Below are positions 1 through 64,000 of a DNA stretch of 64,000 nucleotides, piece by piece. Under the pieces are notes generated by a model. The model ran no database searches. It had not been told where the DNA came from and saw only the letters and a list, made by a program, of their open reading frames with translations. Position numbers and translations under genes: made by a program. The DNA comes from Ignavibacteriales bacterium (GTDB taxonomy: Bacteria; Bacteroidota; Ignavibacteria; UBA10030; SZUA-254). Location of the stretch: NCBI GenBank assembly GCA_016214905.1, contig JACRMQ010000006.1:664510-728509 (forward strand). The letters are read 5' to 3'. How positions within the stretch are numbered: the stretch's first letter is position 1; each line of letters opens with the position of its first letter.

Positions 1-733
1 CTAAAAAAGATGGGGTCGCCAATATCATCCAAATTATTAGTTCTTCAATCGGAAATCGAAAACCAATTATATTGATAAATCCTATGAATCCATTTCCTGG
101 AAAGACCCATTGACCTGCATATAATGCGGCTAGCTCGAACATTAAAAGAATAGGAAATGAAAATAGACTTACCACAAAATATCTGTCACAGAATTCAGGA
201 TATTTGAACAAAAATAAAATCAGCGGGAATATCACAAATACAACTCCCACCCACAAATAAAAATATGGTATAGAGAGAAACTCACTTTTTTCAAAAAACA
301 TAACCGATACAGTCAAAACAAGTATCAAGAAAAAGAGCCACAAATATTTGATTCGTTTGGATAACCTATCTGCTCGTTTTCCATTATCAAAATAATGTTC
401 ATAGAAAAGCACTACCCAAAGTCCCCATAATAAACCAAATATATAAACCTCGATAGTTGCGAGACCAAATATTCTGAGCGGAAATATACTTTGAGGTACC
501 AACCATGATCCATTATATGCTGCCAAAGCATCAGCAAAAAGTGATAATGGTATTGAAAATGGAATAACAAATGCAAGGCTTTTTAATGCAATTCCCGGAT
601 TTTTGCAAATAATGTAAACAGATGGAACCCCGAAATACAATAAAGTAGAAATCAAGAGACTCGTGCGAAACCATATTGTAATCAAAGTTGCAATAACCGC
701 AAATATAAGTATCCTGAATATATCTTGACTCAT
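1..733 (-). CDS. Lycopene cyclase domain membrane protein, C-terminus cut by window edge
   Basis: An open frame starts at the ATG complement at 731-733 and runs off the left edge without a stop; about 244 codons are visible. The product is almost entirely hydrophobic with about seven membrane segments. It contains an internal duplication: AAYNGSWLVP followed by ATIE in the first half, and ALYAGQWVFP followed by PIEE in the second. This repeated W..P ... PxE(E) pattern is what the fused CrtYc/CrtYd-type lycopene cyclase family shows, which cyclises carotenoid ends in the membrane. The first copy has TIE in place of PEE. No carotenoid neighbours are visible, so a divergent relative of unknown substrate is possible. 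Confidence 0.6.
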   Translation of the reverse strand, partial: MSQDIFRILIFAVIATLITIWFRTSLLISTLLYFGVPSVYIICKNPGIALKSLAFVIPFSIPLSLFADALAAYNGSWLVPQSIFPLRIFGLATIEVYIFGLLWGLWVVLFYEHYFDNGKRADRLSKRIKYLWLFFLILVLTVSVMFFEKSEFLSIPYFYLWVGVVFVIFPLILFLFKYPEFCDRYFVVSLFSFPILLMFELAALYAGQWVFPGNGFIGFINIIGFRFPIEELIIWMILATPSFL

Positions 734-1040
734 TTCAACCTTGTAAAGCGTAAACATAAGAAAAGAGATTAGTAATAAATCTATTCTGTGTTTTATTTAT
801 TATAGCATAATTTTTGCAGAAATAGCCAACGCGAATATCCTCAGCTCGTCGCTAATCTAGTGAGGCAGGTCATTACGTTTCTCGGCCCTCTTTAAAAAAT
901 ATCCTATCTCCCGCTTATCTTTTTGTCCGAACGATCTAAACAATACATTGATTGGTTTACAGTATAATTCTATCAAACTAGAACTCAAGAACTCTGTTGT
1001 CTAAAAATCACGAACCTTGCGTTGATATTAATGCTGGTCT

Positions 1041-1064
1041 AGGAAGTAGCAGATGCTGCTTCCT
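1041..1064 (-). terminator. Hairpin downstream of the ubiquitin-like operon
   Basis: A 10-bp stem (AGGAAGTAGC / GCTGCTTCCT, one G-U pair) with a 4-nt loop lies about 65 bases beyond the stop of the E1 gene. There is no clear U-run on the minus strand, so it may be a weak terminator or an RNA-end stabiliser. The rest of the 734-1130 gap shows no gene. Confidence 0.35.
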
Positions 1065-1130
1065 GTTTAATAGAAACGTCCTAGTTATATCTCATAATGA
1101 AACTCTGGAGAGTAGGTATAAAATGTATCA

Positions 1131-2516
1131 TTAATCTGTCCGAAACAAGTTCCAATACTTTGTGGCTTTGTTTATGTGCTGATATTTTCTTTGATCACAG
1201 CAGATACATTTTAGATCCGGTTTCCTATCCCACATCTGGATTTCCTTGAATCCACAACCGAAATCAAATAGTGCAAAATTAGGTATCTGCGGATAATCCG
1301 TCATCTGGGCTCGTACCATATCCGCAGTCACCAGAAGTCCCGCGAACATTGAAATAAATGGCAGAGCTGCGTCTATTGATCCTTGATTTGTCTTGATTTG
1401 TGTCGTTGAGCACGTTAGTGCATCAACCCGAACAGTTTCTGGGAATCGATCAGACAAACAATCGTCGCGCCCGGGGATATGTCTGCCGTGATTCACACCC
1501 CAATTTAAAGTTGTAGAAGAATGAATCATGAGCGGAGGGATATTATTCTGCATCGACCATCGGACGCCGTGATCGTTCGCTAAAGGAAGCCACATGTCAA
1601 AATTACGTTCACTTCCCTGAGCCTGCATAACATACTCGTTCCACCAGCCGGGAAAAGCCTTAGTATTGATCTTCGAGGCACTGAAGTAGGCAGCAACAGT
1701 CTCTGCTTTGTTTTGCCCAAAATTATTTCTTCCGAAAATAGGAGACCTATTGAAATTTTCCACCTTTACTACGTCCTTATCGAGGATGGTCAGCTCACCT
1801 GCCAAACCAGTGAGTTTTAGACAATAGGCCGCCGATGATCCGACTGATCCTGCCCCAACCATAAGTATACGTCCCGCATTGACACAAGTGGGATACGAAA
1901 TATGCTGTGGCTTTTGTTCTTGGTTATAGATAAATCTGAATAGATTGAAAATCCCATCTTCAATCAATTTCTCTTGGGGAAATCCTATAGCCATCTTAAA
2001 CACCTGTGAGACACCCAAACATGCGGCCGCAATAGCACCAAGAGGATTTGCCTCGTCAGTGTTCGGTAGGGATGAAAAAGGGAATTTGGATAGGCGCGCA
2101 TACCATCCCGAGGCGCTTATAAAAACCTGACGTGTCTTATGCTCCATAGTCTTGGTATCTCCGACATGCAGAACAATCCCAGTGGTGTTCGTCAATTGGT
2201 TTGTTGTTTCGAAAGTGCCAAACGGGTCAGTGTCGCGCATTCGATCCAAAATGAACTCGCCAAGTTCCATGCTACTCCCACCGAGATTAGGATGGCAAGG
2301 CGTCGTTGGCATTATGATTTTCACCCGGCGACACCATCGGCTAAGTAATTCACATGATACGAGTAACGTTATTTGGCCAGGCCAAGTTTCGACAACTGGT
2401 CGGTCGATAATCACTACGCATTCCGTTTGCTGGTATTCTCTTTCTGTTACACAACGGTTTGTGCGATCATCGCGAAGTGCGTAGAATTGCTCCGCTGTCG
2501 TCGGAAATGTGGTCAT
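1131..2516 (-). CDS. E1-like ThiF-family activating enzyme of ubiquitin-like operon (BilD-like)
   Basis: A 461-aa protein in two halves. Residues 1-200 are a divergent N-terminal domain. From about 215 there is a ThiF/E1 Rossmann fold: GAGSVG (221-226), LDKD (245-248), and the ENFNRS stretch (253-258) that corresponds to the E1 N..R adenylation residues. Candidate thioester cysteines are C353 (GRDDCLSDRF) and C369 (ALTCSTTQ). A CICC cluster near 437-440 could bind zinc. In this family the enzyme adenylates the C-terminal glycine of a ubiquitin-like partner and passes it to an E2. It is the last gene of the operon, 24 bases after the JAMM gene. The order Ubl-E2-JAMM-E1 matches antiphage Bil operons. 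Confidence 0.88.
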   Translation of the reverse strand: MTTFPTTAEQFYALRDDRTNRCVTEREYQQTECVVIIDRPVVETWPGQITLLVSCELLSRWCRRVKIIMPTTPCHPNLGGSSMELGEFILDRMRDTDPFGTFETTNQLTNTTGIVLHVGDTKTMEHKTRQVFISASGWYARLSKFPFSSLPNTDEANPLGAIAAACLGVSQVFKMAIGFPQEKLIEDGIFNLFRFIYNQEQKPQHISYPTCVNAGRILMVGAGSVGSSAAYCLKLTGLAGELTILDKDVVKVENFNRSPIFGRNNFGQNKAETVAAYFSASKINTKAFPGWWNEYVMQAQGSERNFDMWLPLANDHGVRWSMQNNIPPLMIHSSTTLNWGVNHGRHIPGRDDCLSDRFPETVRVDALTCSTTQIKTNQGSIDAALPFISMFAGLLVTADMVRAQMTDYPQIPNFALFDFGCGFKEIQMWDRKPDLKCICCDQRKYQHINKATKYWNLFRTD

Positions 2517-2540
2517 AGGGCAAACTTACTTTTGGACAGA

Positions 2541-3059
2541 TCAAATAACATGGAATGTTTTCTTGATCTCTACGCTCCCAAGACGTCGAAAGTAGCCATT
2601 TTCAAAAACATGCACACCGCATTTTGTAAGAGGTAACATTCCTCCCCGTGCGTACTGTGGTACAACAATCGACAGGAAACCTTCGTACGGCATTAAAGCA
2701 AGTTGATCATCTCCATCTGAGTGACCAACAAATTTACCAGGATGGGTATGGACTTGTCCGATAAGCTCAAGGTGTTCCTTACACAGTATCTTAATAATCT
2801 CGGCGTTTGCTTGAGCTGATGTTTGAAATGAACCCCACGCAGTTTTTGCGTTTGGGGTTAAACATCTTATTACGATCACGCCTTTGGGATCACGTTTGCC
2901 TGCCCAGTAAACAATGCCCTCATGGGGTTTGTCAGAAAGGCCGAATTTGAGAAAAGAATCGATCGATTGTTTTATTACAGCCTCGTTGATGCGCACCAAA
3001 TTTGGTGTACATCTACTGTGGGCCTGTGTTGTACTTCTACATAATTTCCTGAGCCACAT
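2541..3059 (-). CDS. JAB/MPN (JAMM) deubiquitinase-like metallopeptidase (BilC-like)
   Basis: A 172-aa protein with the full JAMM zinc-peptidase signature: E47 (HEGIVYW), H104-T-H106-P, then S114 and D117, spaced exactly as HxHPx(6)SxxD. The family cleaves isopeptide bonds and here would process or remove the Ubl. A longer frame opens to 3188 but would overlap most of the end of the E2 gene. I chose the ATG at 3057-3059, which follows the E2 stop by one base (TAG-T-ATG) behind a G-rich stretch, indicating translational coupling. Confidence 0.88.
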   Translation of the reverse strand: MWLRKLCRSTTQAHSRCTPNLVRINEAVIKQSIDSFLKFGLSDKPHEGIVYWAGKRDPKGVIVIRCLTPNAKTAWGSFQTSAQANAEIIKILCKEHLELIGQVHTHPGKFVGHSDGDDQLALMPYEGFLSIVVPQYARGGMLPLTKCGVHVFENGYFRRLGSVEIKKTFHVI

Positions 3060-3060
3060 A

Positions 3061-3552
3061 CTACCCCATCCTACCCTTATAATAGTCCGGCAGACTAATG
3101 CGACTATAGATGGTCCCGAGCATATCCCCAAGCTTCGAATGATTGGCCCATTGAATGTTGCTGGCGGTGGATTTGACCCAATCAGCATTCAGCGGCCAGT
3201 CCTCATGGGGACCAGATTGTACAACCGATTTATATGCTTTGCGACTAAACGGAGCGCAAATACACGGTCCTGAAGAGTGGAAGAAACTATCAATCGATTT
3301 CGGATATGCGTAGTTTGTTCCGGGTTCTCCCGTCTCAGGATCAATAAATTCGATGAAGGGTGGTTTTTCCTTGTAATCGTCACACAAGAGACTAACAATG
3401 AAGAGATCACCGGTGTGCGAAAACATGGTAACAATCACCTTTAATGAATTGTAATCCGGCACGATGCCCCATCTGAGAGTACGAGCTATATCCTTAATTT
3501 GACTAAGCTCCTCTTGTATAATCGCTCGTGAAAGATCTGGTCCTACAGCCAT
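3061..3552 (-). CDS. E2-like ubiquitin-conjugating protein (BilB-like)
   Basis: A 163-aa protein placed between the Ubl and JAMM genes. It resembles the bacterial E2/UBC-like families by position, size, and the motif SGPCICAPFSRKAY (94-107) followed by HEDWP (116-120). C97 or C99 is the likely catalytic cysteine. The role would be to accept the Ubl from the E1 and transfer it to a target. Sequence similarity to eukaryotic E2s is low, so the call leans on operon context and the Cys-Pro-(R)..W pattern. It starts nine bases after the Ubl stop. Confidence 0.78.
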   Translation of the reverse strand: MAVGPDLSRAIIQEELSQIKDIARTLRWGIVPDYNSLKVIVTMFSHTGDLFIVSLLCDDYKEKPPFIEFIDPETGEPGTNYAYPKSIDSFFHSSGPCICAPFSRKAYKSVVQSGPHEDWPLNADWVKSTASNIQWANHSKLGDMLGTIYSRISLPDYYKGRMG

Positions 3553-3561
3553 ACTTTTATG

Positions 3562-3822
3562 TTAAACCCCGCCCCCAACAGCTGTGAGTACCAGAACCGT
3601 TCCGTCCACAATATGATATGACACTAACGGCCGCTCCGGCTTAAGTACCTCGTCTGGCTTGTTAGCGAAAACAAGCTCGAAGCGATCCCCGGGAGCAAAG
3701 CTGAAAGCACTGATCGCAGCAGTTATCACTTCAGAAATCTTCGTTTCCTTGTCGAAGGAGAATTCTTTTGATCCCCTTGTCGACTGGATTGTAATTTGTA
3801 AGGTTTTATCTTCTTTTGCCAT
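3562..3822 (-). CDS. Ubiquitin-like protein with C-terminal GGGV (BilA-like)
   Basis: An 86-aa beta-grasp-type protein (LQITIQSTRGSKEFSFD, then SEVITAAISAF, then a strand-rich tail) ending in AVGGGV. The free diglycine-like C-terminus is the expected conjugation site, with one residue, V86, beyond the glycines. Either the JAMM enzyme trims this residue or the terminal Val is used directly. It is a single ubiquitin-like domain, unlike the tandem-domain BilA of the best-known Bil systems. It is 31 bases downstream of the S24 repressor gene and just upstream of the E2 gene, so the operon is closed around the conjugation pathway. Confidence 0.85.
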   Translation of the reverse strand: MAKEDKTLQITIQSTRGSKEFSFDKETKISEVITAAISAFSFAPGDRFELVFANKPDEVLKPERPLVSYHIVDGTVLVLTAVGGGV

Positions 3823-3853
3823 AGTTCAATGAGTGTTAATGATGAATAATTAA

Positions 3854-4504
3854 TTAATTGATTGATTTTGATTTCTTCACAACATAGATGACCTTTCCAT
3901 TTATGATAAACCGTTGGTCATCTTGATGGATATGAATCGGCAGATAGTCATCCGTCGACTCGGAGATGAGTTCAAGTTCATTCGGTCTCTTTCCTCTTAA
4001 CAGTTTCTTGACAACACCAAAGCCCTCGATGATCGCTAGGACATAATCTCCGTTGCGTGGTTTAAAAGGGCTCCCATCAACGATCACATAATCTTCATTA
4101 TCTATCGAAACACCACCAATGTTTGCGCGATTCATTGAGGATCCAGCCGCTCGGATGGCAAAAATGTTTCGCTCTCGATTAGAGATAAGTCGCTTGGATA
4201 TCATGAAGGTTCCTTCAAGGTTCTCTTCGGCAAACATTGTTGCCCGACCACAGTTCGCGGTTCCGATGATAGGAACTGTAACAAGGGCACTGCCACGTTG
4301 GCTTCCGAGCGATGTGAGCCTTAGAATCTTCGAAGCAGTGTCGATTATAAGCAATCCACGCCTTTCCAACTGCACCAAATGGTGTTTGACCTGCTGCGCA
4401 TGGTCAACATGGATCACCTCGCCAAGGGTGCGATAAGAGAACTCTCTGAAGACTCCATCCCGGTGTTTCAACAAACTGAGTATTTTATTCTGAATCTTAT
4501 GCAT
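3854..4504 (-). CDS. LexA/UmuD-like S24 self-cleaving repressor
   Basis: A 216-aa regulator. Residues 1-70 form a winged helix-turn-helix-like DNA-binding region. Residues 75-216 are an S24 peptidase domain. The cleavage site is C85-G86 (TANCGRA), as in UmuD. The nucleophile is S123 (AGSSMNRA) and the general base K166 (GVVKKLL). A frame extending upstream to 4618 lacks homology, and a sigma-70-like promoter lies between the two starts, so the ATG at 4502-4504 is preferred. As first gene of the ubiquitin-like operon it is the probable repressor of the operon. S24 repressors of this kind are inactivated by RecA-stimulated self-cleavage, suggesting induction by DNA damage or phage attack. Confidence 0.85.
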   Translation of the reverse strand: MHKIQNKILSLLKHRDGVFREFSYRTLGEVIHVDHAQQVKHHLVQLERRGLLIIDTASKILRLTSLGSQRGSALVTVPIIGTANCGRATMFAEENLEGTFMISKRLISNRERNIFAIRAAGSSMNRANIGGVSIDNEDYVIVDGSPFKPRNGDYVLAIIEGFGVVKKLLRGKRPNELELISESTDDYLPIHIHQDDQRFIINGKVIYVVKKSKSIN

Positions 4505-4520
4505 ATAAATAATATAATAA

Positions 4521-4559
4521 ATTATGACAAAAGATTCAAGTCTGTCAAATACTGTCAAA
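4521..4559 (-). promoter_or_regulatory. Promoter with tandem CTGTCAAA operators for the S24-Ubl operon
   Basis: On the minus strand TTGACA (4543-4548) and CATAAT (4521-4526) are separated by 16 bases, upstream of the S24 start. The -35 hexamer is embedded in an 8-base direct repeat, CTGTCAAA at 4542-4549 and 4552-4559, spaced one helical turn apart. The placement fits an autoregulatory operator for the S24 repressor, though direct rather than inverted repeats are unusual for LexA-type proteins. Confidence 0.55.
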
Positions 4560-4618
4560 GATATAAGCCATCCCTCCCGACTGACTGATAACTCTTGTGT
4601 GCTAAACTTTCCCTGCAT

Positions 4619-5017
4619 CTACCTCCTAGCTATTACTCTGCTAAGTTAAGCTACTAAAGTAAGTTTTTGTTTTCATTCTCGACGACTTTGCTATATATGA
4701 CTTTTCGATCAGTGATTTATCCAATCGTTTAAGCATGCCCATAACCTCAAATTTTGCTCTAACCTTAGCGTATTATTCACCATCACTCTTAATTTCATCG
4801 CCCATTATTGCCTTGAGAAAAGAGGTAACACCACATTCTGGTTATTCCCGCTTAACTCTGAGATAATTGGATTATTTCACGACTTCCAATCAGCCAACCA
4901 AATCCCAGGTAAAAATAATAAGATTTTTATTCACAGGTTTGATATCATACATATCATACTCTACATAGAAATTGAAGGACTCTAACTTTCCAAAAGAAGA
5001 TTTTTGTTGTATATTAT
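4619..5017. other. Non-coding gap with a possible degenerate small gene and a tandem 9-mer
   Basis: No intact gene is seen. On the minus strand 4641-4805 reads as a short protein-like frame broken by one TAA (MGDEIKSDGE, stop, YAKVRAKFEVMGMLKRLDKS...), possibly a dead small gene. On the plus strand the 9-mer ATATCATAC is repeated in tandem at 4942-4950 and 4951-4959, about 60 bases before the next gene, a plausible operator. Confidence 0.3.
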
Positions 5018-6217
5018 ATGACTATGAATCCAAAACTTAAGCAGATAAACCTCTTCCCAAAAAGCCCCATCTTCCTCCCTAATGCGATGGATGGGCATTT
5101 CGAAAGCGTAAACATTCAATTTCCAGCTATGATTATGGATGCCCGACATGCTGTGTGGCGGCCAGGCGTTGCACAAAAACTTGCTGCAATATCGGATCTA
5201 TTTATAATCGATCCCTCCACGCACGTTCTTCTTTTTAAGGACGCGAAAGATGGCCAGAATTTCAAAAAGCTGGGGTATCCAAATAATATTGAAATAGAAA
5301 ATATATACAGTGATTCAGGATTTCGCAAAGATAAAATCATTCGTGTTGCAGTCGACGACCAACTTAACAAAAATGCATCCGTTGTAATCGCACCTTATTT
5401 TTTCGCGGAAGATACAGATGACGTGAAATTTGGAATTAATATTTCAATGTTATCGGAGACCATTAGGTATCTTCAAGAAACCAAGAATGACGTTCCTGTT
5501 TTTGCAATGCTGGAAATAGGTAGTTCCGTGCTAAGCCGGCCAACCGTCGTAAATTATGTTGTTGATAGATTCAAAGAAGACTTTCGTGACGATGTCAAGG
5601 GGTACATTGTTGTAATTAATGATCTTGATTGTGAAACGGCTGATCAGGATTCTCTGTTAGAATTATCAAAGTTGGTATTCCAACTCTCTGAAGGGACCCC
5701 GGTCCTTGTGAATAAAATCGGTCCCTTTGGCGAGATATTGTGTGCCATAGGGGCAAGCGGCTATGGCAGTGGCTTAGCGAGCGGGGAAATATTTCGAGCA
5801 AAAAACCTTCAGAGCACCCCGAAAGGCTGGGGGAAGAAAATTGAAAAAACCTACATACCTGAAATCTTCGATTATTTAAACGATGAAGACCTAAAAACAA
5901 TCAAATATACCTGCAAGTGTGCAGTCTGTGCAGGCTCTTATCCAAAGGATACTGTTTCAAAAAAACTTCATTTTCTCTTCACACGCTTGAATAGTGTTGA
6001 AACTCTTCAGGATACAACACGAATCAAGAGGATCGATATAGTCAATGAAAGAATTGTGAAAGGTATTAAACTCAATGCAAACTGGCGCTCAAAAGCCATA
6101 GGTGTGAAAACCGCTTTTCTACCTCGATGGAAAGCTGTTCTCGACTTAGCAAAGTACTGGGAGTTTCCTGACAAGGATAATGAACTAAATGCTCTTTTAT
6201 CAGAACTTGAATCATGA
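5018..6217 (+). CDS. Uncharacterised protein with TGT-like CxCxxC motif, paired with PIN toxin
   Basis: A 399-aa protein I do not firmly recognise. Alternating strands and helices (VVIAPYFFAEDTDD, VFAMLEIGSSVL, GYIVVINDLDC, GASGYGSGLASGE) suggest a TIM-barrel-like fold. Near residue 293 there is CKCAVC, with a histidine about 14 residues later, reminiscent of the CxCxxC..H zinc site of tRNA-guanine transglycosylases, but the histidine spacing is shorter than usual. The gene overlaps the following PIN gene by four bases (ATGA), so the two are translated together. It could be a target-recognition or antitoxin-like partner of the nuclease, or a divergent transglycosylase. Confidence 0.5.
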   Translation: MTMNPKLKQINLFPKSPIFLPNAMDGHFESVNIQFPAMIMDARHAVWRPGVAQKLAAISDLFIIDPSTHVLLFKDAKDGQNFKKLGYPNNIEIENIYSDSGFRKDKIIRVAVDDQLNKNASVVIAPYFFAEDTDDVKFGINISMLSETIRYLQETKNDVPVFAMLEIGSSVLSRPTVVNYVVDRFKEDFRDDVKGYIVVINDLDCETADQDSLLELSKLVFQLSEGTPVLVNKIGPFGEILCAIGASGYGSGLASGEIFRAKNLQSTPKGWGKKIEKTYIPEIFDYLNDEDLKTIKYTCKCAVCAGSYPKDTVSKKLHFLFTRLNSVETLQDTTRIKRIDIVNERIVKGIKLNANWRSKAIGVKTAFLPRWKAVLDLAKYWEFPDKDNELNALLSELES

Positions 6218-6660
6218 TCAAAGTGGTCCCCGACGCAAACGTCTTGGTTTCGGGTATGCTCGGAACGCCTGGGCCAACTCGAAAGATAATCAATCTGGCA
6301 CTAGCAAAGAAAATAATTATCTTCGGCAGTTCAGCGACTTATCAAGAATTTTGTGAGAAGATTCAAATGGCGCGACTTCAGAAATACCTGAAGCGTCAGA
6401 TTTTCAGTCCAGAGAAAATAATTCTTGACTATAGGGCCTTTGTAAACATGCTCGAACCAGTTTTGTCTGATCAACTTAAACGGTTTGTAGAAAGAGACCC
6501 CGATGATGATGAGTATGTGAAAGTAGCAAGGGCATGCGGTTCGAAAATAATAATTACAAGAGATAAGGATCTATTGGACATCAAGAAATTCGAGAAGGTT
6601 CTTGCCGTAACCCCAGAAAAATTTATCCAAAGCTACGCGAAACTCTCCCTACAGAGTTGA
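6214..6660 (+). CDS. PIN-domain ribonuclease (COG1569 toxin-like family)
   Basis: A 148-aa PIN-fold protein. The acidic residues expected for metal-dependent RNA cleavage are visible: D7 (VVPDANVLVSG), E45 (YQEFCEKI), the D98-D99-E100 cluster (RDPDDDEYVKVA) and D117/D119 (ITRDKDLL). This is the pattern of the 'putative toxin-antitoxin system toxin component, PIN family' (PIN_3). No small classical antitoxin precedes it. Its coupled partner is the 399-aa protein. Its 3' end overlaps the convergent nuclease-like gene by 38 bases. Confidence 0.8.
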   Translation: MIKVVPDANVLVSGMLGTPGPTRKIINLALAKKIIIFGSSATYQEFCEKIQMARLQKYLKRQIFSPEKIILDYRAFVNMLEPVLSDQLKRFVERDPDDDEYVKVARACGSKIIITRDKDLLDIKKFEKVLAVTPEKFIQSYAKLSLQS

Positions 6661-7333
6661 CACCTACTGTCCCCAACATTCCTTTCGTCCAAAAATGTTC
6701 AATAGCGAAGTTGCTCCGTGCGGGATTGCTGGGTGTACTTTTGTAAGGTGAGAGGAGGATACTTTTCTTGTTACTTTCTTGGTCGAATGAAATTAATCCA
6801 AGTCCATGTTTTTGTAACATTTTCTTATTTACAAGGTGTGCTATCGAAGAAGGAACTGCTAAGTATACTTTGTTGGCAAACACCTTATATCGATTTGCTT
6901 GGACCAATCCTCTTCGCCAGTCCTTCAACTTTGCTTCAATCGCAATAAGTTCACTCGCAAGAGGAATCCACCCATTTATTTTGAAATAATAGTTTTTTCC
7001 AACTGACTTAACATATCCATTCTGTTCCAATGATTTTAGAATTGAGTATTTGAGTAGAGATCTAGAGAGGTGTGTTTTTTTTATGAGGGAATCAAGAGAT
7101 GTCTTTCGAGGTCCTTCTGATATGAAACGAAGTGTCCGGAAATATTCTTCTCTAAGCAACGGAGAAAGTTGCATGTAGCTCTTTCTAATTCCGACGCGTC
7201 GAGTGAATATTTTGCTCTTTCGCAAGAGAACAAGATCAGCTACGCCATGCCCAACCCCTATCTCCTTTCGGGCAAGATACCCTTCTTGCAGAAAATTATT
7301 CATTAAACGATTGACGAATGTTTTCTCTGTCAT
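6623..7333 (-). CDS. Winged-helix protein with PD-(D/E)XK-like domain
   Basis: A 236-aa protein. The first part has the signature of a restriction-fold domain interrupted by a helix-turn-helix insert: GVGHGVADLVLL (D about 33) near the N-terminus, a helical SLDSLIKKTHLSRSLLKYSILKSLEQNGYVK winged-helix-like stretch (about 80-110), then LIAIEAKLKDWRRGLVQANRYK, where E-A-K supplies the ExK element. This split arrangement is seen in small nuclease-like or regulatory proteins of defence regions. The target is unknown. The C-terminal 40 residues are low in structure and overlap the PIN gene. Confidence 0.6.
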   Translation of the reverse strand: MTEKTFVNRLMNNFLQEGYLARKEIGVGHGVADLVLLRKSKIFTRRVGIRKSYMQLSPLLREEYFRTLRFISEGPRKTSLDSLIKKTHLSRSLLKYSILKSLEQNGYVKSVGKNYYFKINGWIPLASELIAIEAKLKDWRRGLVQANRYKVFANKVYLAVPSSIAHLVNKKMLQKHGLGLISFDQESNKKSILLSPYKSTPSNPARSNFAIEHFWTKGMLGTVGVNSVGRVSRSFG

Positions 7334-7544
7334 ATGTATATTAATATCATTATATCAATAATACGCAAATCTTACTGGAGAAGATAAGTTATATTTGGTA
7401 TTTTTGCAAAATTCTAACCCAAGAGGAATCATATATCTTTTGTACGGTTTTACCATTTTTAATTAATGCTCTCCGGCTCATTGTTATTGGGGGATTTTAT
7501 CCCTGCGCACTTAGGTCAGAGGTGTTGATTCATTGCAACTAAAT

Positions 7545-7790
7545 TTAACCCCTGTATTTTCGCGGATCCTTACTCCTCGGATACGTTCTCTCTTCTTGAA
7601 ATCTTCCGTTCTCTTTCTGAATCTTTACAGACCCGCCCTCTTCACCTACAGCCTTTTTCAATGCACCCCTTTGGGTTGCAATTTCTTTTGTTGCAAACCT
7701 CTTAACAACATTTCCTGTCTTGTCCTTCTCCAAATCCCACTTATCTTTTTCCTCGTTGTATTGCAAGGTATACTTTGGTAATGGCGACAT
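7545..7790 (-). CDS. DUF2188-like small protein
   Basis: An 81-aa basic protein: WDLEKDKTGNVVKRFATKEI, then KIQKENGRFQEERTYPRSKDP. This follows the DUF2188 layout (W.v...g.....f.TK.eA ... vh..dG.iqeerTYg.DP). The function of the family is unknown. A good Shine-Dalgarno (GAAAGGGAAATAAT) precedes the ATG at 7788-7790. It stands alone between a divergent-looking defence pair and an integrase-tail scar. Confidence 0.65.
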   Translation of the reverse strand: MSPLPKYTLQYNEEKDKWDLEKDKTGNVVKRFATKEIATQRGALKKAVGEEGGSVKIQKENGRFQEERTYPRSKDPRKYRG

Positions 7791-7884
7791 ATTATTTCCC
7801 TTTCATAACAAAGTTTGTTGATCCATAAGAATGCTTGATTTAATATAACATACTACATCAAATTCAATTTTACAACTAGAATAA

Positions 7885-7948
7885 GACAAAGAAGGGTGAT
7901 TGAGCCCCTTTCCTTTTTTTGCTCCATCACCTCCCTAGTGTTACCCAA
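7885..7948 (-). repeat. Integrase 3'-tail scar A (degenerate)
   Basis: A 64-base segment similar to those at 10174, 14951 and 15171. It consists of an AAG-rich / CTTTT imperfect hairpin, about 25 bases, then AGTGTTACCCAA. On the minus strand it reads LGNTREVMEQKKERG, matching the VGNTQKVDNKKE tail of the intact integrase. The hairpin plus T-run can act as a terminator. The flanking 7791-8164 gap holds nothing else recognisable. Confidence 0.6.
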
Positions 7949-8164
7949 GAATAGAGCCGTGTTGTTTGCTATCCATAGGCAAAAGGAAATTAGTAGCAAA
8001 GTAGGAATTTTTGTGATTCAGAGAATATATCCTTAACTTTACGAGGTGTTTTACTTTGGCGATTTGACGGGAAAAGCAAGCAGATAGAATTTTCTAAAAA
8101 AAAGGTATGAATTTGTTATCATACCTCCAGATAATATTTATTTTAGAACAAAGCATGAGTGCCC

Positions 8165-8326
8165 CTATCCTCTCCTCATTAGCACCATCTCTATGAGCTT
8201 AACGATCGCTATGAATAGGACAAGAAAGAAAATCGCAAGCATAGTATCGTTCCAGATAGATTGGATGAGTATGGCGGGAATAACAAGGGCAATGAAAAGA
8301 ACAATTATCACTTTTTTTGTGTACAT
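8165..8326 (-). CDS. Small two-TM membrane protein
   Basis: A 53-aa protein with two hydrophobic helices (KVIIVLFIALVIPAILI and MLAIFFLVLFIAIVKLIEMVL) and a basic C-terminus. A longer frame to 8431 exists, but the ATG at 8324-8326 has a clear AAAGGATG Shine-Dalgarno. Function unknown. It is transcribed divergently from the TPR gene and may share its regulatory region. Confidence 0.5.
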   Translation of the reverse strand: MYTKKVIIVLFIALVIPAILIQSIWNDTMLAIFFLVLFIAIVKLIEMVLMRRG

Positions 8327-8417
8327 GTTACATCCTTTCGAATGAGGTGAATTTATTTGTTGACTGGCAATACAAATACTAGCAGACCAATTACAATTGT
8401 CAATGTGGAGTGTCTGG

Positions 8418-10067
8418 ATGCGTGATTTCATCGCAGAATTTCTGACAGGATTTTCTGCAGCCTTTGGCGTGTTTTGGATCTACCTCAGAATAAGGAAAAA
8501 GCGTGGACAATCGCTCAAAAGGATTTTTTATAAGACAATTGTTTGGGCATTAATCTGTGGCACAATTTATGCCTTAATTCTCCTGTCAAACGATGGGCGC
8601 GTAAATCAGCTCAGGGTATTACCAGCGGACAAAGCTAAACTGTTCACGGAACTCGCTCAGGGAGAATTACAATGTTCAGGAAGTGATTCTGAATTATGCG
8701 TCCTGATTGCAAATTTTAAGGGTTCGTTTCTGAATAAAGAATCTCAACTGCAAAGTGGTGTGATTATGCGGCTGATTTATTCTCAGCTAATTACACTTCT
8801 TTGTTCTTCCTTGTCTCCGCCTAATATTCGGCTAGATACGATCTCATATCAAATATGGCCGCACATCGATTCTCATGACGAAGCGCGCGAGATTGGGCAA
8901 TCCCGCGGTGCAAACATCGTCATTTGGGGAGACATTAGCATACAGCCTTTCAGTCCAGTGACAATCAATCCGAGAATAACAATAATTCATCAAGAGTTAA
9001 ATGCCCCGAGCGAGATCGATCTTGATGGGCTATACGTATCCTGGAGTCCAATTCAGCACTTGGATTTTTTCTCAGAAGATATAAACCAACCGGTGTCACT
9101 GGCCAATTTCATTATTGGCCTCGCCTACTTAGCAAAGAAAGATTGGAATAGGGGAAGTGAGTTCTTCCAGCAGGGTATTAATTTAAGTGGTAGGGGAAAA
9201 GGCGCAGACGTACTGTATTATTTTCTGGCGCATGCTCTCACTGAGAAGAATTACCCTTATGGTCCAGAAAGTCTTGATGCGATGGCAGCAATTAATGCTC
9301 TACATGTCGCTATAGAAATTAACCCGAGCCAGAAAAACTACTACAATGATCTCGGATTGCTATATGATGTTCAAAATTGCATTGATGAAGCACAAAGAAG
9401 ATTTAATCAAGCGCTGTCTCTTGATTCGTCATTTGTGATTGCATTAAACAATCTTGCTATTACTTACTATGAACAAGGCAATGATAGCCTCGCCATCTCA
9501 ATATGGAACAGGTGTATAAGGTTGGACTCCTCCACGTCAGGGCCATATATTAACCTCGGCAAATCTTATTACTATGCTGGTGATACAAGTAGCGCTATCA
9601 GAATCCTCATACAAGCTCCCACGAACTCTCCTAATGCCTCGATGATCCTGAATAACATCGGCGCAATATTTACAGCCATGCATCGTACACGCCAGGCTAT
9701 CACCTACTTGGAGAAGGCTATCCAGCTTGCACCTAATTCTGGAGAAGTCTATTCTAACCTCGGCGTTGCATTTCAACAGCAAGGAGAATACAAAAAAGCA
9801 TTGACCAATTATCAAAAGGCTCTTTCAGTCAAGCCCAACATGGGATTCGTTTATTACAACATAGCCTTCTTATTTGCTAGGCAAGGTCTAACTGAAGATG
9901 CGGTGGCGATACTCGAAGAACACTTCCATGAGATTATGAAGAATTACGAGCAACTTGGGAATCATTCGGCATTTGAATTTCTGTCTCATGATTCTGATTT
10001 TGATCTAATTAGAAAACATTCTAGATTCAGACTGTTTCTGCAAAAGCATACTGATATCTTAAAGTAG
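8418..10067 (+). CDS. Membrane-anchored TPR-repeat protein
   Basis: About 549 aa. Two hydrophobic helices lie at the N-terminus (FLTGFSAAFGVFWIYL and IVWALICGTIYALILL), then an alpha/beta region of roughly 190 residues, then at least six tetratricopeptide repeats in the C-terminal half (for example GLAYLAKKDWNRGSEFFQQG, NNLAITYYEQGNDSLAISIW, SNLGVAFQQQGEYKKALTNY). TPRs mediate protein-protein contacts, and the repeats probably face the cytoplasm. The frame opens at a TTG at 8397, but the ATG at 8418 has GGAG seven bases upstream and is preferred. It sits between scars A and B and may be cargo of an old integrative element. Confidence 0.75.
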   Translation: MRDFIAEFLTGFSAAFGVFWIYLRIRKKRGQSLKRIFYKTIVWALICGTIYALILLSNDGRVNQLRVLPADKAKLFTELAQGELQCSGSDSELCVLIANFKGSFLNKESQLQSGVIMRLIYSQLITLLCSSLSPPNIRLDTISYQIWPHIDSHDEAREIGQSRGANIVIWGDISIQPFSPVTINPRITIIHQELNAPSEIDLDGLYVSWSPIQHLDFFSEDINQPVSLANFIIGLAYLAKKDWNRGSEFFQQGINLSGRGKGADVLYYFLAHALTEKNYPYGPESLDAMAAINALHVAIEINPSQKNYYNDLGLLYDVQNCIDEAQRRFNQALSLDSSFVIALNNLAITYYEQGNDSLAISIWNRCIRLDSSTSGPYINLGKSYYYAGDTSSAIRILIQAPTNSPNASMILNNIGAIFTAMHRTRQAITYLEKAIQLAPNSGEVYSNLGVAFQQQGEYKKALTNYQKALSVKPNMGFVYYNIAFLFARQGLTEDAVAILEEHFHEIMKNYEQLGNHSAFEFLSHDSDFDLIRKHSRFRLFLQKHTDILK

Positions 10068-10173
10068 AAATGGATTCCGCTAAACAATTCATTACATCCC
10101 CCGTCACTCAAATGGTAGCCCTTGATATGAATTCAATTCTGTTCCTCAATGTTTTCAATAATTAAATAATAAT

Positions 10174-10237
10174 GCAAAAAGAGGTGTCATCAGACCCCAT
10201 CTTTTTTGTCCTTTCATATCTTCCTAGTGTTGCCCAC
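10174..10237 (-). repeat. Integrase 3'-tail scar B (degenerate)
   Basis: Second copy of the scar family: AAAAAGAGGTG...CATCTTTTTT hairpin, then AGTGTTGCCCAC at 10226-10237, identical in this 12-mer to the intact integrase gene. The minus strand reads VGNTRKI then a stop. The T-run after the hairpin suggests terminator activity. The 10068-10427 gap otherwise shows no gene. Confidence 0.65.
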
Positions 10238-10427
10238 GAAAAAAATACAAGAAGTAAGTATTGCTTCCACTTGATTAGATCTGAGATAGTGTGTTCACTT
10301 TGAAAGAGTGTAATTCAAACAAGAATTGTATATATTTTATAGTTGCATGACTTTTCTCGGGCAATATGCCGAGAAGAATGTTACAATCAATTTATACCAA
10401 TTAGTTGTATAATATGAATGATGCTCT

Positions 10428-13400
10428 ATGAATATCGATCTTACTGAAATAAGGACTATTGATGGTGACAGAAGAACTGGTTTTGAAGAGTTTGTTTGCC
10501 AAATTGCAAGACAAACTCCAAGTATACCAGCGGAGGCTGTTTTCGAGAGGTTCCGGGGACAAGGAGGAGATGGTGGAGTGGAATGTGTTTTCCAATTCCC
10601 AAATGGTGATGAATGGGGTTGGCAATCAAAATACTTCTTCTCACTTGATAAGAGCCAACTGGATCGTTCTGTAGAAACAATGCTGAAAATCCATCCACGC
10701 TTGAAGCGATATTTTATTGCGATCCCTTTCGATCTGACTGGACCCACAGGAAGAAAAGGCAAGAGTGACTCGGAAAAGTTTGGCGAATACAAAGTCGAGT
10801 GGCAAGGTAAAGCAAAAGCATTGGGTCGAGAGATTGAGTTTAACCTAGTTGATCGGTCGACGTTGATTAGTGAGTTGACAAGAATCGATGTCTCCGGGGG
10901 AAGGTCTCGTTTCTGGTTTGAGCTAGAGAAGTTTGGTCTGGATTGGGTCAAGAAACATATTGAAGATGCTATAGCAACAGTGGGGCCGCGTTACACACCC
11001 CAACTAAGCATAAAAACCATAATCGCAGAAGTGTTTGAGGCCTTTGGGAGAACTACAATATGGCGAGAAAACTTACATAGCAAAGTGCAACAAATTGAGA
11101 AAAAGATAGAAGCTTGGGAAGACTGCTTGCATCGAGGCGATTGGAATGGTGCACAAGATTTTCCAGAGAGAGCCCGCGAAAGCGGTGAGTCCTTGCTTAA
11201 GAAACTACAAGAGATCAAGGCGATAATTGTGGAATCTCAAAACTATGGTTTGAACGAGGGACAGATATCGGGTCTATCGAGTATGATCTCTGAAGCCCAT
11301 AAAGAAACACATCGCTGCCGCTCAATTACAAAAGAAGAGATTGAAGCTAAGCACGGTAAAGGAAAGGCCGACTCCGTTGGCTTTAAGCAGTTCATGGCCG
11401 AGTATGAAGGCTCTTTTCCAACTAGGCACTACGATACTGCTAGAGAAATACTAACATTACTCCAAGAGCTCACTGAATGGCTCGATGGTGCTATGCCAAG
11501 ATTGCCCCTATTTCCGTCGTTTCTGCTAACTGGGCCTGCGGGAATAGGCAAGACACATACGATATGTGATGTTGCACTGGATCGTCTTCAACGTGGGCTT
11601 GCAAGTATCGTGCTCCTCGGTGAGCAGTTTGCGAATGAGGAGCCTTGGACACAAATCAATAAGTTGCTGGGTTTATCGGGCAGCTTGTCGCGTGATCAAC
11701 TCTTGGATATTCTAAGCGCTCTTGGGGAATCAACAGGGTATCCAACGATAATCTTCATTGATGCTATTAACGAAACGGTGCCAAGGGATTTTTGGATGAA
11801 GAATCTGGCGAGCTTCTTAACTCAAACTAATCGCTATCAGTGGTTGAAGGTCTGTGTCTCATGTCGGTCAAGTTACCTTGAAGATACCATACCAACCCAC
11901 CTTCAAATCATTGAGGTTGAGCACAAGGGATTTGAGGGTGTGGAGTTTGAGGCTTGCTTTGAGTTTTTGACATTCTATGGGATTGAACCGCCCTCCTCAC
12001 CTCTTCTACAGCCTGAATATTCAAATCCCCTGTTCCTGAAGCTGGTCTGCGAGGCTCTCCGAGACACTGGGCAAACTAAAATCCCTTCAGGTATCCAAGG
12101 ATTTGGTGCGATGTCAAGATTTCTTTTTGAAGCCAAGAACACTAAATTGGCCACTGTGCTCGACTATAACAAACGGGAGAATCGAGTTGCCAGTGCTATG
12201 GAATTGCTAATAGGTGAAATGGCAAATAAGAATAGTGCATGGCTTGAATGGAGCGCTGCAAAGAAACTTACTGAGGACAAATGGCCATCGAACGAGTGGT
12301 CCAAGTCATTTTTCAATCATCTCCTTAGAGAAAACCTAATAAAGGAGGATCGCGTCTATGATTCTGATAGCAATGCAGTTGTGCCTGCAATCTCGGTGGC
12401 TTTCGAGCGCTTGGGCGATCATATCCTCGCGTCTAAGTACCTAGCGACCATTCCGGACGTAGATAAACTTAAAGGCGCATTCGGAAACGATGGAGAACTT
12501 CATTGCCTCGTTTCAGACTCTTCTGCAATTCATCGATATAGTAATTTACTCGAAGCATTAGCGATTCAGATTCCCGAAAAATATCATATTGAAATTGATA
12601 GGCTAATGCCAGTCTCGGATGAGAGTCAGACGTTGATAATAGGTTCCGTTGAGTGGCGCGACCCTAAATCGATAACTGAAGAAGCGCAGTCGCTTTTTCG
12701 GTCGTTAATAATGGATGGTGATAGAAGGCAGCTTCATCAGGTATTCGAAGCCCTGTTATCAATCACTGCAATAGAAGATCACCCACTGAATGCTTTTTGG
12801 CTGCATGATACGCTGGCTTCGATCCAACTGAATAAACGTGATGGAAAGCTGGTTCCCTTTCTGCATTTTGCTTATGGCAAACAAAAGAGTGTTGACCGAC
12901 TGATTCGTTGGGGCCTAAGAACTGATCTAAGTAGCTTGTCTAAAACGACAGTGGAGCTATGGCTTACTACCCTTTGTTGGTTCACTGCGTCGTCGGATAG
13001 ACGAGTAAGGGATTATACGACAAAAGCTATGGTTCGAATTGGAGAAGTAGCGCCTGAGGTATGGTCCAAGGTCATCAACCGTTTTTCGTGTATTGATGAT
13101 GAATATGTAGTCGAACGTTGCCTTGCTGCAGCATACGGTACTTTACTTCGAGCCAATGATCGCGATGCCTCTGAAAATATCGCGACGGTTGTTTTTGATA
13201 AATTCTTTCGTAATGGGTTGAAGTATGTTAACAGCGTAATCATCGATTATGCGAGGTTGATCATTGAGTACGCTAAGTATATTGGCGTCGGGAAGAGTAT
13301 AGACTTCACAAAATGCATCCCACCTTACGCTGGTAATCAAATAATTGAATGGCCTGACGAAAAGTTTGTTGAAGGCTACAAGGATACGTATTGGGAATTA

Positions 13401-14618
13401 CCCAAACTTTACCATAGTTGCATGGGGGATGATTTCCAGCATTACACTGTCCCAAGTGTAATCGGAATATACAATCGTGATGGAGTCACGGTCCTCAATG
13501 CATGTCGCTGGATATTTAAGAATGTACTGGATATGGGTTATGGTCCAGATTTAGAAATTTCAGAGTTCGATAAGTACTTGCTTCGTAAGTATGGTGGCGG
13601 AAGATCGCGTCCAGAGTGGGCAGAAAGAGTTGGGAAAAAGTACCAGTGGATTTCACTCTATCGCCTAGCTGCTAGACTAGCGATCACTTTCCCCGAGAGA
13701 GTGGATACTATGAATGCCACCTCAAAAGCAAAACCTCTCTTGACTCAAGATGAGAGGAATATTGATCCCTCGTTTGTTGACAAAGATAGCAATGCTTCTT
13801 TAAAACCCCGCGCATGGTGGTCACCAGTAGAATATCACCACCCTGATCCGAGGCTCTTGGGTGACAAGGAGTGGATCAAAGAAGCTGACTTTCCTGATGA
13901 CATACGAATGTTGGTTCCTAATAATGATTTTCTAGTTTTATACTGCAACTTCTCGTGGCAGAGGAGGGACTTGGAATCAAGAGACGGTTATCCGATGAGG
14001 AATATGTGGATGCACCTCAGGTCTCTTCTTATCAGAAATGAGGATATTAAGAAAGCATGGAAATGGATTCAGGGTCAGAATTTTATGGGCGATTGGATGC
14101 CAAAGGGATTTGAGCTTCATTACGGTTTCTTTGGAGAATATCCATGGGCACCACCCTTTAGATTTATCTACGAAGAGCCTGTTTGGCAGGATTCGAGAAA
14201 GGGTATTCCATGTAATCTTGTACCGACATCGAATGAATTGAATATTCATTTCTCTTTTGACGCATATCAAACCGAGGCATTCAATCTAACCGTGCCCTCA
14301 CATCTTTTCTTTTCAGATTTACAGCTTCGGTGGAATGCAAGGGATGGATATGTTGATAAGAAAGGACAGAAAGTTTTTTTTGATCCTAGCATTTATGAAG
14401 GTGGTCCATCGGCATTAGTAGTGAACAGGAATTTTCTTTTTGACTTTCTGAAAAGACATGATCTCTCTCTACTCTGGACATTACTAAGCGAAAAATCGAT
14501 AATACCAGGTCATATGAATCACGGACCTGGTTATACTGAATACAGCTGCGCCTATTTATTAATGCAAGACGGCAGTATTAGTTTAGGTAAACCATTCCTA
14601 CAGACAGTAATCCATTAA
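10428..14618 (+). CDS. Nuclease-STAND NTPase, Avs-like antiphage protein
   Basis: A 1396-aa protein. The N-terminus is an Mrr/Cap4-like restriction-fold nuclease: GGDGGVE (about 47-53) and WGWQSKYFF (about 64-72), i.e. a D...QxK site. A helical linker follows. The STAND-type NTPase has Walker A GPAGIGKT (about 368-375), Walker B TIIFIDAINE (about 440) and the arginine-containing VSCRSSYL strand. The last 750 residues are helical repeats with a strand-rich tail, a likely ligand-sensing region. This effector-NTPase-sensor layout is that of AVAST and related STAND defence proteins, in which phage proteins trigger oligomerisation and nuclease activity. It has no obvious partner gene and lies between two integrase scars. 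Confidence 0.8.
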   Translation: MNIDLTEIRTIDGDRRTGFEEFVCQIARQTPSIPAEAVFERFRGQGGDGGVECVFQFPNGDEWGWQSKYFFSLDKSQLDRSVETMLKIHPRLKRYFIAIPFDLTGPTGRKGKSDSEKFGEYKVEWQGKAKALGREIEFNLVDRSTLISELTRIDVSGGRSRFWFELEKFGLDWVKKHIEDAIATVGPRYTPQLSIKTIIAEVFEAFGRTTIWRENLHSKVQQIEKKIEAWEDCLHRGDWNGAQDFPERARESGESLLKKLQEIKAIIVESQNYGLNEGQISGLSSMISEAHKETHRCRSITKEEIEAKHGKGKADSVGFKQFMAEYEGSFPTRHYDTAREILTLLQELTEWLDGAMPRLPLFPSFLLTGPAGIGKTHTICDVALDRLQRGLASIVLLGEQFANEEPWTQINKLLGLSGSLSRDQLLDILSALGESTGYPTIIFIDAINETVPRDFWMKNLASFLTQTNRYQWLKVCVSCRSSYLEDTIPTHLQIIEVEHKGFEGVEFEACFEFLTFYGIEPPSSPLLQPEYSNPLFLKLVCEALRDTGQTKIPSGIQGFGAMSRFLFEAKNTKLATVLDYNKRENRVASAMELLIGEMANKNSAWLEWSAAKKLTEDKWPSNEWSKSFFNHLLRENLIKEDRVYDSDSNAVVPAISVAFERLGDHILASKYLATIPDVDKLKGAFGNDGELHCLVSDSSAIHRYSNLLEALAIQIPEKYHIEIDRLMPVSDESQTLIIGSVEWRDPKSITEEAQSLFRSLIMDGDRRQLHQVFEALLSITAIEDHPLNAFWLHDTLASIQLNKRDGKLVPFLHFAYGKQKSVDRLIRWGLRTDLSSLSKTTVELWLTTLCWFTASSDRRVRDYTTKAMVRIGEVAPEVWSKVINRFSCIDDEYVVERCLAAAYGTLLRANDRDASENIATVVFDKFFRNGLKYVNSVIIDYARLIIEYAKYIGVGKSIDFTKCIPPYAGNQIIEWPDEKFVEGYKDTYWELPKLYHSCMGDDFQHYTVPSVIGIYNRDGVTVLNACRWIFKNVLDMGYGPDLEISEFDKYLLRKYGGGRSRPEWAERVGKKYQWISLYRLAARLAITFPERVDTMNATSKAKPLLTQDERNIDPSFVDKDSNASLKPRAWWSPVEYHHPDPRLLGDKEWIKEADFPDDIRMLVPNNDFLVLYCNFSWQRRDLESRDGYPMRNMWMHLRSLLIRNEDIKKAWKWIQGQNFMGDWMPKGFELHYGFFGEYPWAPPFRFIYEEPVWQDSRKGIPCNLVPTSNELNIHFSFDAYQTEAFNLTVPSHLFFSDLQLRWNARDGYVDKKGQKVFFDPSIYEGGPSALVVNRNFLFDFLKRHDLSLLWTLLSEKSIIPGHMNHGPGYTEYSCAYLLMQDGSISLGKPFLQTVIH

Positions 14619-14642
14619 CCAGCTCAGAAGCTCAAGTGAAAA

Positions 14643-14857
14643 CTAGTTCAATATTGGGCCAGTCCGATTGTGGAAAAGGTATGTTTGAAGATCCTCTTCA
14701 GAGAAGCGGAGCCCTCTGCCAACGTGGTAGAAGGGTATTTGTCTCGTCTCAACGAGGCGATACAGGCTTGCCCGTGAGATGCGAAGAAAAGCAGCTGCTT
14801 CAGGGGTGTCAGGAGCTTGGGTAGGTTGTGAGTTGTCTGTTGTTGAGCGTCTTTCAT
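14643..14857 (-). pseudogene. Frameshifted excisionase-like HTH gene
   Basis: This is a second copy of the excisionase at 16300-16512. From the ATG at 14857 one frame reads MKDAQQQTTHNLPKLLTP, matching MTDSHIAASSIPTLLTP of the intact gene. The match then continues in the next frame as EAAAFLRISRASLYRLVETR...VGRGLRFSEEDLQTYL. One base is missing at about 14803 (CAGGGG stretch). Its integrase partner, expected immediately to the left, is gone. Confidence 0.75.
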
Positions 14858-14950
14858 AAGGCAATCTATTTCTTGATCTTACTTTTATCATAGTCGATCG
14901 ATGGCTTTGACGGAAGAGTAAATTATTCCCATGTGAGTTGATTAAGAATG

Positions 14951-15013
14951 AAAAGAAGGGGTCATCAGATCCCTTCTTTTCTGTCCCTTCATACCTCTAC
15001 CAGTGTTGCCCAC
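14951..15013 (-). repeat. Integrase 3'-tail scar C (degenerate)
   Basis: Third scar copy. A perfect 10-bp stem AAAAGAAGGG / CCCTTCTTTT with a 10-base loop is followed by AGTGTTGCCCAC at 15002-15013. Minus-strand translation gives PSSSRGQRVGNTGRGMKGQK, aligning with KSSEKLFGHSVGNTQKVDNK of the intact integrase. The integrase body to the right is deleted, and the next element's tRNA-derived site begins about 130 bases away. Confidence 0.7.
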
Positions 15014-15133
15014 CCGTTGCCCGCGAGATGACGAAGGATTTAAATTTCCTAATGTTTTTGATAACTACTGAGTCAATAGTTTTGCGTGACCTCTTTTCTA
15101 TTTAGTGCTAAGTGTAGCGATTATTTAATTTTT

Positions 15134-16288
15134 TTATCTTGCGGTTCGAGTCCCACCCCCGGAGCCATCGAAAAGAGCTACACATAGCTCTTTTTTATTA
15201 TCCACTTTTTGAGTGTTGCCCACCGAGTGCCCAAAAAGTTTTTCCGAGGACTTTGTGATGGGTTCGAGAACCGCGACCGCATCACGCAGAGTTGATGGTG
15301 TAAGGTGTGCGTACCGCATCGTAGTATGTATATCTGAATGTCCAAGGAGTTCTTGAATAGCCCTCATTGAAACTCCTTTCATGGCAAGATGAGACGCGAA
15401 TGTGTGCCTCAAAGTGTGCCAACCTATTTTTCTCATTCCTGCTCGTCGACACCAATTATGAATAGCATATTGCGGCGTTTTATGATCCATAGGACCCGCT
15501 GTCCGTCGCCGAAATACATAACCTTCACTTGGACCCAAAGCAAATAACGATTGACATACACTCGGTGTAAGTGGAATATGCCGCACACGGTTGTTTTTTG
15601 GCGAGCTCACTATCTTGCGGAAAGCAGCTCGTCGTACTGTGAGCAATCGTTGCTCAAAGTTTATATCACCCCACTGGAGACCCACAAGTTCACCGAGTCT
15701 CAAACCTGTCCTCAGAGCAACAAGTACCATGGTGTGCCAAAACGGATCCTTTATGCGATTCAGAAACATCTCACTTTCACCGAGGCTGAAGAAGTCAAAT
15801 TTTTGAGGAGGAACAGTTAGAGGCTTGATATTTGGGCGATGTTGAATACCTATCCAATCTTCAGCACAGCGTAGCGATGTTCTAAGTACGATTAAATGGT
15901 TATTGATCGTCTTAGGTGAGAGACCAGTCTTGAGTTTTTCCGCTTTGTATCTTTCCACCTGCAAAGTTGTAATTTCATCAATTTTTTCACGACCAAAGAA
16001 TGGAATAAGATGAGCATTTAACATTACACGTTTAGATTTCTGCTCTGAAGCTTTATTGTTAGTTTGAACATAGGTGGTATACCATTGTTCTGAAAACTCC
16101 TTGAATGTTGGAAGGTGTTGTTCTTTCTTTGTCACCATTATAGATTCCCCACGGGATAATCTCTGACGTAAAGTAAGTTCGAATGCTCTCGCACCCACTT
16201 GAGAGTTTTCGGGGCTTTTTTTTCGATAACGGATGCCTTCAACCCTGAAGTCAACCCACCAGGCATTCCGAATTTTGCGTGTACTCAT
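15134..16288 (-). CDS. Tyrosine recombinase / integrase
   Basis: A 384-aa phage-type integrase. The N-terminal arm- and core-binding domains (TFKEFSEQWYTTYVQ; ERYKAEKLKTGLSPKTINNHL) are followed by the catalytic domain with R (LRTGLRLGELVGLQW), H-x-x-R (HTLRHTFASH), H (LLGHSD) and the nucleophile Y (TTMRYAHL). It would integrate and excise the element through a tRNA 3' end. The last codons (GSGGGTRTAR) are templated by the tRNA-derived attachment sequence, so the gene's C-terminus is part of the att site. The excisionase gene lies 11 bases upstream in the same direction. Confidence 0.95.
   Translation of the reverse strand: MSTRKIRNAWWVDFRVEGIRYRKKSPENSQVGARAFELTLRQRLSRGESIMVTKKEQHLPTFKEFSEQWYTTYVQTNNKASEQKSKRVMLNAHLIPFFGREKIDEITTLQVERYKAEKLKTGLSPKTINNHLIVLRTSLRCAEDWIGIQHRPNIKPLTVPPQKFDFFSLGESEMFLNRIKDPFWHTMVLVALRTGLRLGELVGLQWGDINFEQRLLTVRRAAFRKIVSSPKNNRVRHIPLTPSVCQSLFALGPSEGYVFRRRTAGPMDHKTPQYAIHNWCRRAGMRKIGWHTLRHTFASHLAMKGVSMRAIQELLGHSDIHTTMRYAHLTPSTLRDAVAVLEPITKSSEKLFGHSVGNTQKVDNKKELCVALFDGSGGGTRTAR
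15143..15167 (+). other. Attachment site: tRNA 3'-end fragment
   Basis: GGTTCGAGTCCCACCCCCGGAGCCA has the T-loop (GGTTCGAGTC), acceptor strand and CCA end of a tRNA, but nothing before it folds as a T-stem or anticodon arm, so it is a 25-base att core and not a tRNA gene. It lies inside the 3' end of the integrase gene, as in many tRNA-targeting elements. The intact tRNA and the partner att copy are not in the window. Confidence 0.75.
15171..15223 (-). repeat. Reference copy D of the scar motif inside the integrase 3' end
   Basis: A hairpin AAAAGAGCTA / TAGCTCTTTT (10 bp, 4-base loop) followed by a T-run, then AGTGTTGCCCAC at 15212-15223. Here the segment is coding (VGNTQKVDNKKELCVALFD) and shows where scars A, B and C come from. 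The hairpin is conserved in position but not in sequence between copies, implying selection for structure. Confidence 0.7.
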
Positions 16289-16299
16289 AAGACATAAAA

Positions 16300-16512
16300 T
16301 TATCTTCGGACTGATTCAACACGGCTACTTGCAAGGTATGCCTTAATATCTTCATCGGCAAACCGGAGACCACGACCAACTCTATGGAATGGTACAACTC
16401 GACTATCGACCAAACGATAAAGGCTTGCCTTTGAGATGCGCAGCAGAACAGCAGCTTCTTTTGGCGTGAGAAGAGTTGGAATTGAAGATGCAGCGATGTG
16501 TGAATCAGTCAT
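16300..16512 (-). CDS. Excisionase-family DNA-binding protein (HTH_17)
   Basis: A 70-aa protein of the MerR-like HTH_17/excisionase type: LLTPKEAAVLLRISKASLYRLVDS, then RVVPFHRVGRGLRFADEDIKAYL. This family binds att arms and directs the integrase toward excision. It lies directly upstream of the integrase, co-oriented, with 11 bases between. A frameshifted relative is at 14643-14857. Confidence 0.9.
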   Translation of the reverse strand: MTDSHIAASSIPTLLTPKEAAVLLRISKASLYRLVDSRVVPFHRVGRGLRFADEDIKAYLASSRVESVRR

Positions 16513-16847
16513 AATTATAAGTTGTTAAAGAGCAACACTGGGCAATAGCTTGATGCTATTCGCAGGCAAAGCTATTTTACTCCATCTAAGATTTGTGTAA
16601 AGGGTGAGAGCAATGATATGCATAAGACTTAAATTAATTCAAGCTTATAAGTAACCAGAAGACCTGATAAGACTGGATTTTTTCACTACTCCGTCAACAA
16701 TATTTCCACAGCCTTTTTCCACAACCTTTTTGGGCTAAGCTTAAATATTTTTTGTGAAATGAAGACTCATTGCACACGGGAGTATTTGTCGGAATAAGCA
16801 AATTGTCCTGTCTTTTAAGGATGGTCGCGAGAAACTATCTTGATATT
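16513..16847. other. Non-coding gap between excisionase and XRE gene
   Basis: No gene is seen. It holds two TTTCCACA copies (16703-16710 and 16716-16723), the second reading TTTTCCACA, close to a DnaA box. This could mark a replication or regulatory region of the element, but two copies are weak support. It also must contain the divergent promoters for the excisionase and the XRE regulator. Confidence 0.3.
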
Positions 16848-17129
16848 ATGGAATACAAACAATACAAAAAGATCCCAAACAAACTAAGAATGTGTCGTAT
16901 TGCCTCTGGGCTAAAGCCAGAAATTGTAGCCGAGATATTGGGCTTTAAGCACAGTTCAAAAATCTCCTCTTGGGAGACTGGCACATCTATACCCACGCTC
17001 GTCAATGCCTTCAAACTTGCTGGTTTGTATAAGGTGTACGTGGAAGAACTCTTTTTTGATCTCATGCATGAAACCAGGAAAGAGATCACAGCGAAAGCTA
17101 ATGAGGTATATTCTAGGCGGGGAATCTAA
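16848..17129 (+). CDS. XRE-family helix-turn-helix regulator
   Basis: A 93-aa DNA-binding protein: IPNKLRMCRIASGLKPEIVA, then EILGFKHSSKISSWETGTSI is a Cro/C1-type HTH, with the SKISSWE recognition helix. An upstream frame reaches a TTG at 16770 without homology, so the ATG at 16848 is preferred, with the ATG at 16821 possible. It is divergent from the excisionase/integrase genes and probably controls the lysogeny-like switch of the element. Confidence 0.75.
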   Translation: MEYKQYKKIPNKLRMCRIASGLKPEIVAEILGFKHSSKISSWETGTSIPTLVNAFKLAGLYKVYVEELFFDLMHETRKEITAKANEVYSRRGI

Positions 17130-17251
17130 GGCAACTGATAATCCAAATGATTAGAGGTGTCAAGACATTTTAAGCATTTTATCTTGACGAGAAGAGGAAA
17201 AAGTAAATCCATGTCAGTGCACAAAGTCGATCTAATTCTTATTTGTATTTA

Positions 17252-17304
17252 TACCGCCGGCGTTAAATAAATATAATTATTTAATAACGCCGTTACCGGC
17301 GGCG
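17252..17304. repeat. Large GC-ended dyad (possible oriT, operator or origin)
   Basis: An imperfect palindrome: ACCGCCGGCGTTAAATAA, then ATATAA, then TTATTTAATAACGCC, a short spacer and ACCGGCGG. Both outer arms are GC-rich in AT-rich DNA and it ends about 17 bases before the next start codon. No T-run follows, so it is not a standard terminator. It could extrude as a cruciform and lies next to a RuvC-like gene. Confidence 0.6.
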
Positions 17305-17320
17305 GGTTAACCAACAAACC

Positions 17321-17560
17321 ATGAACTTACGATCCAAAGAAAAAAGTATCGCACAAGAAATTGCATCCAGTCTGAATGACCCTGAGAGTCTTTCATTGTA
17401 CGAATTGTACGCCCGGAAGTACTCCGAACCCCTTCTTCGAAAAATCCTCGATGAGGTGCTTCGTGTTCCTGCTGAGCGAATTAAAAAAAGTCGAGGAGCA
17501 TTATTTACTTATTTATTGAAAAAGTATGCCCACAGCAAGCAATACAACGATCGGGATTAA
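17321..17560 (+). CDS. Small uncharacterised element protein
   Basis: A 79-aa charged helical protein (ASSLNDPESLSLYELYARKY, then SEPLLRKILDEVLRVPAERI). I do not recognise the family. Similar small proteins occur beside replication and transfer genes of integrative elements. Its end overlaps the RuvC-like gene by 35 bases, so the two are probably translated together. Confidence 0.55.
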   Translation: MNLRSKEKSIAQEIASSLNDPESLSLYELYARKYSEPLLRKILDEVLRVPAERIKKSRGALFTYLLKKYAHSKQYNDRD

Positions 17561-18041
17561 CCTCGGTTCACGCTACGTTGGTACAGCAGTAATCATTGGT
17601 ACCGAACTCAGAGAGTGGAGGCTTAGGGTAATTCGAGGGAAAACTTATATCGAAAAATTCCAACGCCTCACGTCAATCTTGTCACGCTTGGTTGACTCAT
17701 ATTCGCCGACATCGGTAACCCTAAAAAAATTCCATTCATCTAGAAGCTCTCCGATGTTGGATCGACTTCAACTTGAAGCAAAGGCATATCTGCAGGAGAA
17801 TGGAATTACGGTTCATGAGTATACACTCGACCAAATCAAGGCATGGCTCCTTCCTGGAAAACGGGTGAGCAAAGCTAAGTTGGCAGAATTTATAGTCGCA
17901 CAGTATCCGATCCTTTTTGAAGAGTGGGGACGAGAAAAATTGTTGAGACGACCTTACCACATGGTTGTCTTCGAATCTGTTGCCTTGGCAAATGCGTCTA
18001 TCGACCAAATTGATAATCGAGAAGACACGGTTCATCCCTAA
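17526..18041 (+). CDS. RuvC/RNase H-fold protein lacking the acidic catalytic residues
   Basis: A 171-aa protein. Residues 8-22 (TIGINLGSRYVGTAV) match the first strand of RuvC-type nucleases, but the invariant Asp is Asn. The second strand, normally carrying Glu, reads VTLKKFHSS. The final motif, normally DAxAxA, reads FESVALANAS. The whole acidic triad is thus absent or altered, so it is likely a structural or junction-binding protein and not a nuclease. It follows a large dyad and precedes the ATPase gene, hinting at a role in element processing. Confidence 0.6.
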   Translation: MPTASNTTIGINLGSRYVGTAVIIGTELREWRLRVIRGKTYIEKFQRLTSILSRLVDSYSPTSVTLKKFHSSRSSPMLDRLQLEAKAYLQENGITVHEYTLDQIKAWLLPGKRVSKAKLAEFIVAQYPILFEEWGREKLLRRPYHMVVFESVALANASIDQIDNREDTVHP

Positions 18042-18133
18042 TTTCCTGGAAAGTCATATTCTTGATTCTAAAAAAAAATATCTGTAATTTTACTCACTTT
18101 CAATTGGAACAACTATAACAATTTGAGGTTACT

Positions 18134-18706
18134 ATGTCATTTATAGGTCCGAATGAATTATTTTTACTTGTAATTCTTGGTATCATTATCTATTTCATCG
18201 TTAAGGCAGCCAAAGGACGTCCCGTCAACTTTTCACATTGGCACCAACTCATTGATAATCTGCAACTGTCATCTCAGCACTTTTACACATCAGTTACGTT
18301 AAACATTAATGAACGTAAATTGCCGGATACCAAAATCTCGCGAGTTGACCATCACGAAGGCGGGGTGCTTTCAGCCAAGCGTGAATACTTGAGGGTGACC
18401 CGCAAAGAACATATTTTTGATATCTGTGCGGCCCCTTTTGCCAAAGGATTTTTTATCTCGTGGTGGTTAGGTGAGGATATCGGATCATTTCTGAACATTG
18501 TTATACGAATTCCGTTTCTAGGTCCCGCCTTGATCCGAATTTTCCGACCAGACACGTACTACCGGATTGATACCGCACTCATGTTTCAAGAATCCGTACA
18601 TGCTTCAGTTCTTGAAATACTTGAGCAATCAACAAAGACTCAAGGCCTTCGCTCACTTAGTGAACTGGAACGGAAACCGATTCTCCGCGATCTGTTTAAA
18701 CGGTAG
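18134..18706 (+). CDS. Uncharacterised membrane-anchored protein upstream of TraG/HerA-like ATPase
   Basis: A 190-aa protein with one N-terminal membrane helix (ELFLLVILGIIIYFIVKAA), then an alpha/beta domain (HFYTSVTLNINERKLPDTKI; ICAAPFAKGFFISWWLGEDI) and a second hydrophobic stretch (FLNIVIRIPFLGPALIRIF). A GAGG Shine-Dalgarno precedes the ATG. It ends 11 bases before the ATPase gene, so it is probably its membrane partner. No named family recognised. Confidence 0.6.
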   Translation: MSFIGPNELFLLVILGIIIYFIVKAAKGRPVNFSHWHQLIDNLQLSSQHFYTSVTLNINERKLPDTKISRVDHHEGGVLSAKREYLRVTRKEHIFDICAAPFAKGFFISWWLGEDIGSFLNIVIRIPFLGPALIRIFRPDTYYRIDTALMFQESVHASVLEILEQSTKTQGLRSLSELERKPILRDLFKR

Positions 18707-18717
18707 AGTGGTGATTC

Positions 18718-21700
18718 GTGGATTCTGTAGCTGAACAATTGACCGAACAGTTCTACTTATGGGAACACCGCGGTCGAGGATGGCAGGTGTGGGACGCTCC
18801 TTGCGAGATCGAACCACCATTTGAACCGTTTCGGCTATATTCTCCCCGAGTTCGTCAGATCGATGACGGACGCAAACATACTTTACTAAGCGGTCTCATC
18901 GAACGCGTCCGCGACGGCTTCAATTCTACTACTCGTGAACAAGAGGCACCAAGTGAACAGTATGAGGATTCATTCATTACCCCCGAACCGTTTTTCGATG
19001 ACTCTGAAATATTTGAAATAAGTATTGCTCTTCCTCCAGATGAAAAGGTAACAGCGGACCAAACAGAACAGTTTTTAGTGGCACTCTCGTTGTGTCGATC
19101 ACCGATTAGCTTCGAGATTCTCGGAACAAGAGAAAAGATTATATATCAATTTACATGCCGGCAAGGAGACCAACCCACTATTGAAGGGGCTTTGAGAGGA
19201 TATTTTCCTGGTGCTGTGCTTGAAAGTCACCAAGCAAAATTTTTCGATCAGGTAGACGCAAACTACTCACTGGTGGTCGATTTCGGTCTATCCGAAGAGT
19301 TCATGCGCCCACTTAGGACTTCCATCTCTCTTGACCATGATATTCTTATAAGCCTTGTAGCGGCTTTAGAAACCCTCCAAGAAGGCGAAGTCGGTATGTT
19401 ACAGGTGTTATTCCATTCAACCCGTTTTCCATGGACTGAGAGTATTTTACGGTCAGTTTCCGATGGCCGTGGTGGTTGCTTTTTCGCCGATGCACCGGAC
19501 ATGCTTCAACTCGCACGAGAAAAAACCAAGCATCCTCTCTTCGCAGCTGTCATCAGAGTAGTTGGAATTAGTAATGAGCGTGAACGTTTATGGAACATAA
19601 CCCGGGGACTTGCTAGTGGATTATTACAGCTATCAGATCCGCTCAGTAATGAACTCATTCCACTCACAAATGAATTTTATGATCCAGAAGTACACATTGT
19701 AGATGTTGTAAAGCGTATAAGTCATCGGAGTGGGATGCTCTTGAATAGTCGAGAGCTAGCGGCCATTGTTCATCCACCATCGGGTTCGATCCGTTCTACA
19801 AAACTCCTCCGGTACTTCACAAATACCCGACCTGTTCCCTCGACTGCTCAAGGCCATAGCCATGTGCTCGGTGAAAACCTCCACAAAGGAAAGACTGCCA
19901 AGGTTTCACTTGAAACACGACAACGTCTTAATCATATGCACATTATTGGTGCTACTGGAACTGGGAAATCTACTTTGCTTCACAATCTTATCGTCCAAGA
20001 CATCGAGCAGGGTTATGGACTAGCTGTAATAGATCCACATGGTGATTTGATTGAACGGGTAATTGCTTGCGTACCGGGAAGGAGATTCAAAGATGTTGTA
20101 CTCTTTGATCCTTCCGATGCCGAGAATCCCATTGGCATAAATATTCTTTCGGCCAAAGGAGAAGCGGAAAAAAACGTTGCCGCTTCCGATCTCGTCGCAG
20201 CTTTCAAGAGAATGTCGACGAGTTGGGGCGATCAAATGACTGTTGTACTTGGAAATGCGATTCAAGCTTTTCTTGAAAGCAATCGCGGTGGCACACTATT
20301 AGATTTACGGAAGTTCCTTCTTGAGGACGATTTTCGAAAAGAGTTTCTCAGAATTGTCACTGATGAGGAGATACGTTACTTCTGGGAAAAACAACACCAT
20401 ATTCTCAGGGGTAATACATTAGGTTCCATCCTAACAAGGTTGGATACTTTCCTGCGTCCAAAAATCATTCGGAAAGTAGTCGCTCCGAAAGTCGAACTCC
20501 ATTTTGACGAAATTCTTGATTGCCAGAAAATACTCCTCGTGAAGCTCGCCCAGGGATTGATGGGCGAAGAAAATTCCACACTCCTAGGAACTTTGGTTGT
20601 CTCAAAGCTCCATCAGGGAGCTATGGCAAGGCAGTCACAAAAAGCTAGTGATAGAACACCGTTCTTTTTGTACATCGACGAATTCCAGAACTTTATCACT
20701 CCTTCTCTCGCCGGAGTATTAAGTGGTACCCGCAAATATGGTGTCGGGCTCATTCTCGCTCACCAGGAATTGCGTCAAATATTCAATCAAGATACCGGTG
20801 TGGCTAACTCCGTCATCTCTAACCCAGGAACAAGGATCTGTTTTCGGTTAGGAGATTTCGATGCACAGAAGCTGCAAGAAGGTTTTGCTCACTTTACATC
20901 ACAAGACCTTCAAAACTTGGGGCTTGGTGAAGCAATCACCCGAGTCGATAAATCAGACTATGATTTTAACTTAAAAATCTTTCCACCACGAACCGTAAAT
21001 CCTGAGACTGGAAAATCAAGACGTAAGAGAATTATTGAACAATCTCACGAAGGATATAAGCGTGCTACGTCCAAAGAAGATCAAGAGATTGAGACAGAAA
21101 CAATTGAAACTCCAATTGTAGAGCAAGTTCCTTTACAAGCGCGTGTTGAAAGAAGAGAGATTAAAAAAGTAACAAAACCAATTGAACAAGAAACACAATC
21201 GGAACCCGTACAACCTATCATTACCCCTGAGCCCGTTGAGGATAAGACACAATCTCAGCACAGGTATTTACAAGCTCTCATAAAACGAATGGCTGAAGAT
21301 CGAGGATTCCATGCGATCATTGAAGAGCCTACCCCAAACGGATTGGGTAGGATCGATGTTGGACTTGAACAAAATGGCAAAAAAATAGCCTGTGAAGTTT
21401 CGGTCACGACAGATGATCAACAGGAATTTCACAATATCGAGAAATGTCTCTCGGCTGGTTACGACAAAATCATTGTTTGCGCTCCTGACCGAAAAAAATT
21501 GGACAAGATCAAAACCTACACCACAAAGAAACTAAGTAGTGGCGATCAGGAGAAGATATTGTTCTTTGAGCCAGAAGCCCTTTTCGTTTATCTTGAGGGG
21601 CAGGTTGCACAACAGGCTATTAAAGAAGAGCGCGTGAAAGGGTATAGAGTGAAGGTGGAATATCAATCGATGAGTGAATCTGAACGAAGTAAAAAGCGCG

Positions 21701-21756
21701 AATCGGTAGCACAGGTTGTTTTACAGTCGATACAACGTCTAAAAGGAAAACAGTGA
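18718..21756 (+). CDS. HerA/TraG-like DNA-pumping ATPase with C-terminal nuclease-like domain
   Basis: A 1012-aa protein starting at GTG. Residues 1-390 are an alpha/beta N-terminal region. Residues 395-760 are a FtsK/HerA/VirD4-class ATPase with Walker A GATGTGKST (about 409-417), IDPHGDLIERV, Walker B FFLYIDEFQNF (about 648) and LILAHQELRQI. A charged low-complexity linker (about 770-835) leads to a restriction-fold-like C-terminal domain (GRIDVGLEQNGKKIACEVSV) where the usual E-x-K is E-V-S, so activity is doubtful. It probably moves DNA for mobilisation of the integrative element, acting with the preceding membrane protein. No relaxase or mating-pore genes are visible. Confidence 0.8.
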   Translation: MDSVAEQLTEQFYLWEHRGRGWQVWDAPCEIEPPFEPFRLYSPRVRQIDDGRKHTLLSGLIERVRDGFNSTTREQEAPSEQYEDSFITPEPFFDDSEIFEISIALPPDEKVTADQTEQFLVALSLCRSPISFEILGTREKIIYQFTCRQGDQPTIEGALRGYFPGAVLESHQAKFFDQVDANYSLVVDFGLSEEFMRPLRTSISLDHDILISLVAALETLQEGEVGMLQVLFHSTRFPWTESILRSVSDGRGGCFFADAPDMLQLAREKTKHPLFAAVIRVVGISNERERLWNITRGLASGLLQLSDPLSNELIPLTNEFYDPEVHIVDVVKRISHRSGMLLNSRELAAIVHPPSGSIRSTKLLRYFTNTRPVPSTAQGHSHVLGENLHKGKTAKVSLETRQRLNHMHIIGATGTGKSTLLHNLIVQDIEQGYGLAVIDPHGDLIERVIACVPGRRFKDVVLFDPSDAENPIGINILSAKGEAEKNVAASDLVAAFKRMSTSWGDQMTVVLGNAIQAFLESNRGGTLLDLRKFLLEDDFRKEFLRIVTDEEIRYFWEKQHHILRGNTLGSILTRLDTFLRPKIIRKVVAPKVELHFDEILDCQKILLVKLAQGLMGEENSTLLGTLVVSKLHQGAMARQSQKASDRTPFFLYIDEFQNFITPSLAGVLSGTRKYGVGLILAHQELRQIFNQDTGVANSVISNPGTRICFRLGDFDAQKLQEGFAHFTSQDLQNLGLGEAITRVDKSDYDFNLKIFPPRTVNPETGKSRRKRIIEQSHEGYKRATSKEDQEIETETIETPIVEQVPLQARVERREIKKVTKPIEQETQSEPVQPIITPEPVEDKTQSQHRYLQALIKRMAEDRGFHAIIEEPTPNGLGRIDVGLEQNGKKIACEVSVTTDDQQEFHNIEKCLSAGYDKIIVCAPDRKKLDKIKTYTTKKLSSGDQEKILFFEPEALFVYLEGQVAQQAIKEERVKGYRVKVEYQSMSESERSKKRESVAQVVLQSIQRLKGKQ

Positions 21757-21780
21757 ATACGCGTTTTGTACAAAAGATAA

Positions 21781-22116
21781 TCGAATTCTGTTAGAAAGAT
21801 TTTACCTACTTTAAAACAATGGAAGTCTTGGTCATTACCGAGTAAGCTTACTACTGTCGGTACAATAGTTGGTATTGTTTCCTTGATCTTTACACTTCTT
21901 CCGCTACTTCATGTAGGAAACGACAATCCAAACAGATTTAACCCTTCGTCTCTCCGATCGGCATCTCAAGAGGAGGTTCGATCTATCGCCATTCTCGATT
22001 TGAACAATGAAAAATTAGAGATTGATGAACCATACTCTTATGGTATCACTAGAGATCTCATAGCAGATATTACTAAGACCAGACCAGTTCAGATAGTTAC
22101 TATTGCGCAACCATAA
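21781..22116 (+). pseudogene. Open frame without start: remnant of a membrane-anchored protein
   Basis: After the ATPase gene a frame stays open for 111 codons but has no ATG; a TTG at 21883 is the only conventional alternative. It encodes KSWSLPSKLTTVGTIVGIVS, a membrane helix, and a soluble tail (SIAILDLNNEKLEIDEPYSY). The pattern looks like the middle and end of a truncated gene at the border of the integrative element. Confidence is low. Confidence 0.35.
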
Positions 22117-22156
22117 AAGCACACTCGCTCATTAGTGGGTGATGCCCAATAGTGAT

Positions 22157-22930
22157 TTAATCCAGTGTATAGGTGATTCCTTCGATTAAAGGAAGTACTT
22201 GAAGTTGAGATGTTGAGTATGCTGACGTATTTTGTATTTCACGTTCTGTAACGGTTTGACTAAAATGAATAGGAATTAGTTGTCTAATATTCGCGTCTTG
22301 GGCGATAGAAATAGCTCGGGATATCGTTGCATGATAGTCGGAAAGAACATTTCTATCGACAAGCCATGATTCGTGGAGGAGACATTTTGTCCCATATGCG
22401 AAACTTGCAGCTTGGTCAGTGATGCCTGTATCTGTCATATAGCAAACTTGGTCAGCCAATCTAATTGCGAGCGATCCACCTTTGTGAGGTTGTTTAAGAA
22501 AAGAAATCTTGATGTCATCAACCACAATAGAATATGAATCATATTCTAGTAACTCAATGTCAAGATCAAATTTCTTGAGCGGGGTACCAAATATCGGAGG
22601 TTGGGTAATGAGATCACACGCATAACCCAATCCATAATCTAATATTTTATTGCTGGGACCTACGAGACGAATTTTTCGTTCTCCTTTCTTAAATAAACCA
22701 GTTAAGTAAGTCAATCCCATGATATGATCAAGATGGTAGTGCGAAAACAGTATGTTAAGAGTTTGTGATTTCAGCAGTTGCTTGACCTGCGGTGATCTGA
22801 ATCTGGAGATTCCAGTTCCGCAGTCTAGTAGAAAATCTTTGTCATTAATTTGAACCAAGATACACATGGTTTGTCTGTCATCGATTGGCATCCAACCACG
22901 TGATCCGAGAAGTGTTATTTTCGTAGCCAT
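22157..22930 (-). CDS. MBL-fold metallo-hydrolase (RNase Z-like subgroup)
   Basis: A 257-aa metallo-beta-lactamase-fold protein with SHYHLDH (63-69) as the metal-binding motif, an upstream LLDCGTG, later KQPHKGGS, MTDTGIT, LLHES and PIHFS. The layout is that of RNase Z / AtsA / phosphonate-type hydrolases, with no large cap. As the last gene of a five-gene operon with an aminotransferase, radical SAM enzyme, kinase and alpha-toroid protein, it is more likely a small-molecule hydrolase or phosphodiesterase than tRNA-processing RNase Z. It starts 49 bases after the preceding stop. Confidence 0.85.
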   Translation of the reverse strand: MATKITLLGSRGWMPIDDRQTMCILVQINDKDFLLDCGTGISRFRSPQVKQLLKSQTLNILFSHYHLDHIMGLTYLTGLFKKGERKIRLVGPSNKILDYGLGYACDLITQPPIFGTPLKKFDLDIELLEYDSYSIVVDDIKISFLKQPHKGGSLAIRLADQVCYMTDTGITDQAASFAYGTKCLLHESWLVDRNVLSDYHATISRAISIAQDANIRQLIPIHFSQTVTEREIQNTSAYSTSQLQVLPLIEGITYTLD

Positions 22931-22979
22931 ATTGTCGTTTGAATTATTAATAGTATTTTGAATTATTGCACTATGATTC

Positions 22980-24161
22980 CTACTGCAAAAGACGTTTTAA
23001 CAAAATAAAGGATCTCGTACCTATTGCTATGACCAAGGCACCCATTATCCATGCAATCACATTCGATGGAAGGGGGCTTGAAAGGTCAAGTATAATCCAA
23101 GCAATGAGAATGAGTAGAAGCATACTTGTTGACCCGAGTCCCAAAAGTATTGAAAACCTAATTGCTTTCACACTTTTTTTGATATTCTCATTATGAGAAA
23201 CGAAACGTGAGCGAAAAGTGTATAATGGTAGACTGATTCTGTGTACCTCACGAACACGTTGAAGAGTTAGTAGAGCCCAGCAAGTTTTTTGCACATCTGA
23301 ATAAAAGCTGCCATCGTTTCGTCTGCCACCTTGACGGAAAATCTTAAAATATGTATCTCTGAGCAAGGATGATGTTGCTAGTTTTTCTTCTTCCCCCAAA
23401 GCGATCAACGCTGCGCAATATGGAACGAATGACCAACTGTCAATTTTTGCAGTACCGACATATGATTCGAGCGTTCTAATTATCTTCTGAACTCTTTCCT
23501 CAATAGACGTTCTTTGTGAATTGCCTAGCGATCGACAACCCATAACAATTTCACCTAGGAAGTATGGAGAAAATATGGCAGGGTTCTCGATTGAAACTAC
23601 GAACTCGCTGAATGGGGTAGAGAGTTCATCTCGTTCATTATGCATGCCAATTGCATCAAGCAAACGAATAATTCTTGCATAGTGATGAGCGGTCTCGTGG
23701 TCGATTGCACTCAAGTTAGCGGATGCTTCTTTGAAGAGTCTCCGAGCTTCTTTTTCGTAGAATTCGTCAAAAAGGCCGGATTTATGTACTGCGTAAAGAG
23801 ATATACCCCTAATCCAATATCGAGGGAATTGACCCCAACCAGACTCAAAGCATGATCTAATCCACTGAACTGATTGTCGACATCTCTCATTGATCATTTC
23901 GGTGGAACAATCAGCAAGGGAGATATTTGACCACGATTGGAGAACCATAATTGCCATAGAGGTAGATGTTAAATTGCGTTCCCCCCAAAAACCTTCAGTA
24001 TTTCGGTGTTGCAGAAGCCATTCCAATCCCGAAATAATGGTATCTTTGTGCTCGACATTTGCTAAAGTAACAACTTCATAATTCTCTAGTTCTGTTTGAA
24101 GTACCTGAGATAATTTGGAAAAATCTGATAATCCTTTCATTCCCGTGTTCTTAAGTAGCAT
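22980..24161 (-). CDS. Alpha-toroid (terpenoid cyclase/prenyltransferase-like) protein with C-terminal TM helices
   Basis: About 393 aa. The main part repeats the alpha/alpha-toroid pattern: SGLEWLLQHRNTEGFWGERN, VQWIRSCFESGWGQFPRYW, and RQGGRRNDGSFYSDVQKTCW ALLTLQ, i.e. G.W/F and DGSF-type repeats seen in squalene/terpenoid cyclases and prenyltransferases. No DxDD-type protonating motif is evident. Two or three membrane helices close the protein (SILLGLGSTSMLLLILIAWI). The ATG at 24161 follows GGAGAAGGAA and lies inside the end of the kinase gene (11-base overlap), so translation is coupled. Substrate unknown. Confidence 0.65.
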   Translation of the reverse strand: MLLKNTGMKGLSDFSKLSQVLQTELENYEVVTLANVEHKDTIISGLEWLLQHRNTEGFWGERNLTSTSMAIMVLQSWSNISLADCSTEMINERCRQSVQWIRSCFESGWGQFPRYWIRGISLYAVHKSGLFDEFYEKEARRLFKEASANLSAIDHETAHHYARIIRLLDAIGMHNERDELSTPFSEFVVSIENPAIFSPYFLGEIVMGCRSLGNSQRTSIEERVQKIIRTLESYVGTAKIDSWSFVPYCAALIALGEEEKLATSSLLRDTYFKIFRQGGRRNDGSFYSDVQKTCWALLTLQRVREVHRISLPLYTFRSRFVSHNENIKKSVKAIRFSILLGLGSTSMLLLILIAWIILDLSSPLPSNVIAWIMGALVIAIGTRSFILLKRLLQ

Positions 24162-24795
24162 TATATAATTCCTTCTCCAAGAGGTCAAGTGTCTGCGATA
24201 TTGAGAGTTCAGATGTATCAATCATCAGTCTTTTTACTCCGTGAATTTTTTCTGTAAGTCTTGGAGCCAAAAACCTAGGTGGAATTCCATGCTGTCCGAA
24301 TTTGGCAAATGCCTCATTTATATTGTGGACATAATCTTTGTCAAACGGATTAAAATGCCGGCTGCTTGATTTTCTGCGTCTTTCAAGTCGTTGTAAAATC
24401 AAATTACTGGAACATGTGAGAATAATGAGATACGTTGGAGTAATCCAAACGGGCTCAAGGTTGTTAACAATTCGTGCAAAGAGCTCTTGTTCTCTTTCGT
24501 TACAGTACCCCATCTTCAATAGAACATCTACATAAATTGACGTATCAAGAAATCCGTATCGATCAGTCACTACACCATTGGAGTATTTTGATATTAAATC
24601 GTGTTGTCTCTTTCGCTCAACAATGTAGTGAATAAAACTAAGAATAGCAGATTTGGAAAAGGGATTAGATTTTGTCTTTGGGAGTAATGAAAATCCTAAC
24701 TTGATTGACAAGGCTTTGGCAACCGTGGATTTCCCAACCCCATGACATCCCATTATAGATACTAGATGGATTTGTTTGGATTGGCCTGTTTTCAT
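24151..24795 (-). CDS. P-loop kinase (thymidylate/deoxynucleoside kinase-like)
   Basis: A 214-aa protein with a Walker A loop GCHGVGKST (16-24), a DRYGFLDTSIYVD segment (about 77-89) like the DR(Y/S) substrate motif of dNMP/deoxynucleoside kinases, and an arginine-rich lid (LQRLERRRKSSSRH). It would phosphorylate a nucleoside, nucleotide or other small metabolite. It is third in the operon and overlaps the next gene. Confidence 0.7.
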   Translation of the reverse strand: MKTGQSKQIHLVSIMGCHGVGKSTVAKALSIKLGFSLLPKTKSNPFSKSAILSFIHYIVERKRQHDLISKYSNGVVTDRYGFLDTSIYVDVLLKMGYCNEREQELFARIVNNLEPVWITPTYLIILTCSSNLILQRLERRRKSSSRHFNPFDKDYVHNINEAFAKFGQHGIPPRFLAPRLTEKIHGVKRLMIDTSELSISQTLDLLEKELYNAT

Positions 24796-24829
24796 TTGAC
24801 TCTCGCTAATTCATATGGCAATAGGATAT

Positions 24830-25882
24830 CTAAATAAAGTTTAAGTGTTCCGGTTTAATGTCTAAGGTAGTAAGAAGTTTGTTGAGTTGGTCATACTTAC
24901 ACAAAAAAGGGCAATCTCCATTTCCAACCATACGAATGGTGGCGTTTAGGAGTCGGTTTCTTCTTTGAAACCAATCGTTCTCTAAAATGCTGCCAGTACA
25001 ATACTTCTTTTTGTATCGCTGATGTGGACAAAGATATGTATTACCATCAGCGCCGACCATGATGACGAAATGTGGTGCAAAACAATTTGAGTTTCGCTGT
25101 TCTCTATTCATCAGTTTGTTGTATTTGTCGATGCTTGCTATCACCCGCATAGAACCATTTGAGTAAGACGAACATATCTCAATATTTTCTGCCAAAGATT
25201 TTTTGTGAGCGACCTTATCTTCTCGGCTAGGATTTTGAGGCGGTCGAAATTGACAATAGTCAATACCGAGCTCACCTCCAAGGTGGACGAATGCTTCCAT
25301 TTCAGAAAGATTGTGTTGGGTCGTTAACATTGATATACCTAATGTTGTTGTCGAACGATAAATCTTTTTTCTTTCGACTAGTATCCGGATATTATTTAAA
25401 ATCTTATCAAATATTCCCACTGGTGTTCCATGCATTAGTCTGTATATTGAAGGAGTTGCTGAGTCGATGCTTATTCTAATCCATTGACAATTCCGTAACA
25501 AAACAGATGAGATTTGAGGTTCCAAGTGATATCCATTTGTGATAATTGCAGTTTCCATATTTAGTGATCGCGAAAATTCAATCGCTCTAAGTGTAAAAGG
25601 ATTCTCTAGTGGTTCCCCACCTCCAGTAAATAATACTCCCCGAATTCCAACGTTTGATAGATTTGTTAATGCCTTCTTGATATTACTCCATTTTGCGAAA
25701 CTTTCCTTAATAGTGATTTTCCGATAAGGACAATGCGGACAATGGTGGGAGCACAGCAAGGTCATATCGAAACTTGCAGTGATGGGTGAAACTGATTCTC
25801 TTGCCATCCAACACTTGAGTCGATCAAGATGTTGGCACACCTTATAAGGAGAAAGAAAGGTAATATTATCTGGTTTTTGCAT
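24830..25882 (-). CDS. Radical SAM enzyme with SPASM-like C-terminus
   Basis: A 350-aa radical SAM protein. The SAM-cluster motif is C44-x3-C48-x2-C51 (LLCSHHCPHCPY). GGGEP-type strand TGGGEPLENP follows, then a TIM-barrel-like core. The C-terminal part has additional cysteines (NCFAPHF, YLCPHQRYKKKYC, GDCPFLCKYD) that could bind auxiliary clusters. It overlaps the aminotransferase gene by 17 bases. No short precursor peptide is seen in this operon, so a small-molecule substrate is as likely as a peptide. Confidence 0.85.
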   Translation of the reverse strand: MQKPDNITFLSPYKVCQHLDRLKCWMARESVSPITASFDMTLLCSHHCPHCPYRKITIKESFAKWSNIKKALTNLSNVGIRGVLFTGGGEPLENPFTLRAIEFSRSLNMETAIITNGYHLEPQISSVLLRNCQWIRISIDSATPSIYRLMHGTPVGIFDKILNNIRILVERKKIYRSTTTLGISMLTTQHNLSEMEAFVHLGGELGIDYCQFRPPQNPSREDKVAHKKSLAENIEICSSYSNGSMRVIASIDKYNKLMNREQRNSNCFAPHFVIMVGADGNTYLCPHQRYKKKYCTGSILENDWFQRRNRLLNATIRMVGNGDCPFLCKYDQLNKLLTTLDIKPEHLNFI

Positions 25883-27053
25883 GTAAATAGTATATAATAG
25901 CTGTTTTAATTATTTGAATTATGTCGCGGATATCATCGTCAGTGTAATTTTCGCTAATAGTCCATTTATAAGCATTTTGGCAATATGAGTATGCCGTAGG
26001 ACATACAAATCTTGATACAGCGCTTTGGAGACCAAGTATTTTGGCACAACTTTTAGGTAGGTAGTAATAGCGTGCCATCTCAAGATCACTCAAACCTAGG
26101 TACTTGATTGTTCTAACGATTTGGATGGGATTGCAAAAAACTTTGGGTGATAATCTAAAGTGATACATCCAGGCAACATTCTGTCCGCCATTTGGTGATT
26201 TTGGAAGATATAGTTGAGGAATGTCTCGCAGACCTTCATCAAGATGTTGAACGATTTTAAGGCGTCGAGACATCACAGAAGAAAGATTTTTCAGTTGAGC
26301 TAGCGCCAAAGCCATATCGAGTTTTGAGCACCTGTAGTTGTAACCAAGCAAATAGTGTGAACGCCCGAAGTTCCTTATGTATTTCCCTCCCCTGAGAATA
26401 CCCATTAGGGATATGGCGTTTGCTAGTTTTTTTGAATCTGTTAGGGCAACTGCACCTGTTTCACCAGCCCAATGCTTTTCGCTGGAGAAACTAAAGAGGC
26501 TAATATCACCAAAAGATCCGGTGAGCTTTTCTTTGTATGATGCAAATGGTGCTTGACAACAATCCTCAACTACATGAATATGTTGCTTTTTTGCAATTGC
26601 CAAGATTCTATCAATTTCACACGTGATCCCCCAGAAATGAACGGCAACAATGGCTTTTGTTCGAGATGTGATCTTCCTGGACAATATTATGGGATCAATG
26701 TTTCCATTATTTGGATCTACATCACAGAACACAGGAGTGCCACCCAATGCGATTATTGCGAAGAGAGTAGCATAGTCTGAAATGGCTGGACATATAACCT
26801 CGTCACCAGGTCCAATCCCCAGTGCAAACAATGCTGCATGACCTGCTGATGTGCAATTGCTAAGTGGGACTACATATTGTCGCCGTGTGCGCTCAATAAT
26901 TTCGGATTTAAATTCTTCCTGGATCGATTTATCTGAAAAGCCCGTCGAGAGTAGTCTACTGATCAACTTCATTGCAACTGGGATATTAACCGATCTCGGG
27001 TAATTGCCTGGTAATGGTCTGCGTTCGTCTCTAATTGGTTTCATTGTTTCCAT
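25866..27053 (-). CDS. DegT/DnrJ/EryC1/StrS-family PLP aminotransferase
   Basis: A 395-aa sugar/ketone aminotransferase-fold protein. K193 in SFSSEKHWAGETGA is the expected PLP lysine, D164 (VVEDCCQAPFAS) the pyridine-N contact. The family aminates nucleotide-linked keto-sugars or other ketones in antibiotic and surface-sugar pathways. It is first in a five-gene operon. A cassette-boundary-like palindrome ends about 28 bases upstream of its start. Confidence 0.88.
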   Translation of the reverse strand: METMKPIRDERRPLPGNYPRSVNIPVAMKLISRLLSTGFSDKSIQEEFKSEIIERTRRQYVVPLSNCTSAGHAALFALGIGPGDEVICPAISDYATLFAIIALGGTPVFCDVDPNNGNIDPIILSRKITSRTKAIVAVHFWGITCEIDRILAIAKKQHIHVVEDCCQAPFASYKEKLTGSFGDISLFSFSSEKHWAGETGAVALTDSKKLANAISLMGILRGGKYIRNFGRSHYLLGYNYRCSKLDMALALAQLKNLSSVMSRRLKIVQHLDEGLRDIPQLYLPKSPNGGQNVAWMYHFRLSPKVFCNPIQIVRTIKYLGLSDLEMARYYYLPKSCAKILGLQSAVSRFVCPTAYSYCQNAYKWTISENYTDDDIRDIIQIIKTAIIYYLHAKTR

Positions 27054-27080
27054 TTGGGCGTTAAGTATATGGGTTATGCT

Positions 27081-27186
27081 ATCTAACGATTGTACTCACA
27101 CATGATTTTGCTGCATAATTCGTGCGATAAAAAACTATCTAGTTCATTGTTTGGTGTCACTATATTAGAAATTCAAGTTGTTAGTT
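27081..27186 (-). repeat. attC-like palindromic spacer (site 1)
   Basis: On the minus strand it opens with ACTAAC (R''-like) and ends with GTTAGAT, which fits the GTTRRRY core. Length 106. The inner half aligns with the sites at 28873 and 30299 (CTAACG..TT.....CATG.....TGC). It lies 22 bases after the 97-aa ORF and 28 bases before the DegT gene, the position expected of an integron cassette recombination site. Confidence 0.5.
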
Positions 27187-27208
27187 TGTATAAAACGTAC
27201 ATCGTTGA

Positions 27209-27502
27209 TTAATCTTGCGAACAAATAAGTGTACAGAGCGTTTTCATTTGAGCCAACTCAAGCGGTGTTATTGATAAATGCTGCCACTCGTACAATGCAC
27301 CATAAGGCGCTACCCTCCCTGTTAATGCTGATGTTAGGGAAATATTTCTATTCTGCACTTTTTTCCTCAAAGGTTCTCTCCAATAAATTTGTTTTTGAAT
27401 ATATTGTCGATAATCCACTGATAACTTCCACGCATCAAGCACACCTAGTATTGATTTACATTGCCAATAAATTGTCGTATGTATAGTCGATGAAAACGGC
27501 AC
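27209..27502 (-). CDS. Small cassette ORF of unknown function
   Basis: A 97-aa hydrophilic protein (AWKLSVDYRQYIQKQIYWRE; ALTGRVAPYGALYEWQHLSI). No family recognised. It is kept because it occupies the slot between two attC-like palindromes in the same direction as its neighbours. Codon use is plausible, but no strong Shine-Dalgarno is visible. Confidence 0.4.
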   Translation of the reverse strand: MPFSSTIHTTIYWQCKSILGVLDAWKLSVDYRQYIQKQIYWREPLRKKVQNRNISLTSALTGRVAPYGALYEWQHLSITPLELAQMKTLCTLICSQD

Positions 27503-27504
27503 AA

Positions 27505-27608
27505 TTATCGAACATCGTTCAATGAAATCACCAGCTGAATTGGTCGAAATACATTATCACTCATGGTCAGTTGAACATCTTGCTGACCTTTGATAAAGCG
27601 TTATATGC
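27505..27608 (-). repeat. attC-like palindromic spacer (site 2)
   Basis: Minus strand starts GCATATAAC and contains TTATCA..GGTCAG / CTGACC..TGATAA nested arms, then ends near GATGTTCGAT. About 104 bases, 53 bases after the stop of the PLD-like gene and just before the 97-aa ORF. Confidence 0.45.
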
Positions 27609-27660
27609 CGTACCGTTATCCGCTTTTAATATATGTCTCCTAAAATTGAATGATATTATT

Positions 27661-28647
27661 TCAGCTTCCTGATACACCATCTCCATGGACCTGTCCAGTA
27701 GTCACTCTGTGCAACGTGCTAAACGATGATTCAAATTCCGATACTTTCAGAGAAAACTCGTCTATCTCGCTTTCAAGCTTCGATATGGAAACATCAGACA
27801 ATTCAAATCGCTCTATCTTACCAGCGAATTGTGTTTGAAAGTGAGCTTGCCTATAAAGATTATAAGCAGGAGTTTGGCTGTCGAATTCAAAGCAAGGTGA
27901 TTCGTATGCTTGACGTCCATATGGATATGGATTCAGTAGTACACTATCTTTTGTAAGTATTCCAAAACATGTTGGAGTACCACGATAAAGGTATACAGAA
28001 ACAAGTTCTTTTTCCGATCCGACAAAACTCAGTATAATTCTTAGACTCTTTATGATTTCACGAGCAATCTCTCCAGGATCTCTTCCCTCTTGTGCTGCCC
28101 GGAAATCAGCAAACAGTGGATGTGTAAGCATAAACTTGATTTCGACACCATCATGCATTTTCTTCTTGAGTGTCTCTATCACATGTTTGAAATGCCTGTC
28201 TTGAAGGAACCCCAAGAGAGATGATCCAACGATGAATAGTCCGTCCTTTTCATCTTCTATTATCGTATGGAACTTACTTTTTTGAAGGGCTTGTTCTCTG
28301 CTAATATACGTTTTTGCCAGTCCAACTTCAGACGAGCTTTCCACAAGTGTGAAACGCTCAGCGCATGGCATTCCAAGCCTGCTTCCTATTACTGAAGCTA
28401 ACTCTTTTGCATTTTCTGAGAGGTCCATTAATCCTGCTGAAAGCATGATAATAGATACCGATGCGGAAGCAGTGAATGTCACGCCGAATGTTATCAGTAC
28501 TATTGACCACCATTTATCTGTAGGTTGGAATATGCCGATCAAGGTAAGCAGAATACCAACTATCAATGTTAGGATAATTAACGTTTTCCGAACATTATGC
28601 GTAGAACGATAATCCTTTTCTCTTATGCTATTATCCCATTTCCTCAT
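27661..28647 (-). CDS. Two-TM protein with PLD-like cytosolic domain
   Basis: About 328 aa. Two membrane helices at the N-terminus (TLIILTLIVGILLTLIGIF and WWSIVLITFGVTFTASASVS) precede a soluble domain with LFIVGSSLLGFLQD, VEIKFMLTHPLFADFRAA and TPTCFGILTKDSVLLNPYPY, the pattern of phospholipase-D-like (DUF5919-type) domains found in bacterial signalling or defence proteins. No HKD motif is visible, so it may be catalytically inactive. The frame opens at 28662, but GAAAGGAACAAAA directly upstream of the ATG at 28647 marks that start. It is a member of the cassette-like array. Confidence 0.65.
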   Translation of the reverse strand: MRKWDNSIREKDYRSTHNVRKTLIILTLIVGILLTLIGIFQPTDKWWSIVLITFGVTFTASASVSIIMLSAGLMDLSENAKELASVIGSRLGMPCAERFTLVESSSEVGLAKTYISREQALQKSKFHTIIEDEKDGLFIVGSSLLGFLQDRHFKHVIETLKKKMHDGVEIKFMLTHPLFADFRAAQEGRDPGEIAREIIKSLRIILSFVGSEKELVSVYLYRGTPTCFGILTKDSVLLNPYPYGRQAYESPCFEFDSQTPAYNLYRQAHFQTQFAGKIERFELSDVSISKLESEIDEFSLKVSEFESSFSTLHRVTTGQVHGDGVSGS

Positions 28648-28872
28648 TTTTGTTCCTTTCAATGAATATGATTTTTCAGGGTATCAATTTTTATCACTCA
28701 ATTCTGTTGTGTGTTAAACCTCATGGCAAACAACAAGCGCGAAAACCACGCTACGTTGTGACTGACGCCCTTATGAGCGATGTGGATGCACTCACTTTCA
28801 AATTGTTTGGTAGTTGTCCATGAAACGGAATCTTCAATAATTCGTATGCTTTTTATGATGAGTGAATGTTTG

Positions 28873-29018
28873 TAACAACGTTCTCTAAAAACATGCAATG
28901 ACGTTGCGAATTATAATAAATAAATTTCATTTTAGTAACGGCATTGAGCGATTCGAGACTCAATGTCGAAGAATCATTCAGGATATTTAGTTTGAGTGTT
29001 ATTTTTTGCATGTTAGCT
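28873..29018 (-). repeat. attC-like palindromic spacer (site 3)
   Basis: Length 146, between AGCTAAC and GTTGTTA on the minus strand. It is clearly related to the site at 30299: AACGTT.....AAACATGCA.TG..GTTGCGAA and GTAACGGCATT versus GCAACGGCATT. The extra 28663-28872 stretch has a further weak dyad (ATGGCAAACAAC / GTTGTCCAT) and no convincing gene; it may be an ORF-less cassette. Confidence 0.6.
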
Positions 29019-29043
29019 GGCATTTGCCAAACAAGTGTGAAAA

Positions 29044-30252
29044 TCATTGTGCAAATTCCTCAAATATTGATTTCGCTGAAATACCGCAAACGTTTTTCTT
29101 CTGTTTCGTGTACTTATGCTCAAGAGAGCTTAGACCATCGTTTAATGATTTTGAATTTATTCCAAATTGTTTTGACTTGTAAGCCTCAAGAAAGGCAGCC
29201 AGATGATCAGAGAGTCTTATAATCTCCCCATCAATGGGATCAAAATTGTCAGTGTTATATTTTGAATTTATGGCTTTTACTTTTTCTATTACCCTTTCCA
29301 CTCGAATTCTATTGCTAAATTCATCCTTTGTAAAATAGCGAATCTCCAGTCTCATTATTTCATCTTCGAGTAAAGGATAAATTTCTTGATCTGTAAACTC
29401 CTCTTCGATTTTTCCAATAACAGTAGGCATGTTTTCTGTTGAACCCTTTACTGGAGATATAATATCCCTAGTTACGGCTTCGGGTAGATCATGGAAAAGA
29501 CCTCCGAAATAATTATTATATCGGCGACGAGGGCATGCATTAACATCAATGGAAGCTAAGTAAGAAAAAGTGGCAACAAGTAAAGTATGTCCTAAAACTG
29601 AAGTTCGCGGCACTCTAGGTGTTTGTCCCCAGCGAACTTGAAATCGAAGTTGACCACAAAGATCAATAAAACTTGAGAGTTTCTGCTTTGTCACGATCTT
29701 CTGCATACCTACCAAAGAAAGTGATTTTTCGATGTCCAGCATTATTTGTTTTTCGATGTTCTCGATCTGGTATCCATTGGGATTGAACTGTTTGATTATT
29801 TGGAACTCCCAATATGTGGCATATTTATGCGCTCCATTTAGTATTGCTTTTTCCAATGGACCGAGGTAGTTCTCTTCGAAAAGATATTGTCGGAAATCTT
29901 TTTTAAAACTTTCGTTCTCACATAAAGAGTCGAAAGCATCGTATATCCAAGTGTTCAATTCCTTATATACGTCTGAATATTCTACTTTTATTTTCCGATA
30001 CACAGTCGATTTCATATCAGCGATTGCAATTCGGCGTAGCAGTTCAAATATGCCACCCTTAATGATTTTATCCCAATCGATAGTCTTACCAATTTGCTCT
30101 TCGTGCTTTCCGAGACAATATGCAATTACCATTTTGTGAGCATTTTTCTCCATTTCCGTCAAATCCAGAGGTCGGATTCTGTCGTTCCAACGTTGGATGT
30201 TGAATGCTTCAAATAGGTGAAGAAGGAGGGAACGTTTTAACATGGTTGACAT
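29044..30252 (-). CDS. HD-domain phosphohydrolase
   Basis: A 402-aa protein. The HD motif is in the second half: SVLGHTLLVATFSYLASIDV, then GLFHDLPEAVTRDIISPVKG (H...HD..E) and RLSDHLAAFLEAYK as the distal Asp. The N-terminal half has a helical region with a degenerate HD-like layout. The family (YfbR/HD_3-like) hydrolyses phosphate esters such as (d)NMPs or dNTPs. SD GAAAGGAACAAACG precedes the ATG. Bracketed by two attC-like sites. Confidence 0.8.
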   Translation of the reverse strand: MSTMLKRSLLLHLFEAFNIQRWNDRIRPLDLTEMEKNAHKMVIAYCLGKHEEQIGKTIDWDKIIKGGIFELLRRIAIADMKSTVYRKIKVEYSDVYKELNTWIYDAFDSLCENESFKKDFRQYLFEENYLGPLEKAILNGAHKYATYWEFQIIKQFNPNGYQIENIEKQIMLDIEKSLSLVGMQKIVTKQKLSSFIDLCGQLRFQVRWGQTPRVPRTSVLGHTLLVATFSYLASIDVNACPRRRYNNYFGGLFHDLPEAVTRDIISPVKGSTENMPTVIGKIEEEFTDQEIYPLLEDEIMRLEIRYFTKDEFSNRIRVERVIEKVKAINSKYNTDNFDPIDGEIIRLSDHLAAFLEAYKSKQFGINSKSLNDGLSSLEHKYTKQKKNVCGISAKSIFEEFAQ

Positions 30253-30298
30253 CGTTTGTTCCTTTCGTAACTATTGATATTTGTGTGAGGCAAATGCC

Positions 30299-30431
30299 AA
30301 CTAACGTTTTGCATAAACATGCATTGCTGTTGCGAACTCTCATGGACAAATTCTCTGTGAAGCAACGGCATTTAATGAGTACAATAAATTTTCATATGAT
30401 AAAGCGAATGAATTTTTTACAATTGTTAGCT
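30299..30431 (-). repeat. attC-like palindromic spacer (site 4)
   Basis: Length 133, minus strand from AGCTAAC to GTTAGTT, with matching outer arms (CGCCAGCTAAC / GTTAGTTGGC) and an inner stem GCAACGGCATT / TGCATTGCTGTTGC. It is 32 bases after the stop of the gene at 30464 and about 47 bases before the HD gene. Confidence 0.6.
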
Positions 30432-30463
30432 GGCGTTGTGTAATTACTAATTCTGCTTGCAAG

Positions 30464-31420
30464 TTAATGTCTGAAACGTTCACGTGCCTGTAACAGCTTG
30501 TACCAGCTCGCATAGACCCAAAGAGTCCAGCTAAGCAGAACAAGAAATACCCTTGCGTTAAAGATGCCCCACAAAGAACTGATAGTTTTTTCATTAATAA
30601 AAGGAGCAGATTCGATGTTACTAATCAGTATTGTGGAAGCTAGCAGACATAAAAATGAGAGTAAAAGACTGATTTCCTCGAAAAGATTTAGTGCCGGATT
30701 CTTTCCAAAATGGAGCATAGCCTTCTTTTTGTCTTTTGCATTTTGGAAAATCAATCGTTTAGGTCGAGAGACTAAGAAAGAAGATAGCGGGCCCCATAGC
30801 AGTAGAACAAGTAATGTCACATCGGTTATTCTTGAATGATGTTGCTCATTTGGGGAAGGTGTATCCAATGACATGCTTGCAAGGATAGTCCACAAGACAC
30901 TTCCAAGTGTTAACAAAAATGCCTTCCAATATCGAAGTACTAGAATTAGTAGACTTTTGACCAAGTCGTCAATCGTTTTACTAGCAGCTTTTACTTCATC
31001 GTCAAGATTTGCGTTGAGATTTAAAGGTTTAATTATCAGTTCAGGTACGTAAATCATATTAACCTCTTTATTCTTGTCAATCACTTTCACCTCTTCTATT
31101 ATAGAATGGGTAAAATAGAAATATATCAAATCAACAATCAAGAAGTAGAGAGCAATTAAAGGTAAAACAAATATATTTGCAGTAGCGAAAATACCTAACC
31201 AGAAAAACCATGAGGGAAATACAAACGAATTGCCAAAGGCTCTAAAGAGATTGGCCATATTATCCTTCAGTAACCAAGGAAGCAGAACAGTTAGCCCAGC
31301 CCCCCCTACAAAGGTGCCTGCAATTCTGTGCAATGTAGAAATTCTTACTTCGGAACGCTGTAAGAATGCTGTGTTTCTATCTGCACTTCCTGTTGTGTCA
31401 TTTTTTATGTCTTCTTCCAT
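30464..31420 (-). CDS. Multi-pass membrane protein of unknown function
   Basis: A 318-aa protein with about six hydrophobic segments (AGTFVGGAGLTVLLPWLL; FFWLGIFATANIFVLPLIAL; LLVLLLWGPLSSFLVS; ISLLLSFLCLLASTILI; ARVFLVLLSWTLWVYASWY). No family recognised. It occupies one cassette slot. Confidence 0.6.
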   Translation of the reverse strand: MEEDIKNDTTGSADRNTAFLQRSEVRISTLHRIAGTFVGGAGLTVLLPWLLKDNMANLFRAFGNSFVFPSWFFWLGIFATANIFVLPLIALYFLIVDLIYFYFTHSIIEEVKVIDKNKEVNMIYVPELIIKPLNLNANLDDEVKAASKTIDDLVKSLLILVLRYWKAFLLTLGSVLWTILASMSLDTPSPNEQHHSRITDVTLLVLLLWGPLSSFLVSRPKRLIFQNAKDKKKAMLHFGKNPALNLFEEISLLLSFLCLLASTILISNIESAPFINEKTISSLWGIFNARVFLVLLSWTLWVYASWYKLLQARERFRH

Positions 31421-31462
31421 AAATATTCTCAGGTTTTATTTAGAAATTTAATTCACAATGCG

Positions 31463-31597
31463 AGCTAACGTGTGCAGGTATTACGCCGTTTGTTTTGTCG
31501 CTATCTACTGACCAATTGTTCTACGGCAAAACAAATGGAGCGAACACTTTAATTCCATCTTTCAAATGAGTGAGAATCGTAATGCCTGCTGTTATGC
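31463..31597 (-). repeat. attC-like palindromic spacer (site 5)
   Basis: The best-folded member, length 135. Minus strand GCATAAC ... GTTAGCT. Outer arms GCAGGCATTACG / CGTAATACCTGC and a separate inner stem CGGCAAAACAAATGG / CCGTTTGTTTTGTCG. It starts 14 bases after the stop of the gene at 31612 and ends about 43 bases before the next ATG. Confidence 0.65.
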
Positions 31598-31611
31598 GTA
31601 GTGTTGCCATC

Positions 31612-32331
31612 TTATCGGGCTCTTTCATCAAATGGTTTGTCTCGCCTCATAATAATTGTCCCCCTAACGTGTGGCGGGTTTACTCTATAGAAATTTCCAC
31701 GAAGCTCGGTAATGTTGTTGTTTTGATCCCTAACAATTGAGTAGTTACAGAAGCCACTGATGGGCCCATTGTCCATTCCCTCATACTGATATATGAGTTT
31801 ATCACTTGCGGTAACTGATCCTGAAATAGATTGCCAAGTTAAGAATGGAGGAACCGTCACGAATGTAGTATCAATAATCTTCCAAGTTAGCGTGCCTGTA
31901 ATACACAAGTTCTCCCCGAACTGATTCCTTACGATCTGAAAATGAGACTTACCGCCATAATGATTCGCACCAAATCCGAGTTCCTTTCCTGATGGATGTA
32001 CATCGTAGTACCAGTCGCCCGTGAGGTTTCTAAACGTCTCATAGGACGTTATGGCGGGTGGATTCTGAGTATATACAAGGACGAACAATGCAATTGCCCC
32101 GCCAGCTCTGATTGAATTAGATAACCATCTTAGATTGATCTTGAGAAACCCAGGAATGATTGCTGCGATCCCAGCGGTGGAAAGTCCTAACAGTATCCTC
32201 AGAAAGAATTGTTGATATCCATCCAGCCCTCTGACGAATACTACAATAACCAAACCGATCAGGAAAAGGCATACAAACACCGTGAGTGGCTTCCAGTAGA
32301 AATCGTCAATTCTCTGTTGTGTGTTTTGCAT
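31612..32331 (-). CDS. Membrane protein with C-terminal beta-rich domain
   Basis: A 239-aa protein: three hydrophobic helices (TVFVCLFLIGLVIVVFV; FLRILLGLSTAGIAAIIPGF; AGGAIALFVLVYTQ), then a soluble strand-rich domain (LTGDWYYDVHPSG ... GTLTWKII ... SGSVTASDKLIYQYEG ... GNFYRV). The TM plus small beta-barrel layout resembles Cap15-type CBASS effectors, but I see no diagnostic motif and no cyclase gene nearby. First cassette of the array in reading direction. Confidence 0.6.
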   Translation of the reverse strand: MQNTQQRIDDFYWKPLTVFVCLFLIGLVIVVFVRGLDGYQQFFLRILLGLSTAGIAAIIPGFLKINLRWLSNSIRAGGAIALFVLVYTQNPPAITSYETFRNLTGDWYYDVHPSGKELGFGANHYGGKSHFQIVRNQFGENLCITGTLTWKIIDTTFVTVPPFLTWQSISGSVTASDKLIYQYEGMDNGPISGFCNYSIVRDQNNNITELRGNFYRVNPPHVRGTIIMRRDKPFDERAR

Positions 32332-32347
32332 ATTTGTTGTGCTGATT

Positions 32348-32478
32348 GTTAAACATTATAGGTCAAAGATTTCTGTAGTGCAACATTACGCATCTACCGC
32401 ATAAATGAATAGCGTATATTCAACCAAAATGGCATGATAGACGCATAGCGTTTAGCCGTCCAAATCGGAATGTTATAC
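32348..32478 (-). repeat. attC-like palindromic spacer (site 6)
   Basis: Length 131. Minus strand GTATAAC at the start and GTTTAAC at the end, with weaker internal pairing. It abuts the start of the gene at 32331 and shares the GTTATxCGxAxxGTG edge with the site at 31463. Confidence 0.4.
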
Positions 32479-32892
32479 GCATCGTGATTATTCCACTTTT
32501 GGCTGATACATCCCCTCATCCGATAAATTGAAAATCTTTCCAAGGTTTTATTTGCGAACATGTATATATATTCCAGTAGTTTTTTAACTAGCATATCCTC
32601 ATAATTCCTGGATGTATCACAAATCGGCTCCATTCTTAGCAAGTGCCGGGCAAACTGCTACAGCTGAGTATGAAACTTAATTTAATGATAACTCAGATTA
32701 ACAAGATGAACACCCTCTAGCCTTATGCAAACGAAAATTGATATCCCTCTTTACACAAACCTAATGCTTATTTCCTTCTCGTACAGTATTTTGCTAGTGT
32801 AATTTTATTGAAACATAACCTAAGAGGGAAAATAAATAATTGAATTCAAGCAATGAGGGAATCTAAACCAGTCTAAAAAACACACCAATAAT

Positions 32893-32958
32893 ATTTTATA
32901 GCTTTTTAGATGTTAATACAATAGGGTGACCACCTATAAATCTAGTAGGGATAGACCT
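32893..32958 (-). promoter_or_regulatory. Two-component-type promoter P2 facing the cassette array
   Basis: Minus strand: AGGTCTATCCCT (32947-32958), 12 bases, GGTGGTCACC (32925-32934), 3 bases, TTGTAT (32916-32921), 17 bases, TAAAAT (32893-32898). It has the same geometry as P1 and P3. The nearest intact gene it faces is at 32331, across attC-like site 6. The remaining 32332-33087 gap shows no gene. Confidence 0.7.
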
Positions 32959-33087
32959 ACTATCAATTTACAACTTTCGATCCTGCTAATAATAAATTAA
33001 TCAATAGAGGCATTACATAAGTTGAAATGAGAATATCGCTGTATTTTTAGTACTAACCAGATTGATGATAATTCTGAGGTATCCTAT

Positions 33088-33163
33088 AAAAAAACCCCAT
33101 CTCCAGATTATGAATCCCCTGGGGGGGTAACAAGCGGTTCAAGGGGAATCCCGAAGATGGGAT
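33088..33163 (-). terminator. Rho-independent terminator of the patatin/radical-SAM operon
   Basis: On the minus strand a long hairpin (ATCCCATCT ... GATTCCCC / GGGGATTC ... AGATGGGG) is followed by seven U. It lies about 75 bases after the stop of the last gene of the operon. Confidence 0.75.
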
Positions 33164-33237
33164 TAAATTTGAACGTTGTGATCCTAACTGACCACTGACT
33201 ATCAATGATTATTGAACGTATATCGTTACGCTCAATT

Positions 33238-33636
33238 CTAGCCGATACCATCTATCACTTCAGATATTTCAATAACTTGCTCAAAATTTACAGTATTCGC
33301 TTTAGCAAGTTTAGCCTGAAATCCTTTTATAATATCTGTAGAAAATTCCTTCCACTGTTTATCCGTAAGAACAAAAAGATCTCCTTTGTAATGAAAATGA
33401 GGAACCCTTATTCCTCCCGGAAATGGCCGAGGTTTTATTGGTCCGTATGACCTGAGAGCCATTTCATGCCCCAAAGAGATTTGAGGATCCATGGGTATCT
33501 CAGAAAGAAATTCCGGTGCAACCGGTTTGATTTCGTATTTCTGGATAAATTGACCTATTTGTCTTAGATTTGTTATCCAGAATGGTGCCGGTATTCCAAT
33601 CCACCACCACCAAGGCTTTACGAATCTTCCAATCAT
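33238..33636 (-). CDS. Small protein with N-terminal WWWW, possible radical-SAM substrate
   Basis: A 132-aa protein, no family recognised. It starts MIGRFVKPWWWWIGIPAPFW, has a proline/glycine-rich middle (YGPIKPRPFPGGIRVPHFHY) and a helical C-terminal 40 residues. It is 39 bases downstream of the radical SAM/SPASM gene in the same operon and followed by the terminator. The aromatic cluster, size and position make it a candidate substrate or partner of that enzyme; it is longer than most RiPP precursors, so an accessory protein is also possible. Confidence 0.6.
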   Translation of the reverse strand: MIGRFVKPWWWWIGIPAPFWITNLRQIGQFIQKYEIKPVAPEFLSEIPMDPQISLGHEMALRSYGPIKPRPFPGGIRVPHFHYKGDLFVLTDKQWKEFSTDIIKGFQAKLAKANTVNFEQVIEISEVIDGIG

Positions 33637-33675
33637 AATTTTTGTCTCCTTAATTTAGGTTGTTTAAAAAAAAGA

Positions 33676-34848
33676 TTACTTAACATTAAAAGATTTTTCA
33701 TGCGGGCGGAGAACGTTCCATGTCTCTTGCACCTCCTTTCCCTCACCATTTATTACAGGCATACCTGTAACGTGATCTATAAATGTTGGACCGAGTTCTT
33801 TCTCAAGGATCTGAAAGACATCAAATGCTGTTTCAATTGCAGCTCGTTCCGAAGCACAAAGAAATGATCCAACCCTATTATAATAGCCTGATGAAAAATA
33901 GTTCGAACATCCACACCAATTCATGCAATAAGCTTTTAAACTGCAGGAGAGGCATTCGGTGTTTATCTCTTTATTAGGTATAATTTTACAAGCCATACGA
34001 TTAATGTCTAAACCTTCGTCGATATTCCCGATGCAATGACCGTTTCCATTGTCAGACCCAATAAGTCTTTCACATGGATAAATATTCCCGGACGGTGTGA
34101 AAGCAAATTCACCTTTTCCCATCCTGCAACGTTCCAGAGGTTGGTACCCCCCTCGTAAAATTACAATGATTTTACTGTCTATAAGACTAATGAAATGAGG
34201 GTTACCCCTACGATAATAATTTATATATCGATTGGCAATCTGATTGAAAATGGATGGGAGCAAATCAGCTTCACTCTTAGACCAGTTTGCAGAAAAATCA
34301 GGATTGAGATATATGTGTGTGAGTCCAAGTGAAGAAAAATAGTCAACAACTAATGGTAAATATTGAAACGTTTGTGGATGATAGACGGCATTGACCTGTA
34401 AGCACGGTATAATTTCATTTGCCTGCTTCACTGTATTCTCAACAAGGTTTGAACTACCTTTGCCATCAGGAAAATTCCGAAACATATCCTGCACATAAGA
34501 AGGACCGTCGCAGCTTATACCTAATCCTATATTATGTTTATTCAGAAATTCGGCAATCTCATCCGAAAATATCGTACCGTTTGACACAACATCAAGTTCA
34601 ACTCTTTCTCTATCAAAAGACGTATGATTCTCTATTATATCTGTAATGTCTTCGATTAATTCAAAGGCAAGGAGCGGTTCTCCTCCAAAATAACCGATAC
34701 GAATCTTTTCAGCAGGAGGTGTATTCTTAAATATAAAATCAACAACTTTCTCAGCTATCGGCAGAGACATTTGAGTTTCTCTTTTGCCGATGTAACAATA
34801 CTTACATCGGAGATTACATTGTTGAGTAATACATATTGTATATTTCAT
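33676..34848 (-). CDS. Radical SAM/SPASM peptide- or protein-modifying enzyme
   Basis: A 390-aa enzyme. The radical SAM motif is C11-x3-C15-x2-C18 (QQCNLRCKYCY), with GYFGGEPLL (about 53-61). The SPASM region carries CRMGKGEFAF, YPCERL and CLSCSLKAYCMNWCGC, ending in LCASERAAIE, i.e. the cysteines for two auxiliary Fe-S clusters. The family typically forms thioether or C-C crosslinks in peptides. Substrate candidates are the neighbouring 132-aa and 81-aa proteins. Confidence 0.9.
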   Translation of the reverse strand: MKYTICITQQCNLRCKYCYIGKRETQMSLPIAEKVVDFIFKNTPPAEKIRIGYFGGEPLLAFELIEDITDIIENHTSFDRERVELDVVSNGTIFSDEIAEFLNKHNIGLGISCDGPSYVQDMFRNFPDGKGSSNLVENTVKQANEIIPCLQVNAVYHPQTFQYLPLVVDYFSSLGLTHIYLNPDFSANWSKSEADLLPSIFNQIANRYINYYRRGNPHFISLIDSKIIVILRGGYQPLERCRMGKGEFAFTPSGNIYPCERLIGSDNGNGHCIGNIDEGLDINRMACKIIPNKEINTECLSCSLKAYCMNWCGCSNYFSSGYYNRVGSFLCASERAAIETAFDVFQILEKELGPTFIDHVTGMPVINGEGKEVQETWNVLRPHEKSFNVK

Positions 34849-34884
34849 TAATCGTCTCCACAGAAAAATATTCCTTCTAAGTAA

Positions 34885-35130
34885 TCAAGGAATACGTGAT
34901 GCCCCGAATAGCTTATGGGATAAACAATGAAAAAATTTATCTCTGGGTCTTGGTGGTTCAATTGTCTGACAACAATTATCTATCGCTTTATCGATAACAG
35001 GTTCCGTGATATGTGGAAATTCTTCCCTGATAATCCGTTTAATCGTGTCGCGCTCATATTTCTCAGTGCAGGAAACAAATAAACTATCAATATGTCTTTT
35101 CATTTTATTGTCTACTTCGTCCCAACCCAT
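34885..35130 (-). CDS. Small helical protein upstream of radical SAM gene
   Basis: An 81-aa protein (VDNKMKRHIDSLFVSCTEKY; RIIREEFPHITEPVIDKAID; NCCQTIEPPRPRD). No family recognised. It sits between the patatin and radical SAM genes with short gaps. It has four cysteines and a proline-rich turn; it may be a substrate, a recognition partner or a regulator of the enzyme. Confidence 0.6.
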   Translation of the reverse strand: MGWDEVDNKMKRHIDSLFVSCTEKYERDTIKRIIREEFPHITEPVIDKAIDNCCQTIEPPRPRDKFFHCLSHKLFGASRIP

Positions 35131-35177
35131 AGTTGTTTTTCCTTAATATGTTAGTGATTGTAAATTATTATTTGTGA

Positions 35178-36110
35178 TTATTTCAATTTTTCTTTTGCTG
35201 TGTAATAGCCCGTATCAATCATATTTTTTATATCCTCCGAATCGAAATTTTGGAGGTCAAGGTGAATAGGAACAGACGGTCTGATCACTTTTATCTTCAA
35301 TCTTCGATATCCTGCCAGCGGGCCGGCAATTTCCGGTGTGCCATCTTGGGGAAGATATAGATTAAAATATTCTGACCATTCGATATCATTATTCACAATC
35401 TCCTCGACCATGATATCAAACACACGTTCAGTAAGATGGATTAGATTACCGGAGTTGACGCTGACACCACCCATATCTTTAGGTTGACAGGCAATAACAA
35501 TTATGTCTGTTGCGCCGTTATCGATAGCTGCTTTTAATGGGGCAACGTCTTTAATACCACCATCAACGAAGGGTTGATTGCCAATTTTCATTATGGGCAT
35601 AATCATGGGAATAGCTGCGCTTGCCAGCACGTATTCAATAAAATCAGGATACGATGGATCGGCATAAGTGATGATACCATTAGATATGTTAACAGCCCCT
35701 ACTTTTAATTTTATTGATGACTTTCGAATATTGTCGATCTTTATAATACGCCTCACCAATTTCTGAAGGGGTGTCGTGTCCACCAATCCGTTAAAATTAT
35801 TGAACAAGGCGCCAAGAGCAATCCGCAGCCAAGAAAGCTTATTTGCAATATCAGACGGTTTCTTAATATTCTCTTTCCAGAAATTTATTAAATTTGAACC
35901 GATCAATGACCATTCACGGGGATCCTTCGGGATACCATGTTTCCCAATTTCATTACATAGAAATGCCGCATTCAGTGATCCAACAGAGATACCATAAATG
36001 AAATCCGGGTAAAAACCAGACTCGATAACAGCTTTGATAGCACCTGCTTGAAATCCTCCCTTGATTGATCCTCCACTTAGAACAAGAGCTCTTTTTTGTT
36101 CGATTGGCAT
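35178..36110 (-). CDS. Patatin-like phospholipase
   Basis: About 310 aa. The oxyanion loop GGSIKGGFQAG (13-23), the nucleophile elbow GISVGS with S42, and the catalytic Asp in FVDGGIKDV define the patatin Ser-Asp dyad lipase family, which cleaves membrane phospholipids. The frame opens at 36167, but the ATG at 36110 has AAAGGATTATCT just upstream. Second gene of the P1-driven operon. Patatin lipases act both in lipid turnover and as defence effectors; here no nucleotide cyclase is nearby. Confidence 0.9.
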   Translation of the reverse strand: MPIEQKRALVLSGGSIKGGFQAGAIKAVIESGFYPDFIYGISVGSLNAAFLCNEIGKHGIPKDPREWSLIGSNLINFWKENIKKPSDIANKLSWLRIALGALFNNFNGLVDTTPLQKLVRRIIKIDNIRKSSIKLKVGAVNISNGIITYADPSYPDFIEYVLASAAIPMIMPIMKIGNQPFVDGGIKDVAPLKAAIDNGATDIIVIACQPKDMGGVSVNSGNLIHLTERVFDIMVEEIVNNDIEWSEYFNLYLPQDGTPEIAGPLAGYRRLKIKVIRPSVPIHLDLQNFDSEDIKNMIDTGYYTAKEKLK

Positions 36111-36150
36111 AGATAATCCTTTTAAATGATAAAACGATTGGTACTCGGTT

Positions 36151-37098
36151 TTAATACACTGCAACAATTATTATTTCATAGGGTAAATTCCACGTTAAGA
36201 CCTCAGGACGCTCGACGGCATTTCTAACTCTCCATGAAACAATCGCGAGATTAAGTCGCGGAATACCAAGTACGTGCAAACGATCACCTGATTTTAAATC
36301 TTTTAGTTTTTTCTCAGGTTCTGAATCTTTAATGAAGATCATCCGACGATTCCTTACCAAGAGATCTTCATTCGTATCATAAACTGCCGCCATGAGAAGT
36401 GTCCCGTCTTCCACTTCAAATGGAGTCGCATTGGGTTCCATTATAAACTCAACATAGTTATAGCCTGCCATAGGTGTGATGATTGTTGTCGTTTTCTTCT
36501 CCGCATCGACTTTGATTTGGCATTGTTTACCTTCATAGCTTGTAAAAGCACGTTCTGCGTCTTTGGGTTCAAAGCCATCAATCGTTTTCAATGAACGGAG
36601 TAACGATATATCTCCTATCTTCGTAACAGGATGAATCTCAAATACATGGTCGGGATTTGAAGTAGTAAATTTTGAAAGTCGTTTCCCTTGGATTTGTTCC
36701 GAATGCCCACCGTGTTCACACCATATTCTCCAAGCACCGGTTAATTTAACCGGGTCGGTTGTCCCTTCATGTTGATGAACAAGATCAACAGCGTCTTTGT
36801 CATCTTTAGCATTCATGATTTCGGCAACGACAGGCAGCTTGATCTCGGGAGCTCTCCCTGCAATGTGAAGATCGCCGTCTTTCTTCGCTGAATTGGGTCT
36901 CTCGTGCGCTTTATCAATTGTGTAAGTGGCCGTGATTGTCGCCCTATTTTTATATTTCTCGATGAAATTGTTTTTAAGTGTAATAGTTGTCTGTGCAACT
37001 GTAATACTGACGACAACTATAAAGAGAAATATAAATTTCCATAGAATTTGCGGCCAAATTATTTCTAATTTATACCGAAAGGAAATGTTTATTTTCAT
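36151..37098 (-). CDS. Exported or membrane-anchored protein of unknown function
   Basis: A 315-aa protein with an N-terminal membrane or signal segment (LWKFIFLFIVVVSITVAQ), then a large soluble domain with DGDLHIAGRAPEIKLPVVAE, TGAWRIWCEHGG and HVFEIHPVTKI. No named family. It has a strong AAAGGAGAA Shine-Dalgarno and is the first gene after promoter P1, so it is the most directly controlled member of that operon. Confidence 0.65.
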   Translation of the reverse strand: MKINISFRYKLEIIWPQILWKFIFLFIVVVSITVAQTTITLKNNFIEKYKNRATITATYTIDKAHERPNSAKKDGDLHIAGRAPEIKLPVVAEIMNAKDDKDAVDLVHQHEGTTDPVKLTGAWRIWCEHGGHSEQIQGKRLSKFTTSNPDHVFEIHPVTKIGDISLLRSLKTIDGFEPKDAERAFTSYEGKQCQIKVDAEKKTTTIITPMAGYNYVEFIMEPNATPFEVEDGTLLMAAVYDTNEDLLVRNRRMIFIKDSEPEKKLKDLKSGDRLHVLGIPRLNLAIVSWRVRNAVERPEVLTWNLPYEIIIVAVY

Positions 37099-37152
37099 GA
37101 AATATTTTCTCCTTTCCCGAAAAAAAAGAAATTAAAAAGTGGAGTTGAAATT

Positions 37153-37218
37153 ATCCTAATGTTATTTCAGAAAAGATACAAGACGGTCCAGACCTATAAA
37201 TGCAGCAGGTTGAAACCT
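37153..37218 (-). promoter_or_regulatory. Two-component-type promoter P1 of the patatin/radical-SAM operon
   Basis: Minus strand: AGGTTTCAACCT (37207-37218), 12 bases, GGTCTGGACC (37185-37194), 3 bases, TTGTAT (37176-37181), 17 bases, TAGGAT (37153-37158). Both palindromes are self-complementary. The start codon at 37098 is about 45 bases past the likely transcription start. Confidence 0.75.
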
Positions 37219-37266
37219 ATTTCTAAAGGAGGTATTCAATGAGGATAAATCAAATAAAGAATATAA

Positions 37267-37896
37267 TTACTTGATTATCCCCTTGGATAAGGCATAATGT
37301 GTAAGATTTGCAACGTCATGAATATCGAGTTTATCCATAACTTGCTGTCTGTATTTTTCAACAGTTTTTATGCTAATAGTGAGTATCGTGCTGATTTCCT
37401 TGTTCGTTCTCCCTTCAGCAACTAAGTGCAAAACTTCACGCTCTCTAATGGTGAGGCCATTGGGTTTTTTCTTCGGATTTCTCTGCTTTTCAACAACTAT
37501 CTTCATAATAGAAGAACTAAAAGAGACTCCTCCCCTGTTGACGATTCTGATCGCTTTTATCAACTCTTCAGCTGCATCTTCTTTAATAATATATCCGGAG
37601 ACACCTGCCTGAATAGCATGATCGACGATCTCTTCTTCTGCGCTCATTGATAAGATGATAACTTTGATAGATGGATCTTTAAGTAATATTTGCCTTGCAG
37701 CAAGTAGACCATTGAGTTTAGGAAGAGTTATATCCATAATAACAATGGCTGGTTTTACATTAATCGCGGTTTTGATCGCTTCTTCGCCGGTAGATGCCTC
37801 ACCCACGACCTTAATATCTTTTTCGGCGTCAAGAATTGACCGAAAACCCTGACGAACTATTTTATGATCATCTGCAAGTAACACTGTTATCTTTTC
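37267..37896 (-). CDS. NarL/FixJ-type response regulator
   Basis: About 209 aa. The receiver domain has DDHKIVRQGF and the phospho-acceptor Asp in IVIMDITLPKL (D55 from this start). The C-terminal LuxR-type HTH reads LTIREREVLHLVAEGRTNKE, then ISIKTVEKYRQQVMDKL. The frame opens at 37923 right after the kinase stop, but AAGGAAG before the ATG at 37896 favours the shorter start. It is the likely binder of the paired palindromes at P1, P2 and P3. Confidence 0.92.
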   Translation of the reverse strand, partial: EKITVLLADDHKIVRQGFRSILDAEKDIKVVGEASTGEEAIKTAINVKPAIVIMDITLPKLNGLLAARQILLKDPSIKVIILSMSAEEEIVDHAIQAGVSGYIIKEDAAEELIKAIRIVNRGGVSFSSSIMKIVVEKQRNPKKKPNGLTIREREVLHLVAEGRTNKEISTILTISIKTVEKYRQQVMDKLDIHDVANLTHYALSKGIIK

Positions 37897-37923
37897 CATA
37901 GTAATGCTTCCTTGTACTGTCAT

Positions 37924-39153
37924 TTAAGGAACTGGTTTTTCAATAGATGATTGAATCGGAATTTCTACCCTAATAGATGTCCCTATACCTTCTTCCGACC
38001 GAATATAAAATTTCCCATTGATAAGCCTAGCACGTTCTTGCATCCCTAAGATTCCAAGATTTTTTCTTTCTAATTGATTAATCTTGATGTTTTCCGGATT
38101 GAATCCCTTTCCGTCATCATCGATTTCAAGAACGACATTGTTGTCATGCTTATCAAACATAATAGTCACAGCTTGTGCTTGAGCATATTTTGCAACATTG
38201 GTCAAACTTTCCTGCACAATTCGGTAAAGAACCGTTTTCTGTTCACCGTCAAGGCAGTCAATTGATTCATCACCGGGCATCGAAACGATAACACCTGTCC
38301 GCTCAGAAAATTGATTTGCAAGTTGGCGTACCGCCGGAATCAGTCCCAATGAATCCAACGCTGCCGGTCTTAACTCACGAAGATAAGAACGGATCTTCAA
38401 AAATATTTGATCGGTTAACGATTTTGTATCGTTGATTATTTTCTGAATCTGCACCTGATCATTGGAATGATTATTCCCTAAGATTTTGAGATTGAGAGTA
38501 ACGGAAGTCAACATCTGACCTACTTCGTCATGCAGTTCGCGGCTAATTCTTCCGCATGCTTCTTCATGAGTTCGTATCAGTTCCCTTGATATCTGATCCA
38601 GATTCTTTTGCATAACGAGTGCTTCATCAAGGAGTCTTTTAGCCTTATAATTAGATTTTACAAGCGCACGTTCGGATCGTCTTTGTTCGGTAACATCGCG
38701 CGCAATACCTCGAACCGCCATCCTATTCCCACTTTCATCAAGGACGATTGAGCTTTTATATTCAAGTATGTATAATTTCTTCTTGTCCTTGGAAAATAGT
38801 ATCGCTGTACCGAGCAGTTCTTCAGTTCCATTTCTAAATTTATTTAGATATTCCTCTATCCCTGAATGATATATTTCCTTAACAAAGTATCTGAGATTCT
38901 TACCAATAATGTCCTGGCGGGAATAATCGAGCAATTGTGAGGCAGATTTATTAATTTCCAAGAAGTCGCCATCAAGTGTGTGAATATAGATGATATCGGA
39001 AACATTATGAAAAAGGTCGCTGTATTTTTTTTCACTCTCACGCAATAGTTTTAGTTTTTCTTTTTGATGAAAGAAAAATATAATAATAATTGATCCGCTC
39101 AGGATCAAGAAAAGGATAGTACCGAAATAGAACGTCGAATAAAAATCGTTCAT
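37924..39153 (-). CDS. Membrane-bound PAS histidine kinase (HisKA_3)
   Basis: A 409-aa sensor kinase: one TM helix (FYFGTILFLILSGSIIIIFFF), a PAS domain (about 40-155: NVSDIIYIHTLDGDFLEINK), a coiled linker, the HisKA_3 box with H208 (GRISRELHDEVGQML), and an ATPase domain (DDDGKGFNPENI; NLGILGMQERARLINGKF). This is the NarX/DegS-like class that pairs with NarL regulators. It overlaps the upstream membrane gene by four bases and is followed directly by the regulator. Confidence 0.93.
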   Translation of the reverse strand: MNDFYSTFYFGTILFLILSGSIIIIFFFHQKEKLKLLRESEKKYSDLFHNVSDIIYIHTLDGDFLEINKSASQLLDYSRQDIIGKNLRYFVKEIYHSGIEEYLNKFRNGTEELLGTAILFSKDKKKLYILEYKSSIVLDESGNRMAVRGIARDVTEQRRSERALVKSNYKAKRLLDEALVMQKNLDQISRELIRTHEEACGRISRELHDEVGQMLTSVTLNLKILGNNHSNDQVQIQKIINDTKSLTDQIFLKIRSYLRELRPAALDSLGLIPAVRQLANQFSERTGVIVSMPGDESIDCLDGEQKTVLYRIVQESLTNVAKYAQAQAVTIMFDKHDNNVVLEIDDDGKGFNPENIKINQLERKNLGILGMQERARLINGKFYIRSEEGIGTSIRVEIPIQSSIEKPVP

Positions 39154-39782
39154 CGTTTCACCATAAGAATTCCGGCAGAATAAATTACGTTTGTAAAAGT
39201 GTCCAAAGACCAGTGAACGTACATAATAACAAGAGCATCCGAATAATTCATTGCGGCAAATTGGTTCACCAATGAATAATATACGATGCTGCCTGAATAG
39301 TAAATAAGTATCCCGCTAATTATCCAAATGCGAGATCTGATTGATGAAGTGGTTGAGTTGATTCTAAAACTTTGGAATAAAGTTAGAATCGAAACTATTA
39401 TAATTATCAGGCAAGCGCTCGGGTGAATATAATTACTAAGCCCGGAGAACGATTCAATTGTAAATTTTGATATCAACCATGCTACCGCAAACACGGGGAT
39501 AGTTAGTTCTAAAGTCGATCCGATTTTTTTATCCGATTGCCAATTAGCGAACATCAGCATCAGAAAGATATATTCCAACAGATCATATATGTGAAGCACC
39601 CAATGATTATTAATGGAAAGTATCATAAGAGTGTAAGTAATAACCTCTATTATCATTATTACTATAATAAAACAGAAAAAGAAGATCATACCCCTGTCGA
39701 ATCTTCTAAATCGCAGAGCACCTAAGACAAAAACTGCAATCGTTGAGCTCAAATATATATATGCAATAATTGGGAGCTTCAC
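39150..39782 (-). CDS. Multi-pass membrane protein upstream of the kinase
   Basis: A 210-aa protein with six or seven hydrophobic helices and little soluble sequence. No family recognised. Its stop overlaps the kinase start (ATGA), so it is likely a sensory partner or signal-input component of the two-component system. Confidence 0.7.
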   Translation of the reverse strand: MKLPIIAYIYLSSTIAVFVLGALRFRRFDRGMIFFFCFIIVIMIIEVITYTLMILSINNHWVLHIYDLLEYIFLMLMFANWQSDKKIGSTLELTIPVFAVAWLISKFTIESFSGLSNYIHPSACLIIIIVSILTLFQSFRINSTTSSIRSRIWIISGILIYYSGSIVYYSLVNQFAAMNYSDALVIMYVHWSLDTFTNVIYSAGILMVKR

Positions 39783-39810
39783 AATAAATTTTATACCTAT
39801 TTATAATAAG

Positions 39811-40245
39811 TTATTTAGTGAGCGCATTATCGGAACTGCACAAAGGCGGACACGGGAATCCATACTCTAATATCGTATTATCCGACATGTCATTACCGGC
39901 TTTATCTACCCCGACGATAACAAGCGCCGGATTTCCATCATCTTTTTTCGCAAAATAGATTCTTATTCCGATGCATCCTTCTTGTTTCAGGACTTCTTGA
40001 ATTGCATTACCTCCAAAATATTCACCGAGAACTGAACCGGTTGGAACTGATTCTCGATAATTTTTTATGAGGCGCGATGCATCGTATAAACCGATAGAAT
40101 GGTTTTCGTAACCGGTTAATTGTACTTGTTCAGTTTTTGTCCGTGCGCTTATGCTATCATCGATAATTAGAAAAGATAGCAATAATATTATTAGAATAAA
40201 AGACGGAACAAGTAGAAAATAACGTACAGCATTTTTGTTAAGCAT
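39811..40245 (-). CDS. Exported small protein, first gene of the two-component operon
   Basis: A 144-aa protein with an N-terminal membrane anchor or signal peptide (YFLLVPSFILIILLLSFLII), then a soluble domain (NHSIGLYDASRLIKNYRESV; IRIYFAKKDDGNPALVIVG). It ends in a cysteine pair (FPCPPLCSSD). No family recognised. As the first gene behind promoter P3 and 28 bases ahead of the membrane gene, it may be the periplasmic ligand-binding part of the signalling system. Confidence 0.65.
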   Translation of the reverse strand: MLNKNAVRYFLLVPSFILIILLLSFLIIDDSISARTKTEQVQLTGYENHSIGLYDASRLIKNYRESVPTGSVLGEYFGGNAIQEVLKQEGCIGIRIYFAKKDDGNPALVIVGVDKAGNDMSDNTILEYGFPCPPLCSSDNALTK

Positions 40246-40360
40246 AAAAAACCTCTCAAAAATAAAATGTGATATTGGTTGTTATTTAAAGAAGGTACAC
40301 GTAATCTCTTTTCATGGAACTTTCCCCGGCTATGTAAGCATAACAATATGAATCGCCAAT

Positions 40361-40427
40361 AATCTACTTTATTAAATATGAAATTACAATGGGGTAAAAC
40401 CCTATTTAGAGAGTAGGTCTATACCTT
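40361..40427 (-). promoter_or_regulatory. Two-component-type promoter P3, autoregulation of the sensor operon
   Basis: Minus strand: AGGTATAGACCT (40416-40427), then GGGTTTTACCCC (40392-40403), TTGTAA (40385-40390), 18 bases, TAGATT (40361-40366). The distance from the -35 hexamer to the distal palindrome is 26 bases, identical to P1 and P2. It drives the 40245-37267 operon. Confidence 0.75.
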
Positions 40428-40827
40428 TGATGGCATGGGTGTTATAACTATTAATGCTAAACAACGGAAAATATTTTGTTTTCTCATTGACAATAGTTTT
40501 ATATTTGACTAATTTTCATGGGGGAAATGATAACATTCCCTTTCAAAGATTTTATCGATCATACAAATTAAATGAGTTAAGTTTTTATTGAACAAATTTA
40601 TTAATACTGATTTTATTCTAACTTTTTGTCAACATCATAATCACAAGATCATAAATTTGTATGATCTACAGTTAAAGGCTTGAGGTAAACAATCGTTTTC
40701 ATATTTGGTCTAAAATGATTTTAAAATGAAGAAATATTTTTTTTCATTGTGATTTTCTTTTTTATCATATCTACTCTGTTCAGAATTATATAGTACAGAG
40801 AGAATTAATCTAAATATAAAATTAGAA
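40428..40827. promoter_or_regulatory. Regulatory gap upstream of the ABC exporter, with a GATCATA palindrome
   Basis: No gene. A near-perfect dyad GATCATAAATTTGTATGATC is at 40647-40666, about 160 bases before the exporter start, and a related GATCATACAAATTAAAT half-copy is near 40556. Candidate operator for the exporter operon. Confidence 0.4.
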
Positions 40828-42648
40828 ATGCTTAAAACAGATAATAATTCTAATTCGATTTCATTAATCGTCGGGCAATTTATTCGCTTGATGAAATTAA
40901 TTCAACCATTTTGGCCCCATCTATTTCGTTCAATAAAAATATCTGCCATTACTGGTATTATTGCTCTTCTTTTACCATATACATCTAAATTACTCATTGA
41001 TGAAGTCTATCCTTCCCAGAATGTAACATTGATGCATATTATTGTAATAGGGACGTTGGTAATTAGTATTTCCAACATGTTGATGGGTACTTTACGATCT
41101 TATTACACAACTTACATAAGTTCGATTATGGGAGGTACTCTAAGCTTAATGTTCTTCAATCATTTACAATATTTGCCAATTACATTTTACGAGGAACACC
41201 GTGTTGGGGAGATTACCAGTCGTTTTGGCGACGTCCGATCTTCACTAAATAGTGCTTCGCAAATTCTAAGTAATATTCTCATGAATACATGGTATTTAAC
41301 TTTAGTACCACCTGTATTATTTCTATTACAGTGGAAGTTAGCAGTTGCCTCGTTGATTTTAATACCGGTATCAGCGGTAATAACATTTTTTTCCGGCAAA
41401 GTCCTCCGGCGATTATGGAAGAAATCTGCCGAAGCCGCCGCTGAAGTTAATGCAATTCAAGTTGAAGCGCTTAGCCAGATTAGAATCTTAAAATCCATGG
41501 CAGCTGAACGTCTAATGTTTAAACGAGCTAGGGATTCGGTGAAAAGTGCACTCCATGCTCAATTCCATGCAGTTGGCACAAGCCATCTTTTTGGGATATC
41601 TACTGGATTTTTATCAATACTCAACACTGCGATTTATACTTGGTTTGGATGGACGTTAATCTTTTCTCGTCAAATGACTTTAGGAGAATACATTGCATTC
41701 TCTGGTTATATTGGGTACCTTTACGGTCCTATCTTAAATCTCGTCGGCCTTTTCAATGATGTCCAACAAACTTCGGTTAGTCTGAATCGTATGTTCGAAT
41801 ACTTAAATATTAAGCCGGAACAATCTCCTTTAACTGCATATGAAGTGAATTCAACAATTGAGAATAAAGTATATATAAAGGGAGGTGTTGAGTTTAGTCA
41901 TATTTCATTTAGCTACGAACCTCATAAACCTGTGTTGAAGGATATATCATTTACTGTATGTGCAGGAAGTGTTTTTTGCATTTTTGGCCCAAGCGGTAGC
42001 GGTAAAACAACGATTACCCGTTTACTCACCCGCTTTAATGATCCCACCGCTGGTAAAATATTGATTGATGGTATACCAATCAATGAGATTCCGCTCTATG
42101 ATTTGCGTCGCCATATCTCTGTTGTGATGCAAGAAATAGGCCTTGTTAGAGGAACTGTTTGGGATAATTTAATACTTGCGTGTGAGAATCCATCTAAAAC
42201 AGTTGTTGAAGAGGCTGTACGTATTTGTCATTTAGATAAAATGATCACCGAGATGCCTTATGGATTTGAGACACCAATCGCTGAATGGGGTGCCAGCATA
42301 TCCGGAGGTCAACGTCAACGGTTGGCAATTGCTCGAGCACTTGTTAGAAATACTCCTATCCTCATTTTGGATGAGGCAACATCCAACTTGGATGTTTTAA
42401 CAGAATTGGAGATCCTGAAGGAGCTCATCATGTATTGGCAGGGACGAACGATAGTCTTGATTACCCACCGCATCGGGTCTACAGCACTTGCAGATAAAAT
42501 CTGCGTGATGGATGCTGGACAAATTATCGGAATCGATGACCATCAGAATTTATTAAAGAACAATTCTCTTTATTATCAAATGTATAAGATTGCAACCGCA
42601 GATAGTAAGGATTGTTCACATAGCGTACGAACAAAAATCTCAATGTGA
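40828..42648 (+). CDS. ABC exporter (fused permease-ATPase), RiPP cluster
   Basis: A 606-aa half-transporter: about six TM helices in residues 1-330, then an ATPase domain with Walker A GPSGSGKTT, signature SGGQRQRLAIARAL, and LILDEATSNLD. It has no N-terminal C39 peptidase domain, so it does not itself cut a leader. Together with the HlyD adaptor 47 bases downstream it forms a type I secretion-like export unit. The most likely cargo is the modified peptide encoded at 46743-46958. Confidence 0.93.
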   Translation: MLKTDNNSNSISLIVGQFIRLMKLIQPFWPHLFRSIKISAITGIIALLLPYTSKLLIDEVYPSQNVTLMHIIVIGTLVISISNMLMGTLRSYYTTYISSIMGGTLSLMFFNHLQYLPITFYEEHRVGEITSRFGDVRSSLNSASQILSNILMNTWYLTLVPPVLFLLQWKLAVASLILIPVSAVITFFSGKVLRRLWKKSAEAAAEVNAIQVEALSQIRILKSMAAERLMFKRARDSVKSALHAQFHAVGTSHLFGISTGFLSILNTAIYTWFGWTLIFSRQMTLGEYIAFSGYIGYLYGPILNLVGLFNDVQQTSVSLNRMFEYLNIKPEQSPLTAYEVNSTIENKVYIKGGVEFSHISFSYEPHKPVLKDISFTVCAGSVFCIFGPSGSGKTTITRLLTRFNDPTAGKILIDGIPINEIPLYDLRRHISVVMQEIGLVRGTVWDNLILACENPSKTVVEEAVRICHLDKMITEMPYGFETPIAEWGASISGGQRQRLAIARALVRNTPILILDEATSNLDVLTELEILKELIMYWQGRTIVLITHRIGSTALADKICVMDAGQIIGIDDHQNLLKNNSLYYQMYKIATADSKDCSHSVRTKISM

Positions 42649-42695
42649 AATGACAATATGTTTTATATTCTAAATTCATAAAGAGACCAATTTTT

Positions 42696-43862
42696 ATGCC
42701 AGATTCTCAACAGGAAAAAATACAATTGTACGATTACCAATTACCCGATCTAGGCACAATACCTGGCACACCGATAACATTTTTACAGCATGTAATGAAA
42801 ATCGTGTTTTTTATCTTTTCTTTATCATTTTTAACAGGTTTAGTAATTGCTTTTACGATAACATTTGACACAACCATTGATGCAAATGGAATTCTTGAGC
42901 CAAAAATAGTTATCCCAGTTCGGAGCAACCAAACTGGTATCATTCAGCAAATAAATACTTCAACTGGTGCTATAGTTCAGAAAGGTCAAATCATCGCGAG
43001 ATTAGATTCACTGAGTTTCGAAAATCAACTAATAAAAATTGAATCGGAATACCAATCAAAAAAATACGATTACCAAAAAACCATACAAGTTATTGATGTT
43101 CAACGACAACAAGAGGTTGAGCTATTATTGGACGCAAAGGCTAAACTAATTAGATCGAAAGCTCAGTTTCGAAATAGTCTTCTCCAGTATGGGTTCAATG
43201 CATACGATGATTCTTTCTCTGCACATTATAAAGTCGGTACGCATACGGGAATCGATATCGCTTTATCAGATATTTCATCTGCAGAAGCGGTAATTCGATA
43301 TCATACATCCAAAATCGAAGAAATAGATCTAAACCTGTTGAATATCCAGAAAGAACTCAGTGAATTAAAACAACTTGAAAAACAAATAACAATTCTAAAT
43401 GAAGTGACACGTCAACTAACTATTTTTTCTCCAGTTTCGGGAGTTGTCTTAACTGAAAATGTTGAACGATTGAATGGATCACTTATTCGTGAAGGAGACC
43501 CCCTAATTGAAATTGGAGGCTTAGATTACTGGCGAGTGAATCTTTTTTTAAATGATCAAGAAATACATGAGATTAAAACAGGTGATTTGGTGAGCATCTC
43601 GATTAAAGCATTGCCATTTATGAAGTATGGATTTTTCTCCGGGAGAGTCGTTTCAATCGCATCCGAACCGGTAAGCGCAGAACAAACTAAATTTATTGGA
43701 TTATTTAGAGTTACGATAGATATAGATTCGTTGAGTTTGAATTCCGTAATCCGAGGCAAATTACGACGCGGTTATAATGTCGAAGGAAAAATCAAGACTG
43801 GTTCTGGACGCATCATCGATTTTATATGGAAAGAATTGAAAAATTCAAGAGCGAGTTTATAA
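42696..43862 (+). CDS. HlyD-family membrane fusion protein
   Basis: A 388-aa periplasmic adaptor: one N-terminal TM (MKIVFFIFSLSFLTGLVIAF), a lipoyl-like half (VIPVRSNQTGIIQQINTSTG; VQKGQIIARLDS), a long coiled-coil hairpin (about 110-235), the second lipoyl half (LTIFSPVSGVVLTENVERL) and a beta-barrel. It bridges an inner-membrane exporter to an outer-membrane channel. No TolC-like gene is in the window. Confidence 0.92.
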   Translation: MPDSQQEKIQLYDYQLPDLGTIPGTPITFLQHVMKIVFFIFSLSFLTGLVIAFTITFDTTIDANGILEPKIVIPVRSNQTGIIQQINTSTGAIVQKGQIIARLDSLSFENQLIKIESEYQSKKYDYQKTIQVIDVQRQQEVELLLDAKAKLIRSKAQFRNSLLQYGFNAYDDSFSAHYKVGTHTGIDIALSDISSAEAVIRYHTSKIEEIDLNLLNIQKELSELKQLEKQITILNEVTRQLTIFSPVSGVVLTENVERLNGSLIREGDPLIEIGGLDYWRVNLFLNDQEIHEIKTGDLVSISIKALPFMKYGFFSGRVVSIASEPVSAEQTKFIGLFRVTIDIDSLSLNSVIRGKLRRGYNVEGKIKTGSGRIIDFIWKELKNSRASL

Positions 43863-43981
43863 ATGCTAGGAATGAATAAGAAAATATAACTCTATTACCA
43901 TTACCCAGCTCATCTATTTTCGATTGATATGATAACTTGAGCTAATTGAAATTTAATTACATAACTTAATACAAAAGATCT

Positions 43982-44974
43982 ATGAAAACAGCAAATCAAG
44001 CTAATAATCAAATCATGGCAATAACCTATGGTGATTTAGAATGTCGAGAGAGATTTATTTTCTCTAGTTGTGTTATGTTGGAGATATTAGAGAAAGCAGA
44101 AAAATTCGCTCAATCAGACATATCTGTTTTAATAGAAGGTGAGAATGGGGTCGGAAAGGACGTTATTGCTCGCTATATCTATGCAAAGAGTAGTAGAGCG
44201 GGCAGACCGTTCATACAGGTAAATTGTGGTTCAATTCCTGAAACATTATTTGAGTCAGAATTTTTTGGATTTGAAAAGGGATCCTTCACGAACGCCCTTA
44301 GAGATCATAGAGGATATTTCGAGCGGGCAAATAATGGAACAATAGTAATAGATGAGATTAGCGAAATACCATATCATCTTCAGGTGAAACTCTTGCATGT
44401 TTTTGAAGATCGCAGTATTTATCGCGTCGGAAGTGAAAAAAGAATTCCATTGGATATTAGAATAATCGCTACAACGAATTCAAACCTTAAATCTCTTGTT
44501 CATGAGAAGAAATTCAGGCAAGATTTGTATTATCGATTAGCGAGTTGTACAATTTTCGTTCCGCCTTTGAGAGAAAGAAAAGATGATATCAAAGTACTTT
44601 CAGAACATTTTGTTAGAAAGTATTCTAATGGTACAAAATACTTAAGTTTGGGAGCATATAATAAATTACTAGACCACGGATGGCCCGGGAACATAAGAGA
44701 ACTCGATGCATGCATTCATCAGTCAATATTATTAACCAATGGAAAAGCATCCATTGATATAGATGATATAAAATTAGATAATCCTATATACAAAAATAAT
44801 CACAGAGAGCTTCAAATTATCGTTGATACATTGCAACAATTTAATGGATGTATTAATAAATCTGCAAGGTATTTGCATGTACATAGAAACACCCTTTATT
44901 ATTATATCAAGAAACATCAAATCGATATAAATAATATAAGAACCTCCCTATTATTACGCAATAATCAAAAATAA
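43982..44974 (+). CDS. Sigma-54-type AAA+ activator with altered GAFTGA loop
   Basis: A 330-aa protein lacking a receiver domain. Walker A GENGVGKD (about 52-59), the sigma-54 contact loop reads GSFTNA where the family has GAFTGA, Walker B GTIVIDEISE, and R-finger region RLASCTIFVPPLRERKDD. A Fis-type HTH closes the protein (NGCINKSARYLHVHRNTLYY). It probably controls transcription of the RiPP genes. The loop change could weaken or modify sigma-54 engagement. Confidence 0.88.
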   Translation: MKTANQANNQIMAITYGDLECRERFIFSSCVMLEILEKAEKFAQSDISVLIEGENGVGKDVIARYIYAKSSRAGRPFIQVNCGSIPETLFESEFFGFEKGSFTNALRDHRGYFERANNGTIVIDEISEIPYHLQVKLLHVFEDRSIYRVGSEKRIPLDIRIIATTNSNLKSLVHEKKFRQDLYYRLASCTIFVPPLRERKDDIKVLSEHFVRKYSNGTKYLSLGAYNKLLDHGWPGNIRELDACIHQSILLTNGKASIDIDDIKLDNPIYKNNHRELQIIVDTLQQFNGCINKSARYLHVHRNTLYYYIKKHQIDINNIRTSLLLRNNQK

Positions 44975-45182
44975 TCTCATTTGAGAATATTATTTACATC
45001 GGGATTCTATAGTCAAAACATACAAAGTAAGGATACTGTTAATAATTGTCTTATGATAATTTTATGATGTTTTTATAAAAAGAAAAAAGTATGACCAAAA
45101 CATTCTTTCATAAAAGCAGTTAAACAAGACCTATTCAGATGAATATGACAGCAATAGATCTCAGTTTACTCGAAGAAGAATT

Positions 45183-46637
45183 TTATCCTGATATCTTAGT
45201 GCCTTTAAACGCTTCAGGATTTTTTTCCATTATATAACAATATTCTCTAATGTAACTGGCAAGGGATCTCTTTTTAATTACGCAGTCTGAATGCTTACGT
45301 TCAGGAGATACCTGGTTGCCATTGAACATACTAGTAAAGCATAGATCACATATACGTCTCGCCCAGCATTTTTCGCAACGTTGTGAAGAACAGATTTTGA
45401 CATAGCGATTGATTAGCTCAGATATGTTCTGGATATTGAAACCATCATAAATATTTCCGATCACCCATGCATTCTCTAGCTTTTCACACATACAAATATC
45501 ACCATTAATTGTAATAAATATTTTTCTCATTCCAGGTATACAAATACCATTAGGATAACACGTACCACTTAAAGGAAGAAGCGGTCGATGATGAAGTCGA
45601 ATATATGAACCTGAAAAAAATTTTGTTAGAACCGTGAACATTCTTTGATCCGAAGTATTATCAGGTGGATTCCTAAAAAATGAAATATATTTTTTCTTCA
45701 ATATTACGATTTGTTTCGAATAAATCCTCGACATTTGTTTCATATTAAATCTAGAATAAAAAGTTGTATCATATTCGTTTACCAGACTAAATCTCAAGGT
45801 TCCATTTGTAAATATTTCTTCATCTGCAAAATAATTCACAATTGCAAATAAGTCGTAAGGTGGTGCCATTGTGGGAAGGAACCCCACTTTTTTCCGATAA
45901 TATATCATATCAATAGATTGAATAAGCTTGATGTTTTCAATAATTTTCTCATAGGTTGGATGCTGACCTACCGTTAATCGATATCTATCATGGATATGCT
46001 CTGGACCGTCGAGACTAATATTGATTGTAAATTTATGTTCAATCAGAAACTTAATTATTTTCTCAGTCAAAAGGCTACCATTCGTAGTGAGGTGGTAGGA
46101 TATATCCCTTGACGTTCTTGATTGAATGTATTTTACCGTTCTGCGAATCAAATTGTATACAATCAACGGCTCCCCACCATAGAAACCGACTGATATGTCG
46201 CGAGCTTGAATACTTCTCTCCAGAAAGAAATCAACTGCTTTTTTTGCAACCCGCCAGGACATGTGTATAGTGGAGTGTTTACGTTTTGATTGATAACAAT
46301 CACCATAAGCACAATATACACAGCGAAAATTACATTGTTCAGTCACATTGAGGGTCAGATATTGAAGTTTTGAACTTAAATGATCAATCATGTGATCATC
46401 GCAGATAGGATTTTGAATCTCAGATGGGGGTGGTTTTTTAGGTAAAATGCCGTAATTATTTTGCAGATCTCGAATTTTTACTAATAATTCCTCATCCACG
46501 TCATCTTCAATATGAATTGACTTATTTACCCTACTACCAATATGTTGCCAGAGTGATTGCTCCATTCTAAGAATATGATTTGTATGTACGTCATAAAGAT
46601 AAAACTTTTCAGGGGTTTTGAATTTATAGTAATTCAT
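45183..46637 (-). CDS. Radical SAM/SPASM RiPP maturase
   Basis: A 484-aa enzyme. Residues 1-70 resemble the small recognition-type N-terminal domain of peptide maturases (FYLYDVHTNHILRMEQSLWQ). The radical SAM motif is C102-x3-C106-x2-C109 (EQCNFRCVYCA), followed by VGFYGGEPLIVY. The C-terminal SPASM part holds many cysteines (GTCYPNGICIPG, GDICMCEKL, CSSQRCEKCWARRICDLC). It lies 105 bases downstream of the cysteine-alternating precursor in the same direction. The likely chemistry is thioether (sactipeptide/ranthipeptide-type) crosslinks from the core cysteines, which is inference. Confidence 0.9.
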   Translation of the reverse strand: MNYYKFKTPEKFYLYDVHTNHILRMEQSLWQHIGSRVNKSIHIEDDVDEELLVKIRDLQNNYGILPKKPPPSEIQNPICDDHMIDHLSSKLQYLTLNVTEQCNFRCVYCAYGDCYQSKRKHSTIHMSWRVAKKAVDFFLERSIQARDISVGFYGGEPLIVYNLIRRTVKYIQSRTSRDISYHLTTNGSLLTEKIIKFLIEHKFTINISLDGPEHIHDRYRLTVGQHPTYEKIIENIKLIQSIDMIYYRKKVGFLPTMAPPYDLFAIVNYFADEEIFTNGTLRFSLVNEYDTTFYSRFNMKQMSRIYSKQIVILKKKYISFFRNPPDNTSDQRMFTVLTKFFSGSYIRLHHRPLLPLSGTCYPNGICIPGMRKIFITINGDICMCEKLENAWVIGNIYDGFNIQNISELINRYVKICSSQRCEKCWARRICDLCFTSMFNGNQVSPERKHSDCVIKKRSLASYIREYCYIMEKNPEAFKGTKISG

Positions 46638-46688
46638 TTAATAGCCTATATTCATATTTAAAAATAATAGATTGATTTAAATAAAACG

Positions 46689-46722
46689 AACCCCTAATAA
46701 AGATATTCCTTAATTAGGGGTC
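46689..46722 (-). terminator. Intra-operon hairpin between precursor and maturase genes
   Basis: Minus strand ACCCCTAAT / ATTAGGGGT, a 9-bp stem, followed by TCGTTTTAT. A leaky terminator here would give more precursor than maturase mRNA, a common arrangement in RiPP operons. Confidence 0.65.
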
Positions 46723-46742
46723 GATCCTTTATTGGGCGGCTA

Positions 46743-46958
46743 TCAGTATTGTTTCAACGTTCCGCACGGAACAGTATTAACAGAAGCTTGAGAGTCATTC
46801 AAAAGTGAAGTGCTACTTTGAACTGAAGCTGCGTGACTGTTCGTGTTCGAGTTCAAGTCTGACTGGTAACAACTACAGACACAACCGCAACTGCAATTGC
46901 AAGAACAACCACCACCACCTATATCGGGACTAATGTTTCCACCGATTAATTCCACCAT
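46743..46958 (-). CDS. RiPP precursor with seven alternating cysteines
   Basis: A 71-aa peptide. Short leader MVELIGGNISPDIGGGG, then C at 18, 20, 22, 24, 26, 28 and 30 (CSCNCSCGCVCSC), then a Ser/Asn/Gln-rich tail and one more Cys at 65 (VPCGTL). It is preceded by GAAAGGAGGTGATTAAAT, almost the full anti-Shine-Dalgarno complement, so strong translation is expected. A radical SAM/SPASM enzyme follows in the same operon and an ABC exporter with HlyD adaptor is nearby. A GG cleavage site before the core is plausible (PDIGGGG). No known precursor family is recognised. Confidence 0.85.
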   Translation of the reverse strand: MVELIGGNISPDIGGGGCSCNCSCGCVCSCYQSDLNSNTNSHAASVQSSTSLLNDSQASVNTVPCGTLKQY

Positions 46959-47016
46959 ATTTAATCACCTCCTTTCAAAAAATGTTTTGAAGAATATTTT
47001 ATGTATTTAGTTACTT

Positions 47017-47030
47017 CAAATATGATGCCA
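47017..47030 (-). promoter_or_regulatory. Possible sigma-54 (-24/-12) promoter of the precursor
   Basis: Minus strand TGGCATCATATTTGA: GG and the -12 dinucleotide are 10 bases apart as required, but the -12 is GA where GC is expected. It lies about 60 bases upstream of the precursor start, in a cluster that encodes a sigma-54-type activator. Confidence 0.35.
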
Positions 47031-47206
47031 ATAGAATATCAATAAATCTTTATAATGCATTAAGAAAATAAAAAAATCTATTCTCCACTTTAAAAATAAT
47101 TTGTGCATTATTGTGCACCTTTGTTCTTTCCCCCTTGTAAGTTTTAAATAAATATAAGGGGCTCTAAAATCGTTGAAGAATTGTAGCTTATTCTCTTTAA
47201 TCTGGC

Positions 47207-47235
47207 TTGACATTCTTTAAAAATGTTTGTAATAT
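47207..47235 (+). promoter_or_regulatory. Consensus sigma-70-like promoter of the ABC-2 operon
   Basis: TTGACA (47207-47212), 17 bases, TAATAT (47230-47235), about 140 bases before the ABC ATPase start. Such a perfect -35 with 17-base spacing is unlikely by chance in an intergenic region of 418 bases. A short hairpin (AACTTC / GAAGTT) sits in the leader. Confidence 0.65.
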
Positions 47236-47376
47236 ACACTTGGTTCTCGACAGCCTTCTGGATTCAACTTCTTATATGAAGTTACTCGAGGAGAATAATC
47301 TTAATGCACTATACAATCTTCTCACATTATTATTTTAAAATTTAAATATCTTATTCAGCTATAGAAGAGTCAATCC

Positions 47377-48081
47377 ATGATTCAAGCAATTAATCTCACT
47401 AAGCAATACGAGGATGGTTTAGTTGCCCTCAACAATCTGAACCTCGATGTTCAGCCCGGGCAAATATATGCCCTACTTGGTGCTAACGGTGCCGGTAAGA
47501 CAACCACTATCAATCTTTTCTTCAACTTCATAGAACCAACAAGTGGTACTGCGATTATAAACGGCATTGACTGTACAAAGAATCCGCTCGATGCTAAGAA
47601 ACATGCTGCATATGTCTCTGAAAATGTAATGCTATACGGTAACTTCACTGCACGGCAGAACCTCGACTTTTTCACAAAGCTTGCAGGTCGGAAAGATTTG
47701 AAAAAAGAAGATTACCATTTGGTACTGAAAGAAGTCGGTTTGCCAGAGCGTGCATTTGAGCAGCGCGTAAAAACATTTTCAAAGGGTATGCGTCAAAAGC
47801 TTGGTATCGCTATTGCAATATTAAAACAAGCACCAGCTCTTCTACTCGATGAACCCACATCGGGTCTCGATCCGTTAGCTGCATCAGATTTTCTAAAACT
47901 GTTGTTGCATTTAAAAACTGAAGGCAAAGCGATGCTGATGTCAACACATGATATCTTTCGCGCCAAGGAGATTGCCGACAAGATTGGAATAATGAAGGAG
48001 GGTGTTCTTATTATTGAAAAAACAAAAAAAGATTTGGAGAATGAGGATTTAGAAGAGCTATATCTGAAATATATGGAGTAA
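47377..48081 (+). CDS. ABC transporter ATPase (ABC-2 type)
   Basis: A 234-aa ATPase: Walker A LGANGAGKTTT, Q-loop area AYVSENVMLYGN, signature FSKGMRQKLGIAIAIL, Walker B LLLDEPTSGLD. The ABC-2 drug/peptide or NosF/GldA-like class. It precedes two permeases and a NEW3 protein, separated by short gaps or overlaps, so all four form one operon. It may provide self-immunity or a second export route for the peptide. Confidence 0.93.
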   Translation: MIQAINLTKQYEDGLVALNNLNLDVQPGQIYALLGANGAGKTTTINLFFNFIEPTSGTAIINGIDCTKNPLDAKKHAAYVSENVMLYGNFTARQNLDFFTKLAGRKDLKKEDYHLVLKEVGLPERAFEQRVKTFSKGMRQKLGIAIAILKQAPALLLDEPTSGLDPLAASDFLKLLLHLKTEGKAMLMSTHDIFRAKEIADKIGIMKEGVLIIEKTKKDLENEDLEELYLKYME

Positions 48082-48131
48082 GTACAAAAATAAATTAAAA
48101 GAAAAAATAGTTCAGCATTTTTTGAGATATC

Positions 48132-49697
48132 ATGATTTGGACAATAGCTAAAAAAGAGTTCCTCGAAAAAATACTTGATTTTCGAGTAGTCATCTCGTTT
48201 ATCATTGCGATAGCACTGATTCTAGTGGCAACTATAGTTGCCAGTGGCGATTATCACGCAAAAAAGGTAGAATATGACAAGCTGCTGACGGAGAGTCAAT
48301 CTATCTTGAGTAGCATTAAAGTCTATTCACAATATAAGCCGGTTGTTTACCTTCCTCCATCTCCTCTCAGTGTCTTTAGTCGCGGAATCGATATACCGAC
48401 ACCGATAACTGTGAACATTGAAATCAACGAAGTACCTTTGTACAAACCAAGAGAAGCTGGTTTGAATCCGATGATGAGCATATTCGATTCACTTGATATT
48501 GCAACTGTTGCACGGGTTCTATTTAGCTTACTCGTAATTCTGTTAACGTTCGATTCTTTCTCGGGTGAGAAAGAACAGGGAACACTACGACTGGCACTTT
48601 CCAATCCAGTCGCACGGATGAATATACTTTACGGTAAATTCATTGGCACAATAATGATCATCTCATTTGTAGTCTTCTTAACTTACATACTGACTATTAT
48701 CATGGTCCGTGTATTTTCTGGTATACCAATTGAATCTGGTTCTTATTTACGCGTACTTCTAATGGCTATTGCCACGATTTTTTATCTAGCTCTTTTGGGA
48801 GCACTTGGTATTATTGCATCTCTCAAATTTAACCATTCATCAACATCCCTCGCAGTTTTATTGTTACTCTGGTTTTTTCTAGCTATTCTGCAACCGAATC
48901 TCAATACCTACATTGTGACAGAATTTGAAAATAAACAATGGCTGCAAAACGCACAATCCGTATTTACCGATGATAACTGCGGAGCTATGAAGGAACTGGA
49001 ACAACTCCAACAGCAGTACGGTAGTCTATTTGAGGATCCAACGAAACGCGTATACTATTCTGCACTTGGATACAGCACGGTGATTGGTTGGGGTAATATT
49101 AGAATTCGTCCCATTATCACAGACGCAACATATGATATCCTCGAATACGGGATGCAACAGATTCGTATTTATCGTAAACTCGGCAATTGTGCTGAAAAGG
49201 AGTTCGATCTTTACAAGAATCATTTTATCACCAATCTCAATAAACAACTTAAATGGAAACGAACGTTAGAACTTCTTTCTCCTGCTGCAATGTATTCGCG
49301 TACTATTGCGATTCTCTCCCAAAGTGACATTGATAATGTTGACGACTTCTTCGAGCAAGCTCGACAGTACCGAACACAATATCTTACTTATCTTGACCAA
49401 AAAGGTATATTCTCAAACAACGCTTACCTGTATTTCAGCCGTTTAAGCAAAGATCAAATCAACCGAAAGGCAACAGAACAGCGAATGGCGCTATATATGC
49501 AAAATCCGAATTTGGTTCCATATATCAATGATCAACCACCACTCGATATGAGAGATGCACCGATATTCAATGCTCAGCAATCAAACATCACAACTGATTT
49601 CTCCAAAGCAGTTGGGAGCTTTGTACCAACCCTATTTTATTTTGCTATCCTTTTCTTCATGTCTGGTAAAAGTATGAAATCTTACGATCTACGATAG
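48132..49697 (+). CDS. ABC-2 type permease 1
   Basis: A 521-aa permease with an N-terminal TM, a large external loop, the characteristic LLVILLTFDSFSGEKEQGTL and SNPVARMNILYGKFIGT segment, four further helices, a second large loop (about 260-490) and a last TM. This is the architecture of the two-loop ABC-2 permeases of Bacteroidota. Confidence 0.9.
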   Translation: MIWTIAKKEFLEKILDFRVVISFIIAIALILVATIVASGDYHAKKVEYDKLLTESQSILSSIKVYSQYKPVVYLPPSPLSVFSRGIDIPTPITVNIEINEVPLYKPREAGLNPMMSIFDSLDIATVARVLFSLLVILLTFDSFSGEKEQGTLRLALSNPVARMNILYGKFIGTIMIISFVVFLTYILTIIMVRVFSGIPIESGSYLRVLLMAIATIFYLALLGALGIIASLKFNHSSTSLAVLLLLWFFLAILQPNLNTYIVTEFENKQWLQNAQSVFTDDNCGAMKELEQLQQQYGSLFEDPTKRVYYSALGYSTVIGWGNIRIRPIITDATYDILEYGMQQIRIYRKLGNCAEKEFDLYKNHFITNLNKQLKWKRTLELLSPAAMYSRTIAILSQSDIDNVDDFFEQARQYRTQYLTYLDQKGIFSNNAYLYFSRLSKDQINRKATEQRMALYMQNPNLVPYINDQPPLDMRDAPIFNAQQSNITTDFSKAVGSFVPTLFYFAILFFMSGKSMKSYDLR

Positions 49698-49712
49698 TTA
49701 GTGAGGCGGTGA

Positions 49713-51134
49713 ATGATAACAACATTAATTCTCAACGAAATCAAACATAATCTTCTAAGTCTGCGTTTTGTGATAGGTCTTCTTTTCGTTCTAATTGTAT
49801 ACACAGGAGGAAGCTTCATTTTCTCCAAGAAGTATCTAAATGAAAAGGTGAAGGACAGCCGTAACCAATTGATATATCAATCGAATTTGGAAACCTCGCA
49901 GCAAGGTTTAGAAAAACTATACGAGGAAGGAATTTTGCTCGTGAAGTTTCAGGAACTCTCTAGTTATTTCACGTCAGGTAATGAATCTCGCTTCCCGAAA
50001 GCTTTTGTTATTGCTCCCAATGCACCCCAAGGAGCTTCAGCATCAGGTGGTATGATTGTGGGTGGTTCCGGTAAAAACTACAAAATAGAAAACTACACAG
50101 ACTTCGATCTCACTTTCATTATTGGGATCGTGTTGAGTTTCTTCGCTATCGTTCTTACCTTCGACTCCGTCTCACGTGATCGTGAAGAGGGAACACTGAA
50201 GCAACAACTTTCAAACGCAGTACCTCGTGTACAGATACTTCTTGGCAAGTTCGTTGCCATACTTGTTCTACTGCTTCTCGCTGTCTTCATCGGTTCACTT
50301 TTTAGTATCATAATCTTCCAGATTGTTATTGGTCAAAATGTGCTTATATCGTTCCCTCTTGAAACGTTATTAACTGGTGTTCTATCAACCATCTATTTAT
50401 CTATGTTCATCTTGTTAGGGTTATGGATTTCTTCGAGTGTTGCCAAGTCATCAACGAGTTTGGCATTGCTACTAGTGTCCTGGGTAATTCTTGTTATCTT
50501 AAGTCCTTATATCGGTGGTATGATCGTACAGCAGTACTACCCGGTTGAATCAAAACAAGTATATGATGAAAAATGGCACTCTCTTCTAAGCACTACATCG
50601 AGTGAAACACCACAAGAATATTATGAATGCATTCAAGGAAGAGATAATGAGGAGAATTGGAAAGTTGTCGAACGATATCTTAATCAGCGAAATAATGCAT
50701 TCGAACAATTTATTACTCAGCGATTCATGGAACTCACGAATCAAGCAATCAAAGCAGAATCGTTCAATTTGTTTTCACCCTATGGAGCATTTAAGCAATC
50801 AATGGAACGGTTTGCTAATACTGGTTTATCATACCATAAAAAATTCTTTCAGAGAGCTAGGCAGTATCGATCTCAATTGGTTCAATTTATTTATGACCAG
50901 GATAAACTTGATCAACTAAGCAGGCATCGCATTGATCTAAATCCGAAAATTAGATCAATGTCTAATAAACCAGTTGACCCAGCTATAGTACCACGATTTA
51001 TTGCCCCATCACGACATGTAAGCAGTATAGATATTGTGCAATCGTTGAAGTCTATCTGCTATTTAATAATTCTTAACATTTTTTTCTTTATTCTTGCTCT
51101 TTTCCAATTCTTGAGAATGGATGTGCGACAATGA
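49713..51134 (+). CDS. ABC-2 type permease 2
   Basis: A 473-aa paralogue of the preceding permease: FAIVLTFDSVSRDREEGTLK, QQLSNAVPRVQILLGKFVAI, the same helix order and two large loops. It forms a heterodimer with permease 1. Its stop overlaps the start of the NEW3 gene (ATGA). Confidence 0.9.
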   Translation: MITTLILNEIKHNLLSLRFVIGLLFVLIVYTGGSFIFSKKYLNEKVKDSRNQLIYQSNLETSQQGLEKLYEEGILLVKFQELSSYFTSGNESRFPKAFVIAPNAPQGASASGGMIVGGSGKNYKIENYTDFDLTFIIGIVLSFFAIVLTFDSVSRDREEGTLKQQLSNAVPRVQILLGKFVAILVLLLLAVFIGSLFSIIIFQIVIGQNVLISFPLETLLTGVLSTIYLSMFILLGLWISSSVAKSSTSLALLLVSWVILVILSPYIGGMIVQQYYPVESKQVYDEKWHSLLSTTSSETPQEYYECIQGRDNEENWKVVERYLNQRNNAFEQFITQRFMELTNQAIKAESFNLFSPYGAFKQSMERFANTGLSYHKKFFQRARQYRSQLVQFIYDQDKLDQLSRHRIDLNPKIRSMSNKPVDPAIVPRFIAPSRHVSSIDIVQSLKSICYLIILNIFFFILALFQFLRMDVRQ

Positions 51135-52702
51135 TATCTAATCACAGAAGCAATTTATATGAGAAGTCCTTGAAGACAATGAATAGTTATAAGATTACCA
51201 ATTATAACCCTACAATCTTAAAAGAAATGATCATTATGGTAAAATATATACTCCCACTATTTTTTATCCTTCTTGATATTTCCTCAAGCCAAATGTTATA
51301 TAATCCTAATGATGAGCGGTTTAAATCTTTGTATCTAGAAAAAGTACAAAGCGATTATAAAGTACAAAAAGAAGAGTTTGGCCGTCAAAAGATGCTACAC
51401 GATAAAGGTTTGATATCAGAGAAAGAATTCAACGAATCTGAAGCCCGGTTTAAAACCGCACAGATTACATATCAACAGGCGATTCTATCACTTGCGTTCG
51501 AACAGCCGCATATTACAATTGATAAAGCTGTCAAGTACCAATCAAGAGATGGCAAGAAGCGGGTACGTCTCACGCTAATAAATACTACGGGTGGATTAGT
51601 GGAAGAAAAGAGAATACAACTTGAGGATTTTGAAGGAATCAGGACTGATCAGATTTCAAATATATATGTTTCACTGATCAACGACCAACGTGCCATTATA
51701 AGTCGACCATATGAAGCAAAAGTAGCATCGATGCCGTACAACCAACCTGTAATCGTTGATTTTTTTTTACTTCAGGACGTTGATAACGTTACAGTCAAAT
51801 GTGTGTACGGTGATAAATCAGAAGAGAAAATAATATACTTGCAGAAAGATGAAAGTGCAAATAAGGTTTTATTAACTTCTGAACAATTCTCACAAGAAGC
51901 AGACCTCGGAACCCGAGCAAATTACGATTTGACGCTTGAACTTTTTTCAAGCATGGAAAATGTATACAAACTTGAGGTACTAAATCTACCCAGGCAAATT
52001 GCATTCGATTTTTTTGAAGCACAGACGAATGCACGCCTTTCACAAGTAAAGTTTTCGCAAGATATTAACGCAAGGAAACTTTCACTGGCCATTTACTTAC
52101 CTGACCGATACGATAGTACATCGCTCATCATTGATCAACCCATTAGCTTTTATGCAGCAGCGATCCCACAAGCAAAGTTAGATGGTATAGCTAATAGAGA
52201 AAAGAAGTATAGCACAAGTGAACTTGAGAAAATGAAAGTCAGCTTCGTCCGACTTGAGCTTGTTCCGCGCGGTATCGGACGAATTCAGGTGAGAGCAACA
52301 AACTTCTATCAGGAACTCAATCCTGGAGAAAATGTCCATATGAGCTTAACAATCTACAACGATGGAACCCGCCGTCTTGATAATATCAAAGTTAAAACTG
52401 AAGCTCCTTTGAACTGGATATCAATCACCAATCCCGATTTGATCTCTTCCTTGCTTCCCGGCAAAGAAGAAGAGATTTCCGTTACAATTACTCCACCTGC
52501 GGATGTTAGTATTGGTGATTATGAAGCAACAATAAGGACAGAATCATATGCAAATAACCGAAAGGTAGAATCAGATGATAAGAAGATTCGCGTTCACATT
52601 GTTTCAAGTGCAAATATTTTCGGGACTACGCTTCTAATAATTCTACTAATTGGCGTAGTCATTAGTGTTGTGATATTTGGAATAAAATTGAGCCGGAAGT
52701 AA
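51131..52702 (+). CDS. Exported NEW3-domain protein with coiled-coil, C-terminal TM
   Basis: A 523-aa protein from the coupled ATG; a later ATG at 51236 (MVKYILPLFFILLDISSSQ, signal peptide) is a likely true start. A coiled-coil (SDYKVQKEEFGRQKMLHDKG, LISEKEFNESEARF) resembles adaptor hairpins. The middle is strand-rich. The C-terminus is an NPCBM-associated NEW3 domain (NPGENVHMSLTIYNDGTRRL, DNIKVKTEAPLNWIS) and one TM helix. It is probably an extracytoplasmic partner of the ABC-2 transporter. Confidence 0.8.
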   Translation: MISNHRSNLYEKSLKTMNSYKITNYNPTILKEMIIMVKYILPLFFILLDISSSQMLYNPNDERFKSLYLEKVQSDYKVQKEEFGRQKMLHDKGLISEKEFNESEARFKTAQITYQQAILSLAFEQPHITIDKAVKYQSRDGKKRVRLTLINTTGGLVEEKRIQLEDFEGIRTDQISNIYVSLINDQRAIISRPYEAKVASMPYNQPVIVDFFLLQDVDNVTVKCVYGDKSEEKIIYLQKDESANKVLLTSEQFSQEADLGTRANYDLTLELFSSMENVYKLEVLNLPRQIAFDFFEAQTNARLSQVKFSQDINARKLSLAIYLPDRYDSTSLIIDQPISFYAAAIPQAKLDGIANREKKYSTSELEKMKVSFVRLELVPRGIGRIQVRATNFYQELNPGENVHMSLTIYNDGTRRLDNIKVKTEAPLNWISITNPDLISSLLPGKEEEISVTITPPADVSIGDYEATIRTESYANNRKVESDDKKIRVHIVSSANIFGTTLLIILLIGVVISVVIFGIKLSRK

Positions 52703-53032
52703 CTTAATGCGATATTATTAATACGTATCAATAGATAAATCAGTAAGTCCGGAAACGATAATAATCAATTACTGAATTGTGTTAACAATTATTATATAAA
52801 AGGAATTTTTAGAAAAGATATCGGATTTCTTCCTAAAAGGTATTGGAACAAAAAGGAAGGAATATCGAGTCTTGATCTATGCCAAAAAGTTCCAATAGCA
52901 ATGCACATTTTCTAAAAGTAGGTGAAAAAAATAAACTGTGGTAGTGTGACAATCTTTCGATCATTGTATCGCGCTCACGAAATGAACCTACAGATTTGAA
53001 AACTGCTCATACTGGTTAACCGCTAGTTTTAT
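52703..53032. other. Non-coding gap at end of the RiPP region
   Basis: No gene, no clear terminator and no repeat seen. It separates the transporter operon from the regulator and comM remnant. Confidence 0.5.
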
Positions 53033-53401
53033 TCATCCAGTTAAGTTCTTAAAAAGTGAATTTATACGCTTTTTGACCATTCCACGTGGCTCAACTTTGC
53101 TTCTCTCCCACCTCGCAAGCGTTGATGGATCAATTTTCAATATATTAGCGAGAGCCTTTATACTTAGACCTCGTTTCCATCGATATTGCTTGATTTTTCC
53201 CCTAATAGTTTCTACATTACCTTCCAATGGATTATAGCAAAGGAAATTTATGATTATAGGCATTACTTTCAATGTCGGGTTACTTCTGTTCTTCTCCCAG
53301 TTTGTAACAGTATCAGTAGTTACCCCTAGTATTTTTGCAATGTCCTTTTGGAAGAGTTTAAGATCGAGACGCCTCTTCCTAAGATGCTCACCGATCGTCA
53401 T
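53033..53401 (-). CDS. Double-HTH XRE regulator
   Basis: A 122-aa protein with two Cro/C1-type HTH modules: TIGEHLRKRRLDLKLFQKDI ... TDTVTNWEKNRSNP and RWKRGLSIKALANILKIDPS, then TLARWERSKVEP. An upstream frame to 53482 lacks homology and overlaps the comM fragment, so the ATG at 53401 is preferred. The paired-HTH type is common in Bacteroidota and related phyla. Target unknown; it diverges from the comM remnant. Confidence 0.8.
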   Translation of the reverse strand: MTIGEHLRKRRLDLKLFQKDIAKILGVTTDTVTNWEKNRSNPTLKVMPIIINFLCYNPLEGNVETIRGKIKQYRWKRGLSIKALANILKIDPSTLARWERSKVEPRGMVKKRINSLFKNLTG

Positions 53402-53403
53402 CA

Positions 53404-53961
53404 ATGAGATTGGATATGATTCAGATAATGGTTTTTGAGCGGTTAGGGTTACATCGCAGAAATGCAACGCAGGGATGCCCATGCGGTTACTTCACCGATC
53501 CTGCAAAAGAATGCACTTGTAATTCACTTCAAATCCAAAAATACATGGCAAAGATATCTGGTCCACTTCTCGATAGGATTGACCTTCACATCGATGTCCC
53601 TGCCGTGAAGTATAAAGAATTAGCAAGCAAAGATACGAGCGAATCATCACAGAAAATTCGAGAGCGAGTTGTGCAGGCACGTGAAGTCCAGATGAGACGA
53701 TTCGTGGACCGAAAAGGAATGTACTGCAATGCTGATTTGCAATCGAAGGATATGCAAAATTATTGTAAGCTCGATTCCGCAGGAGAAGAGCTGTTAAAAA
53801 TGGCGATTACTAAATTAGGATTATCCGCTCGCGCCTATGATAGAATTCTAAAAGTCGGACGCACTATCGCAGACCTTACCTCGTCGCCCGATATCAAACC
53901 GGAGCATATCAGTGAGGCGATTCAATATAGGAGTTTGGATAGAAATTTGTGGCTTACATGA
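53404..53961 (+). pseudogene. comM: 3' fragment of comM (Mg-chelatase-like ATPase)
   Basis: The C-terminal third of a ComM/YifB protein: GCPCGYFTDPAKECTCNSLQ, then IQKYMAKISGPLLDRIDLHI, then the Mg_chelatase C domain (LSARAYDRILKVGRTIADLT). Full-length ComM has about 500 residues including an AAA+ ATPase core; here the homology begins only near 53460 with no Walker motifs before it. The fragment abuts foreign-looking DNA on its left, so an insertion or deletion has removed the ATPase. ComM is a helicase of natural transformation; this copy cannot work. Confidence 0.85.
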
Positions 53962-54028
53962 AATCCTCTCAGATTTGAATTTCCAATAGAGCTTGCGTAT
54001 CTTGATAGCTATACTATCGAGACTACAG

Positions 54029-55114
54029 ATGGCTAAAAATATTAGAGTAAAATTACTTAAATCAGCAGACAACTCATACGTTATCATTATTGGTACAAAG
54101 CTAGCTTCTGTTGCTAAAGAACTTGCCGCAAGAAATCAGTTCTCAAAATATTTTATCATCACCGATTCGAATGTAAAACTACTTTATGGCAATGAATTTC
54201 TAAAAGCAATTCAGTATCATGACGTAGAATCGTTTATCATTTCAGTTCCTGCCGGTGAAAAAAGCAAATCCAGAGAAACTAAAGAACAGCTTGAAGACAA
54301 ACTTCTTAGACATAATCCGGATCGGAACTCTCTGATCATTGCACTTGGCGGTGGAGTGATTGGCGATCTTGCCGGTTTTGTTGCTTCAACGTTATTGCGT
54401 GGAATTTCATTCATCCAGATTCCAACCACCCTCCTATCTCAAGTTGATAGCAGTGTTGGTGGTAAAGTCGCCATTGACCATCCGCTTGGGAAAAATCTGA
54501 TAGGTACATTTTATCATCCCAAAAAAGTTTACATAGACGTCGAGGCACTTAAAACTTTACCAATGCGACAATTCCGTAGTGGAATGGCTGAAGTGATTAA
54601 ATATGCCGCAATTCTTGATCGAAATCTTTTCTCCTTCCTTCAAGAGAATCATGAAAATATTATACATCTCAAACAATCTTCTTTAATTCATCTCATCAGC
54701 AGATGTTGTGAACTTAAAAAAATGATTGTTGAAAAAGATGAGAGAGAAACCGGTTTACGCCGAATCCTGAATTTCGGACACACCATCGGCCATGCTGTGG
54801 AATATTTATCGAACTATAGTCTCTCGCATGGTGAAGCGGTGGCGATAGGAATGGCCGCAGAAGCCAAATTTTCCGCGTCACTTGGACTATTAAAATCATC
54901 AGCCGTCGCGCGCATACAAAATCTCATCCGAATGTACGGATTGCCCACTTCCATTCCTCCCAAGATGGATAGAAACAAAATAGTTCAGTTAACTTGCCAT
55001 GATAAAAAAGTTGAGAACGGAAACGTGAGATATACACTATTGAAAAATATCGGTAAAGGTATAGTTGATCTTACTGTTCCCAATAATATTGTTTTTCAGG
55101 TTCTATCGGAATGA
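54029..55114 (+). CDS. aroB: 3-dehydroquinate synthase
   Basis: About 361 aa, second step of the shikimate pathway (DAHP to 3-dehydroquinate, NAD- and metal-dependent). Motifs: ALGGGVIGDLAGFVASTLLR, PTTLLSQVDSSVGGKVAID, EVIKYAAI, and HTIGHAVEYLSNYSLSHGEA with the metal-binding histidines. A TTG-started extension to 53993 is not needed. It overlaps aroDE by four bases. Confidence 0.95.
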   Translation: MAKNIRVKLLKSADNSYVIIIGTKLASVAKELAARNQFSKYFIITDSNVKLLYGNEFLKAIQYHDVESFIISVPAGEKSKSRETKEQLEDKLLRHNPDRNSLIIALGGGVIGDLAGFVASTLLRGISFIQIPTTLLSQVDSSVGGKVAIDHPLGKNLIGTFYHPKKVYIDVEALKTLPMRQFRSGMAEVIKYAAILDRNLFSFLQENHENIIHLKQSSLIHLISRCCELKKMIVEKDERETGLRRILNFGHTIGHAVEYLSNYSLSHGEAVAIGMAAEAKFSASLGLLKSSAVARIQNLIRMYGLPTSIPPKMDRNKIVQLTCHDKKVENGNVRYTLLKNIGKGIVDLTVPNNIVFQVLSE

Positions 55115-56532
55115 AAATTTGTTTATCCACCGCTCCCAATTCGATGCGCGAAACCCTGAAGGTAATTCGAGGATATCATGATGCTTCAAACATAATCGAG
55201 GTTCGCATTGATGGCATTAAAGATTTAAACCTCGCTCAACTTCTTCAACATCCGCGACCAAAGTTGATAATCACTAATCGAAGAAGAAGTGAAGGGGGAA
55301 AGTTTATCGGTTCTGCAAATCAACAATTTGAGATCTTATCTGAAACCATTCGACTAGGTGCTGAATATGTCGATGTGGAGTATAGCTGGGGAGATACGTT
55401 CGTAAATAAGATCATCTCTCAATCAAAAGAAACCAAGATAATCTGTTCATATCATAACTTTGAAGGAACACAGAATAATCTCGATCCGCTTTATCGACTA
55501 ATGAGAAAGACTGGTGCACACATCATTAAGATTGCGACAACTGCAAAAGGTATCGCTGATAACAAAGTGATATTTGATCTGATGAAGGCAGCACATAAAG
55601 ATCGGCAGAAAATAATCGCTCTTTGCATGGGCGAAGCCGGCCAAATCAGCAGAATACTCGGCGGTAAGTTCGGAAATTATTTAACATACGCCTCCCTATC
55701 TGATCAAGTTAGAACCGCTGATGGTCAATTGACTTACGATGAGTTGAAAAATATTTATCATGCCGACAAGTTAAATCATCGAACGAAGATTTTCGGATTG
55801 GTTGGAAATCCTGTCAAGCATAGTAAAGGCATTTATTTTCACAATGAAGTATTTTCGAAAAAGCTTCACAATGCTGTATACGTAAATTTCCTGGTTAATG
55901 ATCTTAGATTATTTCTATCCGCATTCCAAGATTTATTTTCTGGTCTAAGCATCACGATGCCATTTAAAGAAGAGATCGCTCCATTAATTGATAAAGTATA
56001 TGACGATGCATCACAGTTCGGTGTTTTTAATACTGTGATTAAAAGGAGGAGCAAGCTGGTCGGTTTTAATACTGATTTAGATGCTATCAGTTCACTTGTG
56101 AAGAAACATTCAAAGTTAAACGGAAAAGAAGCTGCCGTACTAGGTACAGGGGCAACAGCAAAAACTATGGTATATTCTTCAATGAGGAATGGTTATAGAA
56201 CAACAATCATCGGAAGAGATTCAAAGAAATTGAAAATTCTTGCGCGCGAAATTGGTTGCGAGTGGACTACATTCGATAAACTTCATTCGCTCAATCCCCA
56301 TATACTAATGAACGGGACATCTGTTGGTATGAAAGGTAATCCGGTACGAAGAATCGTTCACAAAGAAATCTTAAGGAAAGATATGTTGATTATTGATGCG
56401 GTTTACAATCCTGTTATGACTCCGCTTCTCCAGGATGCAGTTCAAACAGGATGCAAAATTATTACCGGATTGGAATTATTTGAAAAACAAGCAAAACTTC
56501 AATCGAAATATTTTATTGATTGCATGAAATAA
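55111..56532 (+). CDS. aroDE: Fused 3-dehydroquinate dehydratase / shikimate dehydrogenase
   Basis: A 473-aa bifunctional protein. Residues 1-215 are type I dehydroquinase (EVRIDGIKDL, ICSYHNFEGT with the base His, IIKIATTAK with the Schiff-base Lys). Residues 220-473 are shikimate dehydrogenase (GLVGNPVKHSKG, LSITMPFKEEI with the catalytic Lys, GFNTDLDA, LGTGATAKTMVYS). It catalyses steps 3 and 4 of the pathway. This fusion resembles the plant/chlamydial arrangement. Coupled to aroB and aroA by overlaps. Confidence 0.95.
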   Translation: MKICLSTAPNSMRETLKVIRGYHDASNIIEVRIDGIKDLNLAQLLQHPRPKLIITNRRRSEGGKFIGSANQQFEILSETIRLGAEYVDVEYSWGDTFVNKIISQSKETKIICSYHNFEGTQNNLDPLYRLMRKTGAHIIKIATTAKGIADNKVIFDLMKAAHKDRQKIIALCMGEAGQISRILGGKFGNYLTYASLSDQVRTADGQLTYDELKNIYHADKLNHRTKIFGLVGNPVKHSKGIYFHNEVFSKKLHNAVYVNFLVNDLRLFLSAFQDLFSGLSITMPFKEEIAPLIDKVYDDASQFGVFNTVIKRRSKLVGFNTDLDAISSLVKKHSKLNGKEAAVLGTGATAKTMVYSSMRNGYRTTIIGRDSKKLKILAREIGCEWTTFDKLHSLNPHILMNGTSVGMKGNPVRRIVHKEILRKDMLIIDAVYNPVMTPLLQDAVQTGCKIITGLELFEKQAKLQSKYFIDCMK

Positions 56533-57794
56533 TGGAAGAAATTAGAAGAATAAGATTCGCAAAATCAGTGGATGTGGAGATCCAGGTTCCTCCTTCTAAA
56601 AGTTACACCAACCGCGCACTAATTGCGGCAGCACTTGCTGAGGGAACATCAAATATCTATCATCCATCACGAAGTGATGATTCATTCTATTTAATCGAAG
56701 CCTTAAGAAAATTCGGAATTAATATAATAGATCATGGCGATAAATTAGAAATCCTCGGTTCAAACGGTAAGCTGAAAGCTCCTACGCAAGAAATATTTGT
56801 CGGCAATGCAGGCACCGCAATGCGTTTTCTCGCGGCATTCTCTTGTTTGGCAGAGGGTGAAACTATTTTAACCGGAGATGGGCAGATGAATAAACGCCCG
56901 ATAAATGATTTGGTTGAAGCGCTTAAATCAAACGGCGTTAAATGTTCGTCCCAAAATGGATTTCCACCTGTGAAGATCCTTGGAGGAAACTTTTTAGGTG
57001 GAAGAATTAATATTGATGCAGCCATAAGCAGTCAGTTTGTATCATCAATCCTTCTCTCGTCCCCGTATGCCAGGCGAACCATTACATTACATGTGAACGG
57101 AAAGATTAGCTCGATGCCGTACGTAGACATGACACTTCATGTTATGCGTTCTTTTGGAGCGATTATAGATACAATCGATATGAAAACCTTCATAATAAAT
57201 AATCAACAAAAATATATCGGGCATGATTTTACTATCGAACCGGACGCATCTTCAACAACTTACTTTTTCGGTGCGGCAGCGATAACAAAAGGTCGTGTGA
57301 TAGTCACGAATCTTACGCCTGAGTCGCTCCAGGGAGATATCCAATTTATTTCAATTTTATCAGACATGGGATGCACAATTCTCAGGCATACAGAAAGTAT
57401 CGAAATACACGGAGGTAAACTACACGGTATAGAAGTCGATATGAACGAGATGCCCGATTGCGTTCCGACACTTGCTGTTGTAGCAACATTTGCAAAAAGT
57501 CCAACAACGATCAAAAATATTGCACACCTAAGACACAAAGAAACCGATCGTCTCGAAGCTATTTCAAAAGAATTAACAAAAATCGGAGCAAGAGTTGAAT
57601 TGACCGATGACGAACTCGTTATTCATCCACAGCAGCTTCACGGCGCTGTCATCGAAACTTACAATGACCATCGAATCGCGATGAGTTTCGCAATTGCCGG
57701 ACTTCAGGTCGATGGTATGAGTATACAGAATCCATTGTGTGTTACTAAATCATTCCCGAAGTTTTGGGAAGAATTTCAGAAATTAGAGGGTTAA
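56532..57794 (+). CDS. aroA: EPSP synthase
   Basis: About 420 aa, 5-enolpyruvylshikimate-3-phosphate synthase: [81 protein letters not shown]. The ATG at 56532 shares its A with the stop of aroDE. No shikimate kinase gene lies between, so aroK must be elsewhere. Confidence 0.95.
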
Positions 57795-57796
57795 CC

Positions 57797-59134
57797 ATGG
57801 CAGGAAATAAATTCGGTACGCTTTTCAATATTACGACATTCGGCGAAAGTCATGGCAAAGTCATCGGTGTTTTAATCGACGGCGTAAAACCTAATATGAA
57901 GATTTCAGAAAAAGTGATTCAGCAAGAATTAAACCGGAGACGACCCGGACAGAGTAAAGTTACGACACCACGAAACGAATCCGACCATGTTGAAATTTTA
58001 AGCGGAGTGTTTGATGGGCGATCATTGGGTACACCTATCTGCCTTCTGATTCGAAATAAAGATCAAGATTCAAAAGCTTACAAAGAAATAAAAGATTTAT
58101 TAAGACCCGGACATGCCGGATTCACGTATCTTGCCAAGTATGGAATTCAGGATTACCGCGGCGGCGGCAGAGCTTCAGGAAGAGAAACCGCAGGTCGAGT
58201 GGCAGCAGGGGCTGTGGCAAAACAAATTCTTTTAAGACAGGGAATTAAAATCTTTGCATACACCAAAGAAGTTGGTGGCATAACCGCAAATAAAATTGTC
58301 TTGAAAGAAATAGAGAATAATTCTGTCCGCTGTCCAGATTCTGTTGCTGCAAAAAAGATGGAAAAGAGAATTTTAGAAGTTATAAAACAAGGTGATTCGC
58401 TTGGGGGCATCATTGAAGCAGTGGTAAAGAATTGTCCGGCGGGGCTTGGTGAACCGGTATTCGACAAGCTCGAAGCAGACCTTGCAAAAGCGCTTATGTC
58501 AATTCCTGCCATTAAAGGTTTTGAGATCGGCTCCGGCTTTTCTTCGGCAAAAATGAAGGGAAGCGAACACAATGATGAATTTATTAAAGATAAAAAAAGC
58601 GGCAGCATTCGTACAAGGACAAATTATGCAGGTGGAATTTTAGGTGGCATCTCTACTGGTGAAGATATTATCATCCGACTAGCTGTCAAACCAACTTCTT
58701 CGATCAGTAAAAAACAAAATACAGTTGATGTAAAAGGTAATAGGAAAACAATCCGTATTGAAGGACGACATGATCCATGTATTTGCCCGAGAGTTGTACC
58801 GGTCGTAGAATCGATGATAGCGCTGGTGCTCGCTGATCACCTCATGAAGCAAAAGCTTAATAGAAGAAGCAACACAAATATGAAAATACGGAATCAAATT
58901 AACTTAATCGACGATATGTTGATATTACTGCTAACTAAAAGAAAAGAACTGGCTGAAGATGTTGGCATCTGGAAGAAAAAAGTCAGCATTCCTGTTTATG
59001 ATGCAGAACGGGAAAAAGAGATATACTCCCAACGCCTTTCACTCGCCGCAGAATCCGGACTTGATCCCGATTATATAAAAGATGTGTACAAAATAATAAT
59101 CAAAAACGCGCGTAAAGCTCAGCGGGACGTATGA
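57797..59134 (+). CDS. aroC-aroQ: Fused chorismate synthase / chorismate mutase
   Basis: A 445-aa protein. Residues 1-355 are chorismate synthase ([68 protein letters not shown]). Residues 365-445 are an AroQ-type chorismate mutase ([28 protein letters not shown]). It thus makes chorismate and converts it to prephenate. I do not recall this fusion as common. It starts two bases after the aroA stop. Confidence 0.93.
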
Positions 59135-59235
59135 AAAAAGATATTGCAATCATCGGTTACGGAAGATTCGGAAATCTTGCTACGGACAATGTAAAAAAAC
59201 ATTTTGTTATTAGTATTTATAATTTAAATAATTAA
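59131..59235 (+). pseudogene. tyrA: Truncated prephenate dehydrogenase start (tyrA remnant)
   Basis: A 34-aa frame overlapping the aroC-aroQ stop (ATGA): [20 protein letters not shown], then VKKHFVISIYN and a stop. This is the first strand-loop-helix-strand (GxGxxG) of a TyrA/PDH-type NAD-binding fold and nothing more. The remainder is deleted; 59236-59450 shows no further homology. Confidence 0.65.
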
Positions 59236-59450
59236 TGGGAGTTGGATAGATAATCTCAAAATAATCGAGCAGATTATTTACTTTATCAATCTTGATAGTA
59301 ATGAACTATTTTTAACTATTTACCGTTATATTCGGTATATCAAACGAATTCCCGAAAAAATAATCACGAATTTAACGGAATTAAAAAAAGTTAGAGATTC
59401 AGAATAATCAGAAAATTCAGAAAGATAGTTTTTAAAAGGAGATCATAATT

Positions 59451-60458
59451 ATGCGAATGATAACATTAATACCGGGTGATGGGATAGGCCCTGAAATTGT
59501 TACAGCGGCAATTGAAGTTATAAAAGCAACTGGAGTTCAAATTGAATGGGAACGCCATGAAGTGGGTCTTCCTGCGATTGAAAAATATAAAGATCCCTTG
59601 CCTAAACATGTGCTCGAATCGATTGAACGAAATAAAGTTTTGTTCAAAGGTCCAATCACGACTCCGGTTGGAACAGGATTCAGAAGCATCAACGTAGCAC
59701 TTAGGAAAGAGTTCGATCTGTATGTTAATTTTCGTCCTGTGAAATCATTTGAAGGAATTCAATCTCTCTGGCATAATGTTGATTTAATTATCTTCCGCGA
59801 GAATACTGAAGAATTCTACACCGGTATTGAGCATTACATCGACGCTCAAAAAAGTGCCGCAGAAGCAATAGGAATCGTAACGCGATACAGTTGTGAAAGA
59901 ATATTCCGTTATGCGTTTGAATACGCGAAAAAACATGGAAGAAAAAAAGTAACGATGGTTCATAAAGCAAATATCCTAAAATATACAGGTGGATTGTTTC
60001 TTGAAGTCGGACAACAAATATCAAAAGAATATCCTGAGATTGAAACAAACGATAAAATCATCGATAATGCAAGTATGCAATTAGTAATGAATCCGCATCA
60101 ATTCGATGTCATCGTAACTACGAATTTATTCGGAGATATACTATCGGATTTATGTTCAGGATTAGTTGGCGGTCTCGGGTTAGCGCCTGGCGCAAACATC
60201 GGTAAAGATCTTGCGATGTTTGAAGCAGTCCACGGCAGCGCGCCTGATATTGCCGGTAAGCAGATTGCAAATCCCAGCGCTCTGATCCTTGCCGCTGCGA
60301 TGATGATGCGACACATCGGAGAATATGATTCTGCTAATAGAATAGAAAAAGGTATTGCAAAAACCATAGCAAAGGGTGAAAATGTGACGAGAGATATAAA
60401 TCCCTCTAATCCTGTTGGAACACTCAAAATGGCTGAGGCAATCATAAAAAATATGTAA
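59451..60458 (+). CDS. NAD-type isocitrate/isopropylmalate dehydrogenase family protein
   Basis: A 335-aa beta-decarboxylating dehydrogenase. GDGIGPEI, TPVGTGFRSINVALRKEFDL, the FRENTEEFYTGIEH motif and NLFGDILSDLCSGLVGGLGL favour NAD-dependent isocitrate dehydrogenase (IDH3/homoisocitrate type) over isopropylmalate dehydrogenase. AAAAGGAGATCAT is the ribosome-binding site. It probably feeds 2-oxoglutarate to metabolism. Confidence 0.88.
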   Translation: MRMITLIPGDGIGPEIVTAAIEVIKATGVQIEWERHEVGLPAIEKYKDPLPKHVLESIERNKVLFKGPITTPVGTGFRSINVALRKEFDLYVNFRPVKSFEGIQSLWHNVDLIIFRENTEEFYTGIEHYIDAQKSAAEAIGIVTRYSCERIFRYAFEYAKKHGRKKVTMVHKANILKYTGGLFLEVGQQISKEYPEIETNDKIIDNASMQLVMNPHQFDVIVTTNLFGDILSDLCSGLVGGLGLAPGANIGKDLAMFEAVHGSAPDIAGKQIANPSALILAAAMMMRHIGEYDSANRIEKGIAKTIAKGENVTRDINPSNPVGTLKMAEAIIKNM

Positions 60459-60558
60459 TATTTTTTTTATGATCGATTTCACTTGATTTTTTATCTAAAT
60501 TATCCGATAATAGATAATAGTAATAGGGTGACCAGTTAAACAATATAAAAGGTGCTCC

Positions 60559-61791
60559 ATGAAACATTTTTTAATATTTTTCTTACTTTTAAGTCAAATT
60601 GTTTTTGCTCAGCAAAGATTCTTAATCTCTCCAAATCATGATGCTTTCCCAATACCAAAATATTCAAGTCCCTCTGCCGAAATCGCAAAAAGGATTGCAA
60701 AAAATACTTTCTCGACTTCTGCTAATTGTACAGGAACATTTAATTTTGGATACCCAACTGATGTGTACGAATATAATATTAATCACATTATCTACCATAA
60801 AGATGTACTAGGTCAATGGTTTGTTGCAAAAGCAGCTGGCACTATCGATACTGTTTATTGGTTTCAATTAGATAGGATCGGTTCTCCAGACTCGACGATC
60901 AACATTAGAATTCATAGATCAAAGATAGGTCCGGGATCCGGTCCTGGATTTGGTCCATATACTTCGCAACCACCATGTCAAAGTTGGGGATATTGGAAAT
61001 CTACAACCGATGCCGATAACGGTATTGCAGCATTCTTGTCATCGTTATCACCTCTTGAAGATACAACATGGTATTCCACACTCGCAGCTGGAACATCATT
61101 CCCACCGTTCGATAGTTCATTGTTTGGTGGAACAAATGGTATGGGTGTTGTAGTAAAACCGAATCAAGTTATTAAAGCTGATTTAGCAGGTACCGGCATT
61201 CAACCACACGTTAAAAAAGGTGATGGATTTTTTATCTCATTTCAACCGAGCACCCCAAACATGCACATATCTGCGCAATTTGATGTAGGTACTAATTTTG
61301 CTACATGGGGTTCCGATTTACCACTATCAACAACAGATGAAAACTGGCCGGCTCGAAACTGGAAATTTTATGAACACGATTCAGGACCTTCAAATTGCGC
61401 AGGTTCAACCAGAGAACAAGTTAAACGTGGTTGGGTTGCGCGTGGTCCTTTCCCTGGTGAGGTACCAGATGCCCAATTATATTCAGCCGCAGTAAATATT
61501 TGGTATTCGATGTCAGTAACCACGAACGTTCCGCCGATAATATCGGCACAAGAAGGGGGCGACCCGACAAATACATTTTCAAATCAAGCGCAAACATTGT
61601 CATACCTGATTTATGATTGCGATGCAGAGTTTATAGACAGCGCGGGAGTAAAATATGCAAAGGTACAATGGTCAAAGGCGACAACAGTTGCCGGGACAGA
61701 AGTATTTGTTGATCAAGCAGATATATATATGACATCATTAGGGTCTGATTTTTACGGCGACAACAGTTGCCGGGACAGAAGTATTTGTTGA
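60559..61791 (+). CDS. Secreted protein, N-terminal part of a gene split by a 79-bp duplication
   Basis: A 410-aa product with signal peptide FLIFFLLLSQIVFAQ. The soluble part is strand-rich and low in charge (TVYWFQLDRIGSPDSTINIR). At its end it enters the second copy of a 79-base tandem repeat out of frame (SDFYGDNSCRDRSIC, stop). Deleting one copy fuses it in frame with the downstream ORF into a single protein of about 1069 aa. Confidence 0.8.
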   Translation: MKHFLIFFLLLSQIVFAQQRFLISPNHDAFPIPKYSSPSAEIAKRIAKNTFSTSANCTGTFNFGYPTDVYEYNINHIIYHKDVLGQWFVAKAAGTIDTVYWFQLDRIGSPDSTINIRIHRSKIGPGSGPGFGPYTSQPPCQSWGYWKSTTDADNGIAAFLSSLSPLEDTTWYSTLAAGTSFPPFDSSLFGGTNGMGVVVKPNQVIKADLAGTGIQPHVKKGDGFFISFQPSTPNMHISAQFDVGTNFATWGSDLPLSTTDENWPARNWKFYEHDSGPSNCAGSTREQVKRGWVARGPFPGEVPDAQLYSAAVNIWYSMSVTTNVPPIISAQEGGDPTNTFSNQAQTLSYLIYDCDAEFIDSAGVKYAKVQWSKATTVAGTEVFVDQADIYMTSLGSDFYGDNSCRDRSIC

Positions 61792-61834
61792 TCAAGCAGA
61801 TATATATATGACATCATTAGGGTCTGATTTTTAC
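61677..61834 (+). repeat. Perfect 79-bp tandem duplication
   Basis: Bases 61677-61755 and 61756-61834 are identical (GGCGACAACAGTTGCC ... TCTGATTTTTAC). 79 is not a multiple of three, so the insertion shifts the frame of the surrounding gene. Identity is complete, so it is recent or an assembly error. Confidence 0.9.
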
Positions 61835-63847
61835 ACTGCAGATATACCCGGACAACCGGCAGGCACAACAATCAGTTATCGGATTATTGCAGAAGACCTT
61901 CGTGGAATGGTTCAGTTAGGACCGAGCCGCGGATACAAAGTTGTAACAATCAACAGTCCATATTATCGAGTAGATACCGGATATGCCTGCACAATGCAGA
62001 ACATAAGCCAGACCGGCACCTCGATCACCTACGATAAGTTCTTCATCAATTCAGCGATGACCGGAGCCGGCACAGCACCACGAGACGACGGAACAGCCGG
62101 TCCATACGACATTGGCGGAACAATGCGTTTATTCGCCGGTGACACAGTTCGTTATGCATGGGTCAGCGTAAACGGTGCGTTAGCTCTTTCGAAGAGCGCA
62201 ACAGATACAATCGATGTCAACGCGAACGGTTTTGCAACCAGCGGATGGGATTTCCCGATGCTTCAACATCATTACCGTGCAGATACAAATTATCCATCGC
62301 GTATGCCTCCGAACTTCATAGCACCGTTCTGGGCAGATATGGTAATTGCCGATACAGGTGCAACACCGGCAGTATATGGAAAGATAGTTTATGGTACTGG
62401 CGGAGATCCGTGTCAGTTCATAGTAGAATGGGATTCAATCGGAACATTCGATCAAGCAGGATCGACAAACGATGTAACAACATTCCGAACGATCTTGAAT
62501 CACTGTGAAGGCAGTATAGAATATCAATATAAGAGCGTAGGCACACAAGGATTGGATTCATTGGCATTGGTTGGAATGCAGGCAGATTCAAACGATCTTA
62601 CTCAACCCGACCCATCAGTAGATCCCGGATTTGTATTCATCAATCGCAACACATATCCTTACGAAACGAAACCGCGTGATAACTGGTGCATCAAGATGTA
62701 TGCAGGTATGCCAGTATATGTTACATCCGGCTGGCAAATGCTATCTGTTGCAACAACCGGAGCGTCAACGAACGGAAACGATATGAGCAAGGCAACCATT
62801 TATCCGACGGCAGCATCAGTGGCCTTCAGATATGCGTCTGGTTATCAGCCTACCGATCCACTAACAAACGGACCTGGCTACTGGTTGAAGTTTGATAAAT
62901 TTACATACGCAGGCGGACCCGGTATTCCGAAGAACAGCGTATCAATAGACGTTCTCACCGGCTGGAATATGATTGGTTCAATCGCAAAGCCGGTAGCGGT
63001 CGCAAATATCGGATTATCATCCGGTTTGACGATTGGAACTGTATATAAATATGCAGGCAGTTACCAAGCGGTAACAACTATAACCCCCGGTTTAGGATAT
63101 TGGGTAAAGACAAACCAGCCCGGTACATTAACCATGACCGGCAGTGCATCACTTCCGAAACAGGAAGTAGCCGATTATTCACAGATCAACAAAGTAACGA
63201 TTATCGACAAAGCAGGCCGTTACCAGACACTCTACATTGGAGAAGAAGGATTAGTTAATGCAGCCGGATTAGACGCGGGCGAATGGCCCCCGGCAGCACC
63301 CAGCTTTGATGCACGCTTCAAGAACTCAAATGGTATGGTAGCAACCTATCCTGCAAAGTTAGAAGCAGCCAAATACGAATATCCTATCAGCATATCAACG
63401 GATGCGTATCCTGTGATAGTGAAATGGGAAATAAGTAAATCGGCAGAGAAGAGCTTAACGCTTGTATCAGGCGGCAAATTATTAGGAGTGCTTGAAGGCA
63501 GCGGAAGCATGAAGGTAAAGAATGGAGCCGGATTGGGCTTAGCGTTAAACGGCAATGTAAATGTGCCGAAAGTATTCGCGCTCGGTCAGAACTATCCGAA
63601 CCCCTTCAACCCGACAACCCGTTTCGCGGTTGACGTGCCGAGAGCAACAAACGTAGAGGTAGCAATATATAATGTCCTCGGACAAAAGATAGTTACCTTG
63701 ATGAACGGTGAACAAGAAGCCGGTTCATACCAGATGGAATGGAATGCCGTAGATGCACACAATCAGGTTGTGCCTACTGGTATCTACTTCGTCCGTATGA
63801 CTGCCGATAACTTCTCTGCTGTTCAAAAAATTATGCTGATGAAGTAA
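61808..63847 (+). CDS. C-terminal part of secreted protein with type IX sorting domain
   Basis: A 679-aa continuation of the split gene. It is strand-rich, with WQMLSVATTGAST / GWNMIGSIAKPV repeats typical of secreted proteins of this group. The last 90 residues are the Por secretion-system C-terminal sorting domain (GQNYPNPFNPTTRFAVDVP, NVLGQKIVTLMNGEQEAGSY, GIYFVRMTADNF). It would be exported by the type IX system and anchored or released outside. The first ATG here lies within the duplicated unit. Confidence 0.85.
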   Translation: MTSLGSDFYTADIPGQPAGTTISYRIIAEDLRGMVQLGPSRGYKVVTINSPYYRVDTGYACTMQNISQTGTSITYDKFFINSAMTGAGTAPRDDGTAGPYDIGGTMRLFAGDTVRYAWVSVNGALALSKSATDTIDVNANGFATSGWDFPMLQHHYRADTNYPSRMPPNFIAPFWADMVIADTGATPAVYGKIVYGTGGDPCQFIVEWDSIGTFDQAGSTNDVTTFRTILNHCEGSIEYQYKSVGTQGLDSLALVGMQADSNDLTQPDPSVDPGFVFINRNTYPYETKPRDNWCIKMYAGMPVYVTSGWQMLSVATTGASTNGNDMSKATIYPTAASVAFRYASGYQPTDPLTNGPGYWLKFDKFTYAGGPGIPKNSVSIDVLTGWNMIGSIAKPVAVANIGLSSGLTIGTVYKYAGSYQAVTTITPGLGYWVKTNQPGTLTMTGSASLPKQEVADYSQINKVTIIDKAGRYQTLYIGEEGLVNAAGLDAGEWPPAAPSFDARFKNSNGMVATYPAKLEAAKYEYPISISTDAYPVIVKWEISKSAEKSLTLVSGGKLLGVLEGSGSMKVKNGAGLGLALNGNVNVPKVFALGQNYPNPFNPTTRFAVDVPRATNVEVAIYNVLGQKIVTLMNGEQEAGSYQMEWNAVDAHNQVVPTGIYFVRMTADNFSAVQKIMLMK

Positions 63848-63851
63848 AATT

Positions 63852-64000
63852 ATGAATTTATTGAAGAAAGTTTCGCTCGTGCTTGCCCTCTGTGCTCTCA
63901 CAGTTGGTGTGTCACTGGCGCAACAAAGCGTTGTTATTAGCGGAACCGATGGCTCAGGAAGTGGATCCGTCACAATCGGTATCCACCCGGCTGCAACGGG
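63852..64000 (+). CDS. Start of another secreted protein, cut by window edge
   Basis: An ATG at 63852 begins a signal peptide (MNLLKKVSLVLALCALTVGV, SLA), then QQSVVISGTDGSGSGSVTI. The frame is open to the edge. It follows the previous gene by four bases, probably one operon. Confidence 0.75.
   Translation, partial: MNLLKKVSLVLALCALTVGVSLAQQSVVISGTDGSGSGSVTIGIHPAAT

Follow-up and report, generated by a model that had tools for sequence, protein, structure and literature searches.

A candidate thioether-type RiPP locus with an alternating-cysteine precursor in an Ignavibacteriales bacterium

The described systems closest to the locus reported here are thioether peptides matured by SPASM radical SAM enzymes, and the statements on them follow the accessible parts of the cited papers. 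In ruminococcin C (RumC), the bridges are Cys24-31, Cys22-35, Cys45-53, and Cys41-61, the inner ones being formed first (PMC6779426, PMC8188230), and its authors did not fully exclude that Cys22 and Cys24 are paired the other way round (PMC6779426). The N-terminal hairpin of RumC has a loop offset of 7 and acceptors four residues apart, which is twice the donor spacing (PMC6779426); in thuricin Z the donor:acceptor spacing is 1:1 (PMC8172795). Four bridges were given as the most reported for sactipeptides in the 2019 ruminococcin C paper (PMC6779426). The precursor of SacP23, an antibacterial bacteriocin of the CLI_3235 type, is identical to a protein carrying the CLI_3235 family annotation, and expression of the SacP23 cluster in B. 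subtilis gave activity against several Gram-positive bacteria (PMC10731318). In the literature searched, outside of which most subscription papers lay, we found neither a solved crosslink map for the CcpM/CLI_3235 family nor a description of alternating-cysteine SPASM precursors.

The window, which is the whole stretch of 64,000 nucleotides analysed here, contains a short gene whose translation confirmed the peptide described by an earlier sequence-only reading, namely 71 residues with seven cysteines at every second position, a GGGG, a short leader, and a Ser/Asn-rich tail (Table 1). Cysteines 18, 20, 22, 24, 26, 28, and 30 formed an alternating run of seven, and an eighth cysteine, Cys65, which that reading left unmentioned, was located in the tail. 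The bases upstream of the start, GAAAGGAGGTGATTAAAT-ATG, contained a complete Shine-Dalgarno, which had been described as nearly perfect. The seven-step alternation was not due to chance, as seven alternating cysteines never appeared when the peptide was shuffled 200,000 times. A five-step TGYNNN pattern occurred at 4 places in the 3.3-Mb genome, three of them overlapping in the precursor and one in a low-complexity stretch. Since the codons of the tract were mixed (four TGT and three TGC for cysteine, and two different Ser codons), the tract was not a DNA microsatellite. Searches of the precursor against NCBIfam (E up to 1) and Pfam (E up to 0.1) gave no family, and TIGR04065 was thus unmatched. 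In a protein search of 391 genomes of the class, its own included, four others gave matches at E 7.6e-5 to 0.0019, which were rejected by eye as matches of composition; no radical SAM gene was present beside them in loci of 2.3-3.2 kb.

Table 1. Features of the locus (positions in the window) and viral proteins with CxC-rich tracts (positions in each viral locus).
Feature	Position	Strand	Basis or remark
Precursor peptide, 71 aa and stop	46743..46958	minus	translation MVELIGGNISPDIGGGGCSCNCSCGCVCSCYQSDLNSNTNSHAASVQSSTSLLNDSQASVNTVPCGTLKQY
Short leader, residues 1-17	46908..46958	minus	sequence; GG at 6-7, GGGG at 14-17
Alternating-cysteine segment CSCNCSCGCVCSC, residues 18-30	46869..46907	minus	sequence and shuffle test
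Ser/Asn-rich tail, residues 31-71, proposed acceptor segment	46746..46868	minus	sequence; tail-span relation in related family
Shine-Dalgarno GAAAGGAGGTGAT	46964..46976	minus	sequence
Radical SAM/SPASM maturase, 484 aa	45183..46637	minus	TIGR04068, 327 bits; conserved CX3CX2C and seven SPASM-region Cys; fold
ABC exporter	40828..42648	plus	family searches; without C39 peptidase match
HlyD-type adaptor	42696..43862	plus	family searches
Sigma-54 activator, AAA+ and Fis HTH	43982..44974	plus	family searches; receiver domain not found
ABC-2 ATPase, two large permeases, NEW3-domain protein	47377..52702	plus	family searches
Stem-loop between precursor and maturase	46687..46723	minus	folding
Sigma-54-like site TGGCATCATATTTGAA, weak and tentative	47015..47030	minus	57 bp upstream of precursor ATG
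Viral CxC-tract protein	L170:4144-4863
Viral CxC-tract protein	L181:1397-1972
Viral CxC-tract protein	L183:1397-1972
Viral CxC-tract protein	L233:1730-1930
Viral CxC-tract protein	L236:3325-3747
Viral CxC-tract protein	L238:503-1030
Viral CxC-tract protein	L239:5409-5939
Viral CxC-tract protein	L241:193-1095

Family searches placed a maturase, an ABC exporter, an HlyD adaptor, and an activator around the precursor, as had been claimed. CcpM (TIGR04068) was the top of all NCBIfam families for the maturase with 327.3 bits (cut-off 500), and lower scores were obtained with RumMC (NF035951, 235.9 bits, cut-off 720), lachnocin (NF038170, 215.8 bits, cut-off 550), GG_samocin of the TIGR04149/TIGR04148 system (189 bits, cut-off 300), the PapB ranthipeptide family (NF047865, 152.6 bits, cut-off 340), and SCIFF (TIGR03974, 127.6 bits, cut-off 425). 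The maturase was under the cut-off of every curated family among the best 25 listed and was therefore assigned to none of them; its Pfam SPASM match (15.3) was also under the cut-off of 21.5. In an alignment of 32 sequences, in which the maturase shared 24-33% identity with its 31 relatives, C102, C106, and C109 of the CX3CX2C motif together with C366, C384, C421, C424, C430, C433, and C452 were invariant. In a tree of 86 rows, the maturase grouped on a long branch with maturases of Halothermothrix and Latescibacterota (SH-aLRT 93, not starred), the highest identity being 32%. The short ORFs near these two tree neighbours were different, the one at L070 containing CNCIC and the one at L071 encoding a GG peptide that has two cysteines. 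No close maturase was found among 60 relatives (best match outside its own genome E 2.8e-18), 395 genomes of the phylum (best 30% identity), or 391 genomes of the class, where the best match (34% identity, genome G676) had only a CVC-containing ORF and no alternating-cysteine ORF at its locus. Another genome, G360, belongs to the phylum of the host, and its maturase protein was identical to one from a named Chlorobiaceae MAG.

Structural comparison of the predicted maturase (pLDDT 87.8) placed CteB at ranks 1-3 in Foldseek. With 5why, the Z score was 26.8 with an rmsd of 4.1 over 401 aligned residues, and with 5wgg it was 25.8 with an rmsd of 4.2 over 420 aligned residues across positions 1-470; anSME (4k39) was tied (Z 26.2, rmsd 3.2, 337 aligned residues) but only from residue 90. 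The thioether-forming maturase CteB is thus the closest full-length solved fold to the model among the 1000 chains ranked highest by Foldseek, which were those covered by the VIA-align comparison, so that other families may also match, and a shared fold shows no function. The 420 residues on 5wgg exceed the catalytic part, and therefore some of the first 80 residues were aligned; the N-terminus (3-62), where a precursor-recognition (RRE) domain might lie, consisted of three strands and helices in the model, with a pLDDT of about 58 at 31-50. CteB is said, in the accessible part of one source, to make gamma-thioethers to Thr (PMC10352776), which would suit a ranthipeptide-type modification of the precursor, in which the sulfurs are joined to beta or gamma carbons of Asp, Asn, or Thr, so that adjacent residues form small rings that are not nested into one hairpin. 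The precursor tail, rich in Asn, Ser, and Thr, would offer such acceptors, but the top maturase families were CcpM and RumMC rather than SCIFF or PapB, and we consider a modification of this type unlikely.

The short ORFs beside related maturases were then compared. A scan of the genome collection with the maturase alignment gave at least 498 loci, of which the best 80 were named and 76 were used, the maturase ORF being defined by BLAST and a length rule (L135, L144, L146, and L148 were dropped). Short ORFs with CxC and at least three cysteines within 1.5 kb of the maturase were present on the same strand in 49 of these 76 loci, as opposed to 16 of 76 on the opposite strand, and were absent in range from 27, which supported the claim that the peptide is a RiPP precursor and the radical SAM/SPASM enzyme its maturase. 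The 49 probably include some spurious frames. The longest CxC runs at the 49 loci, which belong to the best 80 of at least 498, were 2 in 25 loci, 3 in 19, and 4 in 5. Two longer runs were missed by the cut-offs of this count. In L075 (Oscillospiraceae), an ORF with six alternating cysteines was located about 1.6 kb upstream (19.2 bits against TIGR04065, cut-off 26), and in L076 (Planctomycetota), one ORF directly upstream of the maturase contained two runs, of six and of four cysteines. The seven of the window was the longest alternating run in any precursor examined, and with runs of 2-4 and six in relatives it therefore stands at the end of a series rather than as an isolated oddity. The idea that alternating cysteines fall outside the known precursor spacings was not supported, given these runs and the crosslinked CxC pair of RumC described in the accessible part of its paper (PMC6779426). 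In another genome of the same order (G032), a 128-residue ORF with many CxC steps (L162, 3870-4256) was found downstream of tandem radical SAM genes, and it represents a second Cys-rich RiPP-like locus in this order.

A high density of CxC steps is a typical feature of metal-thiolate proteins. The precursor might accordingly be a metal-binding peptide whose thiols hold metal ions, with the radical SAM enzyme acting elsewhere or modifying the peptide in part, the more so as thioether modification of the peptide is a prediction. Such a role is very unlikely in our judgement, since same-strand CxC short ORFs recurred with the maturase family across several phyla and the precursor itself was separated from the downstream maturase by only 105 bp, both being encoded on the minus strand.

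The relation between the cysteines and the tail was analysed in CLI_3235-type precursors, of which 21 of 23 were kept under an LGK-type leader rule after near-duplicates were removed. The longer the cysteine span, the longer was the tail (rho 0.85 and 0.62 with gap rules of 8 and 6, respectively; slope about 1.7 with the former), whereas leader length showed no such increase (-0.17 and -0.31), and 19 contrasts on the maturase tree gave r 0.86 for tail against span (sign-flip p 0.003). In an earlier and looser set of 33 precursors, which mixed families and included one antisense ORF, the tail-span rho was only 0.31 (p 0.076) and the leader-span rho was -0.50; the LGK-type rule was fixed afterward. 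The tail of the window's precursor, at 41 residues, was longer than the family fit of about 28. By analogy with ruminococcin C, this scaling fits a hairpin in which each cysteine would be bonded to a tail residue, and small local rings of the ranthipeptide type would not need it.

Taken with the maturase comparison, these results suggest, as the reading we hold to be likely, a thioether-type RiPP locus in the branch of SPASM radical SAM enzymes that includes CcpM, RumMC, and CteB, with the cysteine segment and the tail zipped by nested bridges. The maturase would take hydrogen from alpha carbons of the tail and join each carbon to a cysteine sulfur, beginning at the loop with Cys30 and proceeding outward, until segment and tail formed a single zipped hairpin in which as many as seven bridges were nested (-14 Da). 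On the pattern of the N-terminal hairpin of RumC, the 2:1 rule lands on the second member of each of the candidate pairs C30-S37, C28-S41, C26-S45, C24-S49, C22-L53, C20-Q57, and C18-N61, whereas under the 1:1 spacing of thuricin Z the acceptors would be found at every second residue instead. Serines at 33, 37, 41, 45, and 49 gave a period-4 run with p 0.003 (0.015 over periods 2-5), a periodicity noticed post hoc among 15 class-period tests. In a register test on 18 precursors, the acceptors were within the tail in 80 of 100 cases for the 2:1 rule with offset 7 versus 100 of 100 for the 1:1 rule, and several registers showed low G/P/C counts, so that the test favoured neither rule. The product would then be exported, probably as an antibacterial peptide, a role suggested by analogy only. 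A bolder reading, in which one enzyme processively installs seven nested thioethers along the strictly alternating strand to give a fully zipped ladder peptide exceeding four bridges, and in which alternating-cysteine tracts are a general SPASM substrate in RiPP precursors and some viral structural-region proteins, is in our view rather doubtful.

Proteins with CxC-rich tracts were also observed in viral contigs. Of 79 viral loci, 8 were picked by eye among 12 listed as candidates in which a neighbour of a radical SAM gene encodes a protein that ends, or nearly ends, in such a tract (Table 1). Their alternating runs were 11 in L170, L181, and L183 and 3-5 in the other five, so that only three of the eight exceeded a run of five. 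Weak tail-fibre matches were given by the L238 protein only, and tblastn of two of the proteins against a phage collection gave no match. Two scans of viral contigs with maturase alignments found distant radical SAM genes, by eye with little of the CLI_3235 type, and a scan with the single maturase protein found none. The three radical SAM enzymes tested, in L181, L233, and L238, scored best against PapB, all below its cut-off, which would favour the ranthipeptide-type reading.

The exporter, adaptor, and activator genes are on the plus strand, pointing toward the precursor and the maturase. The stem-loop in the 76-nt stretch between these two (-19.5 kcal/mol, z -3.3, none of 200 shuffles equally stable) is a possible partial terminator. 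The sigma-54-like site upstream of the precursor was the sole zero-mismatch match in the window to its pattern; as the pattern was picked after the site had been seen, the site is only suggestive. All matches to the pattern in the window were near chance (15 versus 10.15), the site ranked 33 against a sigma-54 consensus, and an RpoN gene was present in the genome. Sigma-70-like sites were at chance level (36 versus 36.1), and Rfam gave 0 matches in 39800-47400. The ABC-2, permease, and NEW3 genes may possibly serve self-protection.

The cluster was located in a region that splits comM. The N-terminal part of comM (C6:648280-649332) and the C-terminal part (C6:717973-718440, window 53464-53931, within 53404-53961) were separated by about 68.6 kb (G000:C6:648280-718440). 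Compared with two intact relatives, the first part covered residues 1-355 (or 1-365) of 512 and the second residues 353-512 (or 349-512), and at the left junction there was a large serine recombinase. A near-full-length comM match was found in 12 of 14 other genomes searched, G003 having none and G016 only a partial one. The region between the two parts, into which most of the window falls together with the RiPP cluster, is probably a genomic island. In 14 relatives, the ABC-2 permease at 48132-49697 and the protein at 36151-37098 had no match at 1e-30, and the exporter had only paralogs of 24-35% identity. Extra C-terminal comM fragments were observed besides a near-intact comM in four genomes (G001, G005, G018, and G019), those of G018 and G019 having almost the same start in the profile (344-345), and it may be that comM is used repeatedly as a site of integration in this clade. 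A location within an island and absence from the relatives examined might be expected of a decaying or unexpressed locus without a functional product, but the genes were open, the catalytic motifs of the maturase were intact, and the Shine-Dalgarno was complete, which makes decay extremely improbable.

Other genes were also observed on the island. A second radical SAM enzyme (33676-34848, minus) had PapB as its best NCBIfam model (187 bits, cut-off 340), with an 81-residue ORF without Pfam match directly upstream (34885-35130). At 24830-27053 (minus), a radical SAM protein adjoined a DegT/DnrJ-type aminotransferase, possibly as another biosynthetic locus. A 1396-residue protein without Pfam match at 1e-5 (10428-14618, plus) and a 1012-residue protein with a type IV coupling-protein domain (18718-21756, plus) are probably island cargo.

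Judged from sequence, alternating cysteines are not unprecedented, and the seven-step precursor represents an extreme case within a family of modified peptides that is already known, though its chemistry is unsolved. Among the loci examined, the CcpM/CLI_3235 family was widespread, and it has at least one antibacterial member according to the accessible source. As the most regular precursor seen, the peptide may be the cleanest substrate for studying how one enzyme spaces many bridges, since every bridge would show as a 2-Da loss that can be counted, and the acceptors predicted by the 1:1 rule differ from those of the 2:1 rule. Like the CcpM/CLI_3235 systems (TIGR04068, TIGR04065), the locus has a Cys-rich peptide with CxC steps encoded ahead of the maturase in the same orientation, and a maturase scoring highest with that family; unlike them, it has a maturase below the cut-off, an unmatched precursor with seven strictly alternating cysteines where the other precursor loci examined had runs of 2-6, a leader without an LGKK-type motif, and a tripartite exporter. 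With the TIGR04149/TIGR04148 system of Bacteroidota, the window's precursor shares a GG-containing leader followed by alternating cysteines, which in several relatives (L036, L141, and L145) form runs of 3-4, but the maturase of the window reached 189 bits of the 300 required and its precursor was unmatched. CteB is the closest full-length solved fold to the model, whereas the SCIFF score was far from its cut-off (127.6 versus 425). Thuricin Z/huazacin is likewise a nested-hairpin sactipeptide with evenly spaced cysteines, but these are at every fourth residue and form four bridges (PMC8172795, accessible part). Ruminococcin C shares N-terminal CxC donors, C-terminal acceptors, and a related SPASM maturase with the arrangement proposed here, but its maturase family was matched at 236 bits against a cut-off of 720, and as far as the accessible text describes it, RumC consists of two hairpins with four bridges (PMC6779426), in place of the single hairpin predicted for the window's peptide.
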